64,000 nucleotides of DNA from an uncultured Bacteroidales bacterium (GTDB lineage Bacteria; Bacteroidota; Bacteroidia; Bacteroidales; CAIWKO01), in NCBI GenBank assembly GCA_903913285.1, contig CAIWKO010000060.1:124001-188000 (forward strand), read 5' to 3'. Positions within the stretch are counted from its first letter, which is position 1. Every line of letters begins with the position of its first letter. Of the stretch, positions 1 to 64,000 are shown one piece after another. Both the position numbers and the translations under genes were made by a program. The notes below the pieces were generated by a model. That model saw only the letters and a program-made list of their open reading frames with translations, had not been told where the DNA came from and did not search any database.

Positions 1-558
1 AAACGTCCCGGGCATTATTCAAATATCAATTTTGCTAAAAAAATTGCTGATTTTGTTGAAAATAAGAACAAAAACAAAAGAGGACAAATTGAATCTTTTG
101 ATTTAACAAAACCACCATTATACGACATTATTCAGATTCAGAAAATATTACCACATCGTCCTCCATTCTTATTAATAGATAAGATTTTAGAAATGGATGA
201 AAAGGGTATTATCGGATTGAAAAATGTTACTATGAATGAGAGTTTTTTTGTTGGACATTTTCCTGATGAACCTTTGATGCCTGGTGTTCTACAAATTGAA
301 GCTATGGCACAATGTGGAGGTATTTTTGCATTAAAAACAGTTCCTGATCCGGAAAATTATTTAACTCTTTTCCTAAAAATCGAAAGTGCCAGATTTAAGC
401 ATAAGGTTGTCCCCGGCGATACTCTTATTTTTAAAATCATACTAACTGCTCCTATTCGTAGAGGTATTTGTCAGATGAGTGGCTATGCCTATGTTAATAA
501 TCAAATTGTGATGGAAGCTGATTTATTAGCTCAACTTGTTAAAAAAGACAAAAAATGA
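1..558 (+). CDS. lpxC/fabZ: Bifunctional UDP-3-O-acyl-GlcNAc deacetylase / 3-hydroxyacyl-ACP dehydratase (LpxC/FabZ fusion), 5' truncated
   Basis: The frame is open from base 1, so the gene begins upstream of the window. The first ~25 codons read as the end of LpxC (RPGHYSNINFAKK), followed by a short linker and a complete FabZ hotdog domain: HRPPFLLID near codon 50, the catalytic His in GHFPDEPLMPGV and the helix acid in IEAMAQ. LpxC deacetylates UDP-3-O-acyl-GlcNAc, the committed step of lipid A synthesis; FabZ dehydrates 3-hydroxyacyl-ACP in fatty acid elongation. Their fusion is a known Bacteroidota arrangement that couples two consumers of the hydroxyacyl-ACP pool. The stop overlaps the lpxA start (ATGA at 555-558), so the two are probably translationally coupled. 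An ATG at 193 lies inside the FabZ domain and is not the start. The LpxC catalytic part is outside the window. Confidence 0.93.
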   Translation, partial: KRPGHYSNINFAKKIADFVENKNKNKRGQIESFDLTKPPLYDIIQIQKILPHRPPFLLIDKILEMDEKGIIGLKNVTMNESFFVGHFPDEPLMPGVLQIEAMAQCGGIFALKTVPDPENYLTLFLKIESARFKHKVVPGDTLIFKIILTAPIRRGICQMSGYAYVNNQIVMEADLLAQLVKKDKK

Positions 559-1367
559 ATCAACCCTTAGCTTACGTCCATCCTCAGGCTAAAATTGCCG
601 GCAATGTTGTAATTGAACCTTTTGTCAGTATTGATAAGAACGTTGAAATCGGAGAAGGAACATGGATTGGCCCAAATGTCACAATACTTGAAGGAGCACG
701 TATTGGGAAAAACTGTAAAATATTTCCCGGAGCAGTTATCTCAGCAGTACCACAGGATTTAAAGTATGCTGGTGAAGATACTATTGTAAAAATTGGGGAT
801 AATGTTATTATAAGAGAATTTGCTACAATAAATCGGGGTACAAAAGCAAATTTTGAAACAATAATTGGGAATAATTGCCTTCTAATGGCTTATGTCCATA
901 TAGCTCATGACTGTATAATAGGAAATAATGTTATTTTGGCAAATTCAGCAGCTCTTGCAGGACATATTAAAATCGACGATTGGGCTATCATTGGCGGAAT
1001 GGTTGCCGTCCATCAGTTTGTAAATATTGGAGCACATTCAATGGTTTCGGGAGGATGTTTGGTTCGTAAAGATGTTCCTCCTTTTTGTAAAGCAGCAAGG
1101 GAACCTCTTTCATATTCTGGTATTAACTCAATTGGATTGCGCCGCAGAGGTTTTTCGTCAGAAAAAATAAAGGAAATCCAAGATATTTATCGGATTATTT
1201 TCATTAATGGGTTAAATGTATCACAAGCTATTAGTTACATTGAAGCTGAATTACCTGCAACTCCCGAACGCGATGATATTATTTCATTTATTATGACTTC
1301 AAAGCGCGGAATCATGAGAGGTTACACCCGTAACAGCAATGGGAAAGAGAAAAAGGACATTCTCTAA
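555..1367 (+). CDS. lpxA: UDP-N-acetylglucosamine O-acyltransferase LpxA
   Basis: A 270-residue protein, the usual LpxA length. It has a left-handed beta-helix of hexapeptide repeats over residues ~10-190 (patterns such as VEIGEGTWIGPNV and AIIGGMVAVHQFV), the catalytic-His region YVHIAHDC near residue 117, and a C-terminal helical domain. LpxA is a cytosolic trimer that moves a 3-hydroxyacyl chain from ACP to UDP-GlcNAc, the first step of lipid A synthesis. It overlaps the preceding lpxC/fabZ stop by 4 bp, matching the Bacteroidota order lpxC/fabZ-lpxA. GLRRRGFS near residue 195 is the conserved start of the C-terminal domain. Confidence 0.95.
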   Translation: MNQPLAYVHPQAKIAGNVVIEPFVSIDKNVEIGEGTWIGPNVTILEGARIGKNCKIFPGAVISAVPQDLKYAGEDTIVKIGDNVIIREFATINRGTKANFETIIGNNCLLMAYVHIAHDCIIGNNVILANSAALAGHIKIDDWAIIGGMVAVHQFVNIGAHSMVSGGCLVRKDVPPFCKAAREPLSYSGINSIGLRRRGFSSEKIKEIQDIYRIIFINGLNVSQAISYIEAELPATPERDDIISFIMTSKRGIMRGYTRNSNGKEKKDIL

Positions 1368-1396
1368 TTCTGATTCCTTTATATTAATAACCTAGT

Positions 1397-2017
1397 ATGA
1401 AGATCATTCTTCAAAACGTTTCCAAACAATATTCACATCACGAGATTTTCAATAATTTCAGTTTCAATTTTGAATCTGGAATTACATACGCAATAACAGG
1501 CTCCAACGGTTCCGGAAAAACAACTTTGCTTAAAATTATTGCCGGCATGGTCACTCCGTCATTAGGGAAAATTTCTTATCAAAAATCAGGAAGGGAAATC
1601 CCTGTTGAAAGAATATTCAGGGATATTGCTATTGCCGCGCCCTATATGGAATTGATTGAAGAATTTACTTTATTGGAAAGCTTGAATTTTCATGTTAAAT
1701 TAAAACCTTTTATTAAAGATATTAGCATTGAGAATGCGGTTCAAATGATGTCGATGGAAGAATTTTCCAATCAAACCTTGCGTAGCTACTCCTCCGGTAT
1801 GAAACAAAAAGTTAAACTTGCTTTAGCATTATATAGTAATACACCTATACTTCTGCTTGATGAGCCTTTAAGCAATCTTGATGACACCAATGCAGAATGG
1901 TATCGTTCCTCGTTAAAACAATTTTCAAAACAGAAAATTACGATAATTTGTTCGAATTTAAAGAAAGAAGAGTATCCTGATTGTGAAAATATTATTGATA
2001 TTAAGCAAAATAAATAA
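1397..2017 (+). CDS. ABC transporter ATP-binding protein
   Basis: A 206-residue single ATPase domain. Walker A is GSNGSGKTT (residues ~35-43), the signature is YSSGMKQK (~134), and Walker B with the catalytic Glu is ILLLDEPLSNLDD (~151). The switch histidine normally found about 30 residues after Walker B is replaced: the strand reads IICSNLKKEE, with Asn at the expected place. No permease is adjacent, and the gene lies 29 bp after lpxA, so it may be co-transcribed with the lipid A genes; its partner and substrate are unknown. Short stand-alone ATPases of this type often work with a membrane protein encoded elsewhere. The family assignment is firm, the substrate is not. Confidence 0.85.
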   Translation: MKIILQNVSKQYSHHEIFNNFSFNFESGITYAITGSNGSGKTTLLKIIAGMVTPSLGKISYQKSGREIPVERIFRDIAIAAPYMELIEEFTLLESLNFHVKLKPFIKDISIENAVQMMSMEEFSNQTLRSYSSGMKQKVKLALALYSNTPILLLDEPLSNLDDTNAEWYRSSLKQFSKQKITIICSNLKKEEYPDCENIIDIKQNK

Positions 2018-2048
2018 AAAATAGTTTTCGTATTCCAAAAAATAATCG

Positions 2049-2056
2049 CAACTTTG
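2049..2056 (+). promoter_or_regulatory. Candidate -7 element of the rpsP promoter
   Basis: CAACTTTG matches the Bacteroidota -7 consensus TAnnTTTG at 5 of 6 fixed positions. It lies 48 bp before the rpsP start and is followed by CACCCC. No good -33 TTTG is seen at the usual distance; TTTTCG at 2025-2030 is the nearest candidate. Confidence 0.4.
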
Positions 2057-2103
2057 CACCCCTATTTAAAAAAATAATTATAAATTAAAAAAATCTAACA
2101 TTT

Positions 2104-2763
2104 ATGCCAGCAAGAATCAGATTACAACGTCATGGTAAAAAAGGTATGCCTTATTATCATATTGTAATTGCGGATGGTCGTGCACCACGTGATGGAAAAT
2201 TTATTGAAAGAATTGGCACTTACAACCCTCTCGCAATACCAGCAGAAATTAACCTGGATTTCGAAAAAGCTCTAAATTGGCTCCAAAAAGGTGCTCAACC
2301 TTCAGATACAGCCAAAGCTATTTTGATGTACAAAGGTGTAATTTTCAAAAATCACCTTTTAAAAGGAGTAGCTAAAGGCGCTTTAACAATGGAACAGGCT
2401 GAAGCCAAATTCCAATTGTGGTTGGAAGAAAAAGAAGCAAAAGTTATCAACAAAAAAAATCAGGTAGTTTTAACGAAAAAAGAAGCTCATAAAAAACGTA
2501 TGGAAGCTGAGGTAAAAGTTAATATTGCCAAAGCTGAAGCAGTTGCCAAAAAAAGAGCACAGGAATTAGCAAAAGAAAAGCAGCAAGAACTTGAAGCAGA
2601 AGCAACAGAAGAAGTAGCAGTTGTTGAAGATGAAGTTGTTGTTGCAGAAGACGCTGCTCCAATTGACGAAGTTGTTGTTTCGGAAGAACCAACAGTTATT
2701 GAAGAAGCAACTCCTGAAACTGATAAACCAGCAGAAGAACCTACTGAAGAGAAAGCTGAATAG
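2104..2763 (+). CDS. rpsP: 30S ribosomal protein S16 with long acidic C-terminal extension
   Basis: The first ~80 residues are a standard S16 ([14 protein letters not shown], then [25 protein letters not shown]). S16 is a small-subunit assembly protein that binds 16S rRNA. Bacterial S16 is normally ~80-100 residues; this one is 219. The added part is a Lys/Ala-rich helical stretch (residues ~115-165) and then a low-complexity acidic tail rich in Glu, Val, Ala and Asp. Extended S16 proteins are common in Bacteroidota, so the tail is likely native rather than a fusion error. rimM, whose product binds S16 during 30S maturation, follows 36 bp downstream, as in many bacteria. A minus-strand open frame over the tail is only a shadow of its biased codons. 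Confidence 0.95.
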
Positions 2764-2799
2764 TTTCGTGTTTAATAACACTTGTTTTAGATTTCACTA

Positions 2800-3327
2800 A
2801 TGGATAATAAACGGTTTTTCTGTCTCGGAAAAATCTTAAAGCCTTTTGGCTACAAAGGTCAGTTTATAGCTTCATTTGAAATTGACAATCCTGAAAAATA
2901 CAGAAAACTGGAATTTGTTTTTGTTGAAATAAAACACGAGCAAGTTCCTTTTTTTATTGCAGAATTTGAATTACAAAAAAACGATACTGCAATCATTAAA
3001 CTCGATTATATTGATAGTTTGGACGCTGTACAAGAAATTACCGGCAGTGCATTATTTATTCCGGAAGCGGAAAAAATAGAAGATAATCCGAAAGATAGTA
3101 ATATTCGAAATTTAGAAGGGTATCTGGTTATTGATAACCAATTTGGTAAAATCGGATCTATTCATAAAATTCTTGACTTACCCCAACAATTAATCATGCA
3201 AATTTTTTTTGATGAAAAAGAAATTCTTATTCCGTTGAATGCTGATTTTATTACAAAAATCGATAATAAAAAGAAAATCCTTCATATTATTGCTCCGGAA
3301 GGCCTTATAGACTTTTATCTGGCATGA
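2800..3327 (+). CDS. rimM: Ribosome maturation factor RimM
   Basis: 175 residues, the normal RimM length. The N-terminal beta-barrel begins CLGKILKPFGYKGQF and the C-terminal PRC-barrel half includes LEGYLVIDNQFGKIGSI and EILIPLNADFI. RimM assists 30S head assembly and binds S16, whose gene is directly upstream. The last 4 bp overlap the start of the following methyltransferase gene (ATGA at 3324-3327), so rpsP, rimM and the methyltransferase form one likely operon. Confidence 0.93.
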   Translation: MDNKRFFCLGKILKPFGYKGQFIASFEIDNPEKYRKLEFVFVEIKHEQVPFFIAEFELQKNDTAIIKLDYIDSLDAVQEITGSALFIPEAEKIEDNPKDSNIRNLEGYLVIDNQFGKIGSIHKILDLPQQLIMQIFFDEKEILIPLNADFITKIDNKKKILHIIAPEGLIDFYLA

Positions 3328-4034
3328 AATCCCCTTTTCGATTTAAAGAGTTTACTATTTCTGATTCGCAATGCTGCATGAAGATCAGTACTGATGCTGT
3401 TTTATTGGGAGCCTTTGCAGATGTAACCACATCAAGTTCAATTCTTGATATCGGAACCGGTTCAGGTATTATTGCATTGATGTTGGCTCAAAGATCAGAT
3501 GCCATAATTGACGCAGTCGAAATTGATGAAGATTCAGAAAAACAGGCGTCAGAAAATTTCGCAATCAGCAAGTGGGCTAACCAACTTAGGTTATTTCACG
3601 ATTCAATTCAGCATTTTGCAAACTCAGGAAATCAAACCTACGATACTATCGTTTGTAACCCACCCTATTTTCACAACCAATTGAAAAGTACCTTTCAACA
3701 TAGGAATACTTCTAAACATGATACGAATCTTAGCTTCGAAGAATTGAGTGTCTTTGTGAAGAAATTACTGTCAGATACAGGCCATTTCTGGGTTATCATA
3801 CCTGTTTCTGAAAAACAACACTTCCTAAATATTTTTGCAAATGCCGAACTATTTTGTAAAAAAGCAATCAACATCATTGACAATCCGGATAAAGATACTA
3901 TCCGAATCATTTATTGTTTTTCGAAACAAATTCCAGAAAAAACCGAAACGACTTTGCTGTATATTAAAAACAGAGATAACTCATTTTCAAATGAGTTTAT
4001 TGATTTAACCCGTGACTTCTATTTAAATTTTTAA
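3324..4034 (+). CDS. tRNA1(Val) A37 N6-methyltransferase, TrmN6/YfiC family
   Basis: A 236-residue class I SAM methyltransferase. The SAM-binding motif is ILDIGTGSGIIALMLAQR (residues ~40-57), the acidic loop is AVEIDED, and the catalytic NPPY tetrad of N6-adenine methylases is VCNPPYF (~111). The start FRFKEFTI and the sequence MKISTDAVLLGAF are typical of the YfiC/TrmN6 family, which methylates A37 of tRNA1(Val). It overlaps rimM by 4 bp. The family is clear, but the exact tRNA substrate in this lineage is inferred. Confidence 0.87.
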   Translation: MKSPFRFKEFTISDSQCCMKISTDAVLLGAFADVTTSSSILDIGTGSGIIALMLAQRSDAIIDAVEIDEDSEKQASENFAISKWANQLRLFHDSIQHFANSGNQTYDTIVCNPPYFHNQLKSTFQHRNTSKHDTNLSFEELSVFVKKLLSDTGHFWVIIPVSEKQHFLNIFANAELFCKKAINIIDNPDKDTIRIIYCFSKQIPEKTETTLLYIKNRDNSFSNEFIDLTRDFYLNF

Positions 4035-4055
4035 AGCAGATGGTATAATTATTGC

Positions 4056-4063
4056 TAAATTTG
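4056..4063 (+). promoter_or_regulatory. Candidate -7 promoter element
   Basis: TAAATTTG fits TAnnTTTG and lies 25 bp before the start of the DSKYDA-repeat gene. No clear -33 element. Confidence 0.35.
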
Positions 4064-4088
4064 ACTTAAAATTATAAAAAATCTTATC

Positions 4089-4436
4089 ATGAAAAAAATA
4101 GCTGTACTTGTTTCCGTTATTTTCTGCACAATTCTATTCATTGCAAAAGCAGAAGCTCAAAAAGTTTATTCGTGCGATAGTAAATACGATGCCGACGTGA
4201 AGGTTTATGTTGCCGACAGTAAATACGATGCAGACCTTAGTGTTTACAAATGTTCGAGCCAATATGATGCCACTGGGAATGAGGGTTTATGGTTCTTTGT
4301 CGACAGTAAATATGATGCTATTAAAAAAATATTTTTCGTAGATAGTAAGTATGATGCCGACCTGGTTATTTTTTTTGTGGATAGTAAATACGATGCAGGT
4401 TGGAATAACAACGCAAAAAAGCAGCTTATGTATTAA
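4089..4436 (+). CDS. Small secreted DSKYDA-repeat protein
   Basis: 115 residues with a signal peptide (MKKIAVLVSVIFCTILF, cleavage near AEA). Almost all of the mature protein is six tandem copies of a 12-16 residue unit built on DSKYDA (variants CDSKYDADV, SSQYDATGN, VDSKYDAIK), each preceded by an alternating hydrophobic stretch such as KIFFV or VIFFV. This pattern suggests a small all-beta solenoid or sheet. It resembles the repeat pattern of the DUF6150 family of unknown function; that match is from memory and not tested. It converges on the Mpl-type gene with a 4-bp overlap of 3' ends. Function unknown; periplasmic or surface location is inferred from the signal peptide. Confidence 0.8.
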   Translation: MKKIAVLVSVIFCTILFIAKAEAQKVYSCDSKYDADVKVYVADSKYDADLSVYKCSSQYDATGNEGLWFFVDSKYDAIKKIFFVDSKYDADLVIFFVDSKYDAGWNNNAKKQLMY

Positions 4437-5791
4437 ACAATTTGCAGGTTTATAGCCAATTCTTTAAAATCAAGATTATCGAAACCTCCCGAACTCATCA
4501 TCAGGAGGTTTTTGTTTTTCCATTCTATAGCTTCCAAAAAAGCTATCAATTCATCTTTAACGTTAAAAACATGTAAATCGCTTCTTCCAAATGAACTCTT
4601 AACCAATTCGGCAGCCAAAGGCGGCATCTTTTTTATTTCCAAAGCATGCGAACTATAGAAAACCACAGCAACGTCAGCATCTTTCATGGCATCTTTATAT
4701 TGTTTAAGAAAATCGCTGTTCAGGCTGCTATAGGTATGTAATTCCATGCAGGCAATAAGTTGGCGTTCGGGATATTGCTCCTTCGCAGCATTGATAGTGG
4801 CCTGCAATTTTGAAGGCGAATGCGCAAAGTCTTTATAGCAAGCCGTTGTCTCATTTTTGCTAATAAGTTCCAGACGTTTGGCAGCACCCTTAAAAGAAGC
4901 AATTGCCTGCATGAATGATACAGTCGAAATACCCAGACTCTCGCAAATCAAACGGGCACCATTCAGGTTCATCAGGTTGTGTTTGCCAAAAACCATGATA
5001 TCGGTGGGTTTTTCATCGAAAACGACCTTAGTGATTCCATTGCGAATTGAATATTCTGGAACCCCATAAGGTTTTGAAATGATATCTTGACGGGCTCCGT
5101 TGGAAATGTTTTTGACATTTTCATCATTCGCGCAATAGATCAAGGTTCCATTTGGTTCGATTAGTTGAATAAAAACACGAAACTGATCGACATACATTTC
5201 GAATGTCGGGAACACATTGATATGGTCCCAGGCAATTCCGCTTATCAATGCTATGTGCGGTTTATACAAGTGAAATTTAGGTCGCTTATCGAGAGTAGAA
5301 GTGAGATATTCGTCGCCTTCAAGTATAATGAGTGGTGCATTTGATAAACGGAACATCGTTTCGAAACCTTCGAGCTGTGCCCCAACCATATAATCAAAAT
5401 CTCTTCCGAGCAATTTCAGCACATGCATTACCATGGCAGTAATAGTGGTTTTGCCGTGGCTTCCGCCAATCACAACTCGGATTTTGTTTTTCGATTGTTC
5501 GTAAATGTATTCCGGGAAAGAATAAATTTTCACCCCCAGTTTTTTTGCTTCAATAAGCTCTGGGTTATCCTCGCGAGCATGCATGCCCAGAATAATAGCA
5601 TCCAAATCGGCTGTAATTTTAGCGGCATACCAGCCAGTAGTTTCAGGTAAAATATTTCGTGCTGCCAGGCGGCCTTTGGCAGGATCAAAAATTTCATCAT
5701 CTGATCCGGTAACCGTGTGACCGTTTTCGTGCATGGCAATTGCCATGTTATGCATCACGCTTCCTCCGATTGCAATAAAATGTATTTTCAT
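4433..5791 (-). CDS. mpl: UDP-N-acetylmuramate:L-Ala-gamma-D-Glu-meso-DAP ligase (Mpl-type Mur ligase)
   Basis: 452 residues from the ATG at 5791. This start gives the family N-terminus MKIHFIAIGGSVMHNMA (Rossmann glycine motif GGSVM); an open frame runs 43 codons further upstream but is Phe/Ile-rich filler. The Mur ligase ATP loop is VIGGSHGKTTITAM (near residue 108), followed by the central-domain motif LEGDEYLTST and HINVFPTFEMY. Mpl reattaches the recycled murein tripeptide L-Ala-gamma-D-Glu-meso-DAP to UDP-MurNAc in the cytosol. The short N-terminal spacing to the glycine loop and the HGKTT form favour Mpl over MurC. It is transcribed divergently from tryptophanase and has a candidate -7 element at 5845-5852. 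Confidence 0.88.
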   Translation of the reverse strand: MKIHFIAIGGSVMHNMAIAMHENGHTVTGSDDEIFDPAKGRLAARNILPETTGWYAAKITADLDAIILGMHAREDNPELIEAKKLGVKIYSFPEYIYEQSKNKIRVVIGGSHGKTTITAMVMHVLKLLGRDFDYMVGAQLEGFETMFRLSNAPLIILEGDEYLTSTLDKRPKFHLYKPHIALISGIAWDHINVFPTFEMYVDQFRVFIQLIEPNGTLIYCANDENVKNISNGARQDIISKPYGVPEYSIRNGITKVVFDEKPTDIMVFGKHNLMNLNGARLICESLGISTVSFMQAIASFKGAAKRLELISKNETTACYKDFAHSPSKLQATINAAKEQYPERQLIACMELHTYSSLNSDFLKQYKDAMKDADVAVVFYSSHALEIKKMPPLAAELVKSSFGRSDLHVFNVKDELIAFLEAIEWKNKNLLMMSSGGFDNLDFKELAINLQIV

Positions 5792-5844
5792 GAAGTTGTC
5801 CTCAGTTATTTGTAATTTATATTTCCATTTTATCTTCCTGATTG

Positions 5845-5852
5845 CAAACCTA
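5845..5852 (-). promoter_or_regulatory. Candidate -7 element for mpl
   Basis: Read on the minus strand this is TAGGTTTG, fitting TAnnTTTG, 53 bp upstream of the chosen mpl start. Its position supports the ATG at 5791 over starts further upstream. No clear -33 element at normal spacing. Confidence 0.35.
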
Positions 5853-5971
5853 ATTGAAAAAAAATAAAAAAATGATACAATGCGAGAAAAATACAAACAA
5901 GAGATTGTTTGAAAACTCACTAATATTTTGCATTTTTTTGAGAATTTATTTTTTTTATATAAAAGTATGGT

Positions 5972-5979
5972 TAAATTTG
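5972..5979 (+). promoter_or_regulatory. Candidate -7 element for tryptophanase
   Basis: TAAATTTG fits TAnnTTTG, 30 bp before the tnaA start. The nearest TTTG upstream (5937-5940) is too far (31 bp) to be a normal -33 element. No tnaC-like leader peptide was seen. Confidence 0.4.
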
Positions 5980-6009
5980 AACCCCCAAATTTAAAATAAA
6001 TAGAAAAAT

Positions 6010-7386
6010 ATGAAACTGCCCTTTGCCGAATCGTTTAAAATAAAAATGGTTGAACCCATACGTAAAAGCACCAGAGAAGAACGTATTGGCTGGATAAAAG
6101 ATGCCAAGTACAATTTGTTTAACCTGAGAAGCGACCAGGTTTTTATTGATTTGCTCACTGATTCAGGAACAGGTGCTATGAGCGACCGCCAATGGGCTGC
6201 TATGATGATTGGCGACGAAAGTTATGCCGGTGCAAGTTCGTATTTTAAAATGAAAAATGCCATAAAAAGTATTTTAGGTTTTGAATATTTTCTGCCTACC
6301 CACCAGGGCAGAGCAGCCGAAAATGTTTTGTTTTCGGTGCTGGTTAAAGAAGGAAATCTGGTACCGGGCAATTCACATTTCGATACTACCAAAGGACATA
6401 TTGAATTTCGTAAGGCTAAAGCCATTGATTGCACGATAGACGAAGCTTTTGACACAACAGTGCTTCATCCTTTTAAAGGAAATGTGGATTTAAATAAACT
6501 CGAAACCGTTTTAAAAAACAATCCCAAAGAAAAAATCCCATTCATAATAGTTACCGTAACCTGCAACAGCTCGGGAGGACAACCCGTTTCGATGAACAAC
6601 CTGAAAGAAGTGAGCGCAATGGCAAAAAAATATGGCATCCCTGTCATTTTCGATGCTGCCCGTTTCGCCGAAAATGCCTATTTTATTAAGCTTCGCGAAA
6701 AAGGTTATGAAAACAAAACCATCAAAGAAATTGTGGCTGAAATGTTTTCGTATGCCGATGCTATGACCATGAGCGCCAAGAAAGATGCTATCGTGAACAT
6801 GGGCGGATTTATTGCCATGCGCGACAAGGAACTGTTCCGTCAGGCAAGTGTTTTCAACATCATGTTCGAAGGCTATATAACTTACGGCGGCATGTCGGGA
6901 CGCGATATGAACGCACTGGCACAAGGTTTGGACGAAGGCACCGAGTTTGATTATTTGGAAACCCGTATCAAACAAGTAGAATACTTGGGCGAAAAAATAA
7001 AAAGTTATGGAGTTCCTTTGCAGGAACCTTTTGGAGGTCATGCCATTTTTGTCGATGCGAAAAAATTTTTAAGCCACATACCCAAAGAAGAATTCCAGGC
7101 GCAAACATTAGGTATTGAACTTTATATTGAAGGCGGAGTGCGCAGCGTAGAAATAGGTGCCATACTTGCCGACCGCGACCCTATTACCCGCGTGAACCGT
7201 TATCCTGCACTCGAGTTACTCCGTCTTGCCATACCACGAAGAGTTTATACCAACAACCACATGGATTATATTGCCGCTTCGCTTGGAAATGTTTACGAAC
7301 GCCGTCTCGAAATCCGTCATGGGTTTGCCATAAAATACGAAGCCCCAATCATGCGCCATTTCACCGTTGAAATGGAAAAGGTATAA
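6010..7386 (+). CDS. tnaA: Tryptophanase
   Basis: 458 residues, the usual length of this PLP fold-type I beta-eliminating lyase. It cleaves L-tryptophan to indole, pyruvate and ammonia. The PLP lysine lies in MTMSAKKDA (Lys257/258), with FDAAR holding the ring-binding Asp. Tryptophanase and tyrosine phenol-lyase are close relatives. Here the substrate-site segments read HFDTTKGH (residues ~123-130), with the Asp of tryptophanases, and GVRSVEIGAIL; tyrosine phenol-lyase would have TTTRYH and GVRSMERG. So tryptophanase is preferred. It is monocistronic: mpl is divergent and a tandem-repeat array follows the stop. It suggests indole formation and amino-acid fermentation. Confidence 0.93.
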   Translation: MKLPFAESFKIKMVEPIRKSTREERIGWIKDAKYNLFNLRSDQVFIDLLTDSGTGAMSDRQWAAMMIGDESYAGASSYFKMKNAIKSILGFEYFLPTHQGRAAENVLFSVLVKEGNLVPGNSHFDTTKGHIEFRKAKAIDCTIDEAFDTTVLHPFKGNVDLNKLETVLKNNPKEKIPFIIVTVTCNSSGGQPVSMNNLKEVSAMAKKYGIPVIFDAARFAENAYFIKLREKGYENKTIKEIVAEMFSYADAMTMSAKKDAIVNMGGFIAMRDKELFRQASVFNIMFEGYITYGGMSGRDMNALAQGLDEGTEFDYLETRIKQVEYLGEKIKSYGVPLQEPFGGHAIFVDAKKFLSHIPKEEFQAQTLGIELYIEGGVRSVEIGAILADRDPITRVNRYPALELLRLAIPRRVYTNNHMDYIAASLGNVYERRLEIRHGFAIKYEAPIMRHFTVEMEKV

Positions 7387-7400
7387 AATTGAAATGAAAT

Positions 7401-7554
7401 CAGTGAACCGAGTTGCATTACTCAGTGAACTGAGTTGTATCACTCAGTGAACCGAGTTGTATTACTCAGTGAAGCGAGTTACTCTACTCACTGAAACGAG
7501 TTACTCCACTCGGTTGAGCGAGTTGTATAACTCAATATTAAGAGTTAAAACCTC
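7401..7554. repeat. 22-bp tandem repeat array (about seven copies)
   Basis: Seven consecutive 22-bp units begin 14 bp after the tnaA stop: units start at 7401, 7423, 7445, 7467, 7489, 7511 and 7533. The consensus is cagtgaaCCGAGTTgtatta plus ct. The first three copies are nearly identical; copies 4-6 diverge while keeping cGAGTT and the final act; the last is degenerate. It lies between convergent tnaA and the PKD-repeat gene. The unit is not a multiple of 3, so it is not a coding repeat. Confidence 0.9.
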
Positions 7555-7565
7555 AAAACCCTGAA

Positions 7566-7600
7566 ACAAAAAAGAAGAACTGCATTGCAATTCTTCTTTA
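7566..7600 (-). terminator. Rho-independent terminator of the PKD-repeat gene
   Basis: A near-perfect hairpin: AAAGAAGAA (7571-7579) pairs with TTCTTCTTT (7591-7599), with an inner TGC/GCA and a 3-nt loop. On the minus strand the stem is followed by a T-rich run, 44 bp past the stop of the PKD-repeat gene. Confidence 0.7.
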
Positions 7601-7643
7601 GTATCATGCTGAAACGGTCAAATAACCGCTTTGCTTACTCAAT

Positions 7644-10600
7644 TTATCGAATCAAAGTAACAGTTCCGCTGAGATGTTTTTCTTTCACCGAGCTTTTCAC
7701 ATCCAGAGTCCAGAAATAAGTGCCTGCAGCAGCCGGTTTACCTTTTGCAGTCCCATCCCAAAATTCGGTTTCGTTGGTTGTTTTATAAACTTCCTTTCCC
7801 CAACGGTCGTATACGATCAACGAATAGTCAGTATATCCGCGTGCAATAATTTCGAAGAAATCGTTGTGACCATCGCCATTAGGAGTAAAAACATTGGGCA
7901 CTTTCACATCTTCCAGAATATTCATAGTCTTGGTTGCCGTGTCCGAACATCCGTTAGGAGTCGAAACGATCAAAATCACATTATAGGTTCCGGCAAGGGT
8001 ATATGTATACACAGGATTTTCAACCGTAGAACTGCCACCGTCTCCAAAATTCCAGTTCCAAACAATATTCGTACCCGTGCTGGTGCTTGTAAAAGTTATT
8101 GGAACGCCCGCCATCACGTTATTAGTATCGCTGGTAAAACTTGCTATAGGGAAATTATAAACCTGAATATTGAAATTGCTCGAATAAACATGAGTACAAC
8201 CATTGGTGAATAATACCGATAAAGTCACAGTATACGTTCCAGTGGTCGTATAAGTATGAGGTGGATTTTTCAAACTTGAAGTAGGAGTTCCATCTCCAAA
8301 ATTCCAACTCCAAGTAGCCACACTATCCTTAATCGACGCGTTATTTACTACCATTTGTGTCACTAATGGAGGTGTGCAGGTTGAAGTACTCGTAAAATTA
8401 TACACTAAGTTTGGCACAACAAAAATAGTAACCACGCTATCATACGTTACTGAATAAGTGCACGGGCCCACAGTAATGGTAAGTGTTACCGCGAAAGTAC
8501 CGTTAGTATAATAAAAATGCGAAGGGTTCTGAGAATTAGAACTTGCGCCGTCACCAAAATCCCAATGCCAAGAAGTTATTGGATTTGTTGCAGTAGAAAT
8601 ATCAGTAAAATGAATAGTTGCCGTATCAGAACATGCAGAAGAACCTGTAAAGGTAAAATCAGGTACTCCCGAAATAACATTCACACTATCAGTGGCAAAA
8701 ATATCAAGAGTACAATTATGGATAGAATCGTTGAGAATCAAAATTGGCTGATAAACTCCCCCGTTTTGATAAGTATGTGTAACGGTATTATTAGTAGTAG
8801 TAACTCCATTATCATCTCCAAAAACCCAAAAATAGCTTGTTGTACTTTGAGCATTAGCTGTAAAATTAACATCTAAAGGAGAACAACCTGATGTTGGAAC
8901 AAATGAAAAGGTTCCTGAAGGACCATTCACGGTTATATAACCCGGTTTTGTAATCGTATCGGAACAGCCATAAGCAGTAACAATCAACTGAACATCGTAA
9001 ACTCCCGGATTATTATAAATATGCTGAGGGTCGGCAATAACCGAATTATTGTCGCTACCTCCGGAAGGTTCCCCAAATGACCAAAACCACTGAGAAACAT
9101 CAGAAGTAGATGAGTCAGTAAAGTTGATACCTAATGGAGGGCAATTTGCTATTAACTGATTTGAATAAAAATTGGCTGTAGGTCTTGCAATCCTCACTTG
9201 TCTGATCATCACACTATCGCACCCATTCGAATCCACCACCGTCAGTGATACATTAAAAACCGTTGTAGAAGCAACATTATAAGCATGAGATGTATTTGTC
9301 GCTGTTGTTGTTGGACTACCATCGCCAAAATTCCATAGATACGAAATATTTCCTCCTGTAGACAAATTAGTGAAGTTTACAGTTTCAAGATTACACTTCA
9401 CCGAATCGCAAGTAAAATTAGCAATCGGGCTGGTAACGGTAACATATAGAGGTTTTACTTTGGTACTGTCGCATCCCTTAGAATCCGTAACTGTAAGTGT
9501 TACTGTATAAACTCCAGGGACTGTATATGTGTGAGCAGGGTTTTGTAATGTAGAAGTATACCCATCCCCAAAATTCCATAAATATGTACTTAGAGTTGCA
9601 GGGGTAACAGCAGTAGATTGATTGGTAAACTGCACATGCATCGGAGAACAACCAAGGGTTGAATTAATCGTAAAATTAGGAGAAGGCAAGGCATAAACAG
9701 TAATCAAATTGTTTTTTGTTATACTATCGATGCAACCCAAAGCATCAGTAGTCCTAAGTTTAATTGAATAGACACCTGGAACATTAAAAGTATGATTCAC
9801 TCCAACCCCTGTTCCGGTACCACCATCACCAAAATTCCAATAATACGAAGTAATAGTTGTGTTCGTGGTTGATGTACTCATAAAGGCGATAGTACCATAT
9901 TCACAAATTGAATTATTCCCTTGAATAAAATTGGGTGTTGTATTTGAAATTTTTATAAAGTCAGGCTTAATAATCGTATCTCGGCATCCATTGACATTAG
10001 TAACTACCAATCTGACTGTGTCGAATTTAGCTGTAGTATAGATATGCGATGGATTTTGCAAAGTAGAAGTTGTACCATCACCAAAAATCCAATACCATGT
10101 ATCAGCTAAAACTGATTGATCAGTAAACTGAACATTGAATGGAACCGAACAGCCTATTGTAGGTGTTGCTGTAAATTCCGGCATTGGAGGTTTCACAAAT
10201 ATATAATTGTTCTTTCTTAAGGTGTCGGCACAACCATTATGTTTAACAATAAGCTGTACATAAAAATACCCGGTATCCGTAAAAAGATGTGGTGGATTTT
10301 CTAGAGTAGACGTACCATTTCCGCCAAAATCCCATTCCCATTCATTAGCGTAGCTGCTAGACAAATCAGTAAAATGAACTAAAAACTTATGGCAACCAAC
10401 AGTATCATCAGCTACAAAGTTCGCAATGGGCTTCTGCCCTACTTTAACCGTATCAGTACCTGTTTTTGAACATCCTGCAGAATCAACCACAGTTAAGGTA
10501 ACAACATAAACTCCTGTATCAGCATAGGTATGATTTGGATTTACAAGGTTGCTTGTCGGTGTTCCATCACCAAAATTCCATAAATGATTGGTAAGATAAC

Positions 10601-11993
10601 TAATAGATGTAGTATTATCAGTAAAATGAACAGGTAGAGGGAAACAACCTTCTCGCGGAGTTTCCGTGAAATGTACATTAGGTGGACTAATTACAACATA
10701 ATTAGGTTTTGTCAGAGTACTTATACAGCCATGACTATCAGTAAGTGTAAGTGTAACAGAATAAATCCCGCTTGTTGTATAAGTATGAGAAGGATTTTGA
10801 GTTGTGGCAGTTCCTCCATCTCCAAAATTCCAACTCCAGGCAGTAGAACCTGCAACAGGACAAGTAAAATGTACATTTAACGGAGCAGTACATGAAAACA
10901 AAGGAGTACCTGAAAATGTCACAGTAGGTAACCCATAAACTGTAATGTAATTGGTTTTAACAATTGTATCAATACATCCGCTGGTTCCTGAGGCAATCAA
11001 TGTAACTGTATAAACTCCAGGAGTTGTGTATGTATGAGATGGATTATAAATAGTTGAGACAGGAGTTCCATCACCGAAATTCCAATGCCAACTATTTTCA
11101 TTAGGACCCGAAATATCCAAAAAGTTAACCGTCAATGGTGCGCAGCCAGAGGTAACATTTGCATTGAAATTGGCATTAAATATACCAGAAGAAACATTTA
11201 TTGTATGTGTTACTGTATCCGAACATCCATTATTTGAAACTATCAATATTACTGTATATGTTCCTGCAGTATTGTAATTGTGAACTGGATTTTGTTGTGT
11301 TGAAGTTCCACCATCACCAAAAATCCAAGAGGATGTTGATGAAGAAGGGACAGAAGTGTTTGTAAAAGTATAAGTCACAGGCGGATTACATGGCACAGAA
11401 CTCGTATATGTAAAACCGGCTGATGGAGATGGTAGTATGGTAATATAATTAGGTTTTGTTAAACTTTTTGAACATGAATTTTGATCGTTAACTGTTAACA
11501 TAACCTGATAGGTTCCAGGAGCGCTGTATACATGGCATGGGTTGGTTGCTGAACTGCTTCCACCATCTCCAAAACTCCAATTATAAGATGTAATAAGTCC
11601 TGATCCTGCTGTGGATGCATTTGTAAAGCATACGCTGGCCGGTGTGCATCCATTCAATGGTACGCCCGTAAAAACAGGGGTAGGATACGCATAAATTTTA
11701 ATATAGGCAGTCTTTGTGCACGTATTTGAACCTGAAGCATTAGTAGCCTTCAGTGTAACAGTATATGTCCCTGCAGAGGAATAAGTATGTGTAGGATTTA
11801 GTACCGTGGAAGTAAATCCATCTCCAAATGTCCATAAATAACTTGTAGGAGAATTAGTTGAAAGGTTTTGAAAAGTCACAATTAATGATCCACAACCTGA
11901 AGTTACATTAGCAGAAAAATTAGCTACAGGCACCTGGCCAAAAGATGTCTTAATCAGCAATAATAGTATAGCAAAAAGGAAACTTTTTTTCAA
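7644..11993 (-). CDS. Giant PKD-repeat secreted protein with T9SS type B sorting domain
   Basis: 1449 residues from a TTG at 11993. This start gives a textbook signal peptide (MKKSFLFAILLLLIKTSFG). A TTG nine codons upstream at 12020 is possible, but it falls inside the -7 promoter box. The mature protein is about 16 PKD (Ig-like) domains of ~85-95 residues, each with a W-x-FGDG core (WTFGDG, WSFGDG, WIFGDG and so on). One is degenerate (WDFGGNG) and one carries an insertion (WSFGEPSGG). The last ~90 residues form a gliding-motility-type (type B) C-terminal domain: VPNVFTPNGDGHND, YDRWGKEVY, ending GTVTLIR. Such proteins cross the outer membrane by T9SS and stay on the surface or are released; long PKD chains usually act in adhesion or as spacers. 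No catalytic domain is seen. Confidence 0.9.
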   Translation of the reverse strand: MKKSFLFAILLLLIKTSFGQVPVANFSANVTSGCGSLIVTFQNLSTNSPTSYLWTFGDGFTSTVLNPTHTYSSAGTYTVTLKATNASGSNTCTKTAYIKIYAYPTPVFTGVPLNGCTPASVCFTNASTAGSGLITSYNWSFGDGGSSSATNPCHVYSAPGTYQVMLTVNDQNSCSKSLTKPNYITILPSPSAGFTYTSSVPCNPPVTYTFTNTSVPSSSTSSWIFGDGGTSTQQNPVHNYNTAGTYTVILIVSNNGCSDTVTHTINVSSGIFNANFNANVTSGCAPLTVNFLDISGPNENSWHWNFGDGTPVSTIYNPSHTYTTPGVYTVTLIASGTSGCIDTIVKTNYITVYGLPTVTFSGTPLFSCTAPLNVHFTCPVAGSTAWSWNFGDGGTATTQNPSHTYTTSGIYSVTLTLTDSHGCISTLTKPNYVVISPPNVHFTETPREGCFPLPVHFTDNTTSISYLTNHLWNFGDGTPTSNLVNPNHTYADTGVYVVTLTVVDSAGCSKTGTDTVKVGQKPIANFVADDTVGCHKFLVHFTDLSSSYANEWEWDFGGNGTSTLENPPHLFTDTGYFYVQLIVKHNGCADTLRKNNYIFVKPPMPEFTATPTIGCSVPFNVQFTDQSVLADTWYWIFGDGTTSTLQNPSHIYTTAKFDTVRLVVTNVNGCRDTIIKPDFIKISNTTPNFIQGNNSICEYGTIAFMSTSTTNTTITSYYWNFGDGGTGTGVGVNHTFNVPGVYSIKLRTTDALGCIDSITKNNLITVYALPSPNFTINSTLGCSPMHVQFTNQSTAVTPATLSTYLWNFGDGYTSTLQNPAHTYTVPGVYTVTLTVTDSKGCDSTKVKPLYVTVTSPIANFTCDSVKCNLETVNFTNLSTGGNISYLWNFGDGSPTTTATNTSHAYNVASTTVFNVSLTVVDSNGCDSVMIRQVRIARPTANFYSNQLIANCPPLGINFTDSSTSDVSQWFWSFGEPSGGSDNNSVIADPQHIYNNPGVYDVQLIVTAYGCSDTITKPGYITVNGPSGTFSFVPTSGCSPLDVNFTANAQSTTSYFWVFGDDNGVTTTNNTVTHTYQNGGVYQPILILNDSIHNCTLDIFATDSVNVISGVPDFTFTGSSACSDTATIHFTDISTATNPITSWHWDFGDGASSNSQNPSHFYYTNGTFAVTLTITVGPCTYSVTYDSVVTIFVVPNLVYNFTSTSTCTPPLVTQMVVNNASIKDSVATWSWNFGDGTPTSSLKNPPHTYTTTGTYTVTLSVLFTNGCTHVYSSNFNIQVYNFPIASFTSDTNNVMAGVPITFTSTSTGTNIVWNWNFGDGGSSTVENPVYTYTLAGTYNVILIVSTPNGCSDTATKTMNILEDVKVPNVFTPNGDGHNDFFEIIARGYTDYSLIVYDRWGKEVYKTTNETEFWDGTAKGKPAAAGTYFWTLDVKSSVKEKHLSGTVTLIR

Positions 11994-12017
11994 AATTATT
12001 ATTTTTTTAATTTGGTA

Positions 12018-12049
12018 CAAAAATATAATATTATGACATGAAAAACAAA
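12018..12049 (-). promoter_or_regulatory. Promoter of the PKD-repeat gene (-33 and -7)
   Basis: On the minus strand the -7 box is TATTTTTG (12018-12025) and the -33 box is TTTG (12046-12049), with a 20-bp spacer, all fitting the Bacteroidota consensus. Because the -7 box covers the upstream TTG, it supports the TTG at 11993 as the start codon. Confidence 0.6.
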
Positions 12050-12163
12050 AAAATGGTTGTTCGTTAACAATAATTTTTATGCAAAAAATATTATTTATGA
12101 TTACTTGAAGTCAGATTTATATTGTTAAACGAATTTTTCATTATAAACTTTGGTAATAATCGT

Positions 12164-12171
12164 TAATTTTG
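12164..12171 (+). promoter_or_regulatory. Candidate -7 element for mntP
   Basis: TAATTTTG followed by CA, the commonest form of the -7 element in this window. It overlaps the upstream possible TTG start of mntP at 12169, so transcription would begin at or after about 12176, which favours the TTG at 12181. Confidence 0.45.
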
Positions 12172-12180
12172 CAAAAAAAA

Positions 12181-12738
12181 TTGAGCTTACTAGAAATCAT
12201 ATTGATAGGCATTGGGTTAGCAATGGATTGCTTTGCAGTTTCAATTTCATTCAGTGTTATCAAAAAGGAAATCAAATTTTTCGAAGCTTTAAAGATTGCT
12301 ATATTCTTTGGGATATTTCAGGCTATAATGCCTGTTTTAGGGTGGTTATTAAGTTTAACCTTTAAAGAATATATTCAGGAGTTCGATCATTGGATCGCAT
12401 TCGGTATACTGGGAACTATCGGTGTTAAAATGTTAGTTGAATCATTAAAAAAAACAAATAAAAAACAAATTCAAATTACAAATTTCTGGTTGATCATCAG
12501 TCTTTCAATAGCCACAAGTTTAGATGCCCTAATCATTGGCGTCAGCTTTGCTTTTCTGAAAGTTAACATTACTGAAGCAGTGATTATTATTGGAATTATA
12601 ACACTTTTCATCTCAATGGTTGGCTTTCGAATGGGCATGAGCCTTGGTTCTGTTTTTGGAAAAAGAGCAGAACTAATCGGAGGAATTGTGCTGATTGGTA
12701 TTGGAACAAAAATATTAATTGAACATCTTATTTCATAG
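12181..12738 (+). CDS. mntP: Manganese efflux pump MntP (DUF204/YebN family)
   Basis: 185 residues from TTG at 12181 (189 if started at the TTG at 12169, which sits inside a promoter -7 box). Six hydrophobic helices in two homologous halves, each with the acidic family motif: IGLAMDCFAVS in helix 1 and ATSLDALIIGVSFAF in helix 4, the Asp residues implicated in Mn2+ transport. The length matches MntP. It exports manganese across the inner membrane. In enterobacteria mntP is controlled by a Mn riboswitch and MntR; nothing like a yybP-ykoY riboswitch is visible here. The next gene (QueD-like) follows after 3 bp, so both are probably co-transcribed. Confidence 0.87.
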   Translation: MSLLEIILIGIGLAMDCFAVSISFSVIKKEIKFFEALKIAIFFGIFQAIMPVLGWLLSLTFKEYIQEFDHWIAFGILGTIGVKMLVESLKKTNKKQIQITNFWLIISLSIATSLDALIIGVSFAFLKVNITEAVIIIGIITLFISMVGFRMGMSLGSVFGKRAELIGGIVLIGIGTKILIEHLIS

Positions 12739-12741
12739 ATT

Positions 12742-13188
12742 ATGGCAAAAATTCGATTAACGAAAGAATTTAAATTCGAAATGGCTCATGCATTATTAGG
12801 TTATGATGGCCCCTGCAAAAATATACACGGACATTCCTACTACCTTTATGTTACGGTGATTGGAAATACAATTGTTAATAATAACTCATCTCAAAATGGT
12901 ATGGTCATGGATTTTACAGAATTAAAAGAAATAGTAAAAACTGAAATAACCGACCGGCTTGATCATGCTTTGGCATTAAATGAGAATACTCCCAAAGAGA
13001 TCATTAATTCGTTAAAATCATTTGACAACCTTGTACTCCTGCCTTATCAACCAACATGCGAAAATATGCTCATTGACTTTGCGTCCCGTATTATAAAGAA
13101 ATTACCATCACACATCAGTTTATTCAGTTTGAAACTTTGCGAAACAGTAACTTCTTCAGCAGAATGGTTTGCTGATGATAATATTTAA
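12742..13188 (+). CDS. queD: 6-pyruvoyl-tetrahydropterin synthase / QueD family protein
   Basis: 148 residues, one T-fold domain. Zinc ligands are seen in FEMAHAL (first His) and in [11 protein letters not shown] (two His), with the catalytic Cys four residues before them (CKNIHGH). VMDFTELK and RLDHALALN are the family motifs, and the C-terminal Glu lies in [11 protein letters not shown]. The CxxxHGH form fits 6-carboxy-tetrahydropterin synthase QueD (queuosine/7-deazaguanine pathway) better than mammalian-type PTPS, but no other queuosine gene lies in the window. The gene converges on fhs with a 4-bp overlap of the 3' ends. Confidence 0.85.
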
Positions 13189-14855
13189 GATAAGCCGATA
13201 ATATTTCCGTCGTTGTCGATATCTATATGCTCTGCAGCAGGGACTTCGGGCAAACCAGGCATACGCATTATCTCACCCGTGATCGGAATTATAAAGCCTG
13301 CCCCTGAAGCAATCTCAATCTCACGTACAGTAACAACAAAATCTTTTGGTCGACCAAGCAATTCGGGATTATCAGAAAGTGATTTTTGAGTTTTTGCAAT
13401 ACAAACAGCCATTTTATCAAATCCGAGGCTGTATACTTTTTGAAGGTCTTTTTTAGCTTTCGGTGTATAGTCAACATGCTCGGCACCATATATTTTTTTA
13501 GCAATGGTTTCTATTTTCTGTTCAACCGGCCAATCTAATTCATAAAGAGGTTTAAAGTGCGATTTGCATTGATCAGCAATTTTCCCAACTGTTTCTGCAA
13601 GTTCAAGAGCTCCCTCTCCTCCATTTGCCCATACATCGGCAACACAAACCGGAATCCCGAGTTCTTTGCAGCGTGATTTGATCAAAACAAGTTCTTCCGG
13701 AGTATCGGTATCAAACTTATTAATGGCAATAACCGGGCAGATATTAAATAGCCCCATATTTTCAATATGCTTTTCAAGATTCGGCAAGCCTTTTCGTAAT
13801 GCATCAATATTAGGTTCTTTAAGAGTTTTCAGGTCTGCTCCTCCGTGATACTTCAATGCTCTTACTGTGGCAACAAGTACTACTGCACTAGGCTCTAACC
13901 CGGCATAACGGCATTTGATATCCATAAATTTTTCAGCACCCAAATCAAACCCAAATCCAGCTTCAGTAACAACATAATCTGATAACGTAAGTCCCATTCT
14001 GGTAGCTATAACAGAATTTGTGCCTTGTGCAATATTGGCAAAAGGCCCTCCATGAATAATTGCCGGAGTGTTTTCAATAGTTTGAACTAAATTCGGCATG
14101 ATGGCATCTTTCATCAATGCGGCCATTGCACCATTTGCTTTTAAATCTCTTGCAAAAACAGGCTTTTTATCGAAAGTATATCCGATAAAAATATTCCCCA
14201 TTTTTTCTTTTAAATGTAGTAGGTCGTCAGCAAGGCAAAGTATGGCCATTATTTCGGATGCAGCAATAATATCAAATCCTGTTTCACGAGGAACTCCAGA
14301 CATTGTTCCACCTAAACCAACAATTATTTTACGAAGTGAGCGGTCGTTCATATCCATCACACGACGCCAGGAAACAGTTCTCGGATCAATACCCAGGTTG
14401 TTTTTTTTGTTTTGAATATTGTTATCAATAAGAGCAGCAAGCAAATTATTAGCTTTTTCAATAGCAGCAAAATCTCCTGTAAAATGCAAATTGATATCCT
14501 CCATAGGTAAAACCTGAGAATACCCCCCCCCTGCAGCGCCACCTTTGATACCAAAAACTGGTCCCAGAGAAGGTTCGCGCAAAACTACTGTGGTTTTCTT
14601 CCCGATTCGGTTTAACCCCTGTGACAACCCAATTGAAACAGTAGTTTTTCCTTCACCGGCAGGAGTTGGCGATATTGCTGACACTAAAATGAGCTTGTTC
14701 TTTGCCGCTTTTGTTTTATTAATAAGTTTTAAGGGGAGTTTTGCTTTGTATTTTCCGTAATATTGCAGATCGTCTTCTTCTACGCCAAGCATTGAAGCTA
14801 TAACACGGATATGTTTCGTTTTCGCTTCACGTGCAATTTCTATATCAGTTTTCAT
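13185..14855 (-). CDS. fhs: Formate-tetrahydrofolate ligase
   Basis: 556 residues, the normal length. The ATP loop is [16 protein letters not shown] (residues ~62-77), and [23 protein letters not shown] and [14 protein letters not shown] are diagnostic. It makes 10-formyl-THF from formate, THF and ATP; in anaerobes it feeds purine synthesis or works in reverse during amino-acid fermentation. A run of eight C at 14523-14530 encodes the glycine stretch and is a possible slippage site, but the frame is intact. It is monocistronic on the minus strand. Confidence 0.96.
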
Positions 14856-14877
14856 AATTCATCTTTTTTTATTTAAA

Positions 14878-14885
14878 CAAAATTA
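14878..14885 (-). promoter_or_regulatory. Candidate -7 element for fhs
   Basis: On the minus strand TAATTTTG, 22 bp upstream of the fhs start. No good -33 box is seen. Confidence 0.45.
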
Positions 14886-15073
14886 AGCATTTCATAATTA
14901 AAAGAAATTAAAATCATTTTAAATTCACCTTTGAAAGATTATTTTCAATATGGTATCAGGGTAAAATTATTATTGAGTGTATCCTAAACAAAGTGTTTTT
15001 TAATTTAGCAAAACATTAACTTGAACAAGTTGAAAATCTTATTAAAAAACGTTTTTAATCAAAAATATCTTCT

Positions 15074-15081
15074 TAATTTTG
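15074..15081 (+). promoter_or_regulatory. Candidate -7 element for the T9SS type A protein gene
   Basis: TAATTTTG followed by CA, 29 bp before the ATG at 15111. Its position argues against the in-frame ATG at 15021, which lies upstream of the transcription start. Confidence 0.5.
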
Positions 15082-15110
15082 CAAAGAAATACACCAACCT
15101 AAAAAATAAT

Positions 15111-16973
15111 ATGAAAAAAATTTTCTTTCTTTTAGCAGCCTCATTGTCCTTTTATGGGCTTTCGGCGCAAAACAATCAACAACAAGATGACGGCAAAGTA
15201 ACGATGATAAAATGTGAGTTCAATGGTATCTCAAAACCTTTGAGCAGTTTGTTTGAAGAAAACCAACCTGTCAGCACAAATTTCATTGAACATGATGGTG
15301 GAAAAGAGTCAAGAGACCGCGAAAGACGCATGCCACAAACTTTTGTTGAAACAAATGAAGTTGACCCTGTTGTTCAAACAGAACAAGGCACTTTTCAAGC
15401 AAAAACTTTGATAAACTGGGCTGGTCAAACCGATGGAAGCTGCCCTCCAGATCCAACAGGAGCCTGCGGTACGAATTATTATGTTCAATCTGTTAATGCC
15501 ACCCCTTTTAAAGTATTCAACAAAACTTCTGGTGCTCTGGTTGGCACCGTACGTAATATTGGCAGCTTATGGAGTCCAGCCCTCGGAGATGATGGCGACC
15601 CCATTGTGTTATACGATAAATTTGCTGACAGATGGCTTATCAGCGAAATGGGATGGAATGCAAAACTAATTTATGTTGCAATTTCAACAACCAATAATCC
15701 AACAGGCACTTATTATACCTATTCCTTTACTACACCGAATAGTCCTGATTACCCTAAATTTTCTATTTGGCAGGACGGATATTATGTAACTTCAAATGAA
15801 TCTAGCCAGGGTGTATATATTCTTCAAAGATCGGTCATGTTAACTGGCGGTACACCTAAAGCCTTTTACAAAACTTTTTCTCCTTCTGTGGGAACTGGAT
15901 TCTTCTGCCCATTAGCTGCAGATGCAGACGGTCAATTGCCTCCTGCCGGAACACCTTGCCCCGTTTTTAGCTACGAAGATAATGGCTGGGGAGGAACCCA
16001 TACTGATGCCATTAATGTGTATAGTTTTACAGTTGATTGGACCCCCGCAACTCCCACAGCAACGATTACCTCTCAGCATTTAGTCAGTAACGCTTTTGAT
16101 GCTTCTTATAGTTCATCTTGGGATGATATTTCACAATATGGAAGCACACAAATGTTAGATGGTATTGGCGGCGTTTTAACCTATAGAGCACCACATAGAG
16201 TTTGGACGGGGTATAATTCAGTAGTAATTTGTATGGGAGTAAAAACAGGTGTTGGCACACAAAGAAGTATCAGATGGTATGAACTGCGTAACACTGGTGG
16301 CACTTGGAGCATATATCAACAAAGTACTTATGCTCCGGCTGATGGTTTAAATCGTTGGGTGGGTAGCATTGCAATGGACGATAATGGTTCAATTGGGTTG
16401 GCTTATGCTTGTGCTGGAACCGGCACTGGTGGAAATATTTATCCTAGTCTTCGTTATACTGGTCGCAGATCCAATGATCCTTTAAGTACGATGACATTTA
16501 CAGAAACTATTGCTCAAGCAGGAACTGGGGCTATCAACAGTTGCAATTCGAATCGTTTTGGCGATTATTCGCACACATCTCTTGACCCTTCGGATGGAAT
16601 TACGTTTTGGCATACAGGCGAATATGGATTGAGTGGTGGATCTGGTGGTTATGGCACTCGCATCTACACATTCCAAATACCATTGTATGTGGGTTTAGAT
16701 GAAAATCAGCCTCAAAATACTCCCGGAGTTACTGTTTACAGAACGGATTTCAATTTAAATGTTAAAGCTAATTATTTGCCTTCGAACAATCAAATGGTAG
16801 TTGACCTTTTTGATATTAATGGTCAAAAAATATCAGGAAAAACTATTGTTCCGAATGCTAATGCTTTTGAAACTTCTTTTAATGTTACAGGTTTGGCTGC
16901 TGGTACATATCTGGTCAGAGTTGGCGAACCAAACACAAACTTCCAAAAAGTTGTTAAAGTTGTTCTTCAATAA
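15111..16973 (+). CDS. Secreted protein with T9SS type A sorting domain
   Basis: 620 residues from the ATG at 15111, which gives a clean signal peptide (MKKIFFLLAASLSFYGLSAQ); the 30 codons upstream are Lys/Asn-rich and lie before the promoter. The central ~450 residues contain many aromatic and Gly-rich strands (DRWLISEMGWN, YPKFSIWQDGYYV, SWDDISQYG, RFGDYSHTSLDP), a pattern seen in beta-propeller-like secreted proteins; no catalytic motif is recognised. The last ~75 residues are a type A sorting domain (VVDLFDINGQKI, NVTGLAAGTYLVRV, ending KVVKVVLQ), so it should be exported by T9SS and anchored or released. Followed by a strong terminator. Function unknown. Confidence 0.83.
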   Translation: MKKIFFLLAASLSFYGLSAQNNQQQDDGKVTMIKCEFNGISKPLSSLFEENQPVSTNFIEHDGGKESRDRERRMPQTFVETNEVDPVVQTEQGTFQAKTLINWAGQTDGSCPPDPTGACGTNYYVQSVNATPFKVFNKTSGALVGTVRNIGSLWSPALGDDGDPIVLYDKFADRWLISEMGWNAKLIYVAISTTNNPTGTYYTYSFTTPNSPDYPKFSIWQDGYYVTSNESSQGVYILQRSVMLTGGTPKAFYKTFSPSVGTGFFCPLAADADGQLPPAGTPCPVFSYEDNGWGGTHTDAINVYSFTVDWTPATPTATITSQHLVSNAFDASYSSSWDDISQYGSTQMLDGIGGVLTYRAPHRVWTGYNSVVICMGVKTGVGTQRSIRWYELRNTGGTWSIYQQSTYAPADGLNRWVGSIAMDDNGSIGLAYACAGTGTGGNIYPSLRYTGRRSNDPLSTMTFTETIAQAGTGAINSCNSNRFGDYSHTSLDPSDGITFWHTGEYGLSGGSGGYGTRIYTFQIPLYVGLDENQPQNTPGVTVYRTDFNLNVKANYLPSNNQMVVDLFDINGQKISGKTIVPNANAFETSFNVTGLAAGTYLVRVGEPNTNFQKVVKVVLQ

Positions 16974-16992
16974 AACTTATTAATTTCTATCG

Positions 16993-17032
16993 AAAAACAC
17001 TCAAACGAAAATTAAGTTTGAGTGTTTTTTTT
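16993..17032 (+). terminator. Rho-independent terminator after the T9SS type A gene
   Basis: Stem AAAAACACTCAAAC (16993-17006) pairs with GTTTGAGTGTTTTT (17016-17029) across a 9-nt loop, running into eight T. It lies 20 bp past the stop. Confidence 0.85.
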
Positions 17033-17044
17033 AATATTATGCTT

Positions 17045-17395
17045 ATGAAATATTATATCATTTTAATATCAGCTTTGCTTGTGTTTTCAATTTCGTGCAA
17101 AACTAAAACTGAAAACAAACAAAAAGATGAAAGCACAACTCAGGTTATTGCCGACACACGAATTGTGGGTAAGGTATCGCATCAATATGCCAATACGGGA
17201 TGCAATACGGTTATTATCGTAAAAAACGATGATAAAGACAATCCTTTGGTTTTGATTCCTATAAATGCTATTGCAAAAGAATTCGATAAAGATGGTTGGG
17301 AGCTGTATTTTAATTATCGACTCTTAAAAATAAAGAACCCTGCAGGATGCGCTCATGGCTTACCTGCAGAGTTGTCGAATATTTCGAAGAAATAA
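17045..17395 (+). CDS. Small putative lipoprotein
   Basis: 116 residues from the ATG at 17045. This start gives a lipoprotein signal (MKYYIILISALLVFSISC, lipid-modified Cys18); in-frame ATGs at 17018 and 17039 would lengthen the n-region, and the first lies inside the preceding terminator. The mature part has a Lys/Glu/Asn linker and then a compact domain with TGCNTVIIV, NPLVLIPINAI and GWELYFNYRLLKIKNPAGC. The two Cys could pair. Similar small lipoproteins of unknown function are common in Bacteroidota. A 21-bp repeat array follows the stop. Confidence 0.72.
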   Translation: MKYYIILISALLVFSISCKTKTENKQKDESTTQVIADTRIVGKVSHQYANTGCNTVIIVKNDDKDNPLVLIPINAIAKEFDKDGWELYFNYRLLKIKNPAGCAHGLPAELSNISKK

Positions 17396-17406
17396 TTCCC
17401 CGAGAA

Positions 17407-17532
17407 TTCAATCAATAGTTTTCCGAGTCATAAAAATGTTTTTCTTTACCCTGAAAGAGACTTTCAGAACCCTGAAAATGATATTCTGAAGTGAGAAAAG
17501 GGCTTTCTGAAAGCGTAAGCATTTTTTCAGAA
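17407..17532. repeat. Degenerate 21-bp tandem repeat array
   Basis: Four clear 21-bp units (17449, 17470, 17491, 17512), each ending in TTCTGAA or TTCAGAA; the first two also share the start CCCTGAAA. Two further degenerate units may precede them from 17407. The array lies in the 220-bp gap between two lipoprotein genes and shows no sequence similarity to the 22-bp array at 7401. Confidence 0.65.
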
Positions 17533-17613
17533 TGTAACTTCTTAACACTGATTGTGTTTTGTTTTTTTAATCGTGAAATTGATTAAAGATATCAGCAGGC
17601 TGTAAATTATTTT

Positions 17614-17621
17614 TACATTTG
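17614..17621 (+). promoter_or_regulatory. Candidate -7 element for the lipoprotein gene at 17643
   Basis: TACATTTG fits TAnnTTTG, 21 bp before the ATG at 17643. It overlaps an in-frame TTG at 17619, which is therefore unlikely to be the start. Confidence 0.45.
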
Positions 17622-17642
17622 TCATCAAAAAAATCCTTTATC

Positions 17643-19019
17643 ATGATTCTAAAAAAGAACTTATTAAGATTTTCAGGAATTTTTATTTTATTTCTTTCGC
17701 TTTTTTTAATCACAACATCGTGTGGCAAAGAAATAACTGATTTTTTTAAAGCTATCGAACGATACGGATATCAAACTGCAGAGCCCCTTGGGAAAAAATC
17801 TATTCCTGTCGATAATCAATTGCTAGGCGGATATGTTTACAATTCGCTTCCGGTTATTATTTCCGAAAAAGATAAATTTACGTATCAATTGACCTTTCTA
17901 TCTGTTGAACTCGATAAAGAAAATGTGGTTGTAGAAGCTTTTATGAGCGACATAAACAACAGCCACTACCTGAATATCAATATGGGCGAAACATTCGCTT
18001 TCTTAAAAATGAGCACTGTTATCAACAATAATCTGGATATTAAATTGCTCCGTAATTCTATCGAACCATACGTTGCGAAAGGCGGATTGAAAGATTGGCT
18101 CGAAAAAAACGGCAGCAAAGAGACCTATTCCCCCGAAAACCAGTCGTCAATTGATATCTTTTATAGTTTTACGTTTAACAAAATTACCATTGACAAGGCA
18201 TATCAGATACAAACCGAGCAACTCCACGAAAAAATGGTTGATCTGTTCGAATCATGTTCGAATTATTACACCTATAATTCACTTGAAAAACGCTATCCTA
18301 ACGAACCACTGCTGAGTAGGGCCCGCGAAGGTATTTTTAATCATTGCAAAACAATAGAGGCTTATCAGGCCTTCATCGACAGATTTCCGGATGATGCTTT
18401 AGTTGCCAAAGCTAAATCGCGTATTCAGGAAATTAAGATGTATAAAGCCGATAGTTTGAATTATAGTATCGCAGCAAAACAAAATAGCATCGAAGCATAC
18501 GAAAACTTTATCAGCAATAGCTCAACAGCTGCCTTTAAAGATACTGCAACGCGCAAAATAGCCATATTAGCAAACGCTATCAACGAAAATGATATAGAAT
18601 GGCAGTGGACAGGCAGCAGCAAAACCGAGGCAATGAAGCTGATCTTTCAGAAGATCGATTATGCAAACCCATTTGATAATCAGGAATGGTATCAGCAACA
18701 CCTCACCTTTTATTGCTTAAAACTACAACAACCGGATATCACTGAAAAAGGTATACTCTATCTTGACAAACTAGCCAAGAAAAAACCACCAAGCAACGAT
18801 ATGCTGAATCTTTATCTCAGTAAGGGTTTTCTTTTGTGGTCGGTTGAAAAAACCGAGATGGCACTGGATGTGTTTCGCTCTAAAATAGAAGAATCATACA
18901 CGGGTGACAATGCTATGACTTTCAGGGCAAAAATAAAAGCATGGTACAAGAACTTTAAAGATAGCGATATTGTTTTTCCGAAAGAGAAAAGCAACTGGAA
19001 AAAGATCCGGAAACTTTAA
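17643..19019 (+). CDS. Putative lipoprotein with TPR-like helical repeats
   Basis: 458 residues with a lipoprotein signal: a long hydrophobic stretch (GIFILFLSLFLITTSC) and lipid-modified Cys near residue 27. Residues ~190-320 contain helical-repeat segments of the TPR/BamD type: YNSLEKRYPNEPLLSRAR, then AYQAFIDRFPDDALVAKAKSRI, then AYENFISNSSTAAFKDTA. The remainder has no recognised domain. Outer-membrane-anchored, periplasm-facing location is inferred. It has its own promoter and is followed after 42 bp by the SUI1-family gene. Function unknown. Confidence 0.75.
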   Translation: MILKKNLLRFSGIFILFLSLFLITTSCGKEITDFFKAIERYGYQTAEPLGKKSIPVDNQLLGGYVYNSLPVIISEKDKFTYQLTFLSVELDKENVVVEAFMSDINNSHYLNINMGETFAFLKMSTVINNNLDIKLLRNSIEPYVAKGGLKDWLEKNGSKETYSPENQSSIDIFYSFTFNKITIDKAYQIQTEQLHEKMVDLFESCSNYYTYNSLEKRYPNEPLLSRAREGIFNHCKTIEAYQAFIDRFPDDALVAKAKSRIQEIKMYKADSLNYSIAAKQNSIEAYENFISNSSTAAFKDTATRKIAILANAINENDIEWQWTGSSKTEAMKLIFQKIDYANPFDNQEWYQQHLTFYCLKLQQPDITEKGILYLDKLAKKKPPSNDMLNLYLSKGFLLWSVEKTEMALDVFRSKIEESYTGDNAMTFRAKIKAWYKNFKDSDIVFPKEKSNWKKIRKL

Positions 19020-19061
19020 TAAAATTGTCTTTTTCTAATCGAAATTAATAGAGCGTTGGCT

Positions 19062-19403
19062 ATGCAAAAAAAGAAGAATGTAACGGGTGTGGTTTATTCA
19101 ACCAACCCTGATTTTGACTATACCTATAACAGCGATTCCGAACCCGAAACTTTGCCACCTCAGCAACAGGTTCTGCGTATATTTTTAGAGAAGAAACACC
19201 GCGGCGGCAAAACTGCATCAATCATAAAAGGCTTTGTGGGGAAGAGTGAAGACATGGAAGAACTTGGTAAATTGCTGAAAACAAAATGTGGAACCGGTGG
19301 TTCGGTTAAAGACGGCGAGATCATAATTCAGGGAGATATGCGCGAAAAAATTCTCGAGATGCTGATCTCAAAAGGCTATAAAGCAAAAAAATCCGGAGGA
19401 TAA
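19062..19403 (+). CDS. SUI1/YciH family translation initiation factor homologue
   Basis: 113 residues from the ATG at 19062; a TTG two codons upstream is possible but less likely. The C-terminal ~80 residues are the SUI1 fold: LRIFLEKKHRGGKTASIIKG, with the basic RGGK loop, then a strand-helix ending in ILEMLISKGYKAKK. SUI1 proteins are bacterial relatives of eIF1; E. coli YciH is thought to act in initiation fidelity or stress. The N-terminal ~35 residues are an acidic, Pro-rich tail. Terminated by a strong hairpin at 19406-19434. Confidence 0.88.
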   Translation: MQKKKNVTGVVYSTNPDFDYTYNSDSEPETLPPQQQVLRIFLEKKHRGGKTASIIKGFVGKSEDMEELGKLLKTKCGTGGSVKDGEIIIQGDMREKILEMLISKGYKAKKSGG

Positions 19404-19405
19404 AC

Positions 19406-19434
19406 AAAAAGGGGAGCAATGAGCTCCCCTTTTT
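19406..19434. terminator. Bidirectional rho-independent terminator
   Basis: Perfect hairpin GGGGAGC / GCTCCCC (19411-19417 and 19423-19429) with a 5-nt loop, flanked by AAAAA on the left and TTTTT on the right, so it can serve both the SUI1 gene and the convergent M16 protease gene. Confidence 0.88.
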
Positions 19435-19454
19435 GTTTCTGAATTCAATTGAAT

Positions 19455-22433
19455 TTATTTTGGCAGATTGATCTCTATCAGCTTTCCGTTAAAACTGTCC
19501 TTTTCTGCACTTATCTTATCCTTGCTTCCGTATACACAAATTGCTTTCTGATCGAGCACATCTTTCACCATTTTGGCAAATCCGTTTATGTCGGCAACTT
19601 TGGTTGACAAAATATCATCACGGTCTTTTTGAATATCGGCCAACGAACGTTTCGAAAAATAATATACCACAGCCGAAGAACCTTTTTGCTGCGGAGTTTG
19701 AGGCATATCAATGCCCGAAATGGTTCCGATGATGAAACGAGTCATAGCATCGTTGTCGACGTTGAATTTTGTCAGGTAATCGGGAGTTGCATTGTAGTTA
19801 TCGATGGTTAATTTTAAATTCGGGTCGCGATAAGAGCTAAGCATGAATGTACCAGTGGGAGAAATGTTGGAATATCCGCCATACGCACCGCCAATAACCC
19901 GGATCTGATTGGTTAGCCATTCTCTGGAAACAATCTGGTTCAAAACACGCATCTTCCCGTTCCAGGTGTAGCCTAACTTTTTGAAATCGTATCCATCAAT
20001 AACATATTGAACCTTTGAAGTGGTTTGTATTCCTTCGTTCTTTTTTTCGAGGTTGAACTTCCATATCTTGAATTCAGGTTTCGAGGTTGGTAGAGCCTTG
20101 CCAAATGTTGCTGTTGATTTGGTAAATGCATCGATATCGGTCTTACTGCATGTGGTGGCAACGATCATGTTGTCTTTTGTGAAAAGCAATGCGGCTGTTT
20201 TCTTAAGGTTGTTTACAATTTCGGTAGAGTTCTTGTCGAAATCGCGGAGCAAACGGGAAACGAACCAATAGTATTCCAAACCGCTGGTGAGCTCGGTGAA
20301 CATACCGCGGTTGCTGAAATATGAGGCCAGACGGTTAGTTGCAACACCTCGGCCATCGCGTTTCATCTGCCCATCGAGTTGCGACTGGTGGCGAACTAAC
20401 AGCGAATGGAGCCGGGCCGTATCTGTGAAAATAGTATTATTCAATATCTCGGAAGTTAATGAATACATCTTATCCAGTTTATCATTCATCACTTTGGTGG
20501 TAACTGTAAACTTCGATATCATATTATTGTCGTCCTGATTTTCAAGATAGGTATCGAGATTGGTGCGGAACCCGCCCAGCCAGGTATTCATTTCGCGGTT
20601 CAGATCGCCGTATTTGTAGTTCTTGGTATCGAGCGATGTTAGCATGTTTGATAATAAGGATGCATAAGGAAGCAGCTCTGCGGGAAGCACATGTAGGTCG
20701 AAGTACATATCGGTATACACGATGTTATTGGTAAATTCTTCGTGGAAAAGAACTTTGGTTCCTGTGGCCTGCTTTTCGTCGCAGCCATACCAAACTGCTT
20801 TGGGATTGATGTCGCTAAGTTTCAGCAAGGGAATGGTAGCCAATGCCTGGGGAGTATCATCGCGTTTCTGGAAAGCTATAAGATCGTTGGTTTCTTTAAC
20901 CAGTTCGTCGATCTTAGGGCCCGTCAGTGAGGCTTTGTATTGCTTTAGCTCCGACTCCATCTTTTGAGTGCGTTCTTTTTCCATACCGGGTTTGGGTTCC
21001 ATGGAAATGAGCAGGGCATGTTTGTTTTCGAGGAAGCATTTGGTGATGGTAGTTTCGAGGTATTTGGTCTTCAATAGCTCTTTGAATTTTGTTAGTGTTT
21101 TTTCGTATTCAAGGCCCGGGAAGGGGTCGTTATCAAAGAACCAAGAGGGCTGAATTTGCTGCATATAGCTAATGCCTTTCTGCGCATCGTTGCCTTCGCG
21201 CATCCTGAACTCCATACGGTTTAATATGCCCTGAACCTCCTGCATATCGATGCCCTTAGCTACTACATCCTTCAAGGTGCTCATCACGAGATCATAGAAT
21301 TTTTGTTTGTCTTCAATATTCGCATTCTGAACCGTGATGGTGATCACGTTTTGCTTCATACCCGAATTGCCCGCGTTGATATCTTTTCCGATGCCGGCCT
21401 TTTGCAGTGCCAAACGAACCGGAGCGTTATCCTGATTAAACAACACATCGCAGATAATATCCAAAGCCATGCTCAATTCGTTATCGGTACCGTGGCCTGA
21501 AACAAAATTAAGCGACAGGAATGTCTGATCTTTCGTGCCGGAACCTTCGAGAACGGGATAGTATTCCGAAACGTTTTTCATAGCCGTGAACGGTTTTTGG
21601 TCTTCGATCACCGGAAGATTGCCTGTACGGGTGTAACTCGACAAGTATTCTTTATCCAAAAATTCAAGTTCCTTATCCATATCGGCATTCCCGTATAGGA
21701 AAATATAGGAGTTTTCGGGTGTATAGAATTTTTGATGGAATTTTACAAATTCGTCGTAGGTGAGTGTAGGTATTTGCGATGGATAGCCGCCCGACTCGAA
21801 ACCATAGAGGTTGTCGGGGAAAAGATTCTTATAGATCTGATAAGATAACTCGCGGGATGGAGTGGAATAAGCCCCCTTCATTTCGTTATAAACCACACCT
21901 TTATAAGTGATGTCGGCATCTTTATCGGTGAGTTCGTAGTGCCAGCCTTCCTGCTTCATAATGGTCGGATCGGTCACTACCAGCGGGTTGAAAACCGCAT
22001 CCATGTATATGTGCATTAGGTTGAAATAATCTTTATCGTTCATGCTGGCACAGGGAAACATGGTAAAATCCTTAGAAGTAAATGCGTTGATAAAGGTTTT
22101 AAGCGAGCCTTTCATCAATACATCGAAGGGGCTCTTAACCGGGAAATTCTTGGAACCGTCGAGCACCGAATGCTCCATCACATGAGCTATACCGTTATCA
22201 GAATAGGGAACGGTTTTAAAAGCAATTCCGAAGGTCTTGTTATCGTCGGTTGATGCAATTTTGAGCAAACGTGCGCCGCTTTTCACATGTTCGTATAAGT
22301 AGCAATCAGCGTTCACTTCTTTCACAAATCGCTTTTCGATGAGCTTAAATCCGTGGGTGATGGTTTGTGCGTATCCCATAATACTTGTAAAGCATATAAT
22401 GCTTAGGGTTAAAATTAATACTCGTTTTTTCAT
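19455..22433 (-). CDS. M16C zinc metallopeptidase, presequence protease (PreP/Cym1) type
   Basis: 992 residues with a signal peptide (MKKRVLILTLSIICFTSIMGYAQ), so probably periplasmic. The inverted zinc motif HxxEH is HVMEH (residues 84-88), with the downstream Glu ligand in YKGVVYNEMKGAYS. The enzyme keeps the family layout of two paired M16 halves joined by a helical hairpin; the C-terminal half carries the substrate-binding Arg/Tyr region (GGAYGGYSNISPTG). The length matches PreP (~970). It degrades oligopeptides, here presumably peptide debris in the periplasm; organellar homologues clear targeting peptides. Codon use is richer in G+C than the upstream genes. Confidence 0.9.
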   Translation of the reverse strand: MKKRVLILTLSIICFTSIMGYAQTITHGFKLIEKRFVKEVNADCYLYEHVKSGARLLKIASTDDNKTFGIAFKTVPYSDNGIAHVMEHSVLDGSKNFPVKSPFDVLMKGSLKTFINAFTSKDFTMFPCASMNDKDYFNLMHIYMDAVFNPLVVTDPTIMKQEGWHYELTDKDADITYKGVVYNEMKGAYSTPSRELSYQIYKNLFPDNLYGFESGGYPSQIPTLTYDEFVKFHQKFYTPENSYIFLYGNADMDKELEFLDKEYLSSYTRTGNLPVIEDQKPFTAMKNVSEYYPVLEGSGTKDQTFLSLNFVSGHGTDNELSMALDIICDVLFNQDNAPVRLALQKAGIGKDINAGNSGMKQNVITITVQNANIEDKQKFYDLVMSTLKDVVAKGIDMQEVQGILNRMEFRMREGNDAQKGISYMQQIQPSWFFDNDPFPGLEYEKTLTKFKELLKTKYLETTITKCFLENKHALLISMEPKPGMEKERTQKMESELKQYKASLTGPKIDELVKETNDLIAFQKRDDTPQALATIPLLKLSDINPKAVWYGCDEKQATGTKVLFHEEFTNNIVYTDMYFDLHVLPAELLPYASLLSNMLTSLDTKNYKYGDLNREMNTWLGGFRTNLDTYLENQDDNNMISKFTVTTKVMNDKLDKMYSLTSEILNNTIFTDTARLHSLLVRHQSQLDGQMKRDGRGVATNRLASYFSNRGMFTELTSGLEYYWFVSRLLRDFDKNSTEIVNNLKKTAALLFTKDNMIVATTCSKTDIDAFTKSTATFGKALPTSKPEFKIWKFNLEKKNEGIQTTSKVQYVIDGYDFKKLGYTWNGKMRVLNQIVSREWLTNQIRVIGGAYGGYSNISPTGTFMLSSYRDPNLKLTIDNYNATPDYLTKFNVDNDAMTRFIIGTISGIDMPQTPQQKGSSAVVYYFSKRSLADIQKDRDDILSTKVADINGFAKMVKDVLDQKAICVYGSKDKISAEKDSFNGKLIEINLPK

Positions 22434-22707
22434 TATTGGTTTGTTTAGTTGATTTTGATTTCAGGCATCAATATTAAGAAATATTGTACAGACAGCCAAA
22501 CAAAATCGGTAAAATACCACCGTCATGGGGTGAGTTGGGTATTCTGCCCGATAAAGCTCATACAGGTGTTGAAACGAACCTAAGATCATAATTCGATTCT
22601 CTTAATTTCAAATTCCTATTCATTTTTTTATTAATATTGCATGAGTGTTTTAGGGTATTGCTTGGAGCTGATTGATACATCTTTTTTGAATTTGACTCAA
22701 AAGATCT

Positions 22708-24822
22708 ATGGCACGTACAACTAAATTCCAGATACCGGAAGGCGATACGGTGTTCGGCTTAAAATTATCGCTCAATGTGCAGGCTGTGCTCCTGTTGGTA
22801 TTGACCTTTGCGGCCTATTGCCGGATGCTGAACAATGGGTTCACGTATTTCAGCGACGACGATTATGTTTTGAACAACACCATCATTCAAAACCTCAACC
22901 TGCACAACATCCGATTTATGTTCAGTTCGTATTTCGACGGGCACTACCATCCGCTCACCATGCTCTCTCTGGGTATCACTTATGCCATGGGTGGAACGAA
23001 CGCGGTGTGGTATCAGGCCACCAACCTGCTGTTTCATTTGGTCAACACCCTATTGGTGTTTTGGTTCGTCAGGGCACTGTTCAAAAATCAGGAGATGGCT
23101 TTCGTGGTGGCAATGCTTTTTGGGCTGCACACGCTGCATGTTGAATCGGTAGCACGCATTACCGAACGCAAGGACATGCTCTACACCTGCTTTTACCTGC
23201 TTTCGGCCATTGCCTACGTGAAATATGCGGAACAGAAACGCATAAAATTGTACGTGTATTCGGTAGTGTTGTTCGTGCTGTCGCTACTTTCGAAGGGGCA
23301 GGCTGTTTCGCTGTTCATAACGGTGGTTCTGATCGACTATTGGCTGGGAAGAAACCTAAAAGATAATCAGGTGCTGCTCGAAAAGCTGCCTTTTTTGCTA
23401 CTGGCGCTTGTTTTCGGTTATCTGAATCTAGAAGCACAAAAATACACGGGCTATTTGCTCGATTACAAGAGCATGGCTTTCTACGAGCCTTTTCTGGATT
23501 CGGCCTATGTGCTTACGCACTATCTCGGGCGCATGGCACTGCCCGTTGGGCTTTCGGCGCTCTACCCTTATCCGAACATCATCGGACAGGCGGTTCCGGC
23601 CTATATGTGGCTCTATCTGCTGGTTTTCGTCGTACTTATTGCAGCAGCTGTTTACTTTTACCGAAAAAACAAAATGGCCTTCTTCGGCTTGTTATTCTAT
23701 GTAGCAAACGTGTTCATGATGCTGCGTATCATACCCGTTGCCGAGAACATTATGCCCGACCGATACAACTACGTGCCTTCCATTGGGTTCTTCATCTTGA
23801 TCTACAGTGGTAATAACTGGCTGAAAAAGTATAAGCCCTCGTATTCAGCTATGGCGGGATACGGGCTGGGCGCATATCTGGTGCTGCTGTTGATACTCAC
23901 CTTTCTGCGCTGCCCTATTTGGCGCTCGGGCGAAACGGTTTGGCTTGATGCCTACGAAAAATATCCCGACAACACTTATGTGCTGCAAAACGTGGGATAT
24001 ATTCATATCAAACAGCATAAAGTTTCTCAGGGATTGGCAGATTTAAACCGTGCCCTGCAGAACGACCCTCAGAATCTTCTGGCGCTGATCGCCCGTCTTG
24101 ATGCACTGAAACAAATGAAAGACAGCGTGGCCGCACAACACGATCTGGACTACGTGAGGCATCTGAAGCCACGCTCTTCGGAAGTGTACGAAAATCAGGC
24201 GAACATTCTGTTTTTGTATGGCGATCTGAAAAAAGACGGGGTGCAGATAGAGGCTTCGTATAAAAAAGCCATCGAATTGTATCCTTATAATGCAAAATAT
24301 TATTACAATCTGGGGGTTTTTCAGTATAAAACCGAACGTTTCGATGCTGCGCTGCAAAACATCAGCCACGGTTTAAGTTTCAAGCCCTTCAACATCGAAT
24401 TTTACTATCTGTATGCCGGTATGACCGAATTTGCACAAAACAATTTTACCACCGCCCGCTCCGATTTTCGAACGGGTTTGCGCTACGACCCAAAAAACTC
24501 CACACTAACCACATGGCTGCAGAACACCGTTTTTTGCATCAAAAACTATCATCCCGAAACGTTTTACAACACCCCGAAACAAAATAACGAGGCTGGCTCG
24601 GCCTTTTTCAATCATCAGGCCTACGGGATTGCCATCGGCTATTTCGAAAAAGCCATCCGGCTCGATTCTACAGATGCTACAGGCTATCAAAACCGAGCCA
24701 TTGCTTACTATTCAAAAGGCGACTACGAGCAGGCGCTTCACGACCTGATGAAAGTAAAAAGCCTGAATGCCGACTACGATACCAAACTGATGGACGAACT
24801 GCTGCAAAAATGCAAGAAATAA
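22708..24822 (+). CDS. Polytopic GT-C-like membrane protein with C-terminal TPR repeats (TMTC-like)
   Basis: 704 residues. Residues ~20-420 hold about 10-12 transmembrane helices; the first periplasmic loop has an acidic motif FSDDDYVLNN and a later one has ARITERKDMLY, both typical of GT-C glycosyltransferases related to TMTC/O-mannosyltransferases. Residues ~440-700 are TPR units (NTYVLQNVGYIHIKQHK, AKYYYNLGVFQYKTERFDAAL, ATGYQNRAIAYYSKGDYEQAL). TMTC proteins in animals O-mannosylate cadherins; bacterial members probably modify exported proteins or glycans, with substrate unknown. No neighbouring glycan genes. The gene is visibly richer in G+C than the rest of the window. Confidence 0.8.
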   Translation: MARTTKFQIPEGDTVFGLKLSLNVQAVLLLVLTFAAYCRMLNNGFTYFSDDDYVLNNTIIQNLNLHNIRFMFSSYFDGHYHPLTMLSLGITYAMGGTNAVWYQATNLLFHLVNTLLVFWFVRALFKNQEMAFVVAMLFGLHTLHVESVARITERKDMLYTCFYLLSAIAYVKYAEQKRIKLYVYSVVLFVLSLLSKGQAVSLFITVVLIDYWLGRNLKDNQVLLEKLPFLLLALVFGYLNLEAQKYTGYLLDYKSMAFYEPFLDSAYVLTHYLGRMALPVGLSALYPYPNIIGQAVPAYMWLYLLVFVVLIAAAVYFYRKNKMAFFGLLFYVANVFMMLRIIPVAENIMPDRYNYVPSIGFFILIYSGNNWLKKYKPSYSAMAGYGLGAYLVLLLILTFLRCPIWRSGETVWLDAYEKYPDNTYVLQNVGYIHIKQHKVSQGLADLNRALQNDPQNLLALIARLDALKQMKDSVAAQHDLDYVRHLKPRSSEVYENQANILFLYGDLKKDGVQIEASYKKAIELYPYNAKYYYNLGVFQYKTERFDAALQNISHGLSFKPFNIEFYYLYAGMTEFAQNNFTTARSDFRTGLRYDPKNSTLTTWLQNTVFCIKNYHPETFYNTPKQNNEAGSAFFNHQAYGIAIGYFEKAIRLDSTDATGYQNRAIAYYSKGDYEQALHDLMKVKSLNADYDTKLMDELLQKCKK

Positions 24823-24949
24823 TTCAAAATAAAAATTACAACTGAGAATAAATTCTAAATAAAAGCAGAACTTTCTGGTAGCATTGCTTGCGGAGATATT
24901 ATTTTGCCTGAATGATTAACGACAAAGGCTTCTGATGCCATAAACCTTC

Positions 24950-25222
24950 ATTTGGATGTTACTTGGCATAATTTGAATGTTGCCTGTAATAATTTGAATG
25001 TTGCTCGCCATAATTTGAATGTTACTTGGCATAATTTGAATGTTACTTGGCATAATTTGAATGTTACTTGCCATAATTTGGATGTTAGGAGGCATAATTT
25101 GAATGTTGACTGTCATAATTTAAATGTTACTTGCCATAATTTGGATGTTAGTAGGCATAATTTGAATGTTGTGAGGCAAAATTTGAATGTTGCCTGTCAT
25201 AATTTGAATGTTATGATGCAAA
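24950..25222. repeat. 21-bp tandem repeat array, 13 copies
   Basis: Thirteen uninterrupted 21-bp units from 24950. Each has a nearly constant half, ATTTGAATGTT (occasionally ATTTGGATGTT), and a variable half such as acttggcata, gcctgtaata or aggaggcata. Two adjacent units (25013 and 25034) are identical. Because 21 is a multiple of 3, open frames with 7-residue repeats appear on both strands; I treat these as by-products. The array is the main content of the 678-bp gap between the TMTC-like gene and the convergent FAD oxidoreductase. The rest of the gap is AT-rich with no gene seen. Confidence 0.93.
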
Positions 25223-25500
25223 ATGCTGATAAATAGGTGTATAATTGCATTTCTTTACAAAAAAACTTTACAAAAAATATAAAAAAAGCTTTCCCTAAGC
25301 AATTCTATAAAAGTAATACGTTAAAAAAAAACGGTGTACCATATTAATGTATATTTCATCGACAGATAAAAAAGCAACATTTGTCTGTATCAATATCAAA
25401 AATCATTCAGAATTAATACATACACAAAAATTTCCTTCTTCCTTTTTTAGTTACTTTAAAAATAAAGTTAATTATTCAACTTCATTATTCAAAAAAAAAC

Positions 25501-27054
25501 TTAAAAAGATTCGCAACATTTATCCGCGCACTTTCTGCCATCAATTGCTGCTGAAATAATTCCACCTGCATAGCCTGCACCCTCGCCGCAGGGATATAAA
25601 CCTTTAACACGCGTATGCTCAAGCGTGTCGGCATCGCGCGGAATACGAACCGGCGACGAAGTTCTCGACTCGGGAGCATGCACCACAGCATCGTTGGTCA
25701 AAAAACCTTTCATGGCAAGGCCGAATTCCTTAAACCCATCCTGCAAACGCTTGTAAATAAATTTGGGAAACACGGCTTTCATATCAACCGAAACCACACC
25801 GGGCTTATATGAAGTTATCGGCAGGTCGGCCGAAGGTTTTCCATCAACAAAATCCTGAAGCCTCTGCGCGGGGACTTTTTGCGAGCTTCCGGCCTCAAGC
25901 CATGCTTTTTGCTCAACCGATCGCTGAAACTCCATGGCAGCCAGCGCGCCATACTCGCCAAAACCCTTAAAATCATCGGGCTGCAGCTCAACCACTATGC
26001 CAGAATTGGCCATAGGCATATCGCGTCGCGAAGGCGACCAGCCGTTGGTAACCACCTCGCCGGGTCGTGTTGCGCAGGGTGCTATCACTCCGCCCGGGCA
26101 CATGCAAAACGAATACACACCCCGGCCGTTCACTTGCCTCACAATATTATACGCTGCCGGCGGCAAATACGCTCCGCGGTCGTCGCGGTGATATTGTATG
26201 GCATCGATCAGGCTTTGCGGATGCTCCACCCTCACTCCCATGGCAAAAGCTTTCAACTCAATTTCAATGTTGATGCGATACAGCAGCTCGTATATGTCGC
26301 GAGCCGAATGCCCTGTAGCCAGCAGCAGCTTTTCAGTTTCGAAGCGTTCGCCGGCCAGAGTTTCAACTCCGGCAACCCTGTTGTTTTTCACCAGGATATT
26401 TACAACCCGCGTGTTGAAACGAATTTCGCCTCCGTGCTCCACGATGCATTCGCGTATATTTTTAATGATATCGGGCAACTTGTTCGTTCCAATGTGAGGA
26501 TGCGCCTCCACCCTGATCTTCCTGTCGGCGCCAAATGCCACCAACAATTGAATGATCTCCTCCACATCTCCCCGTTTTTTCGAGCGGGTATACAATTTGC
26601 CGTCCGAATAAGTGCCCGCGCCGCCTTCGCCAAAGCAATAGTTCGAATCTTCATTAACGATGTGCTCCATGTTGAGGGCTTTCAGGTCGGCAACACGTTC
26701 GCGCACATCCTTACCTCTTTCGAGTATGATGGGCTTAATTCCCTTTTCCAGACAATGCAAAGCTGCAAACAGCCCGGCAGGACCAGCTCCTATGATGATA
26801 ATGCTCCTCGCCTTCGAAACATCCTTATAATCGGGCAACGAAACGGGCAGGTCTTCAAAATCCTCGTTCACAAATACATTCACCTGCAAATTCACCTTGA
26901 TATAGCGTTGCCGCGCATCCACCGACGATCTCATTATTTCGATATGACGGATCTCGCCGGCATCAATACCGGTCTTGTCCATCACGATCTTTAAAAGTGC
27001 CGCTTTATCATCGACTATTTCGGGCGGAACAACTATTTGTAACTGCTGTTGCAT
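25501..27054 (-). CDS. FAD-dependent oxidoreductase (uncharacterised dehydrogenase, COG2509-like)
   Basis: 517 residues. A ~75-residue N-terminal domain precedes the FAD dinucleotide-binding fold: IIIIGAGPAGLFAALHCLEKG (residues ~85-105 in two parts) followed by ILERGKDVRERVADL. Diagnostic features are the NYCFGEGGAGTYSDGKLYTR stretch, LATGHSARDIYELL, and a C-terminal YPCGEGAGYAGGI that closes the FAD site. The family (related to YhiN/BaiN-type flavoproteins) is widespread in anaerobes and its substrate is unknown. Cys in MCPGGV and CATRPGE may be redox active. It is monocistronic and less AT-rich than most of the window. Confidence 0.87.
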   Translation of the reverse strand: MQQQLQIVVPPEIVDDKAALLKIVMDKTGIDAGEIRHIEIMRSSVDARQRYIKVNLQVNVFVNEDFEDLPVSLPDYKDVSKARSIIIIGAGPAGLFAALHCLEKGIKPIILERGKDVRERVADLKALNMEHIVNEDSNYCFGEGGAGTYSDGKLYTRSKKRGDVEEIIQLLVAFGADRKIRVEAHPHIGTNKLPDIIKNIRECIVEHGGEIRFNTRVVNILVKNNRVAGVETLAGERFETEKLLLATGHSARDIYELLYRINIEIELKAFAMGVRVEHPQSLIDAIQYHRDDRGAYLPPAAYNIVRQVNGRGVYSFCMCPGGVIAPCATRPGEVVTNGWSPSRRDMPMANSGIVVELQPDDFKGFGEYGALAAMEFQRSVEQKAWLEAGSSQKVPAQRLQDFVDGKPSADLPITSYKPGVVSVDMKAVFPKFIYKRLQDGFKEFGLAMKGFLTNDAVVHAPESRTSSPVRIPRDADTLEHTRVKGLYPCGEGAGYAGGIISAAIDGRKCADKCCESF

Positions 27055-27234
27055 AATTTTTGGTGTAAAGATACAAAAATGGCTTGCAGGGCTTTTTAAT
27101 TATCTATTAAAATATAAGTTCGGGAACATCTCCGAAAAAGCAACTATTATTTCAAAATACTTGTCTTTACTGTTGTATGTTTAAAATTATAAGCGACAAA
27201 CTGTTAATTTGTTATTCGAATCGAATAATTTTTT

Positions 27235-27242
27235 TACATTTG
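27235..27242 (+). promoter_or_regulatory. Candidate -7 element for the SprB-repeat protein gene
   Basis: TACATTTG, 56 bp before the ATG. A TTTG at 27208-27211 could be the -33 box, but the 23-bp spacer is longer than usual. Confidence 0.4.
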
Positions 27243-27298
27243 AAGAAAATTTAGCAATAGTCAATTATTATTTGCGATACACATAATCAATAAAAATT

Positions 27299-30200
27299 AT
27301 GAAGACTTTCAAACTCAAAACAGGATTATTTTTTATCATCTGCTTATTAAGCATTAAAAGCCTATATGCGCAGCCCGGCTGCCCAAGTATTGATGCTGGT
27401 AATAATCAAACTATTACATGCAGCAGTAATTGCACCGATCTAACAGCAACGGTTTTAGCCACAGGAGCAACTACCACTTATACCTGCACTTCTATTCCTT
27501 ATGCCCCACCTTATCCATACAATGGGGGCACACCCATTCTGGTACATATCGACGACAGATGGAGCGCACCAATAACGCTTCCTTTTAATTTTTGTTTTTA
27601 TGGACATTCTTTTAACCAGATTATTGCCGGCTCAAACGGAGTTATCTCATTCGATACCACAGGTAGTTTAAACGGTCAGGGATATTGCGCCTGGTCGTAT
27701 TATTCTCCTGTCATCTCAATACCTTCTACTCAATTCAATTTCGGTGCTGTTCATCACTTTTTCAATACTATTTTCGGACCATATTACGACATCGACCCTG
27801 CAGTTACTGGCAGCGGTAATATGTATTATGCTATTCTTGGCCAATATCCGTGTCGCACTTTAGTTGTTAGTTGGGATCATATCCCCATGTTTAGTTGCAA
27901 TGCAAAAATAGGCACTCAAATGACTGTGTTATACGAAAGCACCAACGTAATAGAAACGTATATACTTGCTAAACCCAATTGCGCAACCTGGAATGGAAAT
28001 TTGGCATGTATCGGCATCCAAAATTCGGATGGTACGGTTGGTTGTACACCTCCCGGACGTAATTCCGGTGTTTGGACAGTAACAACACCCGAAGCCTGGC
28101 GGTTTACACCTTCGGGAACTCCGAATTACACGATTAGCTGGTGGCAAGGTGGCAGTCAAATAGGAACAGGCCCTACAATACATGTATGCCCTACATCCAC
28201 GACTACCTACCAGGCTCAAGTTGATTATGATGTATGTTCCGGCAACGATGTAATTGTTACCGATTCCGTAACAGTAAATTATAATGGAAGCTTTTCTTTC
28301 AGTGCAACTCCGGCCCATGATACAATCTGCTCCAACCAGAGTGTTCAGTTAAATGCATCCACAGCCAGTTCATATTCCTGGTCACCAACCAGCGGATTAT
28401 CCTGCACTACTTGCCCTAACCCTGTTGCCACACCAACAAGTTCAACAGTATACAGTGTTACAGGTATTGATAACTCCAGCGGATGCACCACTACAGCTAT
28501 CGTAGCTATTATAGTAAATACAAATTCAGCGCCCATCGCAGGAAGCAATAGTCCGATCTGCAGACTTGATACGCTCAAATTAACCTCAAACAGTAGTTTA
28601 GGATACAGCTGGACCGGGCCGGGCGGCTTTAGCAGCACACTGCAAAATCCAATGATCATCAACGCAACACCTTCGGCCACGGGAACATACTCACTCACCG
28701 TCACCGGTGCTGGAGGGTGTACCAGTTCAACCACAGTCGCCGTTACAGTAAATCCCAATCCTGTCATAACGCCCACAGCAACGCCAGCATCCATATGCAC
28801 GGGTGCATCATCGTCATTATCAGCTACCAGTACTATTCCAGGAACCACCTACTCCTGGATGCCCGGCAGTTTGACCGGAAGCCCAGTTACTGTTTCGCCG
28901 AATTCAAACACTACATATACCGTAACCGGAACAGCCTCCGGATGCACGGGATCAGCAACAGTATCCGTGTCTATATATCCGGTGCCCACCGTAACCGTTC
29001 CTTCAAATATTACCGTCTGTAATAATGGTACTGTTGGGGCAACTAATTTTATCAGTTCACCCACCGGAGGAACATTCACCTGGACCAATTCCAATACATC
29101 CATTGGATTAGCTGCTAGCGGGTCGGGGAATATTCCTGCTTTTACAGCTACGAATACTACCACTGGAAATATCACTGCCACGATTACCATAACACCAACA
29201 GCAAATGGCTGCCAAGGCACTCCTTCAAGTTATACTATTACTGTAAATTCGTCGCCCACAGTAACCGTGCCGACAAATATTATTGTTTGCAACACAGGCA
29301 CTATAGCTGCTACAAACTTTGTAAGCAACCCAGCTGGAGGAACATTTAACTGGACAAACTCTAACACCGCTATTGGTATTGCAGCAAATGGCAGCGGAAA
29401 TATTGCAGGATTCACTGCAACCAATACAACCACTGCACCCATAACTGCTACAATTTCAGTAACACCAACTGTGAATACTTGTGTGGGTGTTCCTTCAACC
29501 TATACCATAACCGTAAATCCAACACCAACAGTAACAGTCCCTGCTAATATAGTTGTATGCAATGGAGTTGTAGTAACCCCGACAAACTTTTCCGGGCCGG
29601 TCGCCGGAACTACATACGCCTGGACAAACTCCAACACAGCCAGCGGTTTAGCTGCCAGCGGAACTGGAAACGTTCCGGGATTCACTGCCACCAACACAAC
29701 CACAGGTCCGATCACAGCAACAATCACAGTAACACCAACGGCAAATAATTGTGTTGGAACCCCATCTACTTACACTGTTACAGTTAATGTAATTCCTACA
29801 TCCACATTCACTGCCACCTCACCCATATGTTCACTTGCTAATTCTGTTGTCAATTATACAGGCAATGGATTATCCACAGCCACCTATAACTGGAATTTTA
29901 ATGGAGGAAATGCCACAGCAATAAGCGGACTGCAGAACTACAACGTGCAATGGTCTGCTTCAGGAGAATACTATGTCACACTGACAGTTGTTCAAAACGG
30001 CTGTACATCCACCACAACTTCTCATAAAGTTATTATCAGCAATCTAAAATTAAATGCATCAACAACAGCTAATGTAACTTGTCACGGACTTTCTGACGGA
30101 ACAGCAACCGTTATACCTTCAAATGCAATATCTCCTTACACTTATCATTGGAACACGACACCTGTTCAAAACACACAAAATGCCGGGAACTTAGCAGCTG

Positions 30201-31258
30201 GAACATATATCGTAACTGTTACCGATAGTGTTAATTGTACTGCAACAGATACAGTAACAATAACTCAGCCCACCATATTGGTTGCAAACATGTCTGCAAT
30301 ACACAATGTAAGTTGTTTTAACGGAAATAACGGAAGCGCTTCTGTTGCAACCAGCGGTGGAACACCTGGTTACACCTATAATTGGTCGGGAGGAACAGGT
30401 TCGGGGAATACGGTAACAGGATTGAGCCATGGAACTTATTCGGTTACTGTTTCCGATAGTCACTCCTGCGATACGATCATCTCGTTTACGATCAACCAAC
30501 CGGCTGTATTAGCTTTAAACTTATCAGGTATAGACGAAACTTGTGTTAATAGTTGTAATGGTAGTATTACTGCAACTGTCACCGGTGGGACCACACCTTA
30601 TGTTTATCATTGGAGTAATGTTGGCTCAATAACAAATGTTCTGAGCAATCTCTGTGCTGGGATATATTCAGTAACAATTACCGATTCGAACAATTGCAAT
30701 GTTAACGATCAAATGACCATAATAACAACCAACATACTTAATGCTGCAGGTTATGCAAATCCAACCAATACTGCTATCGACCAGAATGTGAACTTTTATT
30801 ATACAGGTTCAACAACAAGTTCATACTCCTGGAATTTTGGCGACGGTACAAGTTCCACACTTCAAAATCCTGTTCATGTTTATACTACAGACGGAACTTA
30901 TACCGTAACGCTGACAATTTCGAGCGGAGAGCCGGATAATTGTGAAGATGTTACAACATTAACAATTACTATTTACGTGCCTTCAACCATCGAAATCCCG
31001 AATATCTTCACACCAAACGGAGATGGAGTAAATGATGAATTTAAAGTTAAATCAACCGGACTTGGCTCAGAAGAAATGGTCATATACAACCGCTGGGGTA
31101 AAAAGATCTTTAGTTGGGATAAAGTAGGCGGTAGCTGGGATGGAAACGACGGCAATAGTAAAGCTGCTGACGGAACCTACTTCTATATATATACTGCTAA
31201 GGGTGCCGGAGACGGAAAGACATTTAATGTCAATGGAACCGTAACACTTTTGAGATAA
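27299..31258 (+). CDS. Large SprB/PKD-like surface protein with T9SS type B sorting domain
   Basis: 1319 residues with a signal peptide (MKTFKLKTGLFFIICLLSIKS...YAQ). Residues ~30-270 form a unique N-terminal region (LPFNFCFYGHSFNQIIAGSNG, a nidogen-like strand pattern). Ig-like repeats follow. Three consecutive ~90-residue copies (about 560-830) each start TVPxNIxVCN and contain TWTNSNT and FTATNTTT. SprB-type repeats of ~75 residues follow (NVTCHGLSDGTATV, NVSCFNGNNGSASV, DETCVNSCNGSITA), then one PKD domain (YSWNFGDG). The C-terminus is a type B sorting domain (IPNIFTPNGDGVND, YNRWGKKIF, ending GTVTLLR). SprB is the mobile gliding adhesin of Flavobacterium; here an adhesive surface role is inferred, and no gliding genes lie nearby. 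Confidence 0.9.
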   Translation: MKTFKLKTGLFFIICLLSIKSLYAQPGCPSIDAGNNQTITCSSNCTDLTATVLATGATTTYTCTSIPYAPPYPYNGGTPILVHIDDRWSAPITLPFNFCFYGHSFNQIIAGSNGVISFDTTGSLNGQGYCAWSYYSPVISIPSTQFNFGAVHHFFNTIFGPYYDIDPAVTGSGNMYYAILGQYPCRTLVVSWDHIPMFSCNAKIGTQMTVLYESTNVIETYILAKPNCATWNGNLACIGIQNSDGTVGCTPPGRNSGVWTVTTPEAWRFTPSGTPNYTISWWQGGSQIGTGPTIHVCPTSTTTYQAQVDYDVCSGNDVIVTDSVTVNYNGSFSFSATPAHDTICSNQSVQLNASTASSYSWSPTSGLSCTTCPNPVATPTSSTVYSVTGIDNSSGCTTTAIVAIIVNTNSAPIAGSNSPICRLDTLKLTSNSSLGYSWTGPGGFSSTLQNPMIINATPSATGTYSLTVTGAGGCTSSTTVAVTVNPNPVITPTATPASICTGASSSLSATSTIPGTTYSWMPGSLTGSPVTVSPNSNTTYTVTGTASGCTGSATVSVSIYPVPTVTVPSNITVCNNGTVGATNFISSPTGGTFTWTNSNTSIGLAASGSGNIPAFTATNTTTGNITATITITPTANGCQGTPSSYTITVNSSPTVTVPTNIIVCNTGTIAATNFVSNPAGGTFNWTNSNTAIGIAANGSGNIAGFTATNTTTAPITATISVTPTVNTCVGVPSTYTITVNPTPTVTVPANIVVCNGVVVTPTNFSGPVAGTTYAWTNSNTASGLAASGTGNVPGFTATNTTTGPITATITVTPTANNCVGTPSTYTVTVNVIPTSTFTATSPICSLANSVVNYTGNGLSTATYNWNFNGGNATAISGLQNYNVQWSASGEYYVTLTVVQNGCTSTTTSHKVIISNLKLNASTTANVTCHGLSDGTATVIPSNAISPYTYHWNTTPVQNTQNAGNLAAGTYIVTVTDSVNCTATDTVTITQPTILVANMSAIHNVSCFNGNNGSASVATSGGTPGYTYNWSGGTGSGNTVTGLSHGTYSVTVSDSHSCDTIISFTINQPAVLALNLSGIDETCVNSCNGSITATVTGGTTPYVYHWSNVGSITNVLSNLCAGIYSVTITDSNNCNVNDQMTIITTNILNAAGYANPTNTAIDQNVNFYYTGSTTSSYSWNFGDGTSSTLQNPVHVYTTDGTYTVTLTISSGEPDNCEDVTTLTITIYVPSTIEIPNIFTPNGDGVNDEFKVKSTGLGSEEMVIYNRWGKKIFSWDKVGGSWDGNDGNSKAADGTYFYIYTAKGAGDGKTFNVNGTVTLLR

Positions 31259-31286
31259 TTATTTTATCCGGTTTTGTAGCTTTGTG

Positions 31287-31294
31287 TACTTTTG
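31287..31294 (+). promoter_or_regulatory. Candidate -7 promoter element
   Basis: TACTTTTG, 22 bp before the start of the polytopic membrane protein gene. No clear -33 box. Confidence 0.4.
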
Positions 31295-31316
31295 AATAAA
31301 AAATCATTATTCATTA

Positions 31317-33095
31317 ATGTCAATTATTAAAAGATACACATTACTATTCTTTATTATTCTGGCAATAGTTATTACCCTCCTGATGGTTAAATACCGATGG
31401 GTCGGGAATAATGGTCATGAATGGCAATCTATAATAGACGGAGATGGCAAAGGGTATTATGCTTATCTTGAAGAAATTTTCATTAACCATAATTTCGGGT
31501 CCTCTGTCACTGATAACGACCAGATATATTTTGTAAACAACCATAGCGTCATAAAATTTTTCAGTGGAACTGCATTGCTGATCTCTCCCTTTTTTCTGTC
31601 AGCAAAAATCATTGCAACAATTTTCCACCTCCCTGCTCAGGCTTATGCAGAAACATTTCAAAAATCGGTAAGCATTGCAGCATTATTTTATTTATTTCTT
31701 GGTTTTTGGTTTCTGATCAGACTTTGCAGATCATTGAACATAAAACGAATTAATAGTTTTATTTCATTGTTGCTAATTCTATTTGCGACCAATCTTCTAA
31801 CCTATTCCATCTTTCATCCGGCAATGTCTCATGTATATTCATTTTGTGCCATAAGTGGATTCTTATGGGCAATAAATCAAAATATCATTACAGGCAGAAA
31901 TATATTTCTTTTAATTAGTTCGGTAATATTGGGAATTGTATATTTGATCAGACCGGTCAATATTATTATTGTTGCGTTTGTTCCTTTTTTCTTTTCAGAC
32001 CTGTCCGAGATGTTTTTGTTTTTGAAAACAAGGATAAAACACATTTTGATTTTCCTTGGCATATTCATCCTCTTATGTTTTCTTCAAAATATCTTATGGT
32101 TTCTGCAATGCGGGAGTTTCCTAATTGATGTATATCCTCACGAAGGATTTTACTGGTTGCACCCCGAAATATTCAAGGTGTTGTTCAGTTTTCGTAAAGG
32201 TCTTTTTATTTACTCCCCTGCCGTATTTTTTAGCTTGCTAGGACTGATCAGTATTTTCAAGATGAATAAATTTAAAGCCCTTATTGGTCTGTTTTTTATA
32301 CTTATTCTTGTTTACCTAATTTCTTCATGGTGGTGCTGGTCGTATTTTGATGGTTTTGGAATGAGACCGTTTATTGATTTCTATGGAGTTCTTGCACTTT
32401 TTCTTGCATTCCTTTTTAATAATATCCAAAAATGGTTACGCTACTTTTTTATTATTTGTGTTTTATTTCCCATTTCATTGAATCTTATACAAACATACCA
32501 ATACACCAAAGGTATTATCCATCCCGATTATATGAATTTATCCGCTTATCGTTATGTTTTTCTGAAAACATCCAATGCATATATTAACCGAATTGGTGGC
32601 TCCAATGATATTGTTCCTTATAATAAATATAAAAAAAATCTTATCTATGAAAGTATAGCTTATCCTGAAGCGTCAGCTGTTGACACGTCAAATACCATCA
32701 TTCCAAAGGGGGAAACAGAAATGGCCTTTATTTATAACCATAAGATTCCTGTCAACTTTTTACTTCAATTCGATAACGATACTAGCTTAATAAATTCAAA
32801 CAAATTGTTTGCTGAAATAGCTTTAAAAAAACGAGAACTTTCACCATGCAAATTCTCAGACGACCTATTGGTTGTATCTATCAAATATAACGACAACCAC
32901 AACACTTTTTACAGATCCTTCCCGCTTGATTATTTGCCTATACATTTATCAAACAAATGGGAACAACTGGATTATAGGATCATTCTTCCTGCGATTCAAA
33001 GTGAAAACTATCAATTGAAGTTCTATATCTGGAACAAAGGTCTGGACAATTTTTTGATCAAAGATATTCATATCAAAATCTATAAAACAAACTGA
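31317..33095 (+). CDS. Polytopic membrane protein, possible GT-C-type glycosyltransferase
   Basis: 592 residues with roughly 10 transmembrane helices over residues 5-410 and a ~170-residue soluble C-terminal domain of beta character. The first extracytoplasmic loop carries an acidic motif, [15 protein letters not shown], a place where GT-C enzymes hold catalytic acids; [11 protein letters not shown] and [16 protein letters not shown] are further loop motifs reminiscent of the ArnT/PMT-like superfamily. I do not recognise a specific family. It follows the T9SS surface protein gene and could modify surface material, but that is only a guess from position. Confidence 0.65.
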
Positions 33096-33141
33096 TCCGC
33101 CATTACTTGATCATAAATATAATTTTTCCCCAAATTTATCA

Positions 33142-33171
33142 TTGCTGATCCAACAAGATTGTGTAATTTTG
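33142..33171 (+). promoter_or_regulatory. Promoter of the thrS-infC-rpmI-rplT operon
   Basis: -33 TTG (33142-33144), 19-bp spacer, -7 TAATTTTG (33164-33171) followed by CACCC. This is the best-formed Bacteroidota promoter in the window. The predicted transcription start near 33178 leaves a leader of about 20 nt, too short for a T-box or other attenuator. Confidence 0.7.
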
Positions 33172-33198
33172 CACCCAATTTTTTTGAATATCAATACA

Positions 33199-35133
33199 AT
33201 GATAAATATAACATTACCGGATAATTCGGTAAGACAATACCCTGAAGGTGTAACCGGACACGAGATCGCATTAAGTATCAGCGAAGGACTGGCCCGTAAT
33301 GTTTTGGCAATTCAGGTGAATGATGTGATATGGGAATCAAACCGTCCCTTACTTTCCGATGCTAAGATAAAACTGCTCACATGGAATGATACTGAAGGAA
33401 AAGCAACTTTTTGGCATACATCGGCACATATTATGGCTGAGGCTATTGAAATGCTTTTCCCCGGTACAAAATTCGGAATTGGCCCTGATATCGAAAATGG
33501 TTTTTATTATGATATCGATATGGGTGAACGTATGCTCACCGAGTCAGATTTTAAAGCCATTGAAGATAAAATGATAGAACTTTCGAGAGAAAATCAACTT
33601 TTGGTTCGCAAAGAAATTTCTAAGCAAGATGCTATCGATTATTTTACCAAAAAAGGTGATGAATATAAACTTGAACTGATCAACGAACTCACCGATGGAG
33701 AAATAACACTATATGAAAGCGGTCGGTTTACTGATCTCTGCAGAGGTCCGCACATTCCAAATACAGGATTCATCAAAGCAGTTAAGATCATGAGTGTTGC
33801 CGGGGCATACTGGCGTGGCGATATTAAACGCAAACAACTTACACGCGTTTATGGCATCACTTTCCCAAAACAAAAAGACCTGCAGGATTATCTCGTTTTG
33901 CTTGAAGAAGCAAAAAAACGCGATCATCGCAGATTGGGAAAAGACCTTGAACTCTTCACGTTTTCGCAAAACGTTGGATTGGGATTGCCTTTGTGGCTGC
34001 CAAAAGGAACTGCCATACGCGAACGTTTGGAAGCATTCCTGAAAAAAGTGCAACGGGATGCCGGCTATGTTCAGGTGATGACTCCCCATATCGGCGATGT
34101 GAATTTGTATAAAACCTCAGGCCACTTTCAAAAATACGGTCAGGATTCGTTTCAGCCTATCTCAACACCTATCGAAGGCGAACAGTTTATGTTGAAACCA
34201 ATGAACTGCCCTCATCATTGCGAAATTTACAAATTCAAACCCCGCTCATACAAAGATCTTCCACTACGAATAGCCGAATTCGGCACTGTTTATCGCTATG
34301 AACAAAGCGGCGAATTACACGGGTTGACCCGCGTTAGAGGTTTTACACAAGATGACGCTCACATTTTCTGTACCCCCGATCAGGTTAAAGAAGAATTTGT
34401 TGGCGTTATTAATATCGTAATGATCATTTTCAAAGCTCTCGATTTTAAAGATTTTACAGCTCAAATTTCGCTGCGCGACCCTAATAATAAGGAAAAATAT
34501 ATCGGCAGCGACGAAAACTGGGATAAAGCCGAACAAGCTATCATTGACGTTACCAAAGAAAATGGTATCTATGCTGTGATAGAAATTGGTGAAGCTGCTT
34601 TTTACGGGCCAAAACTCGATTTTATGGTTCGCGATGCTATTGGCAGAAAATGGCAGTTGGGAACCATTCAGGTTGACTATAATCTCCCTGAACGTTTTGA
34701 ACTGGAATATATTGGCAACGACAATCAAAAGCACCGTCCGGTGATGATACATCGTGCACCTTTTGGTTCAATGGAACGCTTTGTGGCAGTTTTGATAGAG
34801 CATTGTGCCGGAAAATTCCCTCTGTGGCTTGCTCCTGAACAAGTTACTATTTTGCCAATCAGCGAGAAATTTGAAAATTATGCAAAAAAAGTTTCTCAAT
34901 TGCTAAATAATTACGATATTCGCAGCAAAATTGATAACCGTAACGAAAAAGCCGGTAAGAAAATTCGTGATGCCGAACTGGAGCGTATCCCTTATATGCT
35001 TATAGTTGGCGAGAAAGAAGAAGCTGAAGGAACTATTTCCGTTAGAAAACAAGGAACAGGCGATATTGGTTCATTTACCATAGAAGCTTTTTCGGCACTT
35101 ATCAATGATGAGATCAAAACAATGATGGAATAA
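33199..35133 (+). CDS. thrS: Threonine-tRNA ligase
   Basis: 644 residues from the ATG at 33199, the start of the TGS domain ([17 protein letters not shown]). An in-frame ATG at 33142 is inside the promoter. Domain order: TGS (1-60), the second editing-type domain with [10 protein letters not shown] and the Zn/editing residues, class II catalytic core (motif 1 near residue 270; [11 protein letters not shown]; motif 2 [18 protein letters not shown]; motif 3 [11 protein letters not shown]) and the anticodon-binding domain ([10 protein letters not shown] onwards). It charges tRNA-Thr and removes Ser. First gene of an operon with infC, rpmI and rplT, the same order as in many bacteria. Confidence 0.96.
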
Positions 35134-35156
35134 ATTAAATATTTTATTAACTAAAT

Positions 35157-35163
35157 AAGGAGG
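35157..35163 (+). promoter_or_regulatory. Strong Shine-Dalgarno sequence of infC
   Basis: AAGGAGG, 7 nt before the proposed AUA start at 35171. Full-length anti-Shine-Dalgarno matches are rare in Bacteroidota and are absent before the other translation genes here, so this one decides the start. Confidence 0.8.
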
Positions 35164-35170
35164 ATAAGCT

Positions 35171-35722
35171 ATAGCTACTAATACTAATTTCCAACGCGGA
35201 AGAGGATTTGTTAAAAAAGAAGACCTGCATAAAATAAACCAACGGATTTTAGCTCCGGTTGTTCGCGTTGTTGGCGAAGACATTCAAATGGGAATTTACC
35301 CGATCAAAGAAGCTTTAGCAATTGCTGAAGAACAAGGTTTAGACCTTGTTGAAATTTCGCCTACCGCAAATCCACCTGTTTGTAAAGTGGTTGATTACAA
35401 AAAATTCCTTTACGAACAAAAACGCAAGCAAAAAGAAATGAAAGCCAAAGCCGCAAAAGTGATCGTTAAAGAGATCAGGCTTGGACCCAACACCGATGAC
35501 CACGATTTTAATTTCAAATTAAAACATGCCATCAAGTTTTTGCAGGACGGATGTAAAGTAAAAGTAGATGTATTTTTCAGAGGTCGTTCAATTGTTTACA
35601 AAGAACAAGGCGAGATCATATTGTTGAAGTTCGCTCAGGAACTGATAGATTATGGCAAACCAGAACAATTGCCCCGACTCGAAGGAAAACGAATGATCAT
35701 GATAATGTCACCAAAAAAATAA
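35171..35722 (+). CDS. infC: Translation initiation factor IF-3 with a non-canonical AUA start codon
   Basis: 183 residues if translation starts at ATA 35171. The IF3 N-terminal domain ([37 protein letters not shown]) begins well upstream of the first ATG at 35288, and the frame is closed by TAA at 35165. The only codons between are GCT then ATA, and the ATA has a perfect Shine-Dalgarno 7 nt upstream. The C-terminal domain has [19 protein letters not shown]3 ejects wrong initiator/codon pairs; E. coli infC starts with AUU, and IF3 thereby represses its own synthesis. The same logic is inferred here. Starting at 35288 would remove 39 conserved residues. Confidence 0.92.
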
Positions 35723-35751
35723 TCAATAATCACACATAAACAATTTGTAAA

Positions 35752-35946
35752 ATGCCAAAAATGAAATCAATTTCCGGTGCTAAAAAAAGGTTAGACTTCA
35801 CAGGAACCGGGAAAATCAAAAGAAAGCACGCATACAAAAGTCACATTCTTACTAAAAAGTCCATTAAAAGGAAAAGAAATCTTACTTATTCTGCTACAGT
35901 AGATAAGACAGATGAAAAAAGAGTGAAACAAATGTTAGCTTGCTAA
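35752..35946 (+). CDS. rpmI: 50S ribosomal protein L35
   Basis: 64 residues, highly basic, with the L35 signatures [26 protein letters not shown] and KRKRNL. It is 29 bp after infC in the infC-rpmI-rplT order. Co-transcribed with its neighbours. Confidence 0.96.
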
Positions 35947-36024
35947 AAATTTAGTATTAACCTTGCACTTAGCATTCAAGTTCTCATATAAAGGGAGACG
36001 CTAAAGCAAAAAAAACAAACAATT

Positions 36025-36369
36025 ATGCCACGTTCAGTTAATTCAGTAGCATCACGTCACAAAAAGAAAAAACTCTTAAGCAGAGTTAAAGGACAATTCG
36101 GTAGAAGAAAAAATGTTTGGACCGTAGCTAAAAATGCTTACGAAAGAAGTATGCAATATGCTTATCGCGACAGACGTAACAAAAAACGCGATTTCAGAGG
36201 TCTTTGGATCAATCGTATCAATGCAGGAGTTCGCCAGTATGGTATGAGCTATTCTGTTTTTATTGGTAAGATCCATGCTAAAGGCATCGAACTCAACCGT
36301 AAAACCCTTGCCGATCTGGCGATGAACAATCCTGAAGCTTTTAAAGCTGTTGTTGATGCTGTTAAATAG
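36025..36369 (+). CDS. rplT: 50S ribosomal protein L20
   Basis: 114 residues, the standard length. [16 protein letters not shown], then [11 protein letters not shown]-like and [16 protein letters not shown] motifs identify L20, an early 23S rRNA assembly protein. In E. coli and Firmicutes, L20 represses this operon through an mRNA structure; the 78-bp spacer before rplT contains no obvious rRNA mimic. The operon ends at the hairpin 36387-36422. Confidence 0.96.
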
Positions 36370-36386
36370 GTATTACAACTTAAAAT

Positions 36387-36422
36387 AAAAAAAGGAGCAA
36401 TGTAAATTGCTCCTTTTTTTTT
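36387..36422. terminator. Bidirectional terminator after rplT
   Basis: GGAGCAAT (36394-36401) pairs with ATTGCTCC (36406-36413) across GTAA, flanked by seven A and nine T. It can serve rplT and the convergent MTH1187-type gene. Confidence 0.9.
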
Positions 36423-36435
36423 GCTACGTTTAAAA

Positions 36436-36747
36436 TTATTTGCTCACGTTTCCGATCTTATCTTCTATAGATCTGATCTTATCATCCATCCTGTTTTCTT
36501 TTCCTTTGCGGATATCGAACTTTGCAATGGCAAACACTCTGCCGCAATCCATTTCGAGCTGACGATATGCTTTGCCAACCACAGTTAGTGCATCGTGCAT
36601 CTCCGAAACTTCAAACACCGTTCCCATCGGGGTGAGTTTATACGCGATCCCCGATTCTATCATCATTTTTATGATCCGGCTCACATAAGGGCTCACACTG
36701 TCGCCTTTATCGGTTGGGAACATCGAAAATTCTACAATTACTGACAT
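36436..36747 (-). CDS. MTH1187 family (YkoF-like) thiamine-binding protein
   Basis: 103 residues, the length of the MTH1187/DUF77 family, a ferredoxin-like fold that forms tetramers. Start MSVIVEFSMFPTDKG and the motifs GIAYKLTPMGTVFE and VGKAYRQLEMDCGRV are typical. The family is annotated as thiamine-binding by relation to YkoF; a cellular role is not established. Single gene with its own candidate promoter. Confidence 0.85.
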   Translation of the reverse strand: MSVIVEFSMFPTDKGDSVSPYVSRIIKMMIESGIAYKLTPMGTVFEVSEMHDALTVVGKAYRQLEMDCGRVFAIAKFDIRKGKENRMDDKIRSIEDKIGNVSK

Positions 36748-36774
36748 GGCTTTTGTTTTTTAATTATACCGCTG

Positions 36775-36782
36775 CAAAATTA
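36775..36782 (-). promoter_or_regulatory. Candidate -7 element for the MTH1187-type gene
   Basis: On the minus strand TAATTTTG, 27 bp upstream of the start. No -33 box at normal distance. Confidence 0.4.
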
Positions 36783-36856
36783 ATTCATCTTTACATCATA
36801 ACCCGATTATTTCAACTATAAAACTTATATCCTCCCAAAATCTCGCTCAAAATTAC

Positions 36857-36864
36857 TACTTTTG
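36857..36864 (+). promoter_or_regulatory. Candidate -7 element for the surE operon
   Basis: TACTTTTG followed by CA, 12 bp before the surE ATG, implying a very short leader. Confidence 0.45.
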
Positions 36865-36876
36865 CAAAAAAACTGA

Positions 36877-37644
36877 ATGGAAAAGCCTTTAATTCTGATA
36901 ACCAACGACGATAGTTATTCGGCTCCGGGCATTCGGTTTTTGATTACAGTTATGCGCCAGCTTGGCGATGTGGTGGTGGTGGCCCCCGACAAGCCCCAAT
37001 CGGGCATGGGACACGCTATAACGGTTCATACTCCCCTGCGCTTACAAAAACTTAGTTCGGAAAAGAATTATAAAGAATATTTTTGCAACGGCACCCCTGT
37101 CGACTGTGTTAAACTAGCCGTCGATAAAGTGTTGCACCGTAAACCCGACCTTTTGGTTTCGGGCATTAACCATGGCTCGAATGCTTCCGTAAACATCATT
37201 TATTCGGGAACCATGTCAGCGGTTATCGAAGGCGCTATGGGGCATATACCCTCTATAGGCTTTTCGCTCAACGACTATGCCTACGATGCCGACTTCAGTC
37301 ACACGGCTCCTTACATCAAAAGTATCTGTCAGAGTGTGCTCAACAACAAGCTTCCCGAAAGCATCTGCCTTAATGTCAACTTTCCATTGAACGACGGCAA
37401 GATCAAAGGAATTAAAATATGCCGTCAGGCTAATGCTTACTGGAAAGAAGAATTCAGCGCCCGCACCGACCCCCACGGACGCGATTATTACTGGATGAAA
37501 GGTGTGTTCGAAAACCCCGATGAAGGAAAAGATACCGATGTGTGGGCCATCGAAAACCATTATGTTTCTGTTGTTCCTGTTCAATACGACCTGACCGCCC
37601 ATACTGTTATTCCGCTCATTAAAAAATGGAAAATCGATGTTTAA
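36877..37644 (+). CDS. surE: 5'/3'-nucleotidase SurE
   Basis: 255 residues. The metal site is ITNDDSYSAPGI (Asp11, Asp12, Ser14) plus SGINHGSNAS (metal-binding Asn near residue 93). SurE is a cytosolic phosphatase of nucleoside monophosphates and short polyphosphate, linked to stress survival. The C-terminal half has the swapped hairpin region with YWMKG and DVWAIENHYVSVVPV. The stop overlaps the next small gene by 8 bp, and the operon continues through a DUF192 protein to lgt. Confidence 0.94.
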   Translation: MEKPLILITNDDSYSAPGIRFLITVMRQLGDVVVVAPDKPQSGMGHAITVHTPLRLQKLSSEKNYKEYFCNGTPVDCVKLAVDKVLHRKPDLLVSGINHGSNASVNIIYSGTMSAVIEGAMGHIPSIGFSLNDYAYDADFSHTAPYIKSICQSVLNNKLPESICLNVNFPLNDGKIKGIKICRQANAYWKEEFSARTDPHGRDYYWMKGVFENPDEGKDTDVWAIENHYVSVVPVQYDLTAHTVIPLIKKWKIDV

Positions 37645-37924
37645 ATTCCTGAAAAAAGATTCGTTCTGGCTCGGTTTGATAGTCGGCACGGTGCTGCCTC
37701 TGGTGGTGTTTGGCATTTTATATTTTATCAATGTCACCTTTCCGAATCCCGATACCGGCAAACGCATCTTCAAACTCTCAACCGTGGTGGTTTTGGGTAT
37801 CGTGCCAAACGCGCTCACGCTACGCTATTATCTTGTGAGCCTCAAAGCCGACCGCTCAGGGCGCGGCATCATGTTCATGACCTTCGTGTTGGCTATTATT
37901 TTCATGATCTTCTATCTGAACTAA
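37637..37924 (+). CDS. Small inner-membrane protein of unknown function
   Basis: 95 residues with three hydrophobic helices (WLGLIVGTVLPLVVFGILYF, a middle one around VVVLGIVPNALTL, and FMTFVLAIIFMIFYL at the C-terminus). It overlaps surE by 8 bp, and its stop is directly followed by the start of the DUF192 gene, so it is certainly part of the operon. In other Bacteroidota a short membrane protein also sits between surE and later genes; no function is known to me. Confidence 0.72.
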   Translation: MFKFLKKDSFWLGLIVGTVLPLVVFGILYFINVTFPNPDTGKRIFKLSTVVVLGIVPNALTLRYYLVSLKADRSGRGIMFMTFVLAIIFMIFYLN

Positions 37925-38470
37925 ATGGCTGCGAAAAATCAGGTACGGCGTTATATCATCATAGTTTTGATCGTGGTCATCACTATTGGATTGATAATTA
38001 TCGCCGTCAAAAAACCTGCCGAACGCTCCTACCGTAAAGAACAATTTACTGCCCAACCGCAACAAGTTGCCGAACCTAAATTCAGGTACGATGGCGACCT
38101 GATCTTTTCAAGCAACACCAAAGTGCTCAAGATCATCAGTATCGAAATTGCCCGAACCGACGCCACACGCGAACAGGGCCTGATGTATCGCAAAGCTATG
38201 CCCGATAGCTGCGGAATGCTCTTTATTTTCGACGAAATGCAACCCCTCGACTTCTGGATGAAGAACACCGCCTTGCCGCTCGACATCATTTATATCGACG
38301 ACAAGTTCTCTATCGTCAGCATCGCCAAAAACGCCGTTCCTTTTTCCGAAACCTCCATACCCTCGGGCAAAGATGCCATGTATGTGGTTGAGGTAAACGG
38401 GGGCTTTACCGATAAATATCATATCGTGAAAGGCAACACCATTTCGTACACCGCAAACAACTTACCATGA
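37925..38470 (+). CDS. DUF192 family protein, membrane-anchored
   Basis: 181 residues: one N-terminal transmembrane helix (residues ~8-27) and a DUF192 domain with the family motif R-x-x-GLMYRKAMPDSCGMLFIF followed by FWMKNTALPLDIIYID and PSGKDAMYVVEV. DUF192 proteins are small beta-barrels facing the periplasm, function unknown. ATG directly abuts the previous stop, and the last 4 bp overlap lgt (ATGA), so translational coupling is likely on both sides. Confidence 0.88.
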   Translation: MAAKNQVRRYIIIVLIVVITIGLIIIAVKKPAERSYRKEQFTAQPQQVAEPKFRYDGDLIFSSNTKVLKIISIEIARTDATREQGLMYRKAMPDSCGMLFIFDEMQPLDFWMKNTALPLDIIYIDDKFSIVSIAKNAVPFSETSIPSGKDAMYVVEVNGGFTDKYHIVKGNTISYTANNLP

Positions 38471-39285
38471 AACTTCTCGAGATCGTTTGGAACACCAATC
38501 CCGTGATGCATTTGGGCAGCCTCGAAGTGCGCTGGTATGGCCTGCTGTTCGCGCTGGGGTTTTTCCTGTCATACACCGTGCTGTATTTCGTCTTCAAAAA
38601 AGAGAAAGTTCCTTTTCGTTTGCTCGATTGGCTCACGGGCTATTTCTTTCTCGCCGTTTTGGTAGGTGCACGCCTCGGCCATTGCTTCTTCTACGAATGG
38701 GACTATTACAAAAACCATCTCTCCGAAATATTCGAGGTTTGGAAAGGCGGGCTGGCAAGCCACGGAGCTGCCATTGCCATCGTCATCGTGCTCTTCATCT
38801 ATGTGAGGCAGTTCAAGGTAAACCTTTGGTGGCTGTTCGACAGGGTGGCCATCGTCATTCCCATCGCCGCCGCCTTCGTGCGCCTGGGCAACCTGATGAA
38901 CTCCGAGATATACGGCCATGTAACTTCCATGCCCTGGGGGTTTGTGTACATGCGCGACAAAGCAGCCGGCCTGCTTCCGCGCCATCCCACCGAACTCTAC
39001 GAAGCTATCAGCTATCTTGCTATAACCGCCTTGCTGCTCATCCTCTACCGTAAGAAAAAGGCCGTCATCCGCCCGGGTTTATTTGTAGGGCTGTTTCTCA
39101 CCATCATGTTTTCCGCCCGTTTCCTCATCGAGTTTTTTAAAGAAGTGCAGGAAGATTTCGAACGCCACATGCTGCTCGATCTGGGCCAATGGTTCAGCAT
39201 ACCCTTTATACTGCTCGGCATCTATTTTATTTATCACAGCATTGTGACGGACAAAATACCGGAAGCGCCTGTGGGGAGAAAATAG
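38467..39285 (+). CDS. lgt: Prolipoprotein diacylglyceryl transferase
   Basis: 272 residues, seven transmembrane helices. Lgt signature residues: His in GGLASHGAA (equivalent of E. coli His103), the Lgt box FVRLGNLMNSEIYG (Arg143 equivalent) and SARFLIEFFKE (Arg239 equivalent). Lgt transfers diacylglycerol from phosphatidylglycerol to the lipobox Cys, the first step of lipoprotein maturation, and so acts on the lipoproteins predicted at 17045 and 17643. Last gene of the surE operon. The block 36877-39285 is visibly richer in G+C than its flanks. Confidence 0.95.
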   Translation: MKLLEIVWNTNPVMHLGSLEVRWYGLLFALGFFLSYTVLYFVFKKEKVPFRLLDWLTGYFFLAVLVGARLGHCFFYEWDYYKNHLSEIFEVWKGGLASHGAAIAIVIVLFIYVRQFKVNLWWLFDRVAIVIPIAAAFVRLGNLMNSEIYGHVTSMPWGFVYMRDKAAGLLPRHPTELYEAISYLAITALLLILYRKKKAVIRPGLFVGLFLTIMFSARFLIEFFKEVQEDFERHMLLDLGQWFSIPFILLGIYFIYHSIVTDKIPEAPVGRK

Positions 39286-39334
39286 GCTGAGGCCAACTTG
39301 TATCTTTCTAGTTGTAACTTTTAACTATTTATTT

Positions 39335-39500
39335 GGGCGCCCCCTCCTTCGTCGGGCCAGGCTGTCCGCTCATAGTCCTCGCGCCGCTTGTGTTTTTATT
39401 CTTTTGAATCAGCTCATTATTTCCAACTTTTGTCCTTTTCAAACTCTTCGGGTTGGCGGCACTGCGGGCTATCCGCTACCATCCTTGGCGCGGGGGCAAA
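39335..39500. repeat. GC-rich intergenic repeat-like element
   Basis: A GC-rich stretch in an AT-rich gap with no gene. It opens with GGGCGCCCCCTCC and closes with GGCGCGGGGGC, so short inverted ends (GCCCCC/GGGGGC) are present. Inside are two imperfect direct copies of a ~27-nt segment, GGCTGTCCGCTcatagtcct at 39361 and GGCTATCCGCTaccatcctt at 39467. It resembles dispersed palindromic elements I have seen in Bacteroidota intergenic regions; it does not code for a transposase. The rest of the 347-bp gap (39286-39632) holds only a candidate promoter. Confidence 0.5.
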
Positions 39501-39595
39501 CAGCCTTCCATTTAATCAACTTCACATCGCCTATCAATCATTCTTACCATTTAATTAAAAAAACAAATAATTCAACTTTAAAATCACATTATGCC

Positions 39596-39603
39596 TATAT
39601 TTG
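39596..39603 (+). promoter_or_regulatory. Candidate -7 promoter element
   Basis: TATATTTG, 29 bp before the ATG at 39633. It lies just after the ATG at 39591, arguing for the later start. Confidence 0.4.
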
Positions 39604-39632
39604 TCCAAAATAGTGCAAATAATATTATTAAA

Positions 39633-40535
39633 ATGAAAAAAAATCTTGTTCTAATTTTTATTCTAATTAATTCAACAGCTTTTTGTCAAAGTTATTCATC
39701 CCATTTTTCAAAACAGGATTATGATAGTTCTAAAAATTTTGTTGGTCCTAATTTAGCCGCATTAAAATATATTGGGCAAGAATTCTATCTCCCTAAATCC
39801 CGATGGAGTACAACTGTTCAATTTGTAAAAGATTTTAATAAGAGTGCTTATGAAAAGGATAATGTCTATAAATGCGATAGATTTTGGAATCCATTAAAAA
39901 CCGAAATTGAAGATAGATATTATGATGTTTTAACATTGGAAAAGTCATATAATTCCGAAGATATTTTCCTAAAATTAGTAAATAAATCAAATAATGATAC
40001 TGTTTATTATCGGTACAAGGCAATTGATGCTTCCGATTTTCCTTTTATTGTTTCAGGATTTTATATTAAACAAAAGCAAAAATTAATTGGCCAGAAATTT
40101 GTTTTTGATAATTATATTACTGAGAGATTGAACAAAAGTATTTCGACAGATAATTTTAAATTAGGCCAAATAATGACGGTTTCTGATTTAATAATTGATA
40201 CTGTCCATGGCAGGTTGAATGTAATTTTAGAAAATGATCTTAAAAATAATGTGCCTTATGCATATGATTTAATTTTTTCTGGAAAAATCTTTGGTAGAGT
40301 GTATTCAAAAGAAGAAGCTGAAGATTATAAAAAAGATTTTGGGAATTATTATTTTGATTTAGTATTAAAGCATGAATTAAAAATAGGAATGAATTCAAGA
40401 ATGGCTAAATTAATAGAAGGTTTTCCTAATAAAATCAACAGAACCGAAACACAGAATACTATATATGAGCAATGGGTTTACGATGAAAAATATTTGTATT
40501 TTGAAAATGGTAAATTAACCACTATACAAGATTAA
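39633..40535 (+). CDS. Secreted orphan protein
   Basis: 300 residues from the ATG at 39633, which gives a signal peptide (MKKNLVLIFILINSTAFCQ). The mature protein is Lys/Asn/Asp/Tyr-rich, reflecting strongly AT-biased codons. Motifs of note: FYLPKSRWS, FIVSGFYIKQKQKLIGQKFVF, and a C-terminal KIGMNSRMAKLIEGFPNK segment followed by YEQWVYDEKYLYFENGKL, which resembles the SmpA/BamE-like signature (small motif, then W-Y, then strand with NGK). Not recognised as a named family. It converges on the candidate RiPP operon. Confidence 0.7.
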   Translation: MKKNLVLIFILINSTAFCQSYSSHFSKQDYDSSKNFVGPNLAALKYIGQEFYLPKSRWSTTVQFVKDFNKSAYEKDNVYKCDRFWNPLKTEIEDRYYDVLTLEKSYNSEDIFLKLVNKSNNDTVYYRYKAIDASDFPFIVSGFYIKQKQKLIGQKFVFDNYITERLNKSISTDNFKLGQIMTVSDLIIDTVHGRLNVILENDLKNNVPYAYDLIFSGKIFGRVYSKEEAEDYKKDFGNYYFDLVLKHELKIGMNSRMAKLIEGFPNKINRTETQNTIYEQWVYDEKYLYFENGKLTTIQD

Positions 40536-40553
40536 AAACTTATATTAGGTTTT

Positions 40554-40591
40554 GGCATCTCAGATGCCCCATTCTTTTAGCATAAAAGAAT
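40554..40591. terminator. Two adjacent hairpins between convergent genes
   Basis: GGCATCT-c-AGATGCC (40554-40568), then ATTCTTTT-agcat-AAAAGAAT (40571-40591). The second gives short U-runs in both directions, so the pair may end both the secreted orphan gene and the RiPP-like operon. Confidence 0.5.
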
Positions 40592-40678
40592 AGATATGAT
40601 TGAGAAAATACCTCTTCTTCCCTACCAATTATTTAAAAAATCCCAAACTATTGTGATACTAATATATCTGAAATTTCT

Positions 40679-40906
40679 TTAGAAAAGCATCGTAGAGCAT
40701 TTATTACAATTGCAGCTACATCTGCTTATACGTTGACATGACATGTTAACAACAATACCATCTTTCACCTCAAAACTATGTTGATCATAAAATCCCATGT
40801 CAACTTCTTTTTCAATGAATTCTAATTGTTCAACATCAATGTCATTTTGATTTTCACATGATGTCTTCACTTCTTTGATTGTTTCTTGAACTAAATGTGT
40901 TTGCAT
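40679..40906 (-). CDS. Small Cys-rich peptide, candidate RiPP precursor
   Basis: 75 residues. The first ~53 are acidic and helix-prone (VQETIKEVKTSCENQND, VEQLEFIEKEVDMGFY), like a leader peptide. They are followed by GIVVNMSC and a C-terminal segment of ~20 residues with five Cys (pattern S-C-x5-C-x-C-x-C-x2-C) ending in STMLF. It lies directly downstream of a radical SAM/SPASM maturase on the same strand; such Cys-rich tails are typical substrates for thioether formation. Its ATG lies inside the 3' end of the maturase gene (53-bp overlap, different frame). No Shine-Dalgarno. Precursor status is inference from size, composition and context; start could be shorter (Met37 or Met54). Confidence 0.6.
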   Translation of the reverse strand: MQTHLVQETIKEVKTSCENQNDIDVEQLEFIEKEVDMGFYDQHSFEVKDGIVVNMSCQRISRCSCNCNKCSTMLF

Positions 40907-42188
40907 ACTTTGAATTTTTATTATTGTTTGTAATCTTATTATTTAGAATGTTTAATCCAATATTTTGAGTTGATGTACAATTAAGTTTATCTGTTAGTCT
41001 TCTGTCAGGACAGTCTCCTGAACAATGATATTTACAAAAACAATCCGAACACTCACTATAATTAAAAACAACCATATTTCTAATAGACTCTATTTTTTTA
41101 GAATCAAGTATCAATTCATCCGAATTTATGTCGTATTTACCAAAGACAAAATCCTCAGGTGCTCCATCTCTATGGCAGGCATAGATTATTCCATTGACAT
41201 CTACCGTCCAACTTGGAATACCAACATTTGTACAAAATACAGGCCTTATTAAATCATAATCAGTCGTTGCAGAGTTTATTATTGAAATGGGTTTTCCTTT
41301 TATGTAATTTAGCAAATGAACAATTTTATCGCTAAACACTTTTTTATCTGGTGGTTTAACTTGAACGCAAATTTTACCTCTTCCGAAAGGATTCAAATTT
41401 TCTAATCCAATCGATCGATTTGGAAAGTTTTCTGCAAAAAAATCTATAGTTTGATCTAGAAAATTTATACTATAATCCGAAACAGTAGCCCTAAAAGCAT
41501 AATTAAAATTAGAATTACGAAAAAATTCTGCTGTTTCGTAAACTTTGGAAAAGGATTCTTCTCCATTTTTCATAGGTCTATGTAAATTTTGAATATGAGC
41601 AGGCCCATCAAATGAAAGCGATACATCATAAAATTCTTTCACAATGAATTTTCTTACATGGTCATTATATACTCCATTAGTCGCCATCGAAAGTTTAAAT
41701 TTAATATTCCTTTTAGAGGCATATTCTTTCACTTTACTAACAGCAAATTCAAGTTTTTTAAAATCAAATGTAGGTTCTCCACCACCATTAAAAGATATTT
41801 GAACAGTTTCTGTATCATTAATAAATTCAAAATACTTTTTAATTATTGCTTCAATCATTTTATATGACATCGTCACCAATTTGTGAGACTCTCCAGCAGA
41901 AGCATGACAATAGATACAACGCAAATTGCAATTATCAGTTATCGCTAAAGATAGTTCGGGATTAGTCTTATGTAAGTTGTCAATAATACCATTCATGTCT
42001 AGTAATGGTCTTTTAATCAGCATGTCTAAAAATTGCTGTTTAATAGTAGAATCTTCTCTTGATTTAATTTTTTCAATAACATCATTCTTCGCTAACGCTA
42101 AATAACTTCTTAAAGGAGCATAAATTATTTTTTTAGATAAATCTTCTTCAAAGGTTAAGAAAAATAATTCTTCTTTATCAATAATCAT
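40854..42188 (-). CDS. Radical SAM/SPASM domain protein, candidate peptide maturase
   Basis: 444 residues. The [4Fe-4S]-SAM motif is CNLRCIYC (Cys87, 91, 94), with the SAM-binding GGEP motif in FNGGGEPTF and the later SLSFDGP. The C-terminal SPASM region has ACHRDG, then CSDC, YHCSGDC and a last Cys in LNCTST, giving the CX2CX5CX3C pattern that binds two auxiliary clusters in peptide maturases and anaerobic sulfatase maturases. The N-terminal ~75 residues include IIYAPLRSYLALA, a start seen in SPASM maturases. No sulfatase is nearby; a Cys-rich peptide gene follows. The last ~35 residues (Asn/Lys/Ser-rich) look unstructured. Strongly AT-rich codons. Confidence 0.87.
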   Translation of the reverse strand: MIIDKEELFFLTFEEDLSKKIIYAPLRSYLALAKNDVIEKIKSREDSTIKQQFLDMLIKRPLLDMNGIIDNLHKTNPELSLAITDNCNLRCIYCHASAGESHKLVTMSYKMIEAIIKKYFEFINDTETVQISFNGGGEPTFDFKKLEFAVSKVKEYASKRNIKFKLSMATNGVYNDHVRKFIVKEFYDVSLSFDGPAHIQNLHRPMKNGEESFSKVYETAEFFRNSNFNYAFRATVSDYSINFLDQTIDFFAENFPNRSIGLENLNPFGRGKICVQVKPPDKKVFSDKIVHLLNYIKGKPISIINSATTDYDLIRPVFCTNVGIPSWTVDVNGIIYACHRDGAPEDFVFGKYDINSDELILDSKKIESIRNMVVFNYSECSDCFCKYHCSGDCPDRRLTDKLNCTSTQNIGLNILNNKITNNNKNSKYANTFSSRNNQRSEDIM

Positions 42189-42197
42189 GTTGCAATT

Positions 42198-42896
42198 TTA
42201 TTTTGTAATTAAATTTAGACTTTTTTGTAAATCAACCAATTTACCATTTCGTATTAGTTTTAGTATTCCATTTATTATACCTTCATAGAATTCTGTTGTT
42301 ATCGTTTCCTTATCAATTTGATCGTCTCCATCATCATCTATTTTTAAACTTTTTTTATTCCCTTTCCTATTTTCATTATTATTGATTAATAGCTCTATAA
42401 CTGCATTAATAATAATTTGTCCTTCTATTAATTCATTACTAATAATCTTCTCTGTATTTTCCAATCTTATTCTTTCAGTTTCTTCCTTATACCTTTCATT
42501 TTTGAGTTTCATTTCTTCTAATTTTTCAATCAATATTTTATCTGTAATTTTTTTTGTTCGAGTCGTAATATTTAAAAGCTCGAGAATTTTTATGATGAAT
42601 TTAGAAGTTGCTTCAATAGGTTCGCCGCTACCTTCTAAGCTAAAACTTCCAGGGGATGCCATTTTTATCTTATGTATTCTCAGTTTTGCACTTTCGTCCG
42701 CATAATCTGATAGGTTATTTAGTACTTTAGTAATGGAAAGTTTATTTGATGCAAAAGAATCTGGAATTCCCTTTTCATATACTTTAATGATTTCAATCGC
42801 CAAAAAAACATTATAAATTTTTGAAATACTAGCAAGACAGGTGTTCCATTCCTCAACCGTCCAATCTCCTGATGTTTTAAAAGTTAAAATTTCCAT
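42198..42896 (-). CDS. Uncharacterised protein upstream of the radical SAM gene
   Basis: 232 residues, no recognised domain. The N-terminal half is mixed alpha/beta and ends in KIKMASPGSFSLEGSGEPI, an xxSPGxxxLxG motif I associate with small hypothetical proteins of bacterial conflict or signalling gene sets, without being able to test it. Residues ~120-155 form a charged coiled coil (KLEEMKLKNERYKEETERI). The C-terminal third is helical with an acidic DDDGDD patch. Unusually for this window it has a strong Shine-Dalgarno (42903-42908). It ends 9 bp before the maturase start, so the two are surely co-transcribed. Confidence 0.7.
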   Translation of the reverse strand: MEILTFKTSGDWTVEEWNTCLASISKIYNVFLAIEIIKVYEKGIPDSFASNKLSITKVLNNLSDYADESAKLRIHKIKMASPGSFSLEGSGEPIEATSKFIIKILELLNITTRTKKITDKILIEKLEEMKLKNERYKEETERIRLENTEKIISNELIEGQIIINAVIELLINNNENRKGNKKSLKIDDDGDDQIDKETITTEFYEGIINGILKLIRNGKLVDLQKSLNLITK

Positions 42897-42902
42897 TCAT
42901 AA

Positions 42903-42908
42903 CCTCCT
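42903..42908 (-). promoter_or_regulatory. Strong Shine-Dalgarno sequence before the 232-residue unknown gene
   Basis: On the minus strand AGGAGG, 6 nt before the ATG at 42896. Apart from infC it is the only full match seen in front of a gene here, and may point to a different genomic origin. Confidence 0.6.
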
Positions 42909-42933
42909 ATTGATTCATTCTTATATTTTATTT

Positions 42934-43248
42934 CTAATTTAATTTATTTTCAGTAAGTAATATAGTAACAGAATCAGGATTAATTTCTATAATAGTACAA
43001 ACAATAATGCGTTCTACTGTCTTTACTTTTATTAATTGCCCACTTTTCATACCATTACCATAATTATCTCTCGATTCAATAATCGGCCCCAATGAAGAAT
43101 TAACTTGTACTGTAATTACCTCAATTTCCTTATCATAAGCATCATACTTAATATCTCCAATAGTAATAATAATATCGCCATCATTAATCATCCAATAAGA
43201 ATTCTCTTTAACTTCATTTTGACCATGATTTATAAAAGTTTTTTCCAT
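42934..43248 (-). CDS. Small uncharacterised beta-rich protein
   Basis: 104 residues with no signal peptide or membrane helix. It alternates hydrophobic and polar residues (DGDIIITIGDIKYDAY, EIEVITVQVNSSLG, LIKVKTVERIIVCTIIEI), suggesting a small beta barrel. It sits second in the minus-strand operon, 37 bp before the next gene. A role as carrier, immunity or recognition protein for the peptide system is possible but unsupported by any motif. Confidence 0.62.
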   Translation of the reverse strand: MEKTFINHGQNEVKENSYWMINDGDIIITIGDIKYDAYDKEIEVITVQVNSSLGPIIESRDNYGNGMKSGQLIKVKTVERIIVCTIIEINPDSVTILLTENKLN

Positions 43249-43292
43249 TTCATTGTTAATATTTTATCATTAATATAATGCAATATTCAAAT

Positions 43293-43892
43293 TTAATCTG
43301 ACAAATTCTCATCCGCAAATTTCATTAACTGTTCAATTTCTCTTCTACAATCACCATAATTAAAAAACTCCCAAATATTCTTTTCGTTATTATAAATTAA
43401 TCGAATATTGTTGGCTTCATTAATATTTGGCCAATTGTCAGGTGTTTTAAAAGCGGTTTCTAATTTTTCAGAATTAACAAAGTCAATTGCTTTTTTAATT
43501 ATTTTATCCATTTCCCCTTCCTGAATACCCCCTTCAAATACGATTTCCGCAATTTTTTCTTTATTTATTAGTTTTAAGCTAATGCTTTTGGGGGTATCAT
43601 CATTTTTTCCTTTTTCTTCAAGTTTATTTATTGGTATTTTTAATAAACTGTTCCATAAGAATTTCAATCCATCCCAAAATAATCCATCGGTTATAATTTT
43701 CAAAGCATGTAGCTGTAAAACAACAACAATATCAAACATTTCATTGCCCGAAAAATTAAGCCATTCAGATTCTTCTTCAATTTCTAACTGAAATTTCAAA
43801 TTCGTCTTGGTGTCAAGTTCAAGATTTTTAAATCCCTGAATGATATCATTAGGTAAATAATATTGAAAAATAATTTTTATTTCTTCTCGCAT
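43293..43892 (-). CDS. Uncharacterised protein, first gene of the RiPP-like operon
   Basis: 199 residues, no recognised domain. It begins MREEIKIIFQYYLPNDII and has an amphipathic segment GLFWDGLKFLWNSLLKIPINKL near the middle, which could be a membrane-associated helix, followed by ISLKLINKEKIAEIVFEGG and a C-terminal helix ending QLMKFADENL. AT-rich like the rest of the operon. The orientation and 44-bp gap suggest co-transcription with the genes down to the Cys-rich peptide. Confidence 0.62.
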   Translation of the reverse strand: MREEIKIIFQYYLPNDIIQGFKNLELDTKTNLKFQLEIEEESEWLNFSGNEMFDIVVVLQLHALKIITDGLFWDGLKFLWNSLLKIPINKLEEKGKNDDTPKSISLKLINKEKIAEIVFEGGIQEGEMDKIIKKAIDFVNSEKLETAFKTPDNWPNINEANNIRLIYNNEKNIWEFFNYGDCRREIEQLMKFADENLSD

Positions 43893-43965
43893 TTAGTTTT
43901 CAATTTAAAATTCATTTTACTTTATTTCCAACTACAAATATATAATTATTCGTTTAGTATCATAA

Positions 43966-44002
43966 AAAAACTCCCAAAACTTTTCAAATTCCGGGAGTTT
44001 TT
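43966..44002 (-). terminator. Rho-independent terminator upstream of the RiPP-like operon
   Basis: AAAAACTCCC (43966-43975) pairs with GGGAGTTTTT (43993-44002). On the minus strand it ends in a seven-base U-run, 20 bp past the stop of the gene at 44023-44997, and so separates that gene from the RiPP-like operon. Confidence 0.78.
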
Positions 44003-44022
44003 AATACTCTTATATCTTTCCT

Positions 44023-44997
44023 CTACACCACTTCATCAATCCCTATCTCCCCATCCTCCGTATTACTTTCATTGGCTACAAACAAATACGTCTTATCCGG
44101 AAATCCCAAATCCACCGAACTCTGTGTAGCTTCATCGCCTCCTGTTATAAGTTTGAAACCTGCCGGTATCGTGGTCGGAGCATCCGGGGTTGCCTGTGTC
44201 CAGTATTTCAGGTCAGGATTTCCCAGGTTGCTGAATAAATAAATTTTTCCTGCTGCAATCTGAAATCCCATAGGCACAATTTTCAGCATCGGTATAACTT
44301 TATCAAACTCTCCGGGTGCGCCGCTGTCGCCCGGTTTTCTTTTTCTATGCCCCTGCAAATGCAGCTTACGGCATTTTTTGTATAACTTAAAAAAAGCAGC
44401 ATCTTTTTTCCTGAAAGGTTTCGCTGCCGTGTCAAGCATCGTTTTCATATAAACGATCAGATTATGATACTTTTCATCACGGTCGGCTACCTGCGTAGCG
44501 TGCAATTTAATTTCCGCTTCCGGTGTATTCAATTGCTTATCATACAAAACCAAATTATCATGCAAATCGACCAGGTCGCTTGCTTCATAACCATGAGGAG
44601 TTAGGTTTGTAATAACTACATCTGCTAATATTCCTTCAAGATTATTTCCCACCTCAAGCAATTCCGAACCTGCCAGTTTTTCCAGGTCCGACTGCGGAAA
44701 ATGAACTTTTTTCTTCAGCACTTCGTCTTTAGTTTCGCTGGCATACGAATCCAAAACATCATAACCAAACAAAATTTCGGCCAGCACTTTAACTTTGGTA
44801 ACTTCTTTCTGAGCTGCAAGCCCTGTTTGGTTAATAATCACAATTTGGTCGGCATCCAAAACAGCTTGTATTAAACCTTTGGCGGTAGTAACTCTTGCTG
44901 CAAATATGGGAACTTTTGCCACTGCTGTTGGGTTTGCATCGCAGGCGCTGCATGTAACTAGTGCCGATCTGATACCAATTTTTTTTACATCATCCAT
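44023..44997 (-). CDS. Uncharacterised 324-residue protein
   Basis: No signal peptide. Residues ~60-210 are helical (LDSYASETKDEVLKKK, EIKLHATQVADRDEKYHNLIVYMKTML), with a basic patch HRKRKPGDSGAPGEFDK near residue 220. The C-terminal ~90 residues are beta-rich (GFQIAAGKIYLFSNLGNPDLKYW, TIPAGFKLITGGDEATQ) and may be an Ig/FN3-like fold. Similar hypothetical proteins occur in Bacteroidota, but I cannot name a family. Base composition is ordinary, unlike the RiPP-like operon next to it. Confidence 0.68.
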   Translation of the reverse strand: MDDVKKIGIRSALVTCSACDANPTAVAKVPIFAARVTTAKGLIQAVLDADQIVIINQTGLAAQKEVTKVKVLAEILFGYDVLDSYASETKDEVLKKKVHFPQSDLEKLAGSELLEVGNNLEGILADVVITNLTPHGYEASDLVDLHDNLVLYDKQLNTPEAEIKLHATQVADRDEKYHNLIVYMKTMLDTAAKPFRKKDAAFFKLYKKCRKLHLQGHRKRKPGDSGAPGEFDKVIPMLKIVPMGFQIAAGKIYLFSNLGNPDLKYWTQATPDAPTTIPAGFKLITGGDEATQSSVDLGFPDKTYLFVANESNTEDGEIGIDEVV

Positions 44998-45395
44998 GAT
45001 TAATTTTTTTTATGATCAATAGCTCTAGAATCTTGTTAAAAATTTTTATAAAATGCTGGCATAAAGGTATAATTTCTTTTTCGAATAATGCAAGCTTTTT
45101 CTTATTTTTTTTCATAAATGACCAAAAAAAATAAAAATTAATAAAAGCAGTCGGAGTGCGACTCCAAGTCGCGCCCCGACTAAAACCACAAATGACAACA
45201 AAAATTTACCCTTAAAACTTAAATCATTCCACCATCTGCCATTTTGTCATACAATACAACTTTCCTGTCTATAACAAACCCCCTTAAATTGCTTCTTTTT
45301 CCACCTAAATTTCTTCCTTTTTACCTAAAATTTTCAAAAAATAAAATACAATACAGTAAAACAATAAGTTAATAACAACCGTAATTCATCAATTA
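44998..45395. other. AT-rich intergenic stretch without a gene
   Basis: Between the 324-residue orphan and the 21-bp array. It is mostly A/T-rich and holds one GC-rich hairpin at 45150-45180. No open frame with coding character was seen. Confidence 0.6.
45150..45180. repeat. GC-rich palindrome (REP-like hairpin)
   Basis: GTCGG-a-GTGCGAC pairs with GTCGCGC-c-CCGAC across TCCAA, giving a 12-bp stem with one mismatch. It stands alone in an AT-rich gap with no U-run, so it resembles a REP-type element rather than a terminator. Confidence 0.6.
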
Positions 45396-45876
45396 GCAAT
45401 CCCGGAACAAAAAATAGCAATCCCTAAAGCAAAATTTGTAATCGCGGAAGGAAAATTAGTAATCGCGGAAGCTCTCTAAGTAAAATCATAAGCCCTCTTT
45501 GCATTCTCATAAGGTCTCTTTGCAACCCCGAAAGCCCTCTTAGCAATCGCGGAAGGCAAATTTGCAATCGGGTATGACAGATTTGTAACCGAGAAAGGCC
45601 TCTTTTTGAAATCGGAACAAAACCATGCAATCGCGGAAGCTTTCTTAGTGTCCGCGCAAGCTGAATAAGCAACCGCGGAAGCTCACTCGGCCACCGGACA
45701 AGACTCCGTGCTTCCCCGGAAGCTCGCCATGCAACCGCGCAACCCAAAATAGTAATCGCGGAAGCTCGCCACGCAACCGCGGAAGGTCGCTTTGCAAGCT
45801 TTTTTCTGCCAATATGTCACCGCAGCCAAAAATAGCATTCCCGCAACCAAAAGTACCATTCCCGAAGCAAACCAAT
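45396..45876. repeat. Degenerate 21-bp tandem repeat array, about 23 copies
   Basis: About 23 units of 21 bp (two of 20 bp) with a consensus close to GCAATCGCGGAAGctcnctt. The core CGCGGAAG is kept in about a third of units; others drift to CCCCGAAAG, CCCGGAAC or CTCATAAG. It fills the gap up to ~110 bp before the DUF1003 gene. It is the longest and most diverged array in the window and the only GC-rich one. A minus-strand open frame across it with Leu/Arg heptads is a by-product of the 21-bp period. Confidence 0.85.
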
Positions 45877-45983
45877 AAAAAACCTCTCTGTGACCCTCTG
45901 TTCTCTATGTCTCCGTGGTTCAATTTTTCCAATCGCAAATCCAAAAAGATTATTAATTTTACACAAACTAACCACCAATCATC

Positions 45984-46415
45984 ATGGAAAACCATAACTC
46001 AAAAAACTGGCATCAAAAACATCACGAATCATTAAGCTTCGGGGCACATCTGGCCGATACGGTGGCCAAAGGCATGGGCTCGTGGCGCTTCATCATTATC
46101 CAATCCTTGTTCGTTATAATTTGGATGGGTTTTAATGTAGTTGGTTTTATCAACCATTGGGATACTTACCCCTTTATATTGCTCAACCTGGTGTTCTCGA
46201 CGCAGGCAGCTTACGCCGCCCCCATCATCATGATGGCCCAAAACCGCCAGAGCGACCGCGACCGCATTCAGGCCCAGGCCGACTATCAAACCAACATCGA
46301 TGCAAAACGCGAAATAGAAGCTTTGGCCATACTCCTAAAATCGCTCGAAGTCGAAAAACTCGATAAGATCATTGCCATGATACAGGAAATGAAAACCAAT
46401 GCCCCGAAATCATGA
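45984..46415 (+). CDS. DUF1003 family membrane protein
   Basis: 143 residues. N-terminal soluble part (ESLSFGAHLADTVAKGMGSW), two transmembrane helices (residues ~38-57 and ~65-85) with the family motif W-x-GFNVVGF...WDTYPFILLNLVFSTQAAYAAPIIMMAQNRQ split over the second helix, then a cytosolic coiled coil (DIDAKREIEALA-like). DUF1003 proteins are of unknown function. The stop overlaps the next gene start by 4 bp (ATGA). Confidence 0.9.
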   Translation: MENHNSKNWHQKHHESLSFGAHLADTVAKGMGSWRFIIIQSLFVIIWMGFNVVGFINHWDTYPFILLNLVFSTQAAYAAPIIMMAQNRQSDRDRIQAQADYQTNIDAKREIEALAILLKSLEVEKLDKIIAMIQEMKTNAPKS

Positions 46416-47479
46416 AAAGCATACGGACACTTCTGCCGGCGATACTGTTCGCCCTAACGGGAAGCCTGCAGGCTCAGAAACTTCCCACCATCGGCATGAC
46501 ACCCGCCGAGTTCAACAAAATTGTGCCCGACATTTTGCCTTCCGAATTCATCTACAACCGCAATTTATATCTAAACGAAAAACTACAATCCATTGACGGT
46601 CGATGGTCATTCGGTTTTTACAACAACAGTCTGAATTCGGCATCTTTCAGCAACGAGGTTCGTTTAAACTCTGAAGCCGAATTCACCACGTGGGTGAACA
46701 GTGCGGAACTCATCATTGCCGATTACACCAAAACTTATGGCGAGCCAACATCATACCAACAGGGAACCAATAAATGGGTCGACCGCAACACGGTTGAATA
46801 CGAAAACAAAATAGGGAAACGCGAAGTATTTGAAGAAGCCGTATGGCAAACCAAAACCATGAAAATAAAACTCATTTGCGATTTCCGCAGCAACTATTAT
46901 GAAGAATTTCAGGAAGGCCTGCCCAACGGCCCAAACGAATGGTACAGCTATTGTTTCATTATAAAATATTCGTATCTATACGAAAACAAGCTGCCTGCCG
47001 AAGCGGTAGGACGATTTTATCTGGGCGAGAATGTAGACGACTTTGCCAAAGCATTTCCTTCACTATTTCCGAACGGAGTGGGCCTCACAGGACAGTGGGG
47101 ACGAAAAGAAAAGATCTATGGCCTCGACGGAGGCTGGGCCTATAATTTCGATAGCGGAAAACTCGAATGGATGCTTTACGACAACTATATACACGAAATT
47201 AACGGAAAGAACTTCGATAAATGCCTTTCGGCTACCAAAAACCTGATAGAGGATTACACCAAGCTATTTGGCAAACCCGACACCACTATGATAGGCGACA
47301 CTACCTTTAAGGACCCCGCCTTGAAACGCCACTGGGGCTATGATGTGATGGAGGTGCGCTGGAAAGACTATAAGGGCGAGAAACTAAAAGTTGAATTCAC
47401 CTTTATGGGTGGCAAGGGCGAATATGCATTTTTGGTGAAGATCGCCTTTTTCGAAAAAAATTATCCGTATTATGATTAG
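46412..47479 (+). CDS. Secreted protein of unknown function
   Basis: 355 residues with a signal peptide (MKSIRTLLPAILFALTGSLQAQ). Two related halves are visible: each has a short helix motif with FxKxxPxxxP (EFNKIVPDILP near residue 28; FAKAFPSLFPNG near 210), a strand pair with G-W-x-F/Y-N-F/D (DGRWSFGFYNN; DGGWAYNFDSGKLEW) and a later DYTKxxGxP (ADYTKTYGEP; EDYTKLFGKP). So it is an internal duplication. It overlaps the DUF1003 gene by 4 bp and its stop runs into the heptamer array. No family recognised. Confidence 0.75.
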   Translation: MKSIRTLLPAILFALTGSLQAQKLPTIGMTPAEFNKIVPDILPSEFIYNRNLYLNEKLQSIDGRWSFGFYNNSLNSASFSNEVRLNSEAEFTTWVNSAELIIADYTKTYGEPTSYQQGTNKWVDRNTVEYENKIGKREVFEEAVWQTKTMKIKLICDFRSNYYEEFQEGLPNGPNEWYSYCFIIKYSYLYENKLPAEAVGRFYLGENVDDFAKAFPSLFPNGVGLTGQWGRKEKIYGLDGGWAYNFDSGKLEWMLYDNYIHEINGKNFDKCLSATKNLIEDYTKLFGKPDTTMIGDTTFKDPALKRHWGYDVMEVRWKDYKGEKLKVEFTFMGGKGEYAFLVKIAFFEKNYPYYD

Positions 47480-47554
47480 GTATTTGGTATTTGGTATTTG
47501 GTATTTGGTATTTGGTATTTGGTATTTGGTATTTGGTATATGGTATCTGGTACC
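47479..47554. repeat. Heptanucleotide tandem repeat (GGTATTT)n
   Basis: Eight perfect copies of GGTATTT from 47479 to 47534, then GGTATAT, GGTATCT and GGTACC. The first base is the last base of the preceding stop codon. It lies between convergent genes and is a likely length-variable locus. Confidence 0.93.
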
Positions 47555-47585
47555 ATTGACCTTATACTATATACCATAGACCTTC

Positions 47586-49730
47586 TTACTTTCTTGCTTC
47601 GAGCATCAGGTTGAGCATCTTGATGGCTGCTTCGGGGATCTTGGTACCCGGTCCGAAGATGGCCATAGCGCCCGCTTTATAGAGAAAATCATAGTCCTGC
47701 GACGGGATGACTCCGCCCACGATCACCATGATATCTTCCCTGCCGAGTTTTTTCAGTTCTCCGATAACTTGCGGAACTAAAGTTTTATGACCGGCAGCTA
47801 GACTCGAAACACCCAGCACATGCACATCATTTTCAACAGCTTGTTTGGCAGCTTCGGCAGGAGTTTGGAACAAAGGACCTATATCCACATCAAAGCCGAT
47901 ATCGGCATAGCCCGTTGCTACTACTTTGGCGCCACGGTCGTGACCATCCTGTCCCATTTTTGCTATCATGATGCGAGGCCTGCGGCCTTCTGCAGCAGCA
48001 AACTTGTCAGCCAGTTCGCATGCTTTTTTGTAGCTTTCGTCGTCTCTCGATTCAGACGAATAAACTCCCGAAATTGAACGTATCACAGCTTTGTACCTCC
48101 CAAATATTTTTTCGCATGCGGATGAAATCTCACCCAGGGTGGCGCGTTTGCGTGTGGCATCCACTGCCAGAGCGAGCAAATTGCCCGTGCCGCTTTCGCA
48201 TGCTTTGGTTATTGCATCTAATGCCTGTTGAACTTCCTGATTATTGCGGTTTGCTTTGAGTTGATCGAGCCTTTTGATCTGCGAATCGCGCACGGCTGTG
48301 TTATCAACTTCCAGTGTATCGATGGGCGCTTCTTTGTCGAGGCGAAATTTGTTGACACCCACAATGGTATCTTTTCCCGAATCGATGCGTGCCTGTTTGC
48401 GTGCAGCAGCTTCTTCGATCCTCATCTTAGGTAAACCCGTTTCGATGGCTTTTGCCATGCCGCCCAGTTCTTCTACTTCCTGAATGAGCGCCCAGGCTTT
48501 ATGAGCCAGTTCGTTGGTGAGGTATTCCACATAATATGAGCCTGCCCAGGGGTCGACCACTTTGCAGATGTTGGTTTCTTCCTGCAGATAAATTTGAGTG
48601 TTGCGTGCGATACGAGCCGAAAAATCGGTTGGCAAAGCGATGGCTTCGTCGAGGGCGTTGGTATGCAACGATTGTGTGTGACCCAAAGCAGCGCCCAAAG
48701 CTTCGACACAGGTGCGGGCTATATTGTTGAAGGGGTCTTGTTCGGTGAGGCTCCATCCCGAAGTTTGGCAGTGTGTGCGCAGTGCGAGTGATTTGGGATT
48801 TTTCGGATTAAAAGTCTTCACCAACTTGGCCCACAACATACGAGCGGCGCGCAGTTTGGCAATTTCCATAAAATGATTCATGCCTACACCCCAGAAGAAC
48901 GACAAACGCGGAGCAAAGGAATCGATGTCCATGCCTGCATTTACACCGGCTCTCAGATATTCAAGTCCATCGGCAAGCGTGTAGGCCAATTCGATATCGG
49001 CGGTTGCACCGGCTTCCTGCATGTGATAGCCGCTGATGCTGATAGAATTGAACTTCGGCATATTCTTCGAAGTGAATTCGAAGATGTCGGCAATGATCTT
49101 CATCGAAGGCAAAGGAGGATAGATGTATGTGTTGCGCACCATAAACTCTTTCAGAATGTCGTTTTGGATGGTACCGCTGAGTTTTTCCATGGGTACGCCC
49201 TGTTCTTCGGCAGCCACGATATAGAATGCCAGAACAGGCAAAACGGCTCCATTCATGGTCATAGAAACCGACATTTTATCGAGTGGAATACTGTCGAAGA
49301 GTATCTTCATATCGAGAATGGAATCGATGGCAACTCCTGCTTTACCAACATCACCCACGACACGTTCGTGGTCGGAGTCGTATCCGCGATGCGTAGCCAG
49401 ATCGAAAGCCACGGATAAACCTTTTTGTCCGGCAGCCAGATTGCGTCGGTAAAATGCATTCGATTCTTCGGCCGTTGAAAACCCAGCATACTGACGAACG
49501 GTCCAGGGTTGCATGACATACATGGTGGAATAGGGTCCTCTCAAAAAAGGAGCTATACCTGCGGCATAGTTGAGATGTTCCATCCCGGCAAGGTCGTTTG
49601 CGGTGTAAACAGGCTTCAGGGGAATTAACTCCGGTGTAAGCATGTTTTGAGTCGCCTTATTTTCGGTCTTAACCTCTCCACCTGCTTTTGGAGTAGGTTT
49701 GTAGTCGATATTTTTAAAATCCGGTCTCAT
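47586..49730 (-). CDS. mutB: Methylmalonyl-CoA mutase large subunit
   Basis: 714 residues. N-terminal TIM-barrel with [23 protein letters not shown] (substrate-binding Tyr/Arg region), [13 protein letters not shown] and [13 protein letters not shown]-terminal cobalamin domain with the DxHxxG motif in [15 protein letters not shown] near residue 605. It converts L-methylmalonyl-CoA and succinyl-CoA, the key B12 step of propionate metabolism. The small subunit lies 62 bp upstream; that spacer holds short GATTAGT-type repeats. Confidence 0.96.
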
Positions 49731-49792
49731 ATATTAGTTTCAAGTTACAAGTTCAAGGTTGCTATTAGTGATTAGTGATTTGCGATTGGTGA

Positions 49793-51667
49793 TTAGTTGA
49801 TTATTCCGAGTTGTTTTTGAAGTTTTGTCAATGCTTCGATCACATTCACGCGAACATGAATAAAATCGTCCACACCGCTTGCTTTTAATGTATCAACAAT
49901 TTCTTTCGGAAAGCCTGCAATAAAGACCTGAATGGTTTTATCATTCTGTTTAACGGCAGCGGCAATATCGGAAGCGTACTGGGCATATTCATCATCCGAA
50001 CTGCAGATCACTACAATGTTTGCTTTAGTTTTTATTATTTCATCAACTGTTGCATCCACATCTTTCGATACATATTCATCAATAATTTCGTAGCCTGCAC
50101 AACCGAAAAAGTTGATAGCAAAAGTGGCTCTTGCCTTGCGCATGGCTAAATTGCCATAGGTAGCCAAAAACACTTTAGGACGGGCACTTCCTTTTTGAAT
50201 GTATTTTTCGGTGGCTAATCTCAGTTCTTCGAAGGCTTCTGAACCGCGGTATATTTTCAGACAGGCATCTTCATCATTTATTGCTTTAGGCTGAAACTCG
50301 CCGAGCATGGTTTCGTTCAGGTTTGGAAAAATATTTGTGCCGAGTATCGGCGTTTTCCGCATAGCAATATCCATGTTGCGCAGGGCAGCTGTTTTTTCAA
50401 TGTCCTGTTTCACGCTTCCGTTTTCCAAAACTGTCAGCATCCCTCCTGCTTCTTCGATCCTTTTAAACTGATCCCAGGCCAGTTGAGCTATCTCATCCGT
50501 CAGCGATTCGATATAATATGAACCTGCAGCAGGATCGATCACTTTATCGAGATACGATTCTTCTTTTAATATGATCTGAATGTTGCGGGCAATGCGTGCG
50601 CTGAATTCGTCCGTATCTTTATAGGTATTATTGAACGGCAGAATTGTAATTGCATTGGCACCTCCGATAGCAGCCGACATACATTCGGTTGTCAAACGAA
50701 GTACATTCACGTATGGATCGTAAACGGTTTTATTCCACAAGCCGCTGGTAACATGAATTGCCACCTTTAACGAATCAGTGCTTTTCGGGAGATATTGTTC
50801 GGTCATACGTGTCCACAGCATACGTGCAGCACGAAGTTTGGCTATTTCCATGAAATAATTAGAACCGACGGCAAAAGTTAGCTGAATTTCGGAACATACA
50901 TCATCAATATCTACGCCCCTATCGGTCATCTGAACCAAATATTCGTTGGCCGAAGCAAGTACATAAGCCAATTCCTGAACTGCAGTGGCACCAGCGTTGA
51001 AGAAATGTGTACCGTTAACATTCAGCACTCTGAAGGCAGGAAGATGTTGCTTCATGAGTTTAATCAGGGTTGCAGCTTCGTTGAAATTATCGCCTTTGCT
51101 GTTATAGAATTCTCCGTGTAGCAGATAATAAGCTATTGAATCGAAGTTGAACGTTCCCCGTATATTTTTTGCATCAAACCCAGATTTCTTCACATATTCG
51201 ATCAACAGGTCGGCAAGAATTGAATAGGAATGAGAAGAAAAGAAATGAACCGCTATTTCTTCCAGATTGATACCTTTCAACAATTTCGCCATTTCTTCTT
51301 TAAAAGCGAGTTCTTTAACTTTAAAGCTAATGGCAGTGGCCCCCCGCGAAATGGCATTCAGTGCTTCGGCATTAGCTTTGGCCACATCTTTTACCAAAAT
51401 CTCTTCACGAATACGCCATACGTTGGATGAGTTGTTGTATCCGCGAACATAAGGATATTCGCCCGGCATAGCTTGCTGATAATCCAATTGCCGGAGGTTT
51501 TCGGCACGATAATACGGTTTTACATTAATTCCTTCGTAAGTTTTCCAGATCAGTTTTTTCTCATAGTCAGCACCTTTCAGATCTTCCTGAATTTTTGCTT
51601 CCCATTGCTGAGTAGTTATTGCCGGAAATTCGTTAAAAAGTTTTTCGCCGATACTTGTTTTATCCAT
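49793..51667 (-). CDS. mutA: Methylmalonyl-CoA mutase small subunit
   Basis: 624 residues. TIM-barrel with YVRGYNNSSNVWRIREEI, the NVNGTHFFNAGATAVQEL region and [24 protein letters not shown]. The C-terminal cobalamin-like domain lacks DxHxxG (it has FLATYGNLAMRKARATFAINFFGC), as expected for the non-catalytic partner of the heterodimer. First gene of the mutA-mutB operon, with a well-formed promoter at 51709-51738. Confidence 0.94.
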   Translation of the reverse strand: MDKTSIGEKLFNEFPAITTQQWEAKIQEDLKGADYEKKLIWKTYEGINVKPYYRAENLRQLDYQQAMPGEYPYVRGYNNSSNVWRIREEILVKDVAKANAEALNAISRGATAISFKVKELAFKEEMAKLLKGINLEEIAVHFFSSHSYSILADLLIEYVKKSGFDAKNIRGTFNFDSIAYYLLHGEFYNSKGDNFNEAATLIKLMKQHLPAFRVLNVNGTHFFNAGATAVQELAYVLASANEYLVQMTDRGVDIDDVCSEIQLTFAVGSNYFMEIAKLRAARMLWTRMTEQYLPKSTDSLKVAIHVTSGLWNKTVYDPYVNVLRLTTECMSAAIGGANAITILPFNNTYKDTDEFSARIARNIQIILKEESYLDKVIDPAAGSYYIESLTDEIAQLAWDQFKRIEEAGGMLTVLENGSVKQDIEKTAALRNMDIAMRKTPILGTNIFPNLNETMLGEFQPKAINDEDACLKIYRGSEAFEELRLATEKYIQKGSARPKVFLATYGNLAMRKARATFAINFFGCAGYEIIDEYVSKDVDATVDEIIKTKANIVVICSSDDEYAQYASDIAAAVKQNDKTIQVFIAGFPKEIVDTLKASGVDDFIHVRVNVIEALTKLQKQLGIIN

Positions 51668-51708
51668 AGCATTGAAGAGTTATAAAATATTCAATAAAAA
51701 ATGCGCGG

Positions 51709-51738
51709 CAAAATTACGAATTATTAACAGGCATCAAA
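51709..51738 (-). promoter_or_regulatory. Promoter of the mutA-mutB operon
   Basis: On the minus strand: -33 TTTG (51735-51738), 18-bp spacer, -7 TAATTTTG (51709-51716) followed by CC. It starts transcription about 35-40 nt before mutA. Confidence 0.6.
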
Positions 51739-51907
51739 TAAAAAACAGGTTTTTTTTCAAACGGTGTATTTAGCTCTTCACAATTGTAAATTACAGGACT
51801 ATCGGGAACTTTATCAGTGTTGTATGTTGCAAAACAAAAAAAATAAATTCTTCTAATCGTATAAAATCTTTTTTTATGAAGTTGCTTTTTTACATGATTT
51901 TTTATTC

Positions 51908-51915
51908 TAATTTTG
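51908..51915 (+). promoter_or_regulatory. Candidate -7 element for the dehydrogenase gene at 51959
   Basis: TAATTTTG, 43 bp before the start. TTG at 51882-51884 is a possible -33 box with a long (23-bp) spacer. Confidence 0.45.
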
Positions 51916-51958
51916 CCGAGAAATTTAAAAGAAACAAATCTCAATAAAACAAATATTT

Positions 51959-53149
51959 ATGGCAAAAAGAACTATCGTAGCAATGCCCGGTGATGGCATA
52001 GGAAAACCTGTACTGGATGAATGTATCCGCGTTTTAGATGCAGCTGGATTTGAAGCTAATTATGTAAACGGTGATATTGGCTGGGAATTTTGGTGCAAGG
52101 AAGGCAATCCACTTCCCGACAGAACTATCAAACTTTTAGAAGAACACAAAATCGGTTTGTTCGGTGCTATCACTTCCAAACCAAAAGACAAAGCAGCTGC
52201 AGAACTTGCACCCGAACTTCAGGGCAAAGGTATTCAGTATTACAGTCCGATCGTAGCCATGCGTCAGCATTTCGATCTGGATATCTGCATGAGACCTTGT
52301 ATGACTTTTAAAGGAAACCCTCTGAATTTTGTTCGTCGTGGTGCAGTAAACTCTATAGAAGAACCTGTAGTAGATGTGATGATCTTCCGTCAGAACACTG
52401 AAGGACTTTATGGCGGAGTTGAATGGACCAACCCAAGTGATCAGGTGTATGATGCTTTGATGACACACCCCAAATTCAAATTGAATTTTGCATGGTGCCC
52501 ACGTCCTGAATTGGCCGTTTCTACACGTATTTTAACCAAGAAATATACTTCACGCATCATAAAAGCAGCTTTTGAATATGCCAAAAAACGTGGATTTACA
52601 AAAATAACTGTTTGTGAAAAGCCCAATGTAATACGCGAAACATCAGGTATGATGCTGAAAATTGCTCAGGAAATGTCGAAAGCTGAATATCCAAACATTT
52701 GGGTTGAAGACGTGAACATAGATGCCATGATGATGTGGTTGACCAAGAATCCTGAAAATTATAATGTGGTAGTTGCCAGCAATATGTTCGGCGATATTAT
52801 TTCAGATGGTTTTGCAGGATTAGTAGGTGGACTTGGATTTGCATGCAGTGCAAATATCGGTGAAAAAGTTTCGGTATTTGAACCCACCCATGGTTCAGCA
52901 CCAAAGTATGCGGATTATCCTGTTTCTATCGTGAACCCGATCGCTATGATACTTTCAGCCGTGATGATGCTCGAACATATTGGCGAAAACGAAAAAGCAA
53001 CACGCATCAAAAATGCAGTTTCGAAAGTAGTTGCCGAAGGCAAAGTGAAAGCATACGACATGATGAAAATGAAAGGCACTGCTGACGTTGTTAATCATGG
53101 TGCAGCTTCAACAAAAGCTATGGCTGACGCTATTATTGCATATTTATAA
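51959..53149 (+). CDS. Isocitrate/isopropylmalate dehydrogenase family protein (probably NAD-type isocitrate dehydrogenase)
   Basis: 396 residues. The beta-decarboxylating dehydrogenase fold begins IVAMPGDGIGKPV. The substrate region reads MIFRQNTEGLYGGVEW, where the NTEGLY form is typical of isocitrate dehydrogenases. The metal site is ASNMFGDIISDGFAGLVGG, and the cofactor loop is FEPTHGSAPKYAD, which without the NADP-type Lys/Tyr pair suggests NAD use. The aconitase-like fusion gene at 55864 supports a tricarboxylic role, but isopropylmalate or a related substrate cannot be excluded. Ended by the hairpin at 53175-53232. Confidence 0.8.
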   Translation: MAKRTIVAMPGDGIGKPVLDECIRVLDAAGFEANYVNGDIGWEFWCKEGNPLPDRTIKLLEEHKIGLFGAITSKPKDKAAAELAPELQGKGIQYYSPIVAMRQHFDLDICMRPCMTFKGNPLNFVRRGAVNSIEEPVVDVMIFRQNTEGLYGGVEWTNPSDQVYDALMTHPKFKLNFAWCPRPELAVSTRILTKKYTSRIIKAAFEYAKKRGFTKITVCEKPNVIRETSGMMLKIAQEMSKAEYPNIWVEDVNIDAMMMWLTKNPENYNVVVASNMFGDIISDGFAGLVGGLGFACSANIGEKVSVFEPTHGSAPKYADYPVSIVNPIAMILSAVMMLEHIGENEKATRIKNAVSKVVAEGKVKAYDMMKMKGTADVVNHGAASTKAMADAIIAYL

Positions 53150-53174
53150 ACGATCCTCCGCTATTTATAGCACC

Positions 53175-53232
53175 AGCAAAACAGATTGTTGTAGTTTGAA
53201 TACAGTTAACTTACTTCAATCTGTTTTGCTTT
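53175..53232 (+). terminator. Rho-independent terminator after the dehydrogenase gene
   Basis: A perfect 14-bp stem, AGCAAAACAGATTG (53175-53188) with CAATCTGTTTTGCT (53217-53230), separated by 28 nt and followed by TT. The long loop and short U-run make it weaker than the other terminators here. Confidence 0.6.
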
Positions 53233-53251
53233 ATAAAATTAAAAATATCTT

Positions 53252-54112
53252 ATGCTACAAAAATTACTACCGGGCTCATTAAAAAAAATTGTAACAGGTT
53301 TTTTTGTACTGGTTTTATTTGTTGGCGCAAAAAGATCCCAGTCAACAGAAATATTATGGAAGCAAATAGATACAGGACTATACGCGGCAGAAATTGATGG
53401 GCCTCATGTTTCAAAATATTCAGATTCAAAGGTCAGTTTACTTAAAATCAACCCATCTTATTTTAATTTCGAACTGGTTGTTTCAACCCAACACGATAGT
53501 ATTCTCAGAACAATAAAAGATTGGTGTGATCTGCAAAAACTAGAAGGAGCCATAAACGCCGGGATGTACTCACTAAAGGACCATATTTCGGGAATGGGAT
53601 ATATGCAAAATTATGATCATATTAATAACCCTAAAGTTAAAAACGATTTTAATGCTCTGGCTGTTTTTAACCCAAAGAATGTATCATCTCCGGCTTTTCA
53701 AATAGTAGATATGGCAAATCAGGACTGGAAAGCTATACTGCAAAATTATAACAGTTGTTTTCAATCAATCCGGATGATCGATAATACAGGAACTCCAGTG
53801 TATTGGCAGCACAAACCGGTTTTGAGATGCAGTATGACGGTTCTTGCAACGGATAATTCGGGTAATGTTTTGTTTTTATTCACCCGTTCACCCTACAGTG
53901 TCAATGAGATCATTGATCTAATGTTGAAATCTCCGCTCGATATTCAAACAGCGATGTATCTGGAAGGAGGTCCTGAAGCTTCGTTGTATGCAAAAACTGC
54001 CGATGCTGAAATTATTAAATTTGGCAGTTACGTGTCGCGTACACATCCGACTGATGATAATGTAGAATTGCGGAAAATGCCAAATTTACTTGGTATCCGT
54101 AAAAAACAATAG
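53252..54112 (+). CDS. Phosphodiester glycosidase (NAGPA-like / DUF2233) family protein
   Basis: 286 residues with an N-terminal hydrophobic anchor or signal (residues ~10-27). The NAGPA-type domain is shown by EGAINAGMYSLKDH, the mid-domain NDFNALAVFNPK and LRCSMTVLATDNSGNVLFLFTRSP, and the C-terminal signature AMYLEGGPEASLYA. Family members cleave alpha-GlcNAc phosphodiesters (human uncovering enzyme) or act on cell-wall glycans in bacteria. Here a periplasmic envelope role is inferred. The next gene overlaps or follows within 20 bp and also looks envelope-related. Confidence 0.8.
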   Translation: MLQKLLPGSLKKIVTGFFVLVLFVGAKRSQSTEILWKQIDTGLYAAEIDGPHVSKYSDSKVSLLKINPSYFNFELVVSTQHDSILRTIKDWCDLQKLEGAINAGMYSLKDHISGMGYMQNYDHINNPKVKNDFNALAVFNPKNVSSPAFQIVDMANQDWKAILQNYNSCFQSIRMIDNTGTPVYWQHKPVLRCSMTVLATDNSGNVLFLFTRSPYSVNEIIDLMLKSPLDIQTAMYLEGGPEASLYAKTADAEIIKFGSYVSRTHPTDDNVELRKMPNLLGIRKKQ

Positions 54113-54128
54113 ATCTAACACGAGAGAA

Positions 54129-55238
54129 ATGTTAAAAAAACTCAAATCGAATAAAACCATAAGATACACGACAACAACACTGATATTGTTGTTTGCCTTA
54201 AATGGGTTTGTGTTGACGACCGCTTTTATCGGTATCAAATTACATTTATTCAACGACCCCGGTGCTGTAGATTATAACGACCGCTTTTTTCAGAAAATAA
54301 GTGACGATCATTCTACCTTTCAAAGTGACACATCGAAAAATGAAGTTTCCAGAATTGCCAGATTTTATTCAAAACTTGATATATTAAATGAATATTATCC
54401 GGTAAACGCGCAATTAATTCATAAGGCGTATCTTCAACACAATAATATTAATCTAGCCGAACGAATGATTGATGCCATAAATCTGAGCATGATAGACAGT
54501 AATGAATACAATTCCAAGATCAAAGATTGTGAGCTGTTATTCAATCAAAAAACCACTTCATTCCAAAAAAAATGCAACTTGTTTGAATGGATGAATGTCC
54601 CTGAATGGTCTGATTTTAAAATTGCCGTAATTAAAGATACTACTTTGATAGATAGTGCTGCAAAAGTTATGGATATTGAACCACGGTTAATTGTTTCGGT
54701 TCTACTTGGTGAACAAATGCGTTTATTCAATTCATCGCGAGAAATGTTTAAAACGGTCATCCGTCCCTTAAAGATATTGTCAGTTGAATCAAATTTTTCA
54801 TTGGGAGTAACCGGAATAAAGGAAGAATCAGCAATTATCGCAGAGAAATATCTGAAAGATTCTTTATCTGCTTATTATCCGGGGAAAAAATATGTTCATC
54901 TTTTGGATTTTTATACAGAAGATCCAACTAAGGAACGTTATGACAGGCTTGTTGATTACCGAAACCATTATTACTCTTATTTATATGCGGCTGTAATGTT
55001 AAAAGAATTCAGACAGCAATGGAAACGGTCAGGTTTTGATATTTCCAATCGTCCTGAAATTTTGGCCACATTATATAACGTAGGATATTATATGTCAATT
55101 CCAAAATCGAATCCATCTGTTGGAGGTTCAAGAGTTGAAATTAACGAAAAACATTATACATTTGGAGCTTTGGCTTATGAATTCTATTATTCAGGTGAAT
55201 TAGATGAATTTTTTCCGTACAAACCAAACTGTTGGTGA
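54129..55238 (+). CDS. Membrane-anchored protein with possible lysozyme-like domain
   Basis: 369 residues from the ATG at 54129; an in-frame ATG at 54090 lies within the previous gene and adds a non-conserved stretch. One N-terminal transmembrane helix (residues ~14-35), then a periplasmic part. The C-terminal half has IEPRLIVSVLLGEQM, LSVESNFSLGVTGIKEE and NRPEILATLYNVGYYM, a pattern reminiscent of transglycosylase-like folds (DUF1402 type), with Glu in LLGEQ as a possible catalytic acid. That resemblance is from memory. Paired with the NAGPA-like gene, it suggests glycan processing in the envelope. Confidence 0.65.
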   Translation: MLKKLKSNKTIRYTTTTLILLFALNGFVLTTAFIGIKLHLFNDPGAVDYNDRFFQKISDDHSTFQSDTSKNEVSRIARFYSKLDILNEYYPVNAQLIHKAYLQHNNINLAERMIDAINLSMIDSNEYNSKIKDCELLFNQKTTSFQKKCNLFEWMNVPEWSDFKIAVIKDTTLIDSAAKVMDIEPRLIVSVLLGEQMRLFNSSREMFKTVIRPLKILSVESNFSLGVTGIKEESAIIAEKYLKDSLSAYYPGKKYVHLLDFYTEDPTKERYDRLVDYRNHYYSYLYAAVMLKEFRQQWKRSGFDISNRPEILATLYNVGYYMSIPKSNPSVGGSRVEINEKHYTFGALAYEFYYSGELDEFFPYKPNCW

Positions 55239-55284
55239 AAAATAGAAAATATTAAAAAAATATTAAATTACTAAACTATAAACT

Positions 55285-55830
55285 ATGAATGCACAAGTAT
55301 TAGAATTATGGCCTGAGCTTTTGTGGATCAAAGATGAATCGCTCAGAGAAAAAACAGCAAAAACATGGGAAGCAGCACTCGAAAAAAGTGTACTTACCAT
55401 TAACGACCTAAACACAATTCCTTTTACGTTGCTATGCGGACCCGATCTGAAAGTTACATTTATGGGACATAAACGAGCAGTTGTTCATATAGCAAAGGAT
55501 TGCGGCGAACAAATGAATAAATTCTTCAAGGAAGATCTTCCGGTTAATATGGATGTGCTTATTGCAGGTGCTATATTAGCAGATGTTGGAAAACTGTTGG
55601 AATACGAATTAAAAGACGGAAAATCAGTTCAGGGGAAATATGGTAAATATCTTCGGCATCCGTTTAGTGGGGTTTCTTTGGCAGAACAATGCGGAGTTCC
55701 CGCAGAAGTATGTCATATAATTGCCACACATGCAGGTGAAGGAGATATGGTTAAAAGGACAACAGAAGCTTTTGTAGTTCACCATGCCGATTTTATGACA
55801 TTTGAACCGTTTAAAGACAGACTGAAATAA
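55285..55830 (+). CDS. HD-domain-like protein with altered HD motif
   Basis: 181 residues in one HD-type helical domain: first His in FMGHKRAVVHIAKD (residue ~57), then the position of the HD doublet reads ILADVGK (family usually LLHDIGK), then RHPFSGVSLAEQCGVP and IIATHAGEG, VVHHADF. Most metal ligands are present, but the His of the HD doublet is Ala. It may bind metal weakly or act as a regulatory or binding protein rather than a phosphohydrolase. It lies 33 bp before the aconitase-like gene, on the same strand. Confidence 0.78.
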   Translation: MNAQVLELWPELLWIKDESLREKTAKTWEAALEKSVLTINDLNTIPFTLLCGPDLKVTFMGHKRAVVHIAKDCGEQMNKFFKEDLPVNMDVLIAGAILADVGKLLEYELKDGKSVQGKYGKYLRHPFSGVSLAEQCGVPAEVCHIIATHAGEGDMVKRTTEAFVVHHADFMTFEPFKDRLK

Positions 55831-55863
55831 ATTACTATACTATTAACTTAGAAAATTATAAGC

Positions 55864-57669
55864 ATGACAATTATAGAAAAAATCCTTGCAAAACATGCAA
55901 ATCTGGAAACTGTTAAACCCGACGACATTATTGATGTATTTATAGATACACGTGCAGCCCGCGATTTCGGAGGTGCCAATGTAGTAAAAAACCTTTTGGA
56001 TAATGGTCTAAGCATTAATGATCCTGCTAAAACAGTGTTTACTTTTGATTGTAACCCGGGAGGTTCAGATCAAAAATATGCTGCCAACCAGCATTATTGC
56101 AGACAGTATGCCCGTGAAAATGATATTAAGGTTTATGATGTTGATTCCGGTATCGGAACACACCTTGCTATTGATAGTGGTCTTGTTTGGCCCGGCAGTA
56201 CATTTGTTTCAACCGATTCACATGCCAATATAATGGGTGCAATCGGTTCATTCGGTCAGGGCATGGGCGATCAGGATATTGCTGCGGCATGGGCAAAGGG
56301 ATTTGTATGGTTTAAAGTTCCCCAATCGGTAAAAATTAATTTTACGGGTAAACGTCCGGTTAATGTTTCTGCAAAAGACATAGTGCTGAATTTACTGGGT
56401 ATTTTTGGTGCAAATAAACTATTAGGTACTTCTGTAGAAATTTATGGTGAAGAAGCCGACAGACTAACACTTGACGAACGCATTACCATATCATCGATGG
56501 CCACAGAAATGGGAGCCATTATCATTTTCTTCACTCCAACAGCAGAAATTATCAATCGTTTTGAAATAATTACTGAAAAACCAATTGAACTTATAAAAGC
56601 TGATGTTGATGCTGTTTACGAACGTGTATTTGATATCAATATCAGCAAATTTGAGCCGATGGTTGCAAAACCAGGTCATCCGCATGATGATACTTCCGTC
56701 GCTTCGGTAAAAGGAACAAAAATAGATTCTGCATTTATAGGCAGTTGTACCAATGGTCGTATAGATGATCTACGAATTGCAGCAACTGTATTAAAAGGTA
56801 AAAAAATTGCTCCGGGAGTTGTTTTAAAAGTCGTTCCGGCAACTAATGCAATTTGGAACCAAGCGATGGATGAGGGATTGATAAAGATCTTTAAAGATTC
56901 AGGTGCGATGGTTTCAAATGCAGGATGTGCAGGATGCGCTGCCGGTCAGCTTGGACAAAACGGGCCACAGGAAGTAACTATCAGCACCGGTAACCGCAAT
57001 TTCGAAGGAAAACAAGGAAAAGGATTTGTATATCTGGCATCACCATCTATTGTCGCAGCTTCTGCTGTGGCAGGTTTTATTACCACTCCGGATCAATTAC
57101 CTTCAGAGCCGGCAACCTTTGGGAAACTTGGTATTTTGAAACCATCAATAAAAAGCGGATCAGGAACAAAAACTGAAAAACCATCAGTAGTGCAAGGCAA
57201 GGTTTGGATCATAAAAAAAGATGATATTGATACCGACATGATATACCATAACCGCTATCTGACGATCACTGATATTAAGGAAATGGGACAATACTCTTTT
57301 GACAACCTTAAAGACTATGAAGATTTTGCTAAAAAAGCAAAAGCCGGTGATATTATTATCACATCCAAGAACTTTGGTGCCGGAAGTTCGCGACAGCAGG
57401 CAGTTGATTGCTTTATATCTTTGGGGATTTCTTGTATTATGGCAGAATCATACGGAGCTATTTATGAACGCAATGCTATCAACGCAGCCTTTCCAATACT
57501 AACTTACCAGCCTGAAATTATTGAGCAGATCGGACTAAATGATGGAGATACTGTTAAAATTGATTTTTTAAGTGGCGAGATCACTAATTTGCAGAATAAT
57601 AAATCAGCACGCATCAATAAGTTTTATGATGCTCAATATCAGATCTACAAAAATGGTGGTTTACTTTAA
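55864..57669 (+). CDS. Aconitase / 3-isopropylmalate dehydratase family protein, large and small domains fused
   Basis: 601 residues. The N-terminal ~420 residues are the LeuC-type iron-sulfur part: VSTDSHANIMGAIGSFGQGMGDQD, the first cluster Cys in FIGSCTNGRIDD, and the Cys pair in NAGCAGCAAG. After a linker (SGSGTKTEKPS) comes the swivelling LeuD-type domain: GKVWIIKKDDIDTDMIYHNRY and SKNFGAGSSRQQAVDCF, with the substrate-binding Ser-Arg. LeuC and LeuD are usually separate; here they are one chain. It could be an aconitase, homoaconitase or another 2-hydroxyacid hydro-lyase. The nearby dehydrogenase at 51959 suggests citrate to oxoglutarate, but residues do not settle it. Terminator follows. 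Confidence 0.85.
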   Translation: MTIIEKILAKHANLETVKPDDIIDVFIDTRAARDFGGANVVKNLLDNGLSINDPAKTVFTFDCNPGGSDQKYAANQHYCRQYARENDIKVYDVDSGIGTHLAIDSGLVWPGSTFVSTDSHANIMGAIGSFGQGMGDQDIAAAWAKGFVWFKVPQSVKINFTGKRPVNVSAKDIVLNLLGIFGANKLLGTSVEIYGEEADRLTLDERITISSMATEMGAIIIFFTPTAEIINRFEIITEKPIELIKADVDAVYERVFDINISKFEPMVAKPGHPHDDTSVASVKGTKIDSAFIGSCTNGRIDDLRIAATVLKGKKIAPGVVLKVVPATNAIWNQAMDEGLIKIFKDSGAMVSNAGCAGCAAGQLGQNGPQEVTISTGNRNFEGKQGKGFVYLASPSIVAASAVAGFITTPDQLPSEPATFGKLGILKPSIKSGSGTKTEKPSVVQGKVWIIKKDDIDTDMIYHNRYLTITDIKEMGQYSFDNLKDYEDFAKKAKAGDIIITSKNFGAGSSRQQAVDCFISLGISCIMAESYGAIYERNAINAAFPILTYQPEIIEQIGLNDGDTVKIDFLSGEITNLQNNKSARINKFYDAQYQIYKNGGLL

Positions 57670-57677
57670 GTACTAAC

Positions 57678-57703
57678 AACAGAGGCGGTAAGCGCCTCTG
57701 TTT
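57678..57703 (+). terminator. Rho-independent terminator after the aconitase-like gene
   Basis: AACAGAGGCG (57678-57687) pairs with CGCCTCTGTT (57693-57702) across a 5-nt loop, then TTT. It lies 9 bp past the stop and 13 bp before the next start. Confidence 0.78.
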
Positions 57704-57715
57704 AATTTAGTTTCT

Positions 57716-58864
57716 ATGTTTGACTTTTCTGTGTTACCACAACACCTTCAAAAAAGTCTCAAGGTGTTTATGAAAAAAAACGTTCAGACACCTATAATTA
57801 TATGCAGCAAAGATCAAATAGTAACGAATCTTAGTTTTTTTCTTCAGCATTTAAAACTGAAGTGTTCGGATATTTATTTCCCGGTTAAAGTAAATCATAC
57901 ACCGGCAATACTGAATTTTTTTAATGATGCAGGGACGAATTTTGAAATTGCATCTGTTGGAGAACTTTCAATTCTGGAGAAATTAAAAATACCTGCAGAT
58001 CGTATTATATTTTCGAATCCGGTAAAAATACCTGACCATATTAGGTGTGCATATAAATATGGTGTGCAGAATTTCGCATTTGATACAGAAACCGAGTTAC
58101 AGAAAATTGCTCAATATGCACCGCAATCCTCAGTTTATGCCCGAATAAGTATATCGAATGCGGGAGCACAGTGGACTTTGAATCAAAAATTTGGTGTCCC
58201 AGAAAATAATGTTGTCGGGCTTATGAAAAGATCTATCGAATTGAATTTAAAACCAGTTGGCATAGCATTTCATGTGGGTTGGAATAATAAAAACACCGAT
58301 ACATATTTAGAAGCCATCCGGAAAGCAACAGATATTTTCCATGAGTTGAAACAAAACGGTATTAGTTTAGAATTCATGAATATTGGAGGCGGATTCCCTG
58401 CACATGATGGTGATCCTTATCCCCTGCTGCAAAAAATTGCAAGTGAAATAAACCCAGATCTTGAATTTTTGAAAAAACAATTTGGAATCAGAATCATTGC
58501 TGAACCAGGATCTTTTCTGACTGCTGACACATCAGTATTAATATGTTCAGTGGTAGATGTAATTAAGCGTAAAAACAAAAGCTGGATCTTTTTGGATAGC
58601 GGTATAAATCAGGGATTTCAATGGATATTGAGCGGGATCATGTATAAGGTTATCTTTCCATACAAAACTTCAGCTGACACGACGTTAAAGAAGTTTATTA
58701 TTACAGGTCCTACATGTGACAGTCATGATGTTTTTTTAAAAAATACAGCTTTGCCTGAACAGGTGAAAACCGGAGACAAAATGCTGGTATTTCCTGCCGG
58801 AGCCTATATCAATTCGGCAGAACGCTATAACGGATTTGAATATCCGGACACTTTTTTTCTCTAA
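57716..58864 (+). CDS. Ornithine/diaminopimelate decarboxylase-like PLP enzyme (fold type III)
   Basis: 382 residues. The PLP lysine is in YFPVKVNHTP (Lys58); FEIASVGEL, AFHVGW, the phosphate loop NIGGGFPAHDGDPYP and AEPGSFLTADTSV follow in the order of the ODC/DAPDC family. The partner active-site loop is GPTCDSHDVF, the Cys-Asp form of ornithine decarboxylase (diaminopimelate decarboxylases have CESGD). So decarboxylation of ornithine or a related diamine precursor (carboxynorspermidine is another candidate) is likely, feeding polyamines. No polyamine genes are adjacent. Confidence 0.83.
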   Translation: MFDFSVLPQHLQKSLKVFMKKNVQTPIIICSKDQIVTNLSFFLQHLKLKCSDIYFPVKVNHTPAILNFFNDAGTNFEIASVGELSILEKLKIPADRIIFSNPVKIPDHIRCAYKYGVQNFAFDTETELQKIAQYAPQSSVYARISISNAGAQWTLNQKFGVPENNVVGLMKRSIELNLKPVGIAFHVGWNNKNTDTYLEAIRKATDIFHELKQNGISLEFMNIGGGFPAHDGDPYPLLQKIASEINPDLEFLKKQFGIRIIAEPGSFLTADTSVLICSVVDVIKRKNKSWIFLDSGINQGFQWILSGIMYKVIFPYKTSADTTLKKFIITGPTCDSHDVFLKNTALPEQVKTGDKMLVFPAGAYINSAERYNGFEYPDTFFL

Positions 58865-59421
58865 ACAATTCTCCATTACAAACTAATAAAACTATTTCGA
58901 TTGGTGACACAAGTGTAATGCTTTTCTGTTTCCAATAATGTTTGTTAAAGTTGCATAAATGTCAGGCAACGATATTATAAGTTTCAGGGATAGCTCAATT
59001 ATAGTTGTTTAGAATTAATATAGTATAAGTGCTACATTCTATTTCCAACTAATCATTTTTTTGATTATTTCCAGATGTTTACTTAATCAATTACTTGTAC
59101 ACTTATTATCTTTTGTTGGTAATATTTCAAAGATGCGCCAATAATTTAGGTCTTTTTATCGGCTAAAACAGGTTGTTTATCTCGTTTTTTAATTTTATTT
59201 TAAATTATTTTTCTTATAGTTCATTATTTATTAGTACTTTTGTGCGCGTTAATATTAATACAGGTTAAAAGACCTGGTTTGAAAAGGGGTTTTTAACTTG
59301 GAAACAATTCGAGTCTTTTACCGTAGAAACCAAGTCTTTTGTCAGAGTAACAAAAAACGACATAATTAGTAGAAAGAATAAATCAATAAAATGAAAAATA
59401 AAAAACAAAAAATAATATAAA
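58865..59421. other. AT-rich intergenic region
   Basis: 557 bp with no open frame of coding character. It holds a candidate -7 element (59235-59242). A pair of 21-bp-spaced AGTCTTTT segments (59312 and 59333) may be the remnant of another 21-bp array. No RNA gene was recognised. Confidence 0.6.
59235..59242 (+). promoter_or_regulatory. Candidate -7 element for the beta-strand-repeat gene
   Basis: TACTTTTG, 180 bp before the ATG at 59422, which would leave a long leader. No clear -33 box. Confidence 0.35.
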
Positions 59422-62199
59422 ATGAAAAAACAAAACAAATCAAGCTTTCAGATTATCAAATCAACAATAGTTGGTAGTATAATTTTTGCTTGTTTATTAT
59501 TTATTGTACCATTTGCTCAGGCAAACACAATTACTATTACTGCAAATACAAACTGGTCGGCCATCACAACAGGAGCAGGTGTGGGTGGACAACCAAATTC
59601 TTCTGATGCTATAACTATAAATGCAGGCTATACACTTACAGTTGATGTTGCAAGCGCCACATGTGGTTCAATTACATTTGCAGGAGCATCAGCAACGACT
59701 TCTACATTGTCAGTTAGTTCAGGTAATACAATAGCAGTAACCGGAGCTGTTATATTAAATTCAGCAGTTGCTAACAATACTGCTTGTACAATTACCGGGG
59801 ATGGTTCGTTAACCTGCGCATCTCTTAGTGTTGGTTCAACAGTATCACCTGCAACAACAACACGAACAACAACGATGACATCTACAATTACCAGTCTTAC
59901 AATTTCAGGTAATTTAACGCTCACAGCATATAGATCCGGAAGTGTTTATAATAATCCTATTCTTACACATACCAGCGGCACAATCACTGTAAACGGTTCG
60001 TTAACAACTTCAATGCCTTATGCCAGCAATACAGCAATATATACCATGGGTGCTTCAAGCCCAACCCTTATTCTTGGCGGTGCTACACCGTTTACTATTT
60101 CCGGAACGGGAACTACTACTACTACCTTAAACGGGACAGGAGCAACAGTTAATTATAGTTATGCAGGGTCACAAGCTATACGTAATGTACCGTATACAAA
60201 TCTAACATTATCAGGTAACGGTACAAAATCTTTAGGAGCAGCATTAACAACTGTGAATGGAACATTAACCGTAAAAGCAGGCACCACGCTTGCACTTTTA
60301 ACTTATGCATTAGGTGCAACAACTGCTCCAATAAGTTTAGTATTGGAATGCGGAGCCACCGCGGGATCTTCAATAACAGGCACAGGTTTATTAACTTTAG
60401 GCGGAAATGTTACAGTAAATAATGTCGCAACCGGAACTAGCGGAGCCTCAGTTGCTTGTCCTGTTTCATTAACTGCCGGGGCAACCCGTACCTATACTGT
60501 TGCCGACGACGGAACTTCGGCAGTTGATTTGACAATTTCAGGTGTAATAAGCACTACAGGTAGTTTAGTTAAAACAGGAATTGGAACATTAAAACTTTCT
60601 GGAGCAAATACATACTCAGGAGCAACAACCATCAGTGCAGGAATATTAAAACTTGGGGTATCATCAAGTGCTTCAACAAGTGGGCCATTAGGTACAACAG
60701 CAGGCGGAACAACTGTTGCCTCTGGAGCCGCTCTTGATTTGAATGGTTTCTCTTTGACAAGTTCAGCAACCGAAGCACTTACTTTAAATGGAACAGGAGT
60801 TAGTGGTTTAGGTGCATTAACCAATAGTTCTTCAACTGCTGCTACTTATATAGGTGCGATAACAATTGCATCTGCCGCCAGTATAGTTGGAGAAGGAGGC
60901 ACTATTGCCATTACAGGGACACCCGTTAGTGGAACTACTGCTATTACTATAGGAGGTTCAGCAGGAGGTAGTATATCAACAGTTATTGCCGGAGGTCGGA
61001 CACTCAGTAAAGAAGGTACAGGAACATGGACTCTTTCGGGAACAAATACATTTACTGGCGGGACTACCCTTAATTCAGGCACACTTAATATTAATAATAG
61101 TCAAGCATTGGGTACAGCAGCAGGTACATTTACTATTGCAGGAGGAACAATTGACGCAATTGTTTCAGGTATCACAACTGTTGCCTATCCTTTAGCCCTG
61201 AATGGAGATTTTACATTCAAAGGCACGAACAATTTAAATTTAAGCACAGGTGCAATTACACTTAATGCAGATCGACAAATTACTATAACGGCAAATACTC
61301 TGACAATTGGAGGCGCTGTTTCAGCAGCTTCACATAGTATAACAAAATCGGGTACAGGAACTTTAAGTTTAGGTAGCAGCACTGTAACATTAGGTGGACT
61401 TACTATAAGCGCAGGAGCACTCACTTCGACAAGTGGAACTATGAATCTGGCAGGTAGTTTTACAAATAATGCAAATTTCATTCACAATAGCGGAACAGTA
61501 ATTTTTAATGGAACTACTGCCCAAACAATCGGTGGAACTACTGCTACGACATTCAAGACTCTTAGCAATACTAATTCAACAGCAGTAGTTACAGCAGGAA
61601 ATAATATTACAACTACAACACTTGATAACGGCGGGGCAAGTAATGTTGCCGCTATTTTGGATATGGCAGGGAATACTCTATCGGTAACAACAATTGAAAA
61701 TACAGGAGCAATAATTCGGTTTTCAGGAACATCAAATGGTATTGCTGTTTCAACAGGAACTGTTGAGTATTATGGAACTACTCAAACCGTAGCATCCGGA
61801 ACTTATGCAACATTAAATATTACGACTACAGGAACTAAGACCGCAGGTGGTAATATTACAGCTACAACACTGGATAATGGCGGGGCGAGTAATGTTGCTG
61901 CTATTTTGGATATGGCAGGGAATACTCTTTCGGCAGCAACAATTGAAAATACAGGAGCAACAATTCGGTTTTCAGGGACATCAAATGGTATTGCTGTTTC
62001 AACAGGAACTGTTGAATATTATGGAGCAGCTCAAACTATTAAAAATGCAAATTATTATAATTTAACTCTTTCAGGTAGTAGCACAAAAACTTTACAAACC
62101 GGAACAACTGCAATCAGTAGAAATTTTACATTAAGCGGTTCTGTTACAGTAATTGGAGTGCTACCGCATGGCCCAACACTTCAAGGACCGGGAATATAA
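59422..62199 (+). CDS. Beta-strand-repeat surface protein, N-terminal part (gene interrupted by a frameshift)
   Basis: 925 codons with a signal peptide (IVGSIIFACLLFIVPFAQA, residues ~16-34). The body is Thr/Ser/Gly/Asn-rich beta-helix repeats of the autotransporter-associated (PATR) type: SKEGTGTWTLSGTNTFTGGTTL, LVKTGIGTLKLSGANTYSGATT (each in two pieces). Residues ~727-890 hold two 82-residue near-identical copies (LDNGGASNVAAILDMAG). The frame ends abruptly: the last ~15 codons (ATTGGAGTG onward) lose the repeat character, while the reading continues smoothly in the next frame (NWSATAW). So the true gene almost certainly extends through 62151-64000. Surface adhesin role inferred. Confidence 0.85.
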   Translation: MKKQNKSSFQIIKSTIVGSIIFACLLFIVPFAQANTITITANTNWSAITTGAGVGGQPNSSDAITINAGYTLTVDVASATCGSITFAGASATTSTLSVSSGNTIAVTGAVILNSAVANNTACTITGDGSLTCASLSVGSTVSPATTTRTTTMTSTITSLTISGNLTLTAYRSGSVYNNPILTHTSGTITVNGSLTTSMPYASNTAIYTMGASSPTLILGGATPFTISGTGTTTTTLNGTGATVNYSYAGSQAIRNVPYTNLTLSGNGTKSLGAALTTVNGTLTVKAGTTLALLTYALGATTAPISLVLECGATAGSSITGTGLLTLGGNVTVNNVATGTSGASVACPVSLTAGATRTYTVADDGTSAVDLTISGVISTTGSLVKTGIGTLKLSGANTYSGATTISAGILKLGVSSSASTSGPLGTTAGGTTVASGAALDLNGFSLTSSATEALTLNGTGVSGLGALTNSSSTAATYIGAITIASAASIVGEGGTIAITGTPVSGTTAITIGGSAGGSISTVIAGGRTLSKEGTGTWTLSGTNTFTGGTTLNSGTLNINNSQALGTAAGTFTIAGGTIDAIVSGITTVAYPLALNGDFTFKGTNNLNLSTGAITLNADRQITITANTLTIGGAVSAASHSITKSGTGTLSLGSSTVTLGGLTISAGALTSTSGTMNLAGSFTNNANFIHNSGTVIFNGTTAQTIGGTTATTFKTLSNTNSTAVVTAGNNITTTTLDNGGASNVAAILDMAGNTLSVTTIENTGAIIRFSGTSNGIAVSTGTVEYYGTTQTVASGTYATLNITTTGTKTAGGNITATTLDNGGASNVAAILDMAGNTLSAATIENTGATIRFSGTSNGIAVSTGTVEYYGAAQTIKNANYYNLTLSGSSTKTLQTGTTAISRNFTLSGSVTVIGVLPHGPTLQGPGI

Positions 62200-64000
62200 C
62201 AACTTCAACATCATCAGCAGCAGTTACTGGAACAAGTACAAAATTTTTAACTGAAATTAGTGTTGGTAATATTATTAAAACAACAACAAATGTTGTTATT
62301 GGAACGGTATTATCGGTTACTGATGATACTCATTTAACCTTAACAGCAAAAGCCGCTTCAAAGAACACAGCAATTGCTTACAATTCCCAAGGTGTTGGTT
62401 CTGGTGATGCAGTTACCATTAATAAAAGTTATACCGTAACAGTTGATGTATCAAATGCATCATGTTTAAATCTGACTATTCAAAGAGATCCGGCTGGAGC
62501 TGTTGGTTCAACAACATTAAATTTTAATGCTAACCAACAACTATCCGTTACTGGTATTGTTACATTGAACAGCGCATCTACAAATAAAACTGCTAATCTT
62601 GATATGACTAATGGTGGCACATTAATATGTCAGGGGGTTGCAGCAAATACTTATTCTGTATTTATTCCCGGAAAAGGAACAGTTGTTCTTACAGCAAACA
62701 ATACTTTACCTTCTATTATTTTTACTACATTTAATAATTTAACCATTAATGGTGGAACCACCACTGCCAGTATAGCCCTGAATATTACAGGAGACATTAC
62801 AATTACATCAGGAACTTTTGCTGCCGGATCTTTTAGTCATATCGTTAATGGAAACTGGATATTTAATGGAGGCTTTTTAACTTCAACCGGAACAATAACT
62901 TTCAACGGTTCAAGTGCTCAGACTATTGGAGGTAACAATAATCCAAGCTTTAACAAACTGGAAATAAACAATTCGAGTAAATCTGGAGTAACACTGATTA
63001 AACCAGTTACAATAACAAATCAATTAATCTTAGCTAATGGTATTTTAAATACTGATGCAACAAATATTTTGTCTTTAGTTACCAGTGCCAGTGTATCAAC
63101 TGATGGCACAAATACTACACCAGGGTCTGCGAGCAGCTTTGTTAACGGACCTATGTCAAGAACAGGAACCACTGCATTCACATTTCCCGTTGGTAATGTT
63201 TCAGGCAAAAACAGTGTATGGGCTCCGGTAGGTATTGCTGCTGCTGCATTATCAACAATAACAGCACAATATTTTTACCAAACACCGGCAAATAGTTATA
63301 ATTCATGCGATCCAAGTGTACTTTATCATGCCAGCGAAGCCGAGTACTGGATACTATCAAGCACAAATGCCACTCCTGCTGTAACTTTAAACTGGGAAAA
63401 TAGTTCACGCAGTGGAATAATTGTTCCATCAGATATTGTTGCAGCTCAGTATAACGGAAGTTGCTGGACATCTTTGGGAGGCGTTGGTATACCAAATGGG
63501 ATAACAGGCTATGTTACAGGTTCTGGTTTTACCAGTAATAAACCTATTACTTTTGGCACAAAAAATGGTAATAACCCATTACCAATAGAATTACTACGTT
63601 TTGATGCAACATGTGGAAGCAATGGTGTTGACCTAAGCTGGACAACAGCCACCGAGCTAAATAATGATCATTTCACTATCGAACGCAGTTCGGATGTAAC
63701 GAACTGGCAAGTTGCAAAAACCGTGAAAGGTGCAGGAAACAGTAATATGATCATGAATTATTCTATAACAGATGAGAACTCACTACAAGGTGTTACTTAT
63801 TATCGTTTGAAACAAACTGATTTCGATGGAAAATCAGAAACATTCAGTCCTGTTTCAGTAAGCTGTTCTATAGGTGCAAATCAGGCTTCTGTTTCTTACT
63901 ATCCTAATCCGTTTGCAACCGACCTGACAGTAGATGTTAAAAACATAAGTTCTGATAACGGCATAGTCAATATTTTCGATCTAAGCGGGAATAAAATATA
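62151..64000 (+). pseudogene. Frameshifted continuation of the beta-strand-repeat protein, with start of a T9SS type A C-terminal domain; runs off the window
   Basis: Open from 62151 to the end of the window without a start codon near its beginning, in the frame shifted by -1 relative to the upstream part. It starts NWSATAWPNTS and repeats the opening motif of the N-terminus (TNWSA, then DAVTINKSYTVTVDVSNASC against DAITINAGYTLTVDVASATC). It continues with beta repeats, then PLPIELLRFDATCGSNGVDLSWTTATE and FTIERSSDVTNW (the domain that precedes sorting signals), then YYPNPFATDLTVDV, the start of a type A sorting domain, cut at base 64000. One indel near 62145-62153 would join both parts. Confidence 0.8.

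Follow-up and report, generated by a model that had tools for sequence, protein, structure and literature searches.

A rare radical SAM/SPASM maturase and Cys-rich peptide pair in a low-GC island of a Bacteroidales genome: a putative two-gene RiPP module

The window analysed here is a stretch of 64,000 nt from an uncultured Bacteroidales bacterium (GCA_903913285.1, contig CAIWKO010000060.1, 124,001-188,000), in which five genes follow one another within a region of low G+C content. As the initial annotation had described, all five lie on the same (minus) strand, separated by short gaps (in turn 44, 37 and 9 nt) except at the end of the series, where the gene for a 75-aa peptide covers the 3' end of a maturase gene in an overlap of 53 nt. 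An ORF check found all five ORFs to be real, and scans for promoters, terminators and TANNTTTG gave chance-level results only. The features, in window coordinates, are as follows.

39500..44000, no strand: low-GC island, 26-31% G+C, containing the cluster and one plus strand gene (39591-40535)
43293..43892, minus strand: 199-aa protein, function unassigned, no relatives found, absent beside the other three pairs in our search
42934..43248, minus strand: 104-aa protein, function unassigned, no relatives found, absent beside the other three pairs in our search
42198..42896, minus strand: 232-aa protein, function unassigned, ending 9 nt before the maturase gene, absent beside the other three pairs in our search
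40854..42188, minus strand: 444-aa radical SAM/SPASM maturase (PF04055, E 3.4e-13), with orthologues at loci L002, L003 and L030
40679..40906, minus strand: ORF for a 75-aa putative precursor peptide with an acidic leader and a Cys-rich C-terminus, CQRISRCSCNCNKCS, its motif conserved with the L002, L003 and L030 peptides
40703..40738, minus strand: predicted core motif C-x-R-I-x-x-C-x-C-[ND]-C-[ND], inside the 75-aa peptide

The maturase carries the radical SAM motif CNLRCIYC (CX3CX2C; Cys 87, 91 and 94) and the SPASM motif CX2CX5CX3C (C380-x2-C383-x5-C389-x3-C393) that had been read from it at the outset, together with C319-x13-G-x4-C338 and C404, so completing a full set of seven SPASM cysteines (319, 338, 380, 383, 389, 393 and 404) which we take to be the usual SPASM pattern, and there is an additional cysteine at 385. 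Judged by its sequence, it is a radical SAM/SPASM enzyme of known kind, yet every known peptide-maturase model scores far under its cut-off. The top NCBIfam model for all four maturases of this type is that of the ranthipeptide maturase PapB (NF047865), at 130.1 bits for the window, 105.8 for L030, 116.5 for L002 and 134.5 for L003. Membership in the PapB family was rejected for the window enzyme, with a cut-off of 340 bits and a precursor that lacks CX3D/E motifs. SCIFF maturases are SPASM maturases with a small Cys-rich peptide, but the SCIFF peptide motif differs from that of the window and the SCIFF model (TIGR03974) was likewise rejected, with 104.8 bits where 425 are required; the best stretches of the matches begin at residues 76-78. 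Nor does the enzyme score as an anaerobic sulfatase maturase, membership in that group being what the initial annotation had named as counting against its proposal: although these too are radical SAM/SPASM enzymes, their model (TIGR03942) gave 92.6 bits where its cut-off is 349.45, and the top solved structure by sequence was PDB 5wgg (119.7 bits), presumably the SCIFF maturase CteB, rather than the anaerobic sulfatase maturase 4k37 (83.3 bits). No sulfatase model matched among the seven window proteins scanned with Pfam and NCBIfam. Viperin was rejected as well, since the PADLOC viperin models scored at most 42.3 bits and only over the common radical SAM core. Sequence searches for a PqqD-like or RRE domain gave no match in 25 maturases or in the N-terminus of the window maturase.

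The adjoining peptide is as had been supposed acidic in its N-terminal part (13 Asp plus Glu against 4 Lys plus Arg in 56 residues) and has five cysteines in its last 20 residues, at positions 57, 63, 65, 67 and 70. It contains no Asp or Glu after Cys57, and an Asn lies at +4 from Cys17. The window matches the core motif pattern at a single place, and none of 100 shuffles of it does so at all. The peptide has no match to any NCBIfam model and its Pfam hits stay under cut-off, but the enzyme is of known kind, so that the suggestion of an undescribed class is right only in part.

Orthologous maturases with 38-45% identity were found at three other loci, in a Chthoniobacterales MAG (L002), in a Treponema MAG (L003) and on a virus-classed IMG/VR contig with phage genes (L030), the two MAGs belonging to phyla other than that of the window and other than each other's. 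The four maturases form one clade with support of 100/99 and 100/100 in two trees. In all three other loci a small peptide with CxRIxxCxC[ND]C[ND] abuts the maturase, so that, as is general for RiPP systems, a small putative precursor gene is conserved beside its enzyme in four of four loci, overlapping the maturase end in three and lying 35 nt upstream in L030, where the gene order is changed. The possibility that the peptide gene might not be conserved beside homologous maturases, raised earlier as an objection, did not materialise. Residues C57, R59, I60, C63, C65 and C67 are invariant in all four peptides with differing codons, and a leader motif E[VA][ED][MV]GF[FY][ED] is present in three. 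The L030 peptide is without the GFF leader motif, which we count against our preferred reading, as we do the finding of only four members, the lack of an RRE match and the absence of a protease or exporter from the neighbours scanned.

The two-gene module is rare. In overlapping genome sets, in which scoring was limited to the top candidates of a preliminary look, a single-protein search of the window's own phylum (1e-10) gave hits in 33 of 296 genomes, the best after the window at 126.9 bits, and a profile search of relatives (1e-20) gave hits in 3 of 59, with 105.9 bits for the best other. At 1e-25, hits were obtained in 2 of 296 genomes of the phylum of L003 (other, 181.8 bits) and 7 of 288 of that of L002 (best other, 226 bits); at 1e-40, in one of 274 of the family of L003, one of 213 of the order of L002 and one of 360 of the window's own class. 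In every genome set only the already known orthologue exceeded 230 bits. A scan of genome contigs returned nine loci, namely two orthologues and seven relatives at 27-29%. Searches with the window maturase gave 86 plasmid and 24 phage records, all below 60% identity and in each case with the best near 28% among the matches listed, while the L002 maturase gave five plasmid records below 30%. The L003 peptide had no match in plasmids and 12 in phages, with E of at least 7 among the matches listed, six of the ten listed being annotated as porin or OmpD. In a first motif scan of viral contigs, 18 of 19 stretches contained neither an ORF of at least 25 aa with the motif nor an ORF above 250 aa with CX3CX2C, and the remaining one (L041) was the L030 contig itself; all ten stretches of a second scan lacked a maturase-like ORF, one (L097) having a 36-aa frame over the motif. 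These 18 and ten stretches were therefore rejected as further members. A peptide alignment search of viral contigs confirmed no candidate, and in the open-access full-text literature we found no paper on the core motif or on the CxC group described below.

Several observations suggest that the pair moves horizontally. The window island is low in G+C; a profile search of the relatives set found no such maturase in any of three congeners, and in the stretch after lgt in three same-genus genomes the genes of the island were not found and other genes occupy the site. The L030 contig encodes portal, Prim-Pol, tail-fibre-like and restriction genes, the pair being flanked by the tail-fibre-like gene on one side and by Mrr and type I-like methylase/restriction genes on the other, and an integrase is present on the L002 contig. 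The known cargo of phages would be widened by a RiPP module that shares a contig with phage structural genes.

We consider a stand-alone, horizontally moving two-gene RiPP module, with cysteine cross-links that are most likely thioethers, to be the best explanation, with a probability of about 0.6. In this view the radical SAM/SPASM enzyme would bind its presumed substrate, the small peptide, by the acidic leader. It would link cysteines of the core CxRIxxCxC[ND]C[ND] to residues close by, in the manner of PapB and SCIFF maturases; [ND]66, [ND]68 or S/N61 are candidate acceptors, and the product may serve in conflicts between cells or against phages. The earlier proposal of a peptide-modification system is supported for the maturase and its putative precursor, but not for the three upstream proteins as its parts. 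That all five genes form one system, with the upstream proteins as dedicated partners in immunity, export or target recognition, draws on the shared strand, the short gaps and the one low-GC stretch that carries them all. However, none of the upstream three turned up at the L002, L003 and L030 loci, where the pair alone recurs, and the five-gene operon is therefore not a conserved system. No relatives of the 104-aa and 199-aa proteins were found in model, sequence and locus searches. The 232-aa protein, the only one of the three with any relative, is remotely like one 198-aa protein in its first 100 aa (33% over 100 aa); plasmids, phages, PDB and the first viral scan gave nothing useful for it (a few PDB matches with E of at least 0.25). 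We therefore regard a dedicated five-gene system as unlikely; the three genes probably serve as local accessories or are island cargo. It is very improbable that the maturase has another target and that the small ORF encodes a metal-binding peptide left unmodified: a stretch of 20 residues with five cysteines does resemble metal-binding peptides, but peptide and maturase travel together in four of four loci, despite the altered gene order of L030.

The nature of the modification and the role of its product leave room for two further alternatives. A change other than a thioether at the CxRIxxCxC[ND]C site, such as a C-C link, epimerisation, or a metal-binding or cofactor-like product, would accord with the lack of any peptide-maturase model above cut-off, with the invariant Arg-Ile beside the first cysteine and with a core without Asp or Glu; four invariant cysteines, and a closest model and closest solved structure that we take to be those of thioether-forming maturases, argue against it, and we hold it to be a lesser possibility. 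PapB and PapA resemble the window pair in combining a radical SAM/SPASM maturase with a Cys-containing peptide, but PapA carries CX3D/E motifs (PMC9413430), in contrast to the window core. Because there is no Asp or Glu after Cys57, the Cys-to-Asp/Glu chemistry of PapB cannot apply unchanged, and cross-linking, if it occurs, would need another acceptor. Phage or host defence cargo, with a matured peptide acting inside the cell against a phage or rival element, would fit the gene neighbours of L030, the portal on its contig, the L002 integrase and the absence of an exporter among the neighbours scanned. Against this, PADLOC gave only the viperin core matches for the maturase and, for the 232-aa protein, a weak match to Cas6 (14.6 bits). 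L003 has a divergent HTH gene and adjoins genes for glycine hydroxymethyltransferase and hydratase, so that we view a defence role as rather doubtful.

More distant maturases were found beside CxC[ND] sequences in Clostridia, Chloroflexota, Methylocystis and members of the phylum of L002, some of these sequences being exactly CxCNC and some lying in Tat-type proteins. This unnamed group (L004-L006, L008, L009, L010, L067, L068, L071, L092 from Chlorohelix and L093 from Methylocystis) resembles the window in pairing related radical SAM/SPASM maturases, most with a CFC-type SPASM motif and 21-29% identical to that of the window where aligned, with CxC[ND] sequences, but its substrates are longer than those of the window-type pairs and most have several repeats. 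The L009 substrate is above the Tat-signal cut-off and that of L092 just under it, and some substrates match propeller models below cut-off. The split that places the window clade on the CxC maturase side has support of 93/95 with long branches, and five of the 23 rows on that side are without a CxC repeat locus. The genome G787, whose CxCN peptides are single, lies on the opposite side, and no frame with two CxC[ND] units was found in 11 of 20 related loci; we count these points, too, against our preferred reading. Taken as a whole, the pair is best read from these comparisons as a compact, mobile branch of the group. A bolder form of this reading, to which we give somewhat less than even odds, is that an undescribed radical SAM/SPASM modification of C-x-C-[ND](-C) acts elsewhere on repeat peptides and on the C-terminal tails of proteins bearing Tat-type signals and propeller-like repeats in several phyla, and that phages and islands took it up as a self-contained effector-making module. 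C-x-C-[ND](-C) is the likely modification site because the more distant maturases adjoin proteins and tails with that unit, which would link an orphan two-gene module to maturase neighbours in Clostridia, Chloroflexota and a methanotroph through one chemistry, open to test with a minimal substrate of 56 to 75 residues. The C-x-C-N-C of RCSCNCN recurs in tails such as VCVCNCVAG in L092.

An ORF scan recovered the five genes of the proposed operon, all on the minus strand: those for three upstream proteins of 199 aa (43293-43892), 104 aa (42934-43248) and 232 aa (42198-42896), for a 444-aa radical SAM/SPASM maturase (40854-42188) and for a 75-aa peptide (40679-40906), with spacing of 44, 37 and 9 nt and then a 53-nt overlap between the maturase and peptide ORFs. 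The radical SAM triad of the maturase is Cys 87, 91 and 94, and its SPASM cysteines are 319, 338, 380, 383, 389, 393 and 404, Cys 385 being additional to this set. Five Cys fall within the last 20 residues of the peptide. The ORFs, motifs and Cys-rich peptide of the initial annotation are confirmed.

A genome_contigs scan with the maturase gave nine relatives, two of them near full-length, in a Chthoniobacterales MAG (locus L002, 44%) and a Treponema MAG (L003, 41%), and a viral_contigs scan gave one further orthologue, on a virus-classed IMG/VR contig (L030, 38%). The peptide is conserved beside the maturase, as a small gene abuts it at each of the three orthologous loci.

Small peptide genes at the three other loci of the family
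L002, 8304-8525: small peptide gene, 14-nt overlap with the maturase
L003, 2829-2999: small peptide gene, 4-nt overlap with the maturase
L030, 6777-6965: small peptide gene, 35 nt upstream of the maturase, AGGAGG preceding its ATG

All four peptides have in common C57-x-R59-I60-x-x-C63-x-C65-[ND]66-C67-[ND]68, in differing codons, and three of the four, L030 being the exception, carry the leader motif E[VA][ED][MV]GF[FY][ED]. Remaining motif matches in viral contigs were rejected as members, not being genes that adjoin a maturase. The five-gene system first proposed contracts to a conserved part of two genes, because none of the three upstream genes was found at L002, L003 (whose contig is just 6,061 bases long) or L030, nor in the longer stretches L079-L081. 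In tblastn of the collected loci, the 104- and 199-aa proteins had no match outside the window's own genome, and the 232-aa protein had a single relative, a 198-aa protein of G238 (33% across 100 aa), whose genome belongs to the window's order. This relative and its neighbours recur on an IMG/VR contig, and the region around it, with one DUF5675 match, appears phage-like.

The pair is a genuine and rare RiPP module of an ordinary type, a radical SAM/SPASM maturase with a small precursor. It is set apart by a peptide family not covered by NCBIfam, by its patchy occurrence (in Verrucomicrobiota, in Spirochaetota, in the phylum of the window and on one virus-classed contig) and by a motif common to the neighbours of another maturase group. 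The suggestion of an undescribed class is partly borne out: the peptide family has no NCBIfam model, but the enzyme belongs to the familiar radical SAM/SPASM type. Pfam finds in the maturase a radical SAM domain, with a marginal Fer4_12 over the same region; among the best 25 of 65 NCBIfam models (E up to 1), PapB ranks top, with 130.1 bits where the cut-off is 340, and the SCIFF (104.8 against 425), Nif11 (102.7 against 518.7) and sulfatase (92.6 against 349.45) maturase models also score. Neither the peptide nor the upstream proteins matched any NCBIfam model, and any Pfam matches to them fall below cut-off. A four-maturase profile matched six distinct sequences among solved structures, led by 5wgg (CteB; 119.7 bits) and then anSME 4k37 (83.3 bits).

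Because the nearest model makes thioethers and the partner peptide has four invariant cysteines, the maturase would most likely cross-link the cysteines of that peptide. PapB takes Cys-Xn-Asp, n = 0 to 6 (PMC9413430); in contrast, neither Asp nor Glu occurs in the window core, which would leave Asn, Ser or some other residue as acceptor. A PCAT transporter accompanies all but two of nine selected Bacteroidales RiPP clusters and most of their precursors have a GG-type leader (PMC10352776), unlike the window peptide, which has no GG. Pfam and NCBIfam gave no transporter among seven window proteins scanned, and the product may act inside the cell or depend on host enzymes.

The surroundings of the pair bear on its putative mobility. 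For 1-kb windows, G+C is 26-31% where the start lies at 39,500-43,000 and 43-51% where it lies at 36,500-38,500 or 45,500-49,000; values of 35-42% apply at 34,000-36,000 and again between 43,500 and 45,000. No such maturase was found in three same-genus genomes at E 1e-20; these retain the surE-lgt block, and the window genes after lgt were not found in the stretches following their lgt. L030 lies on a 51-kb virus-classed contig with SU10-type portal, Prim-Pol, helicase, tail-fibre-like and restriction genes. At L030 the ORF after the maturase (8139-9155) has no Pfam, PHROG or NCBIfam match and contains a DDVYD stretch reminiscent of isoprenoid synthases. L002 has an integrase ~14.5 kb off on the same contig and a Dam/ParB-type gene; downstream of its peptide gene, at 8756-9445, is a 24-nt repeat, AGTTGCGTAGGGAACCGGAGCAAC, in three near-identical and two weaker copies. 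L003 adjoins genes for glycine hydroxymethyltransferase and hydratase, and an HTH gene there is divergent. In three of five window proteins scanned, sorting domains of type IX secretion, a mark of Bacteroidota, score above cut-off, which suggests that the window comes from this phylum. Repetitive low-complexity frames of HNLNV and LPRL type lie at 24952-25236 and 45424-45995.

The window family is likely, though not proved, to be linked to more distant maturases whose neighbours contain CxC[ND] units, apparently an unnamed group. Neighbourhoods of the next-scoring maturases (at most 230 bits) were inspected at 20 loci, not all independent (L066 and L069 overlap; L064 and L068 share a contig). 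Frames below 260 aa with at least two units occur in seven (L004, L005, L006, L008, L010, L068 and L071), exemplified by CTCNPFCTCEATCSCNPQ in L004; without the length limit, L009 and L067 bring this to 9/20 in a scan of 94 records. No two-unit frame turned up in the remaining 11, eight of which have flanks of ~1.5 kb. The same scan found at least two units at plasmid loci L092 (Chlorohelix) and L093 (Methylocystis), and recovered the four family loci, nine motif-recruited contigs (L040, L043-L049, L053) and one window frame, 29651-29818, antisense within a large gene. A tree of 38 maturases supports the four-member window clade at 100/100, and the side of a split (93/95) on which it falls includes every one of the 14 maturases that come from CxC repeat loci, along with five others. 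Labels are by locus, so that the second and third L009 maturases and the second L010 maturase share a substrate locus. G787, the source of single-CxCN frames, falls on the opposite side.

The AVCVCNCVAG-type tails of L092 hold C-x-C-N-C, as does the window peptide. CxC[ND]C lies in the C-terminal part of four proteins near radical SAM/SPASM maturases (L092:8933-10201, L092:7678-8856, L009:8358-9710 and L067:2-1471); HYW[YH]PN ends three of the four, and no NCBIfam model covers these tails. Among five longer substrates or frames scanned with the Tat-signal model, L009 scored 24.0 (cut-off 16.7) and L092:7678-8856, annotated as a WD40 protein, 16.1, just under. The latter, L009 and L067 have below-cut-off propeller or repeat matches, as L068 has to WD40. 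Clostridial L004, L005, L006, L008 and L010 carry many C-x-C-[NDEQ]-x-x repeats at ~7.8-8.7 kb in frames after the maturase; in L006 the preceding gene matches the Tat-signal model at 16.9 bits and, weakly, PqqD. L069 has, upstream of two maturases, a tandem pair of 34-aa frames (977-1081 and 1297-1401), each containing a single CxCN. Five adjacent paralogous radical SAM/SPASM maturases (L032, L034-L037) occupy G325:C58:66821-73913, and that genome belongs to the window's order.
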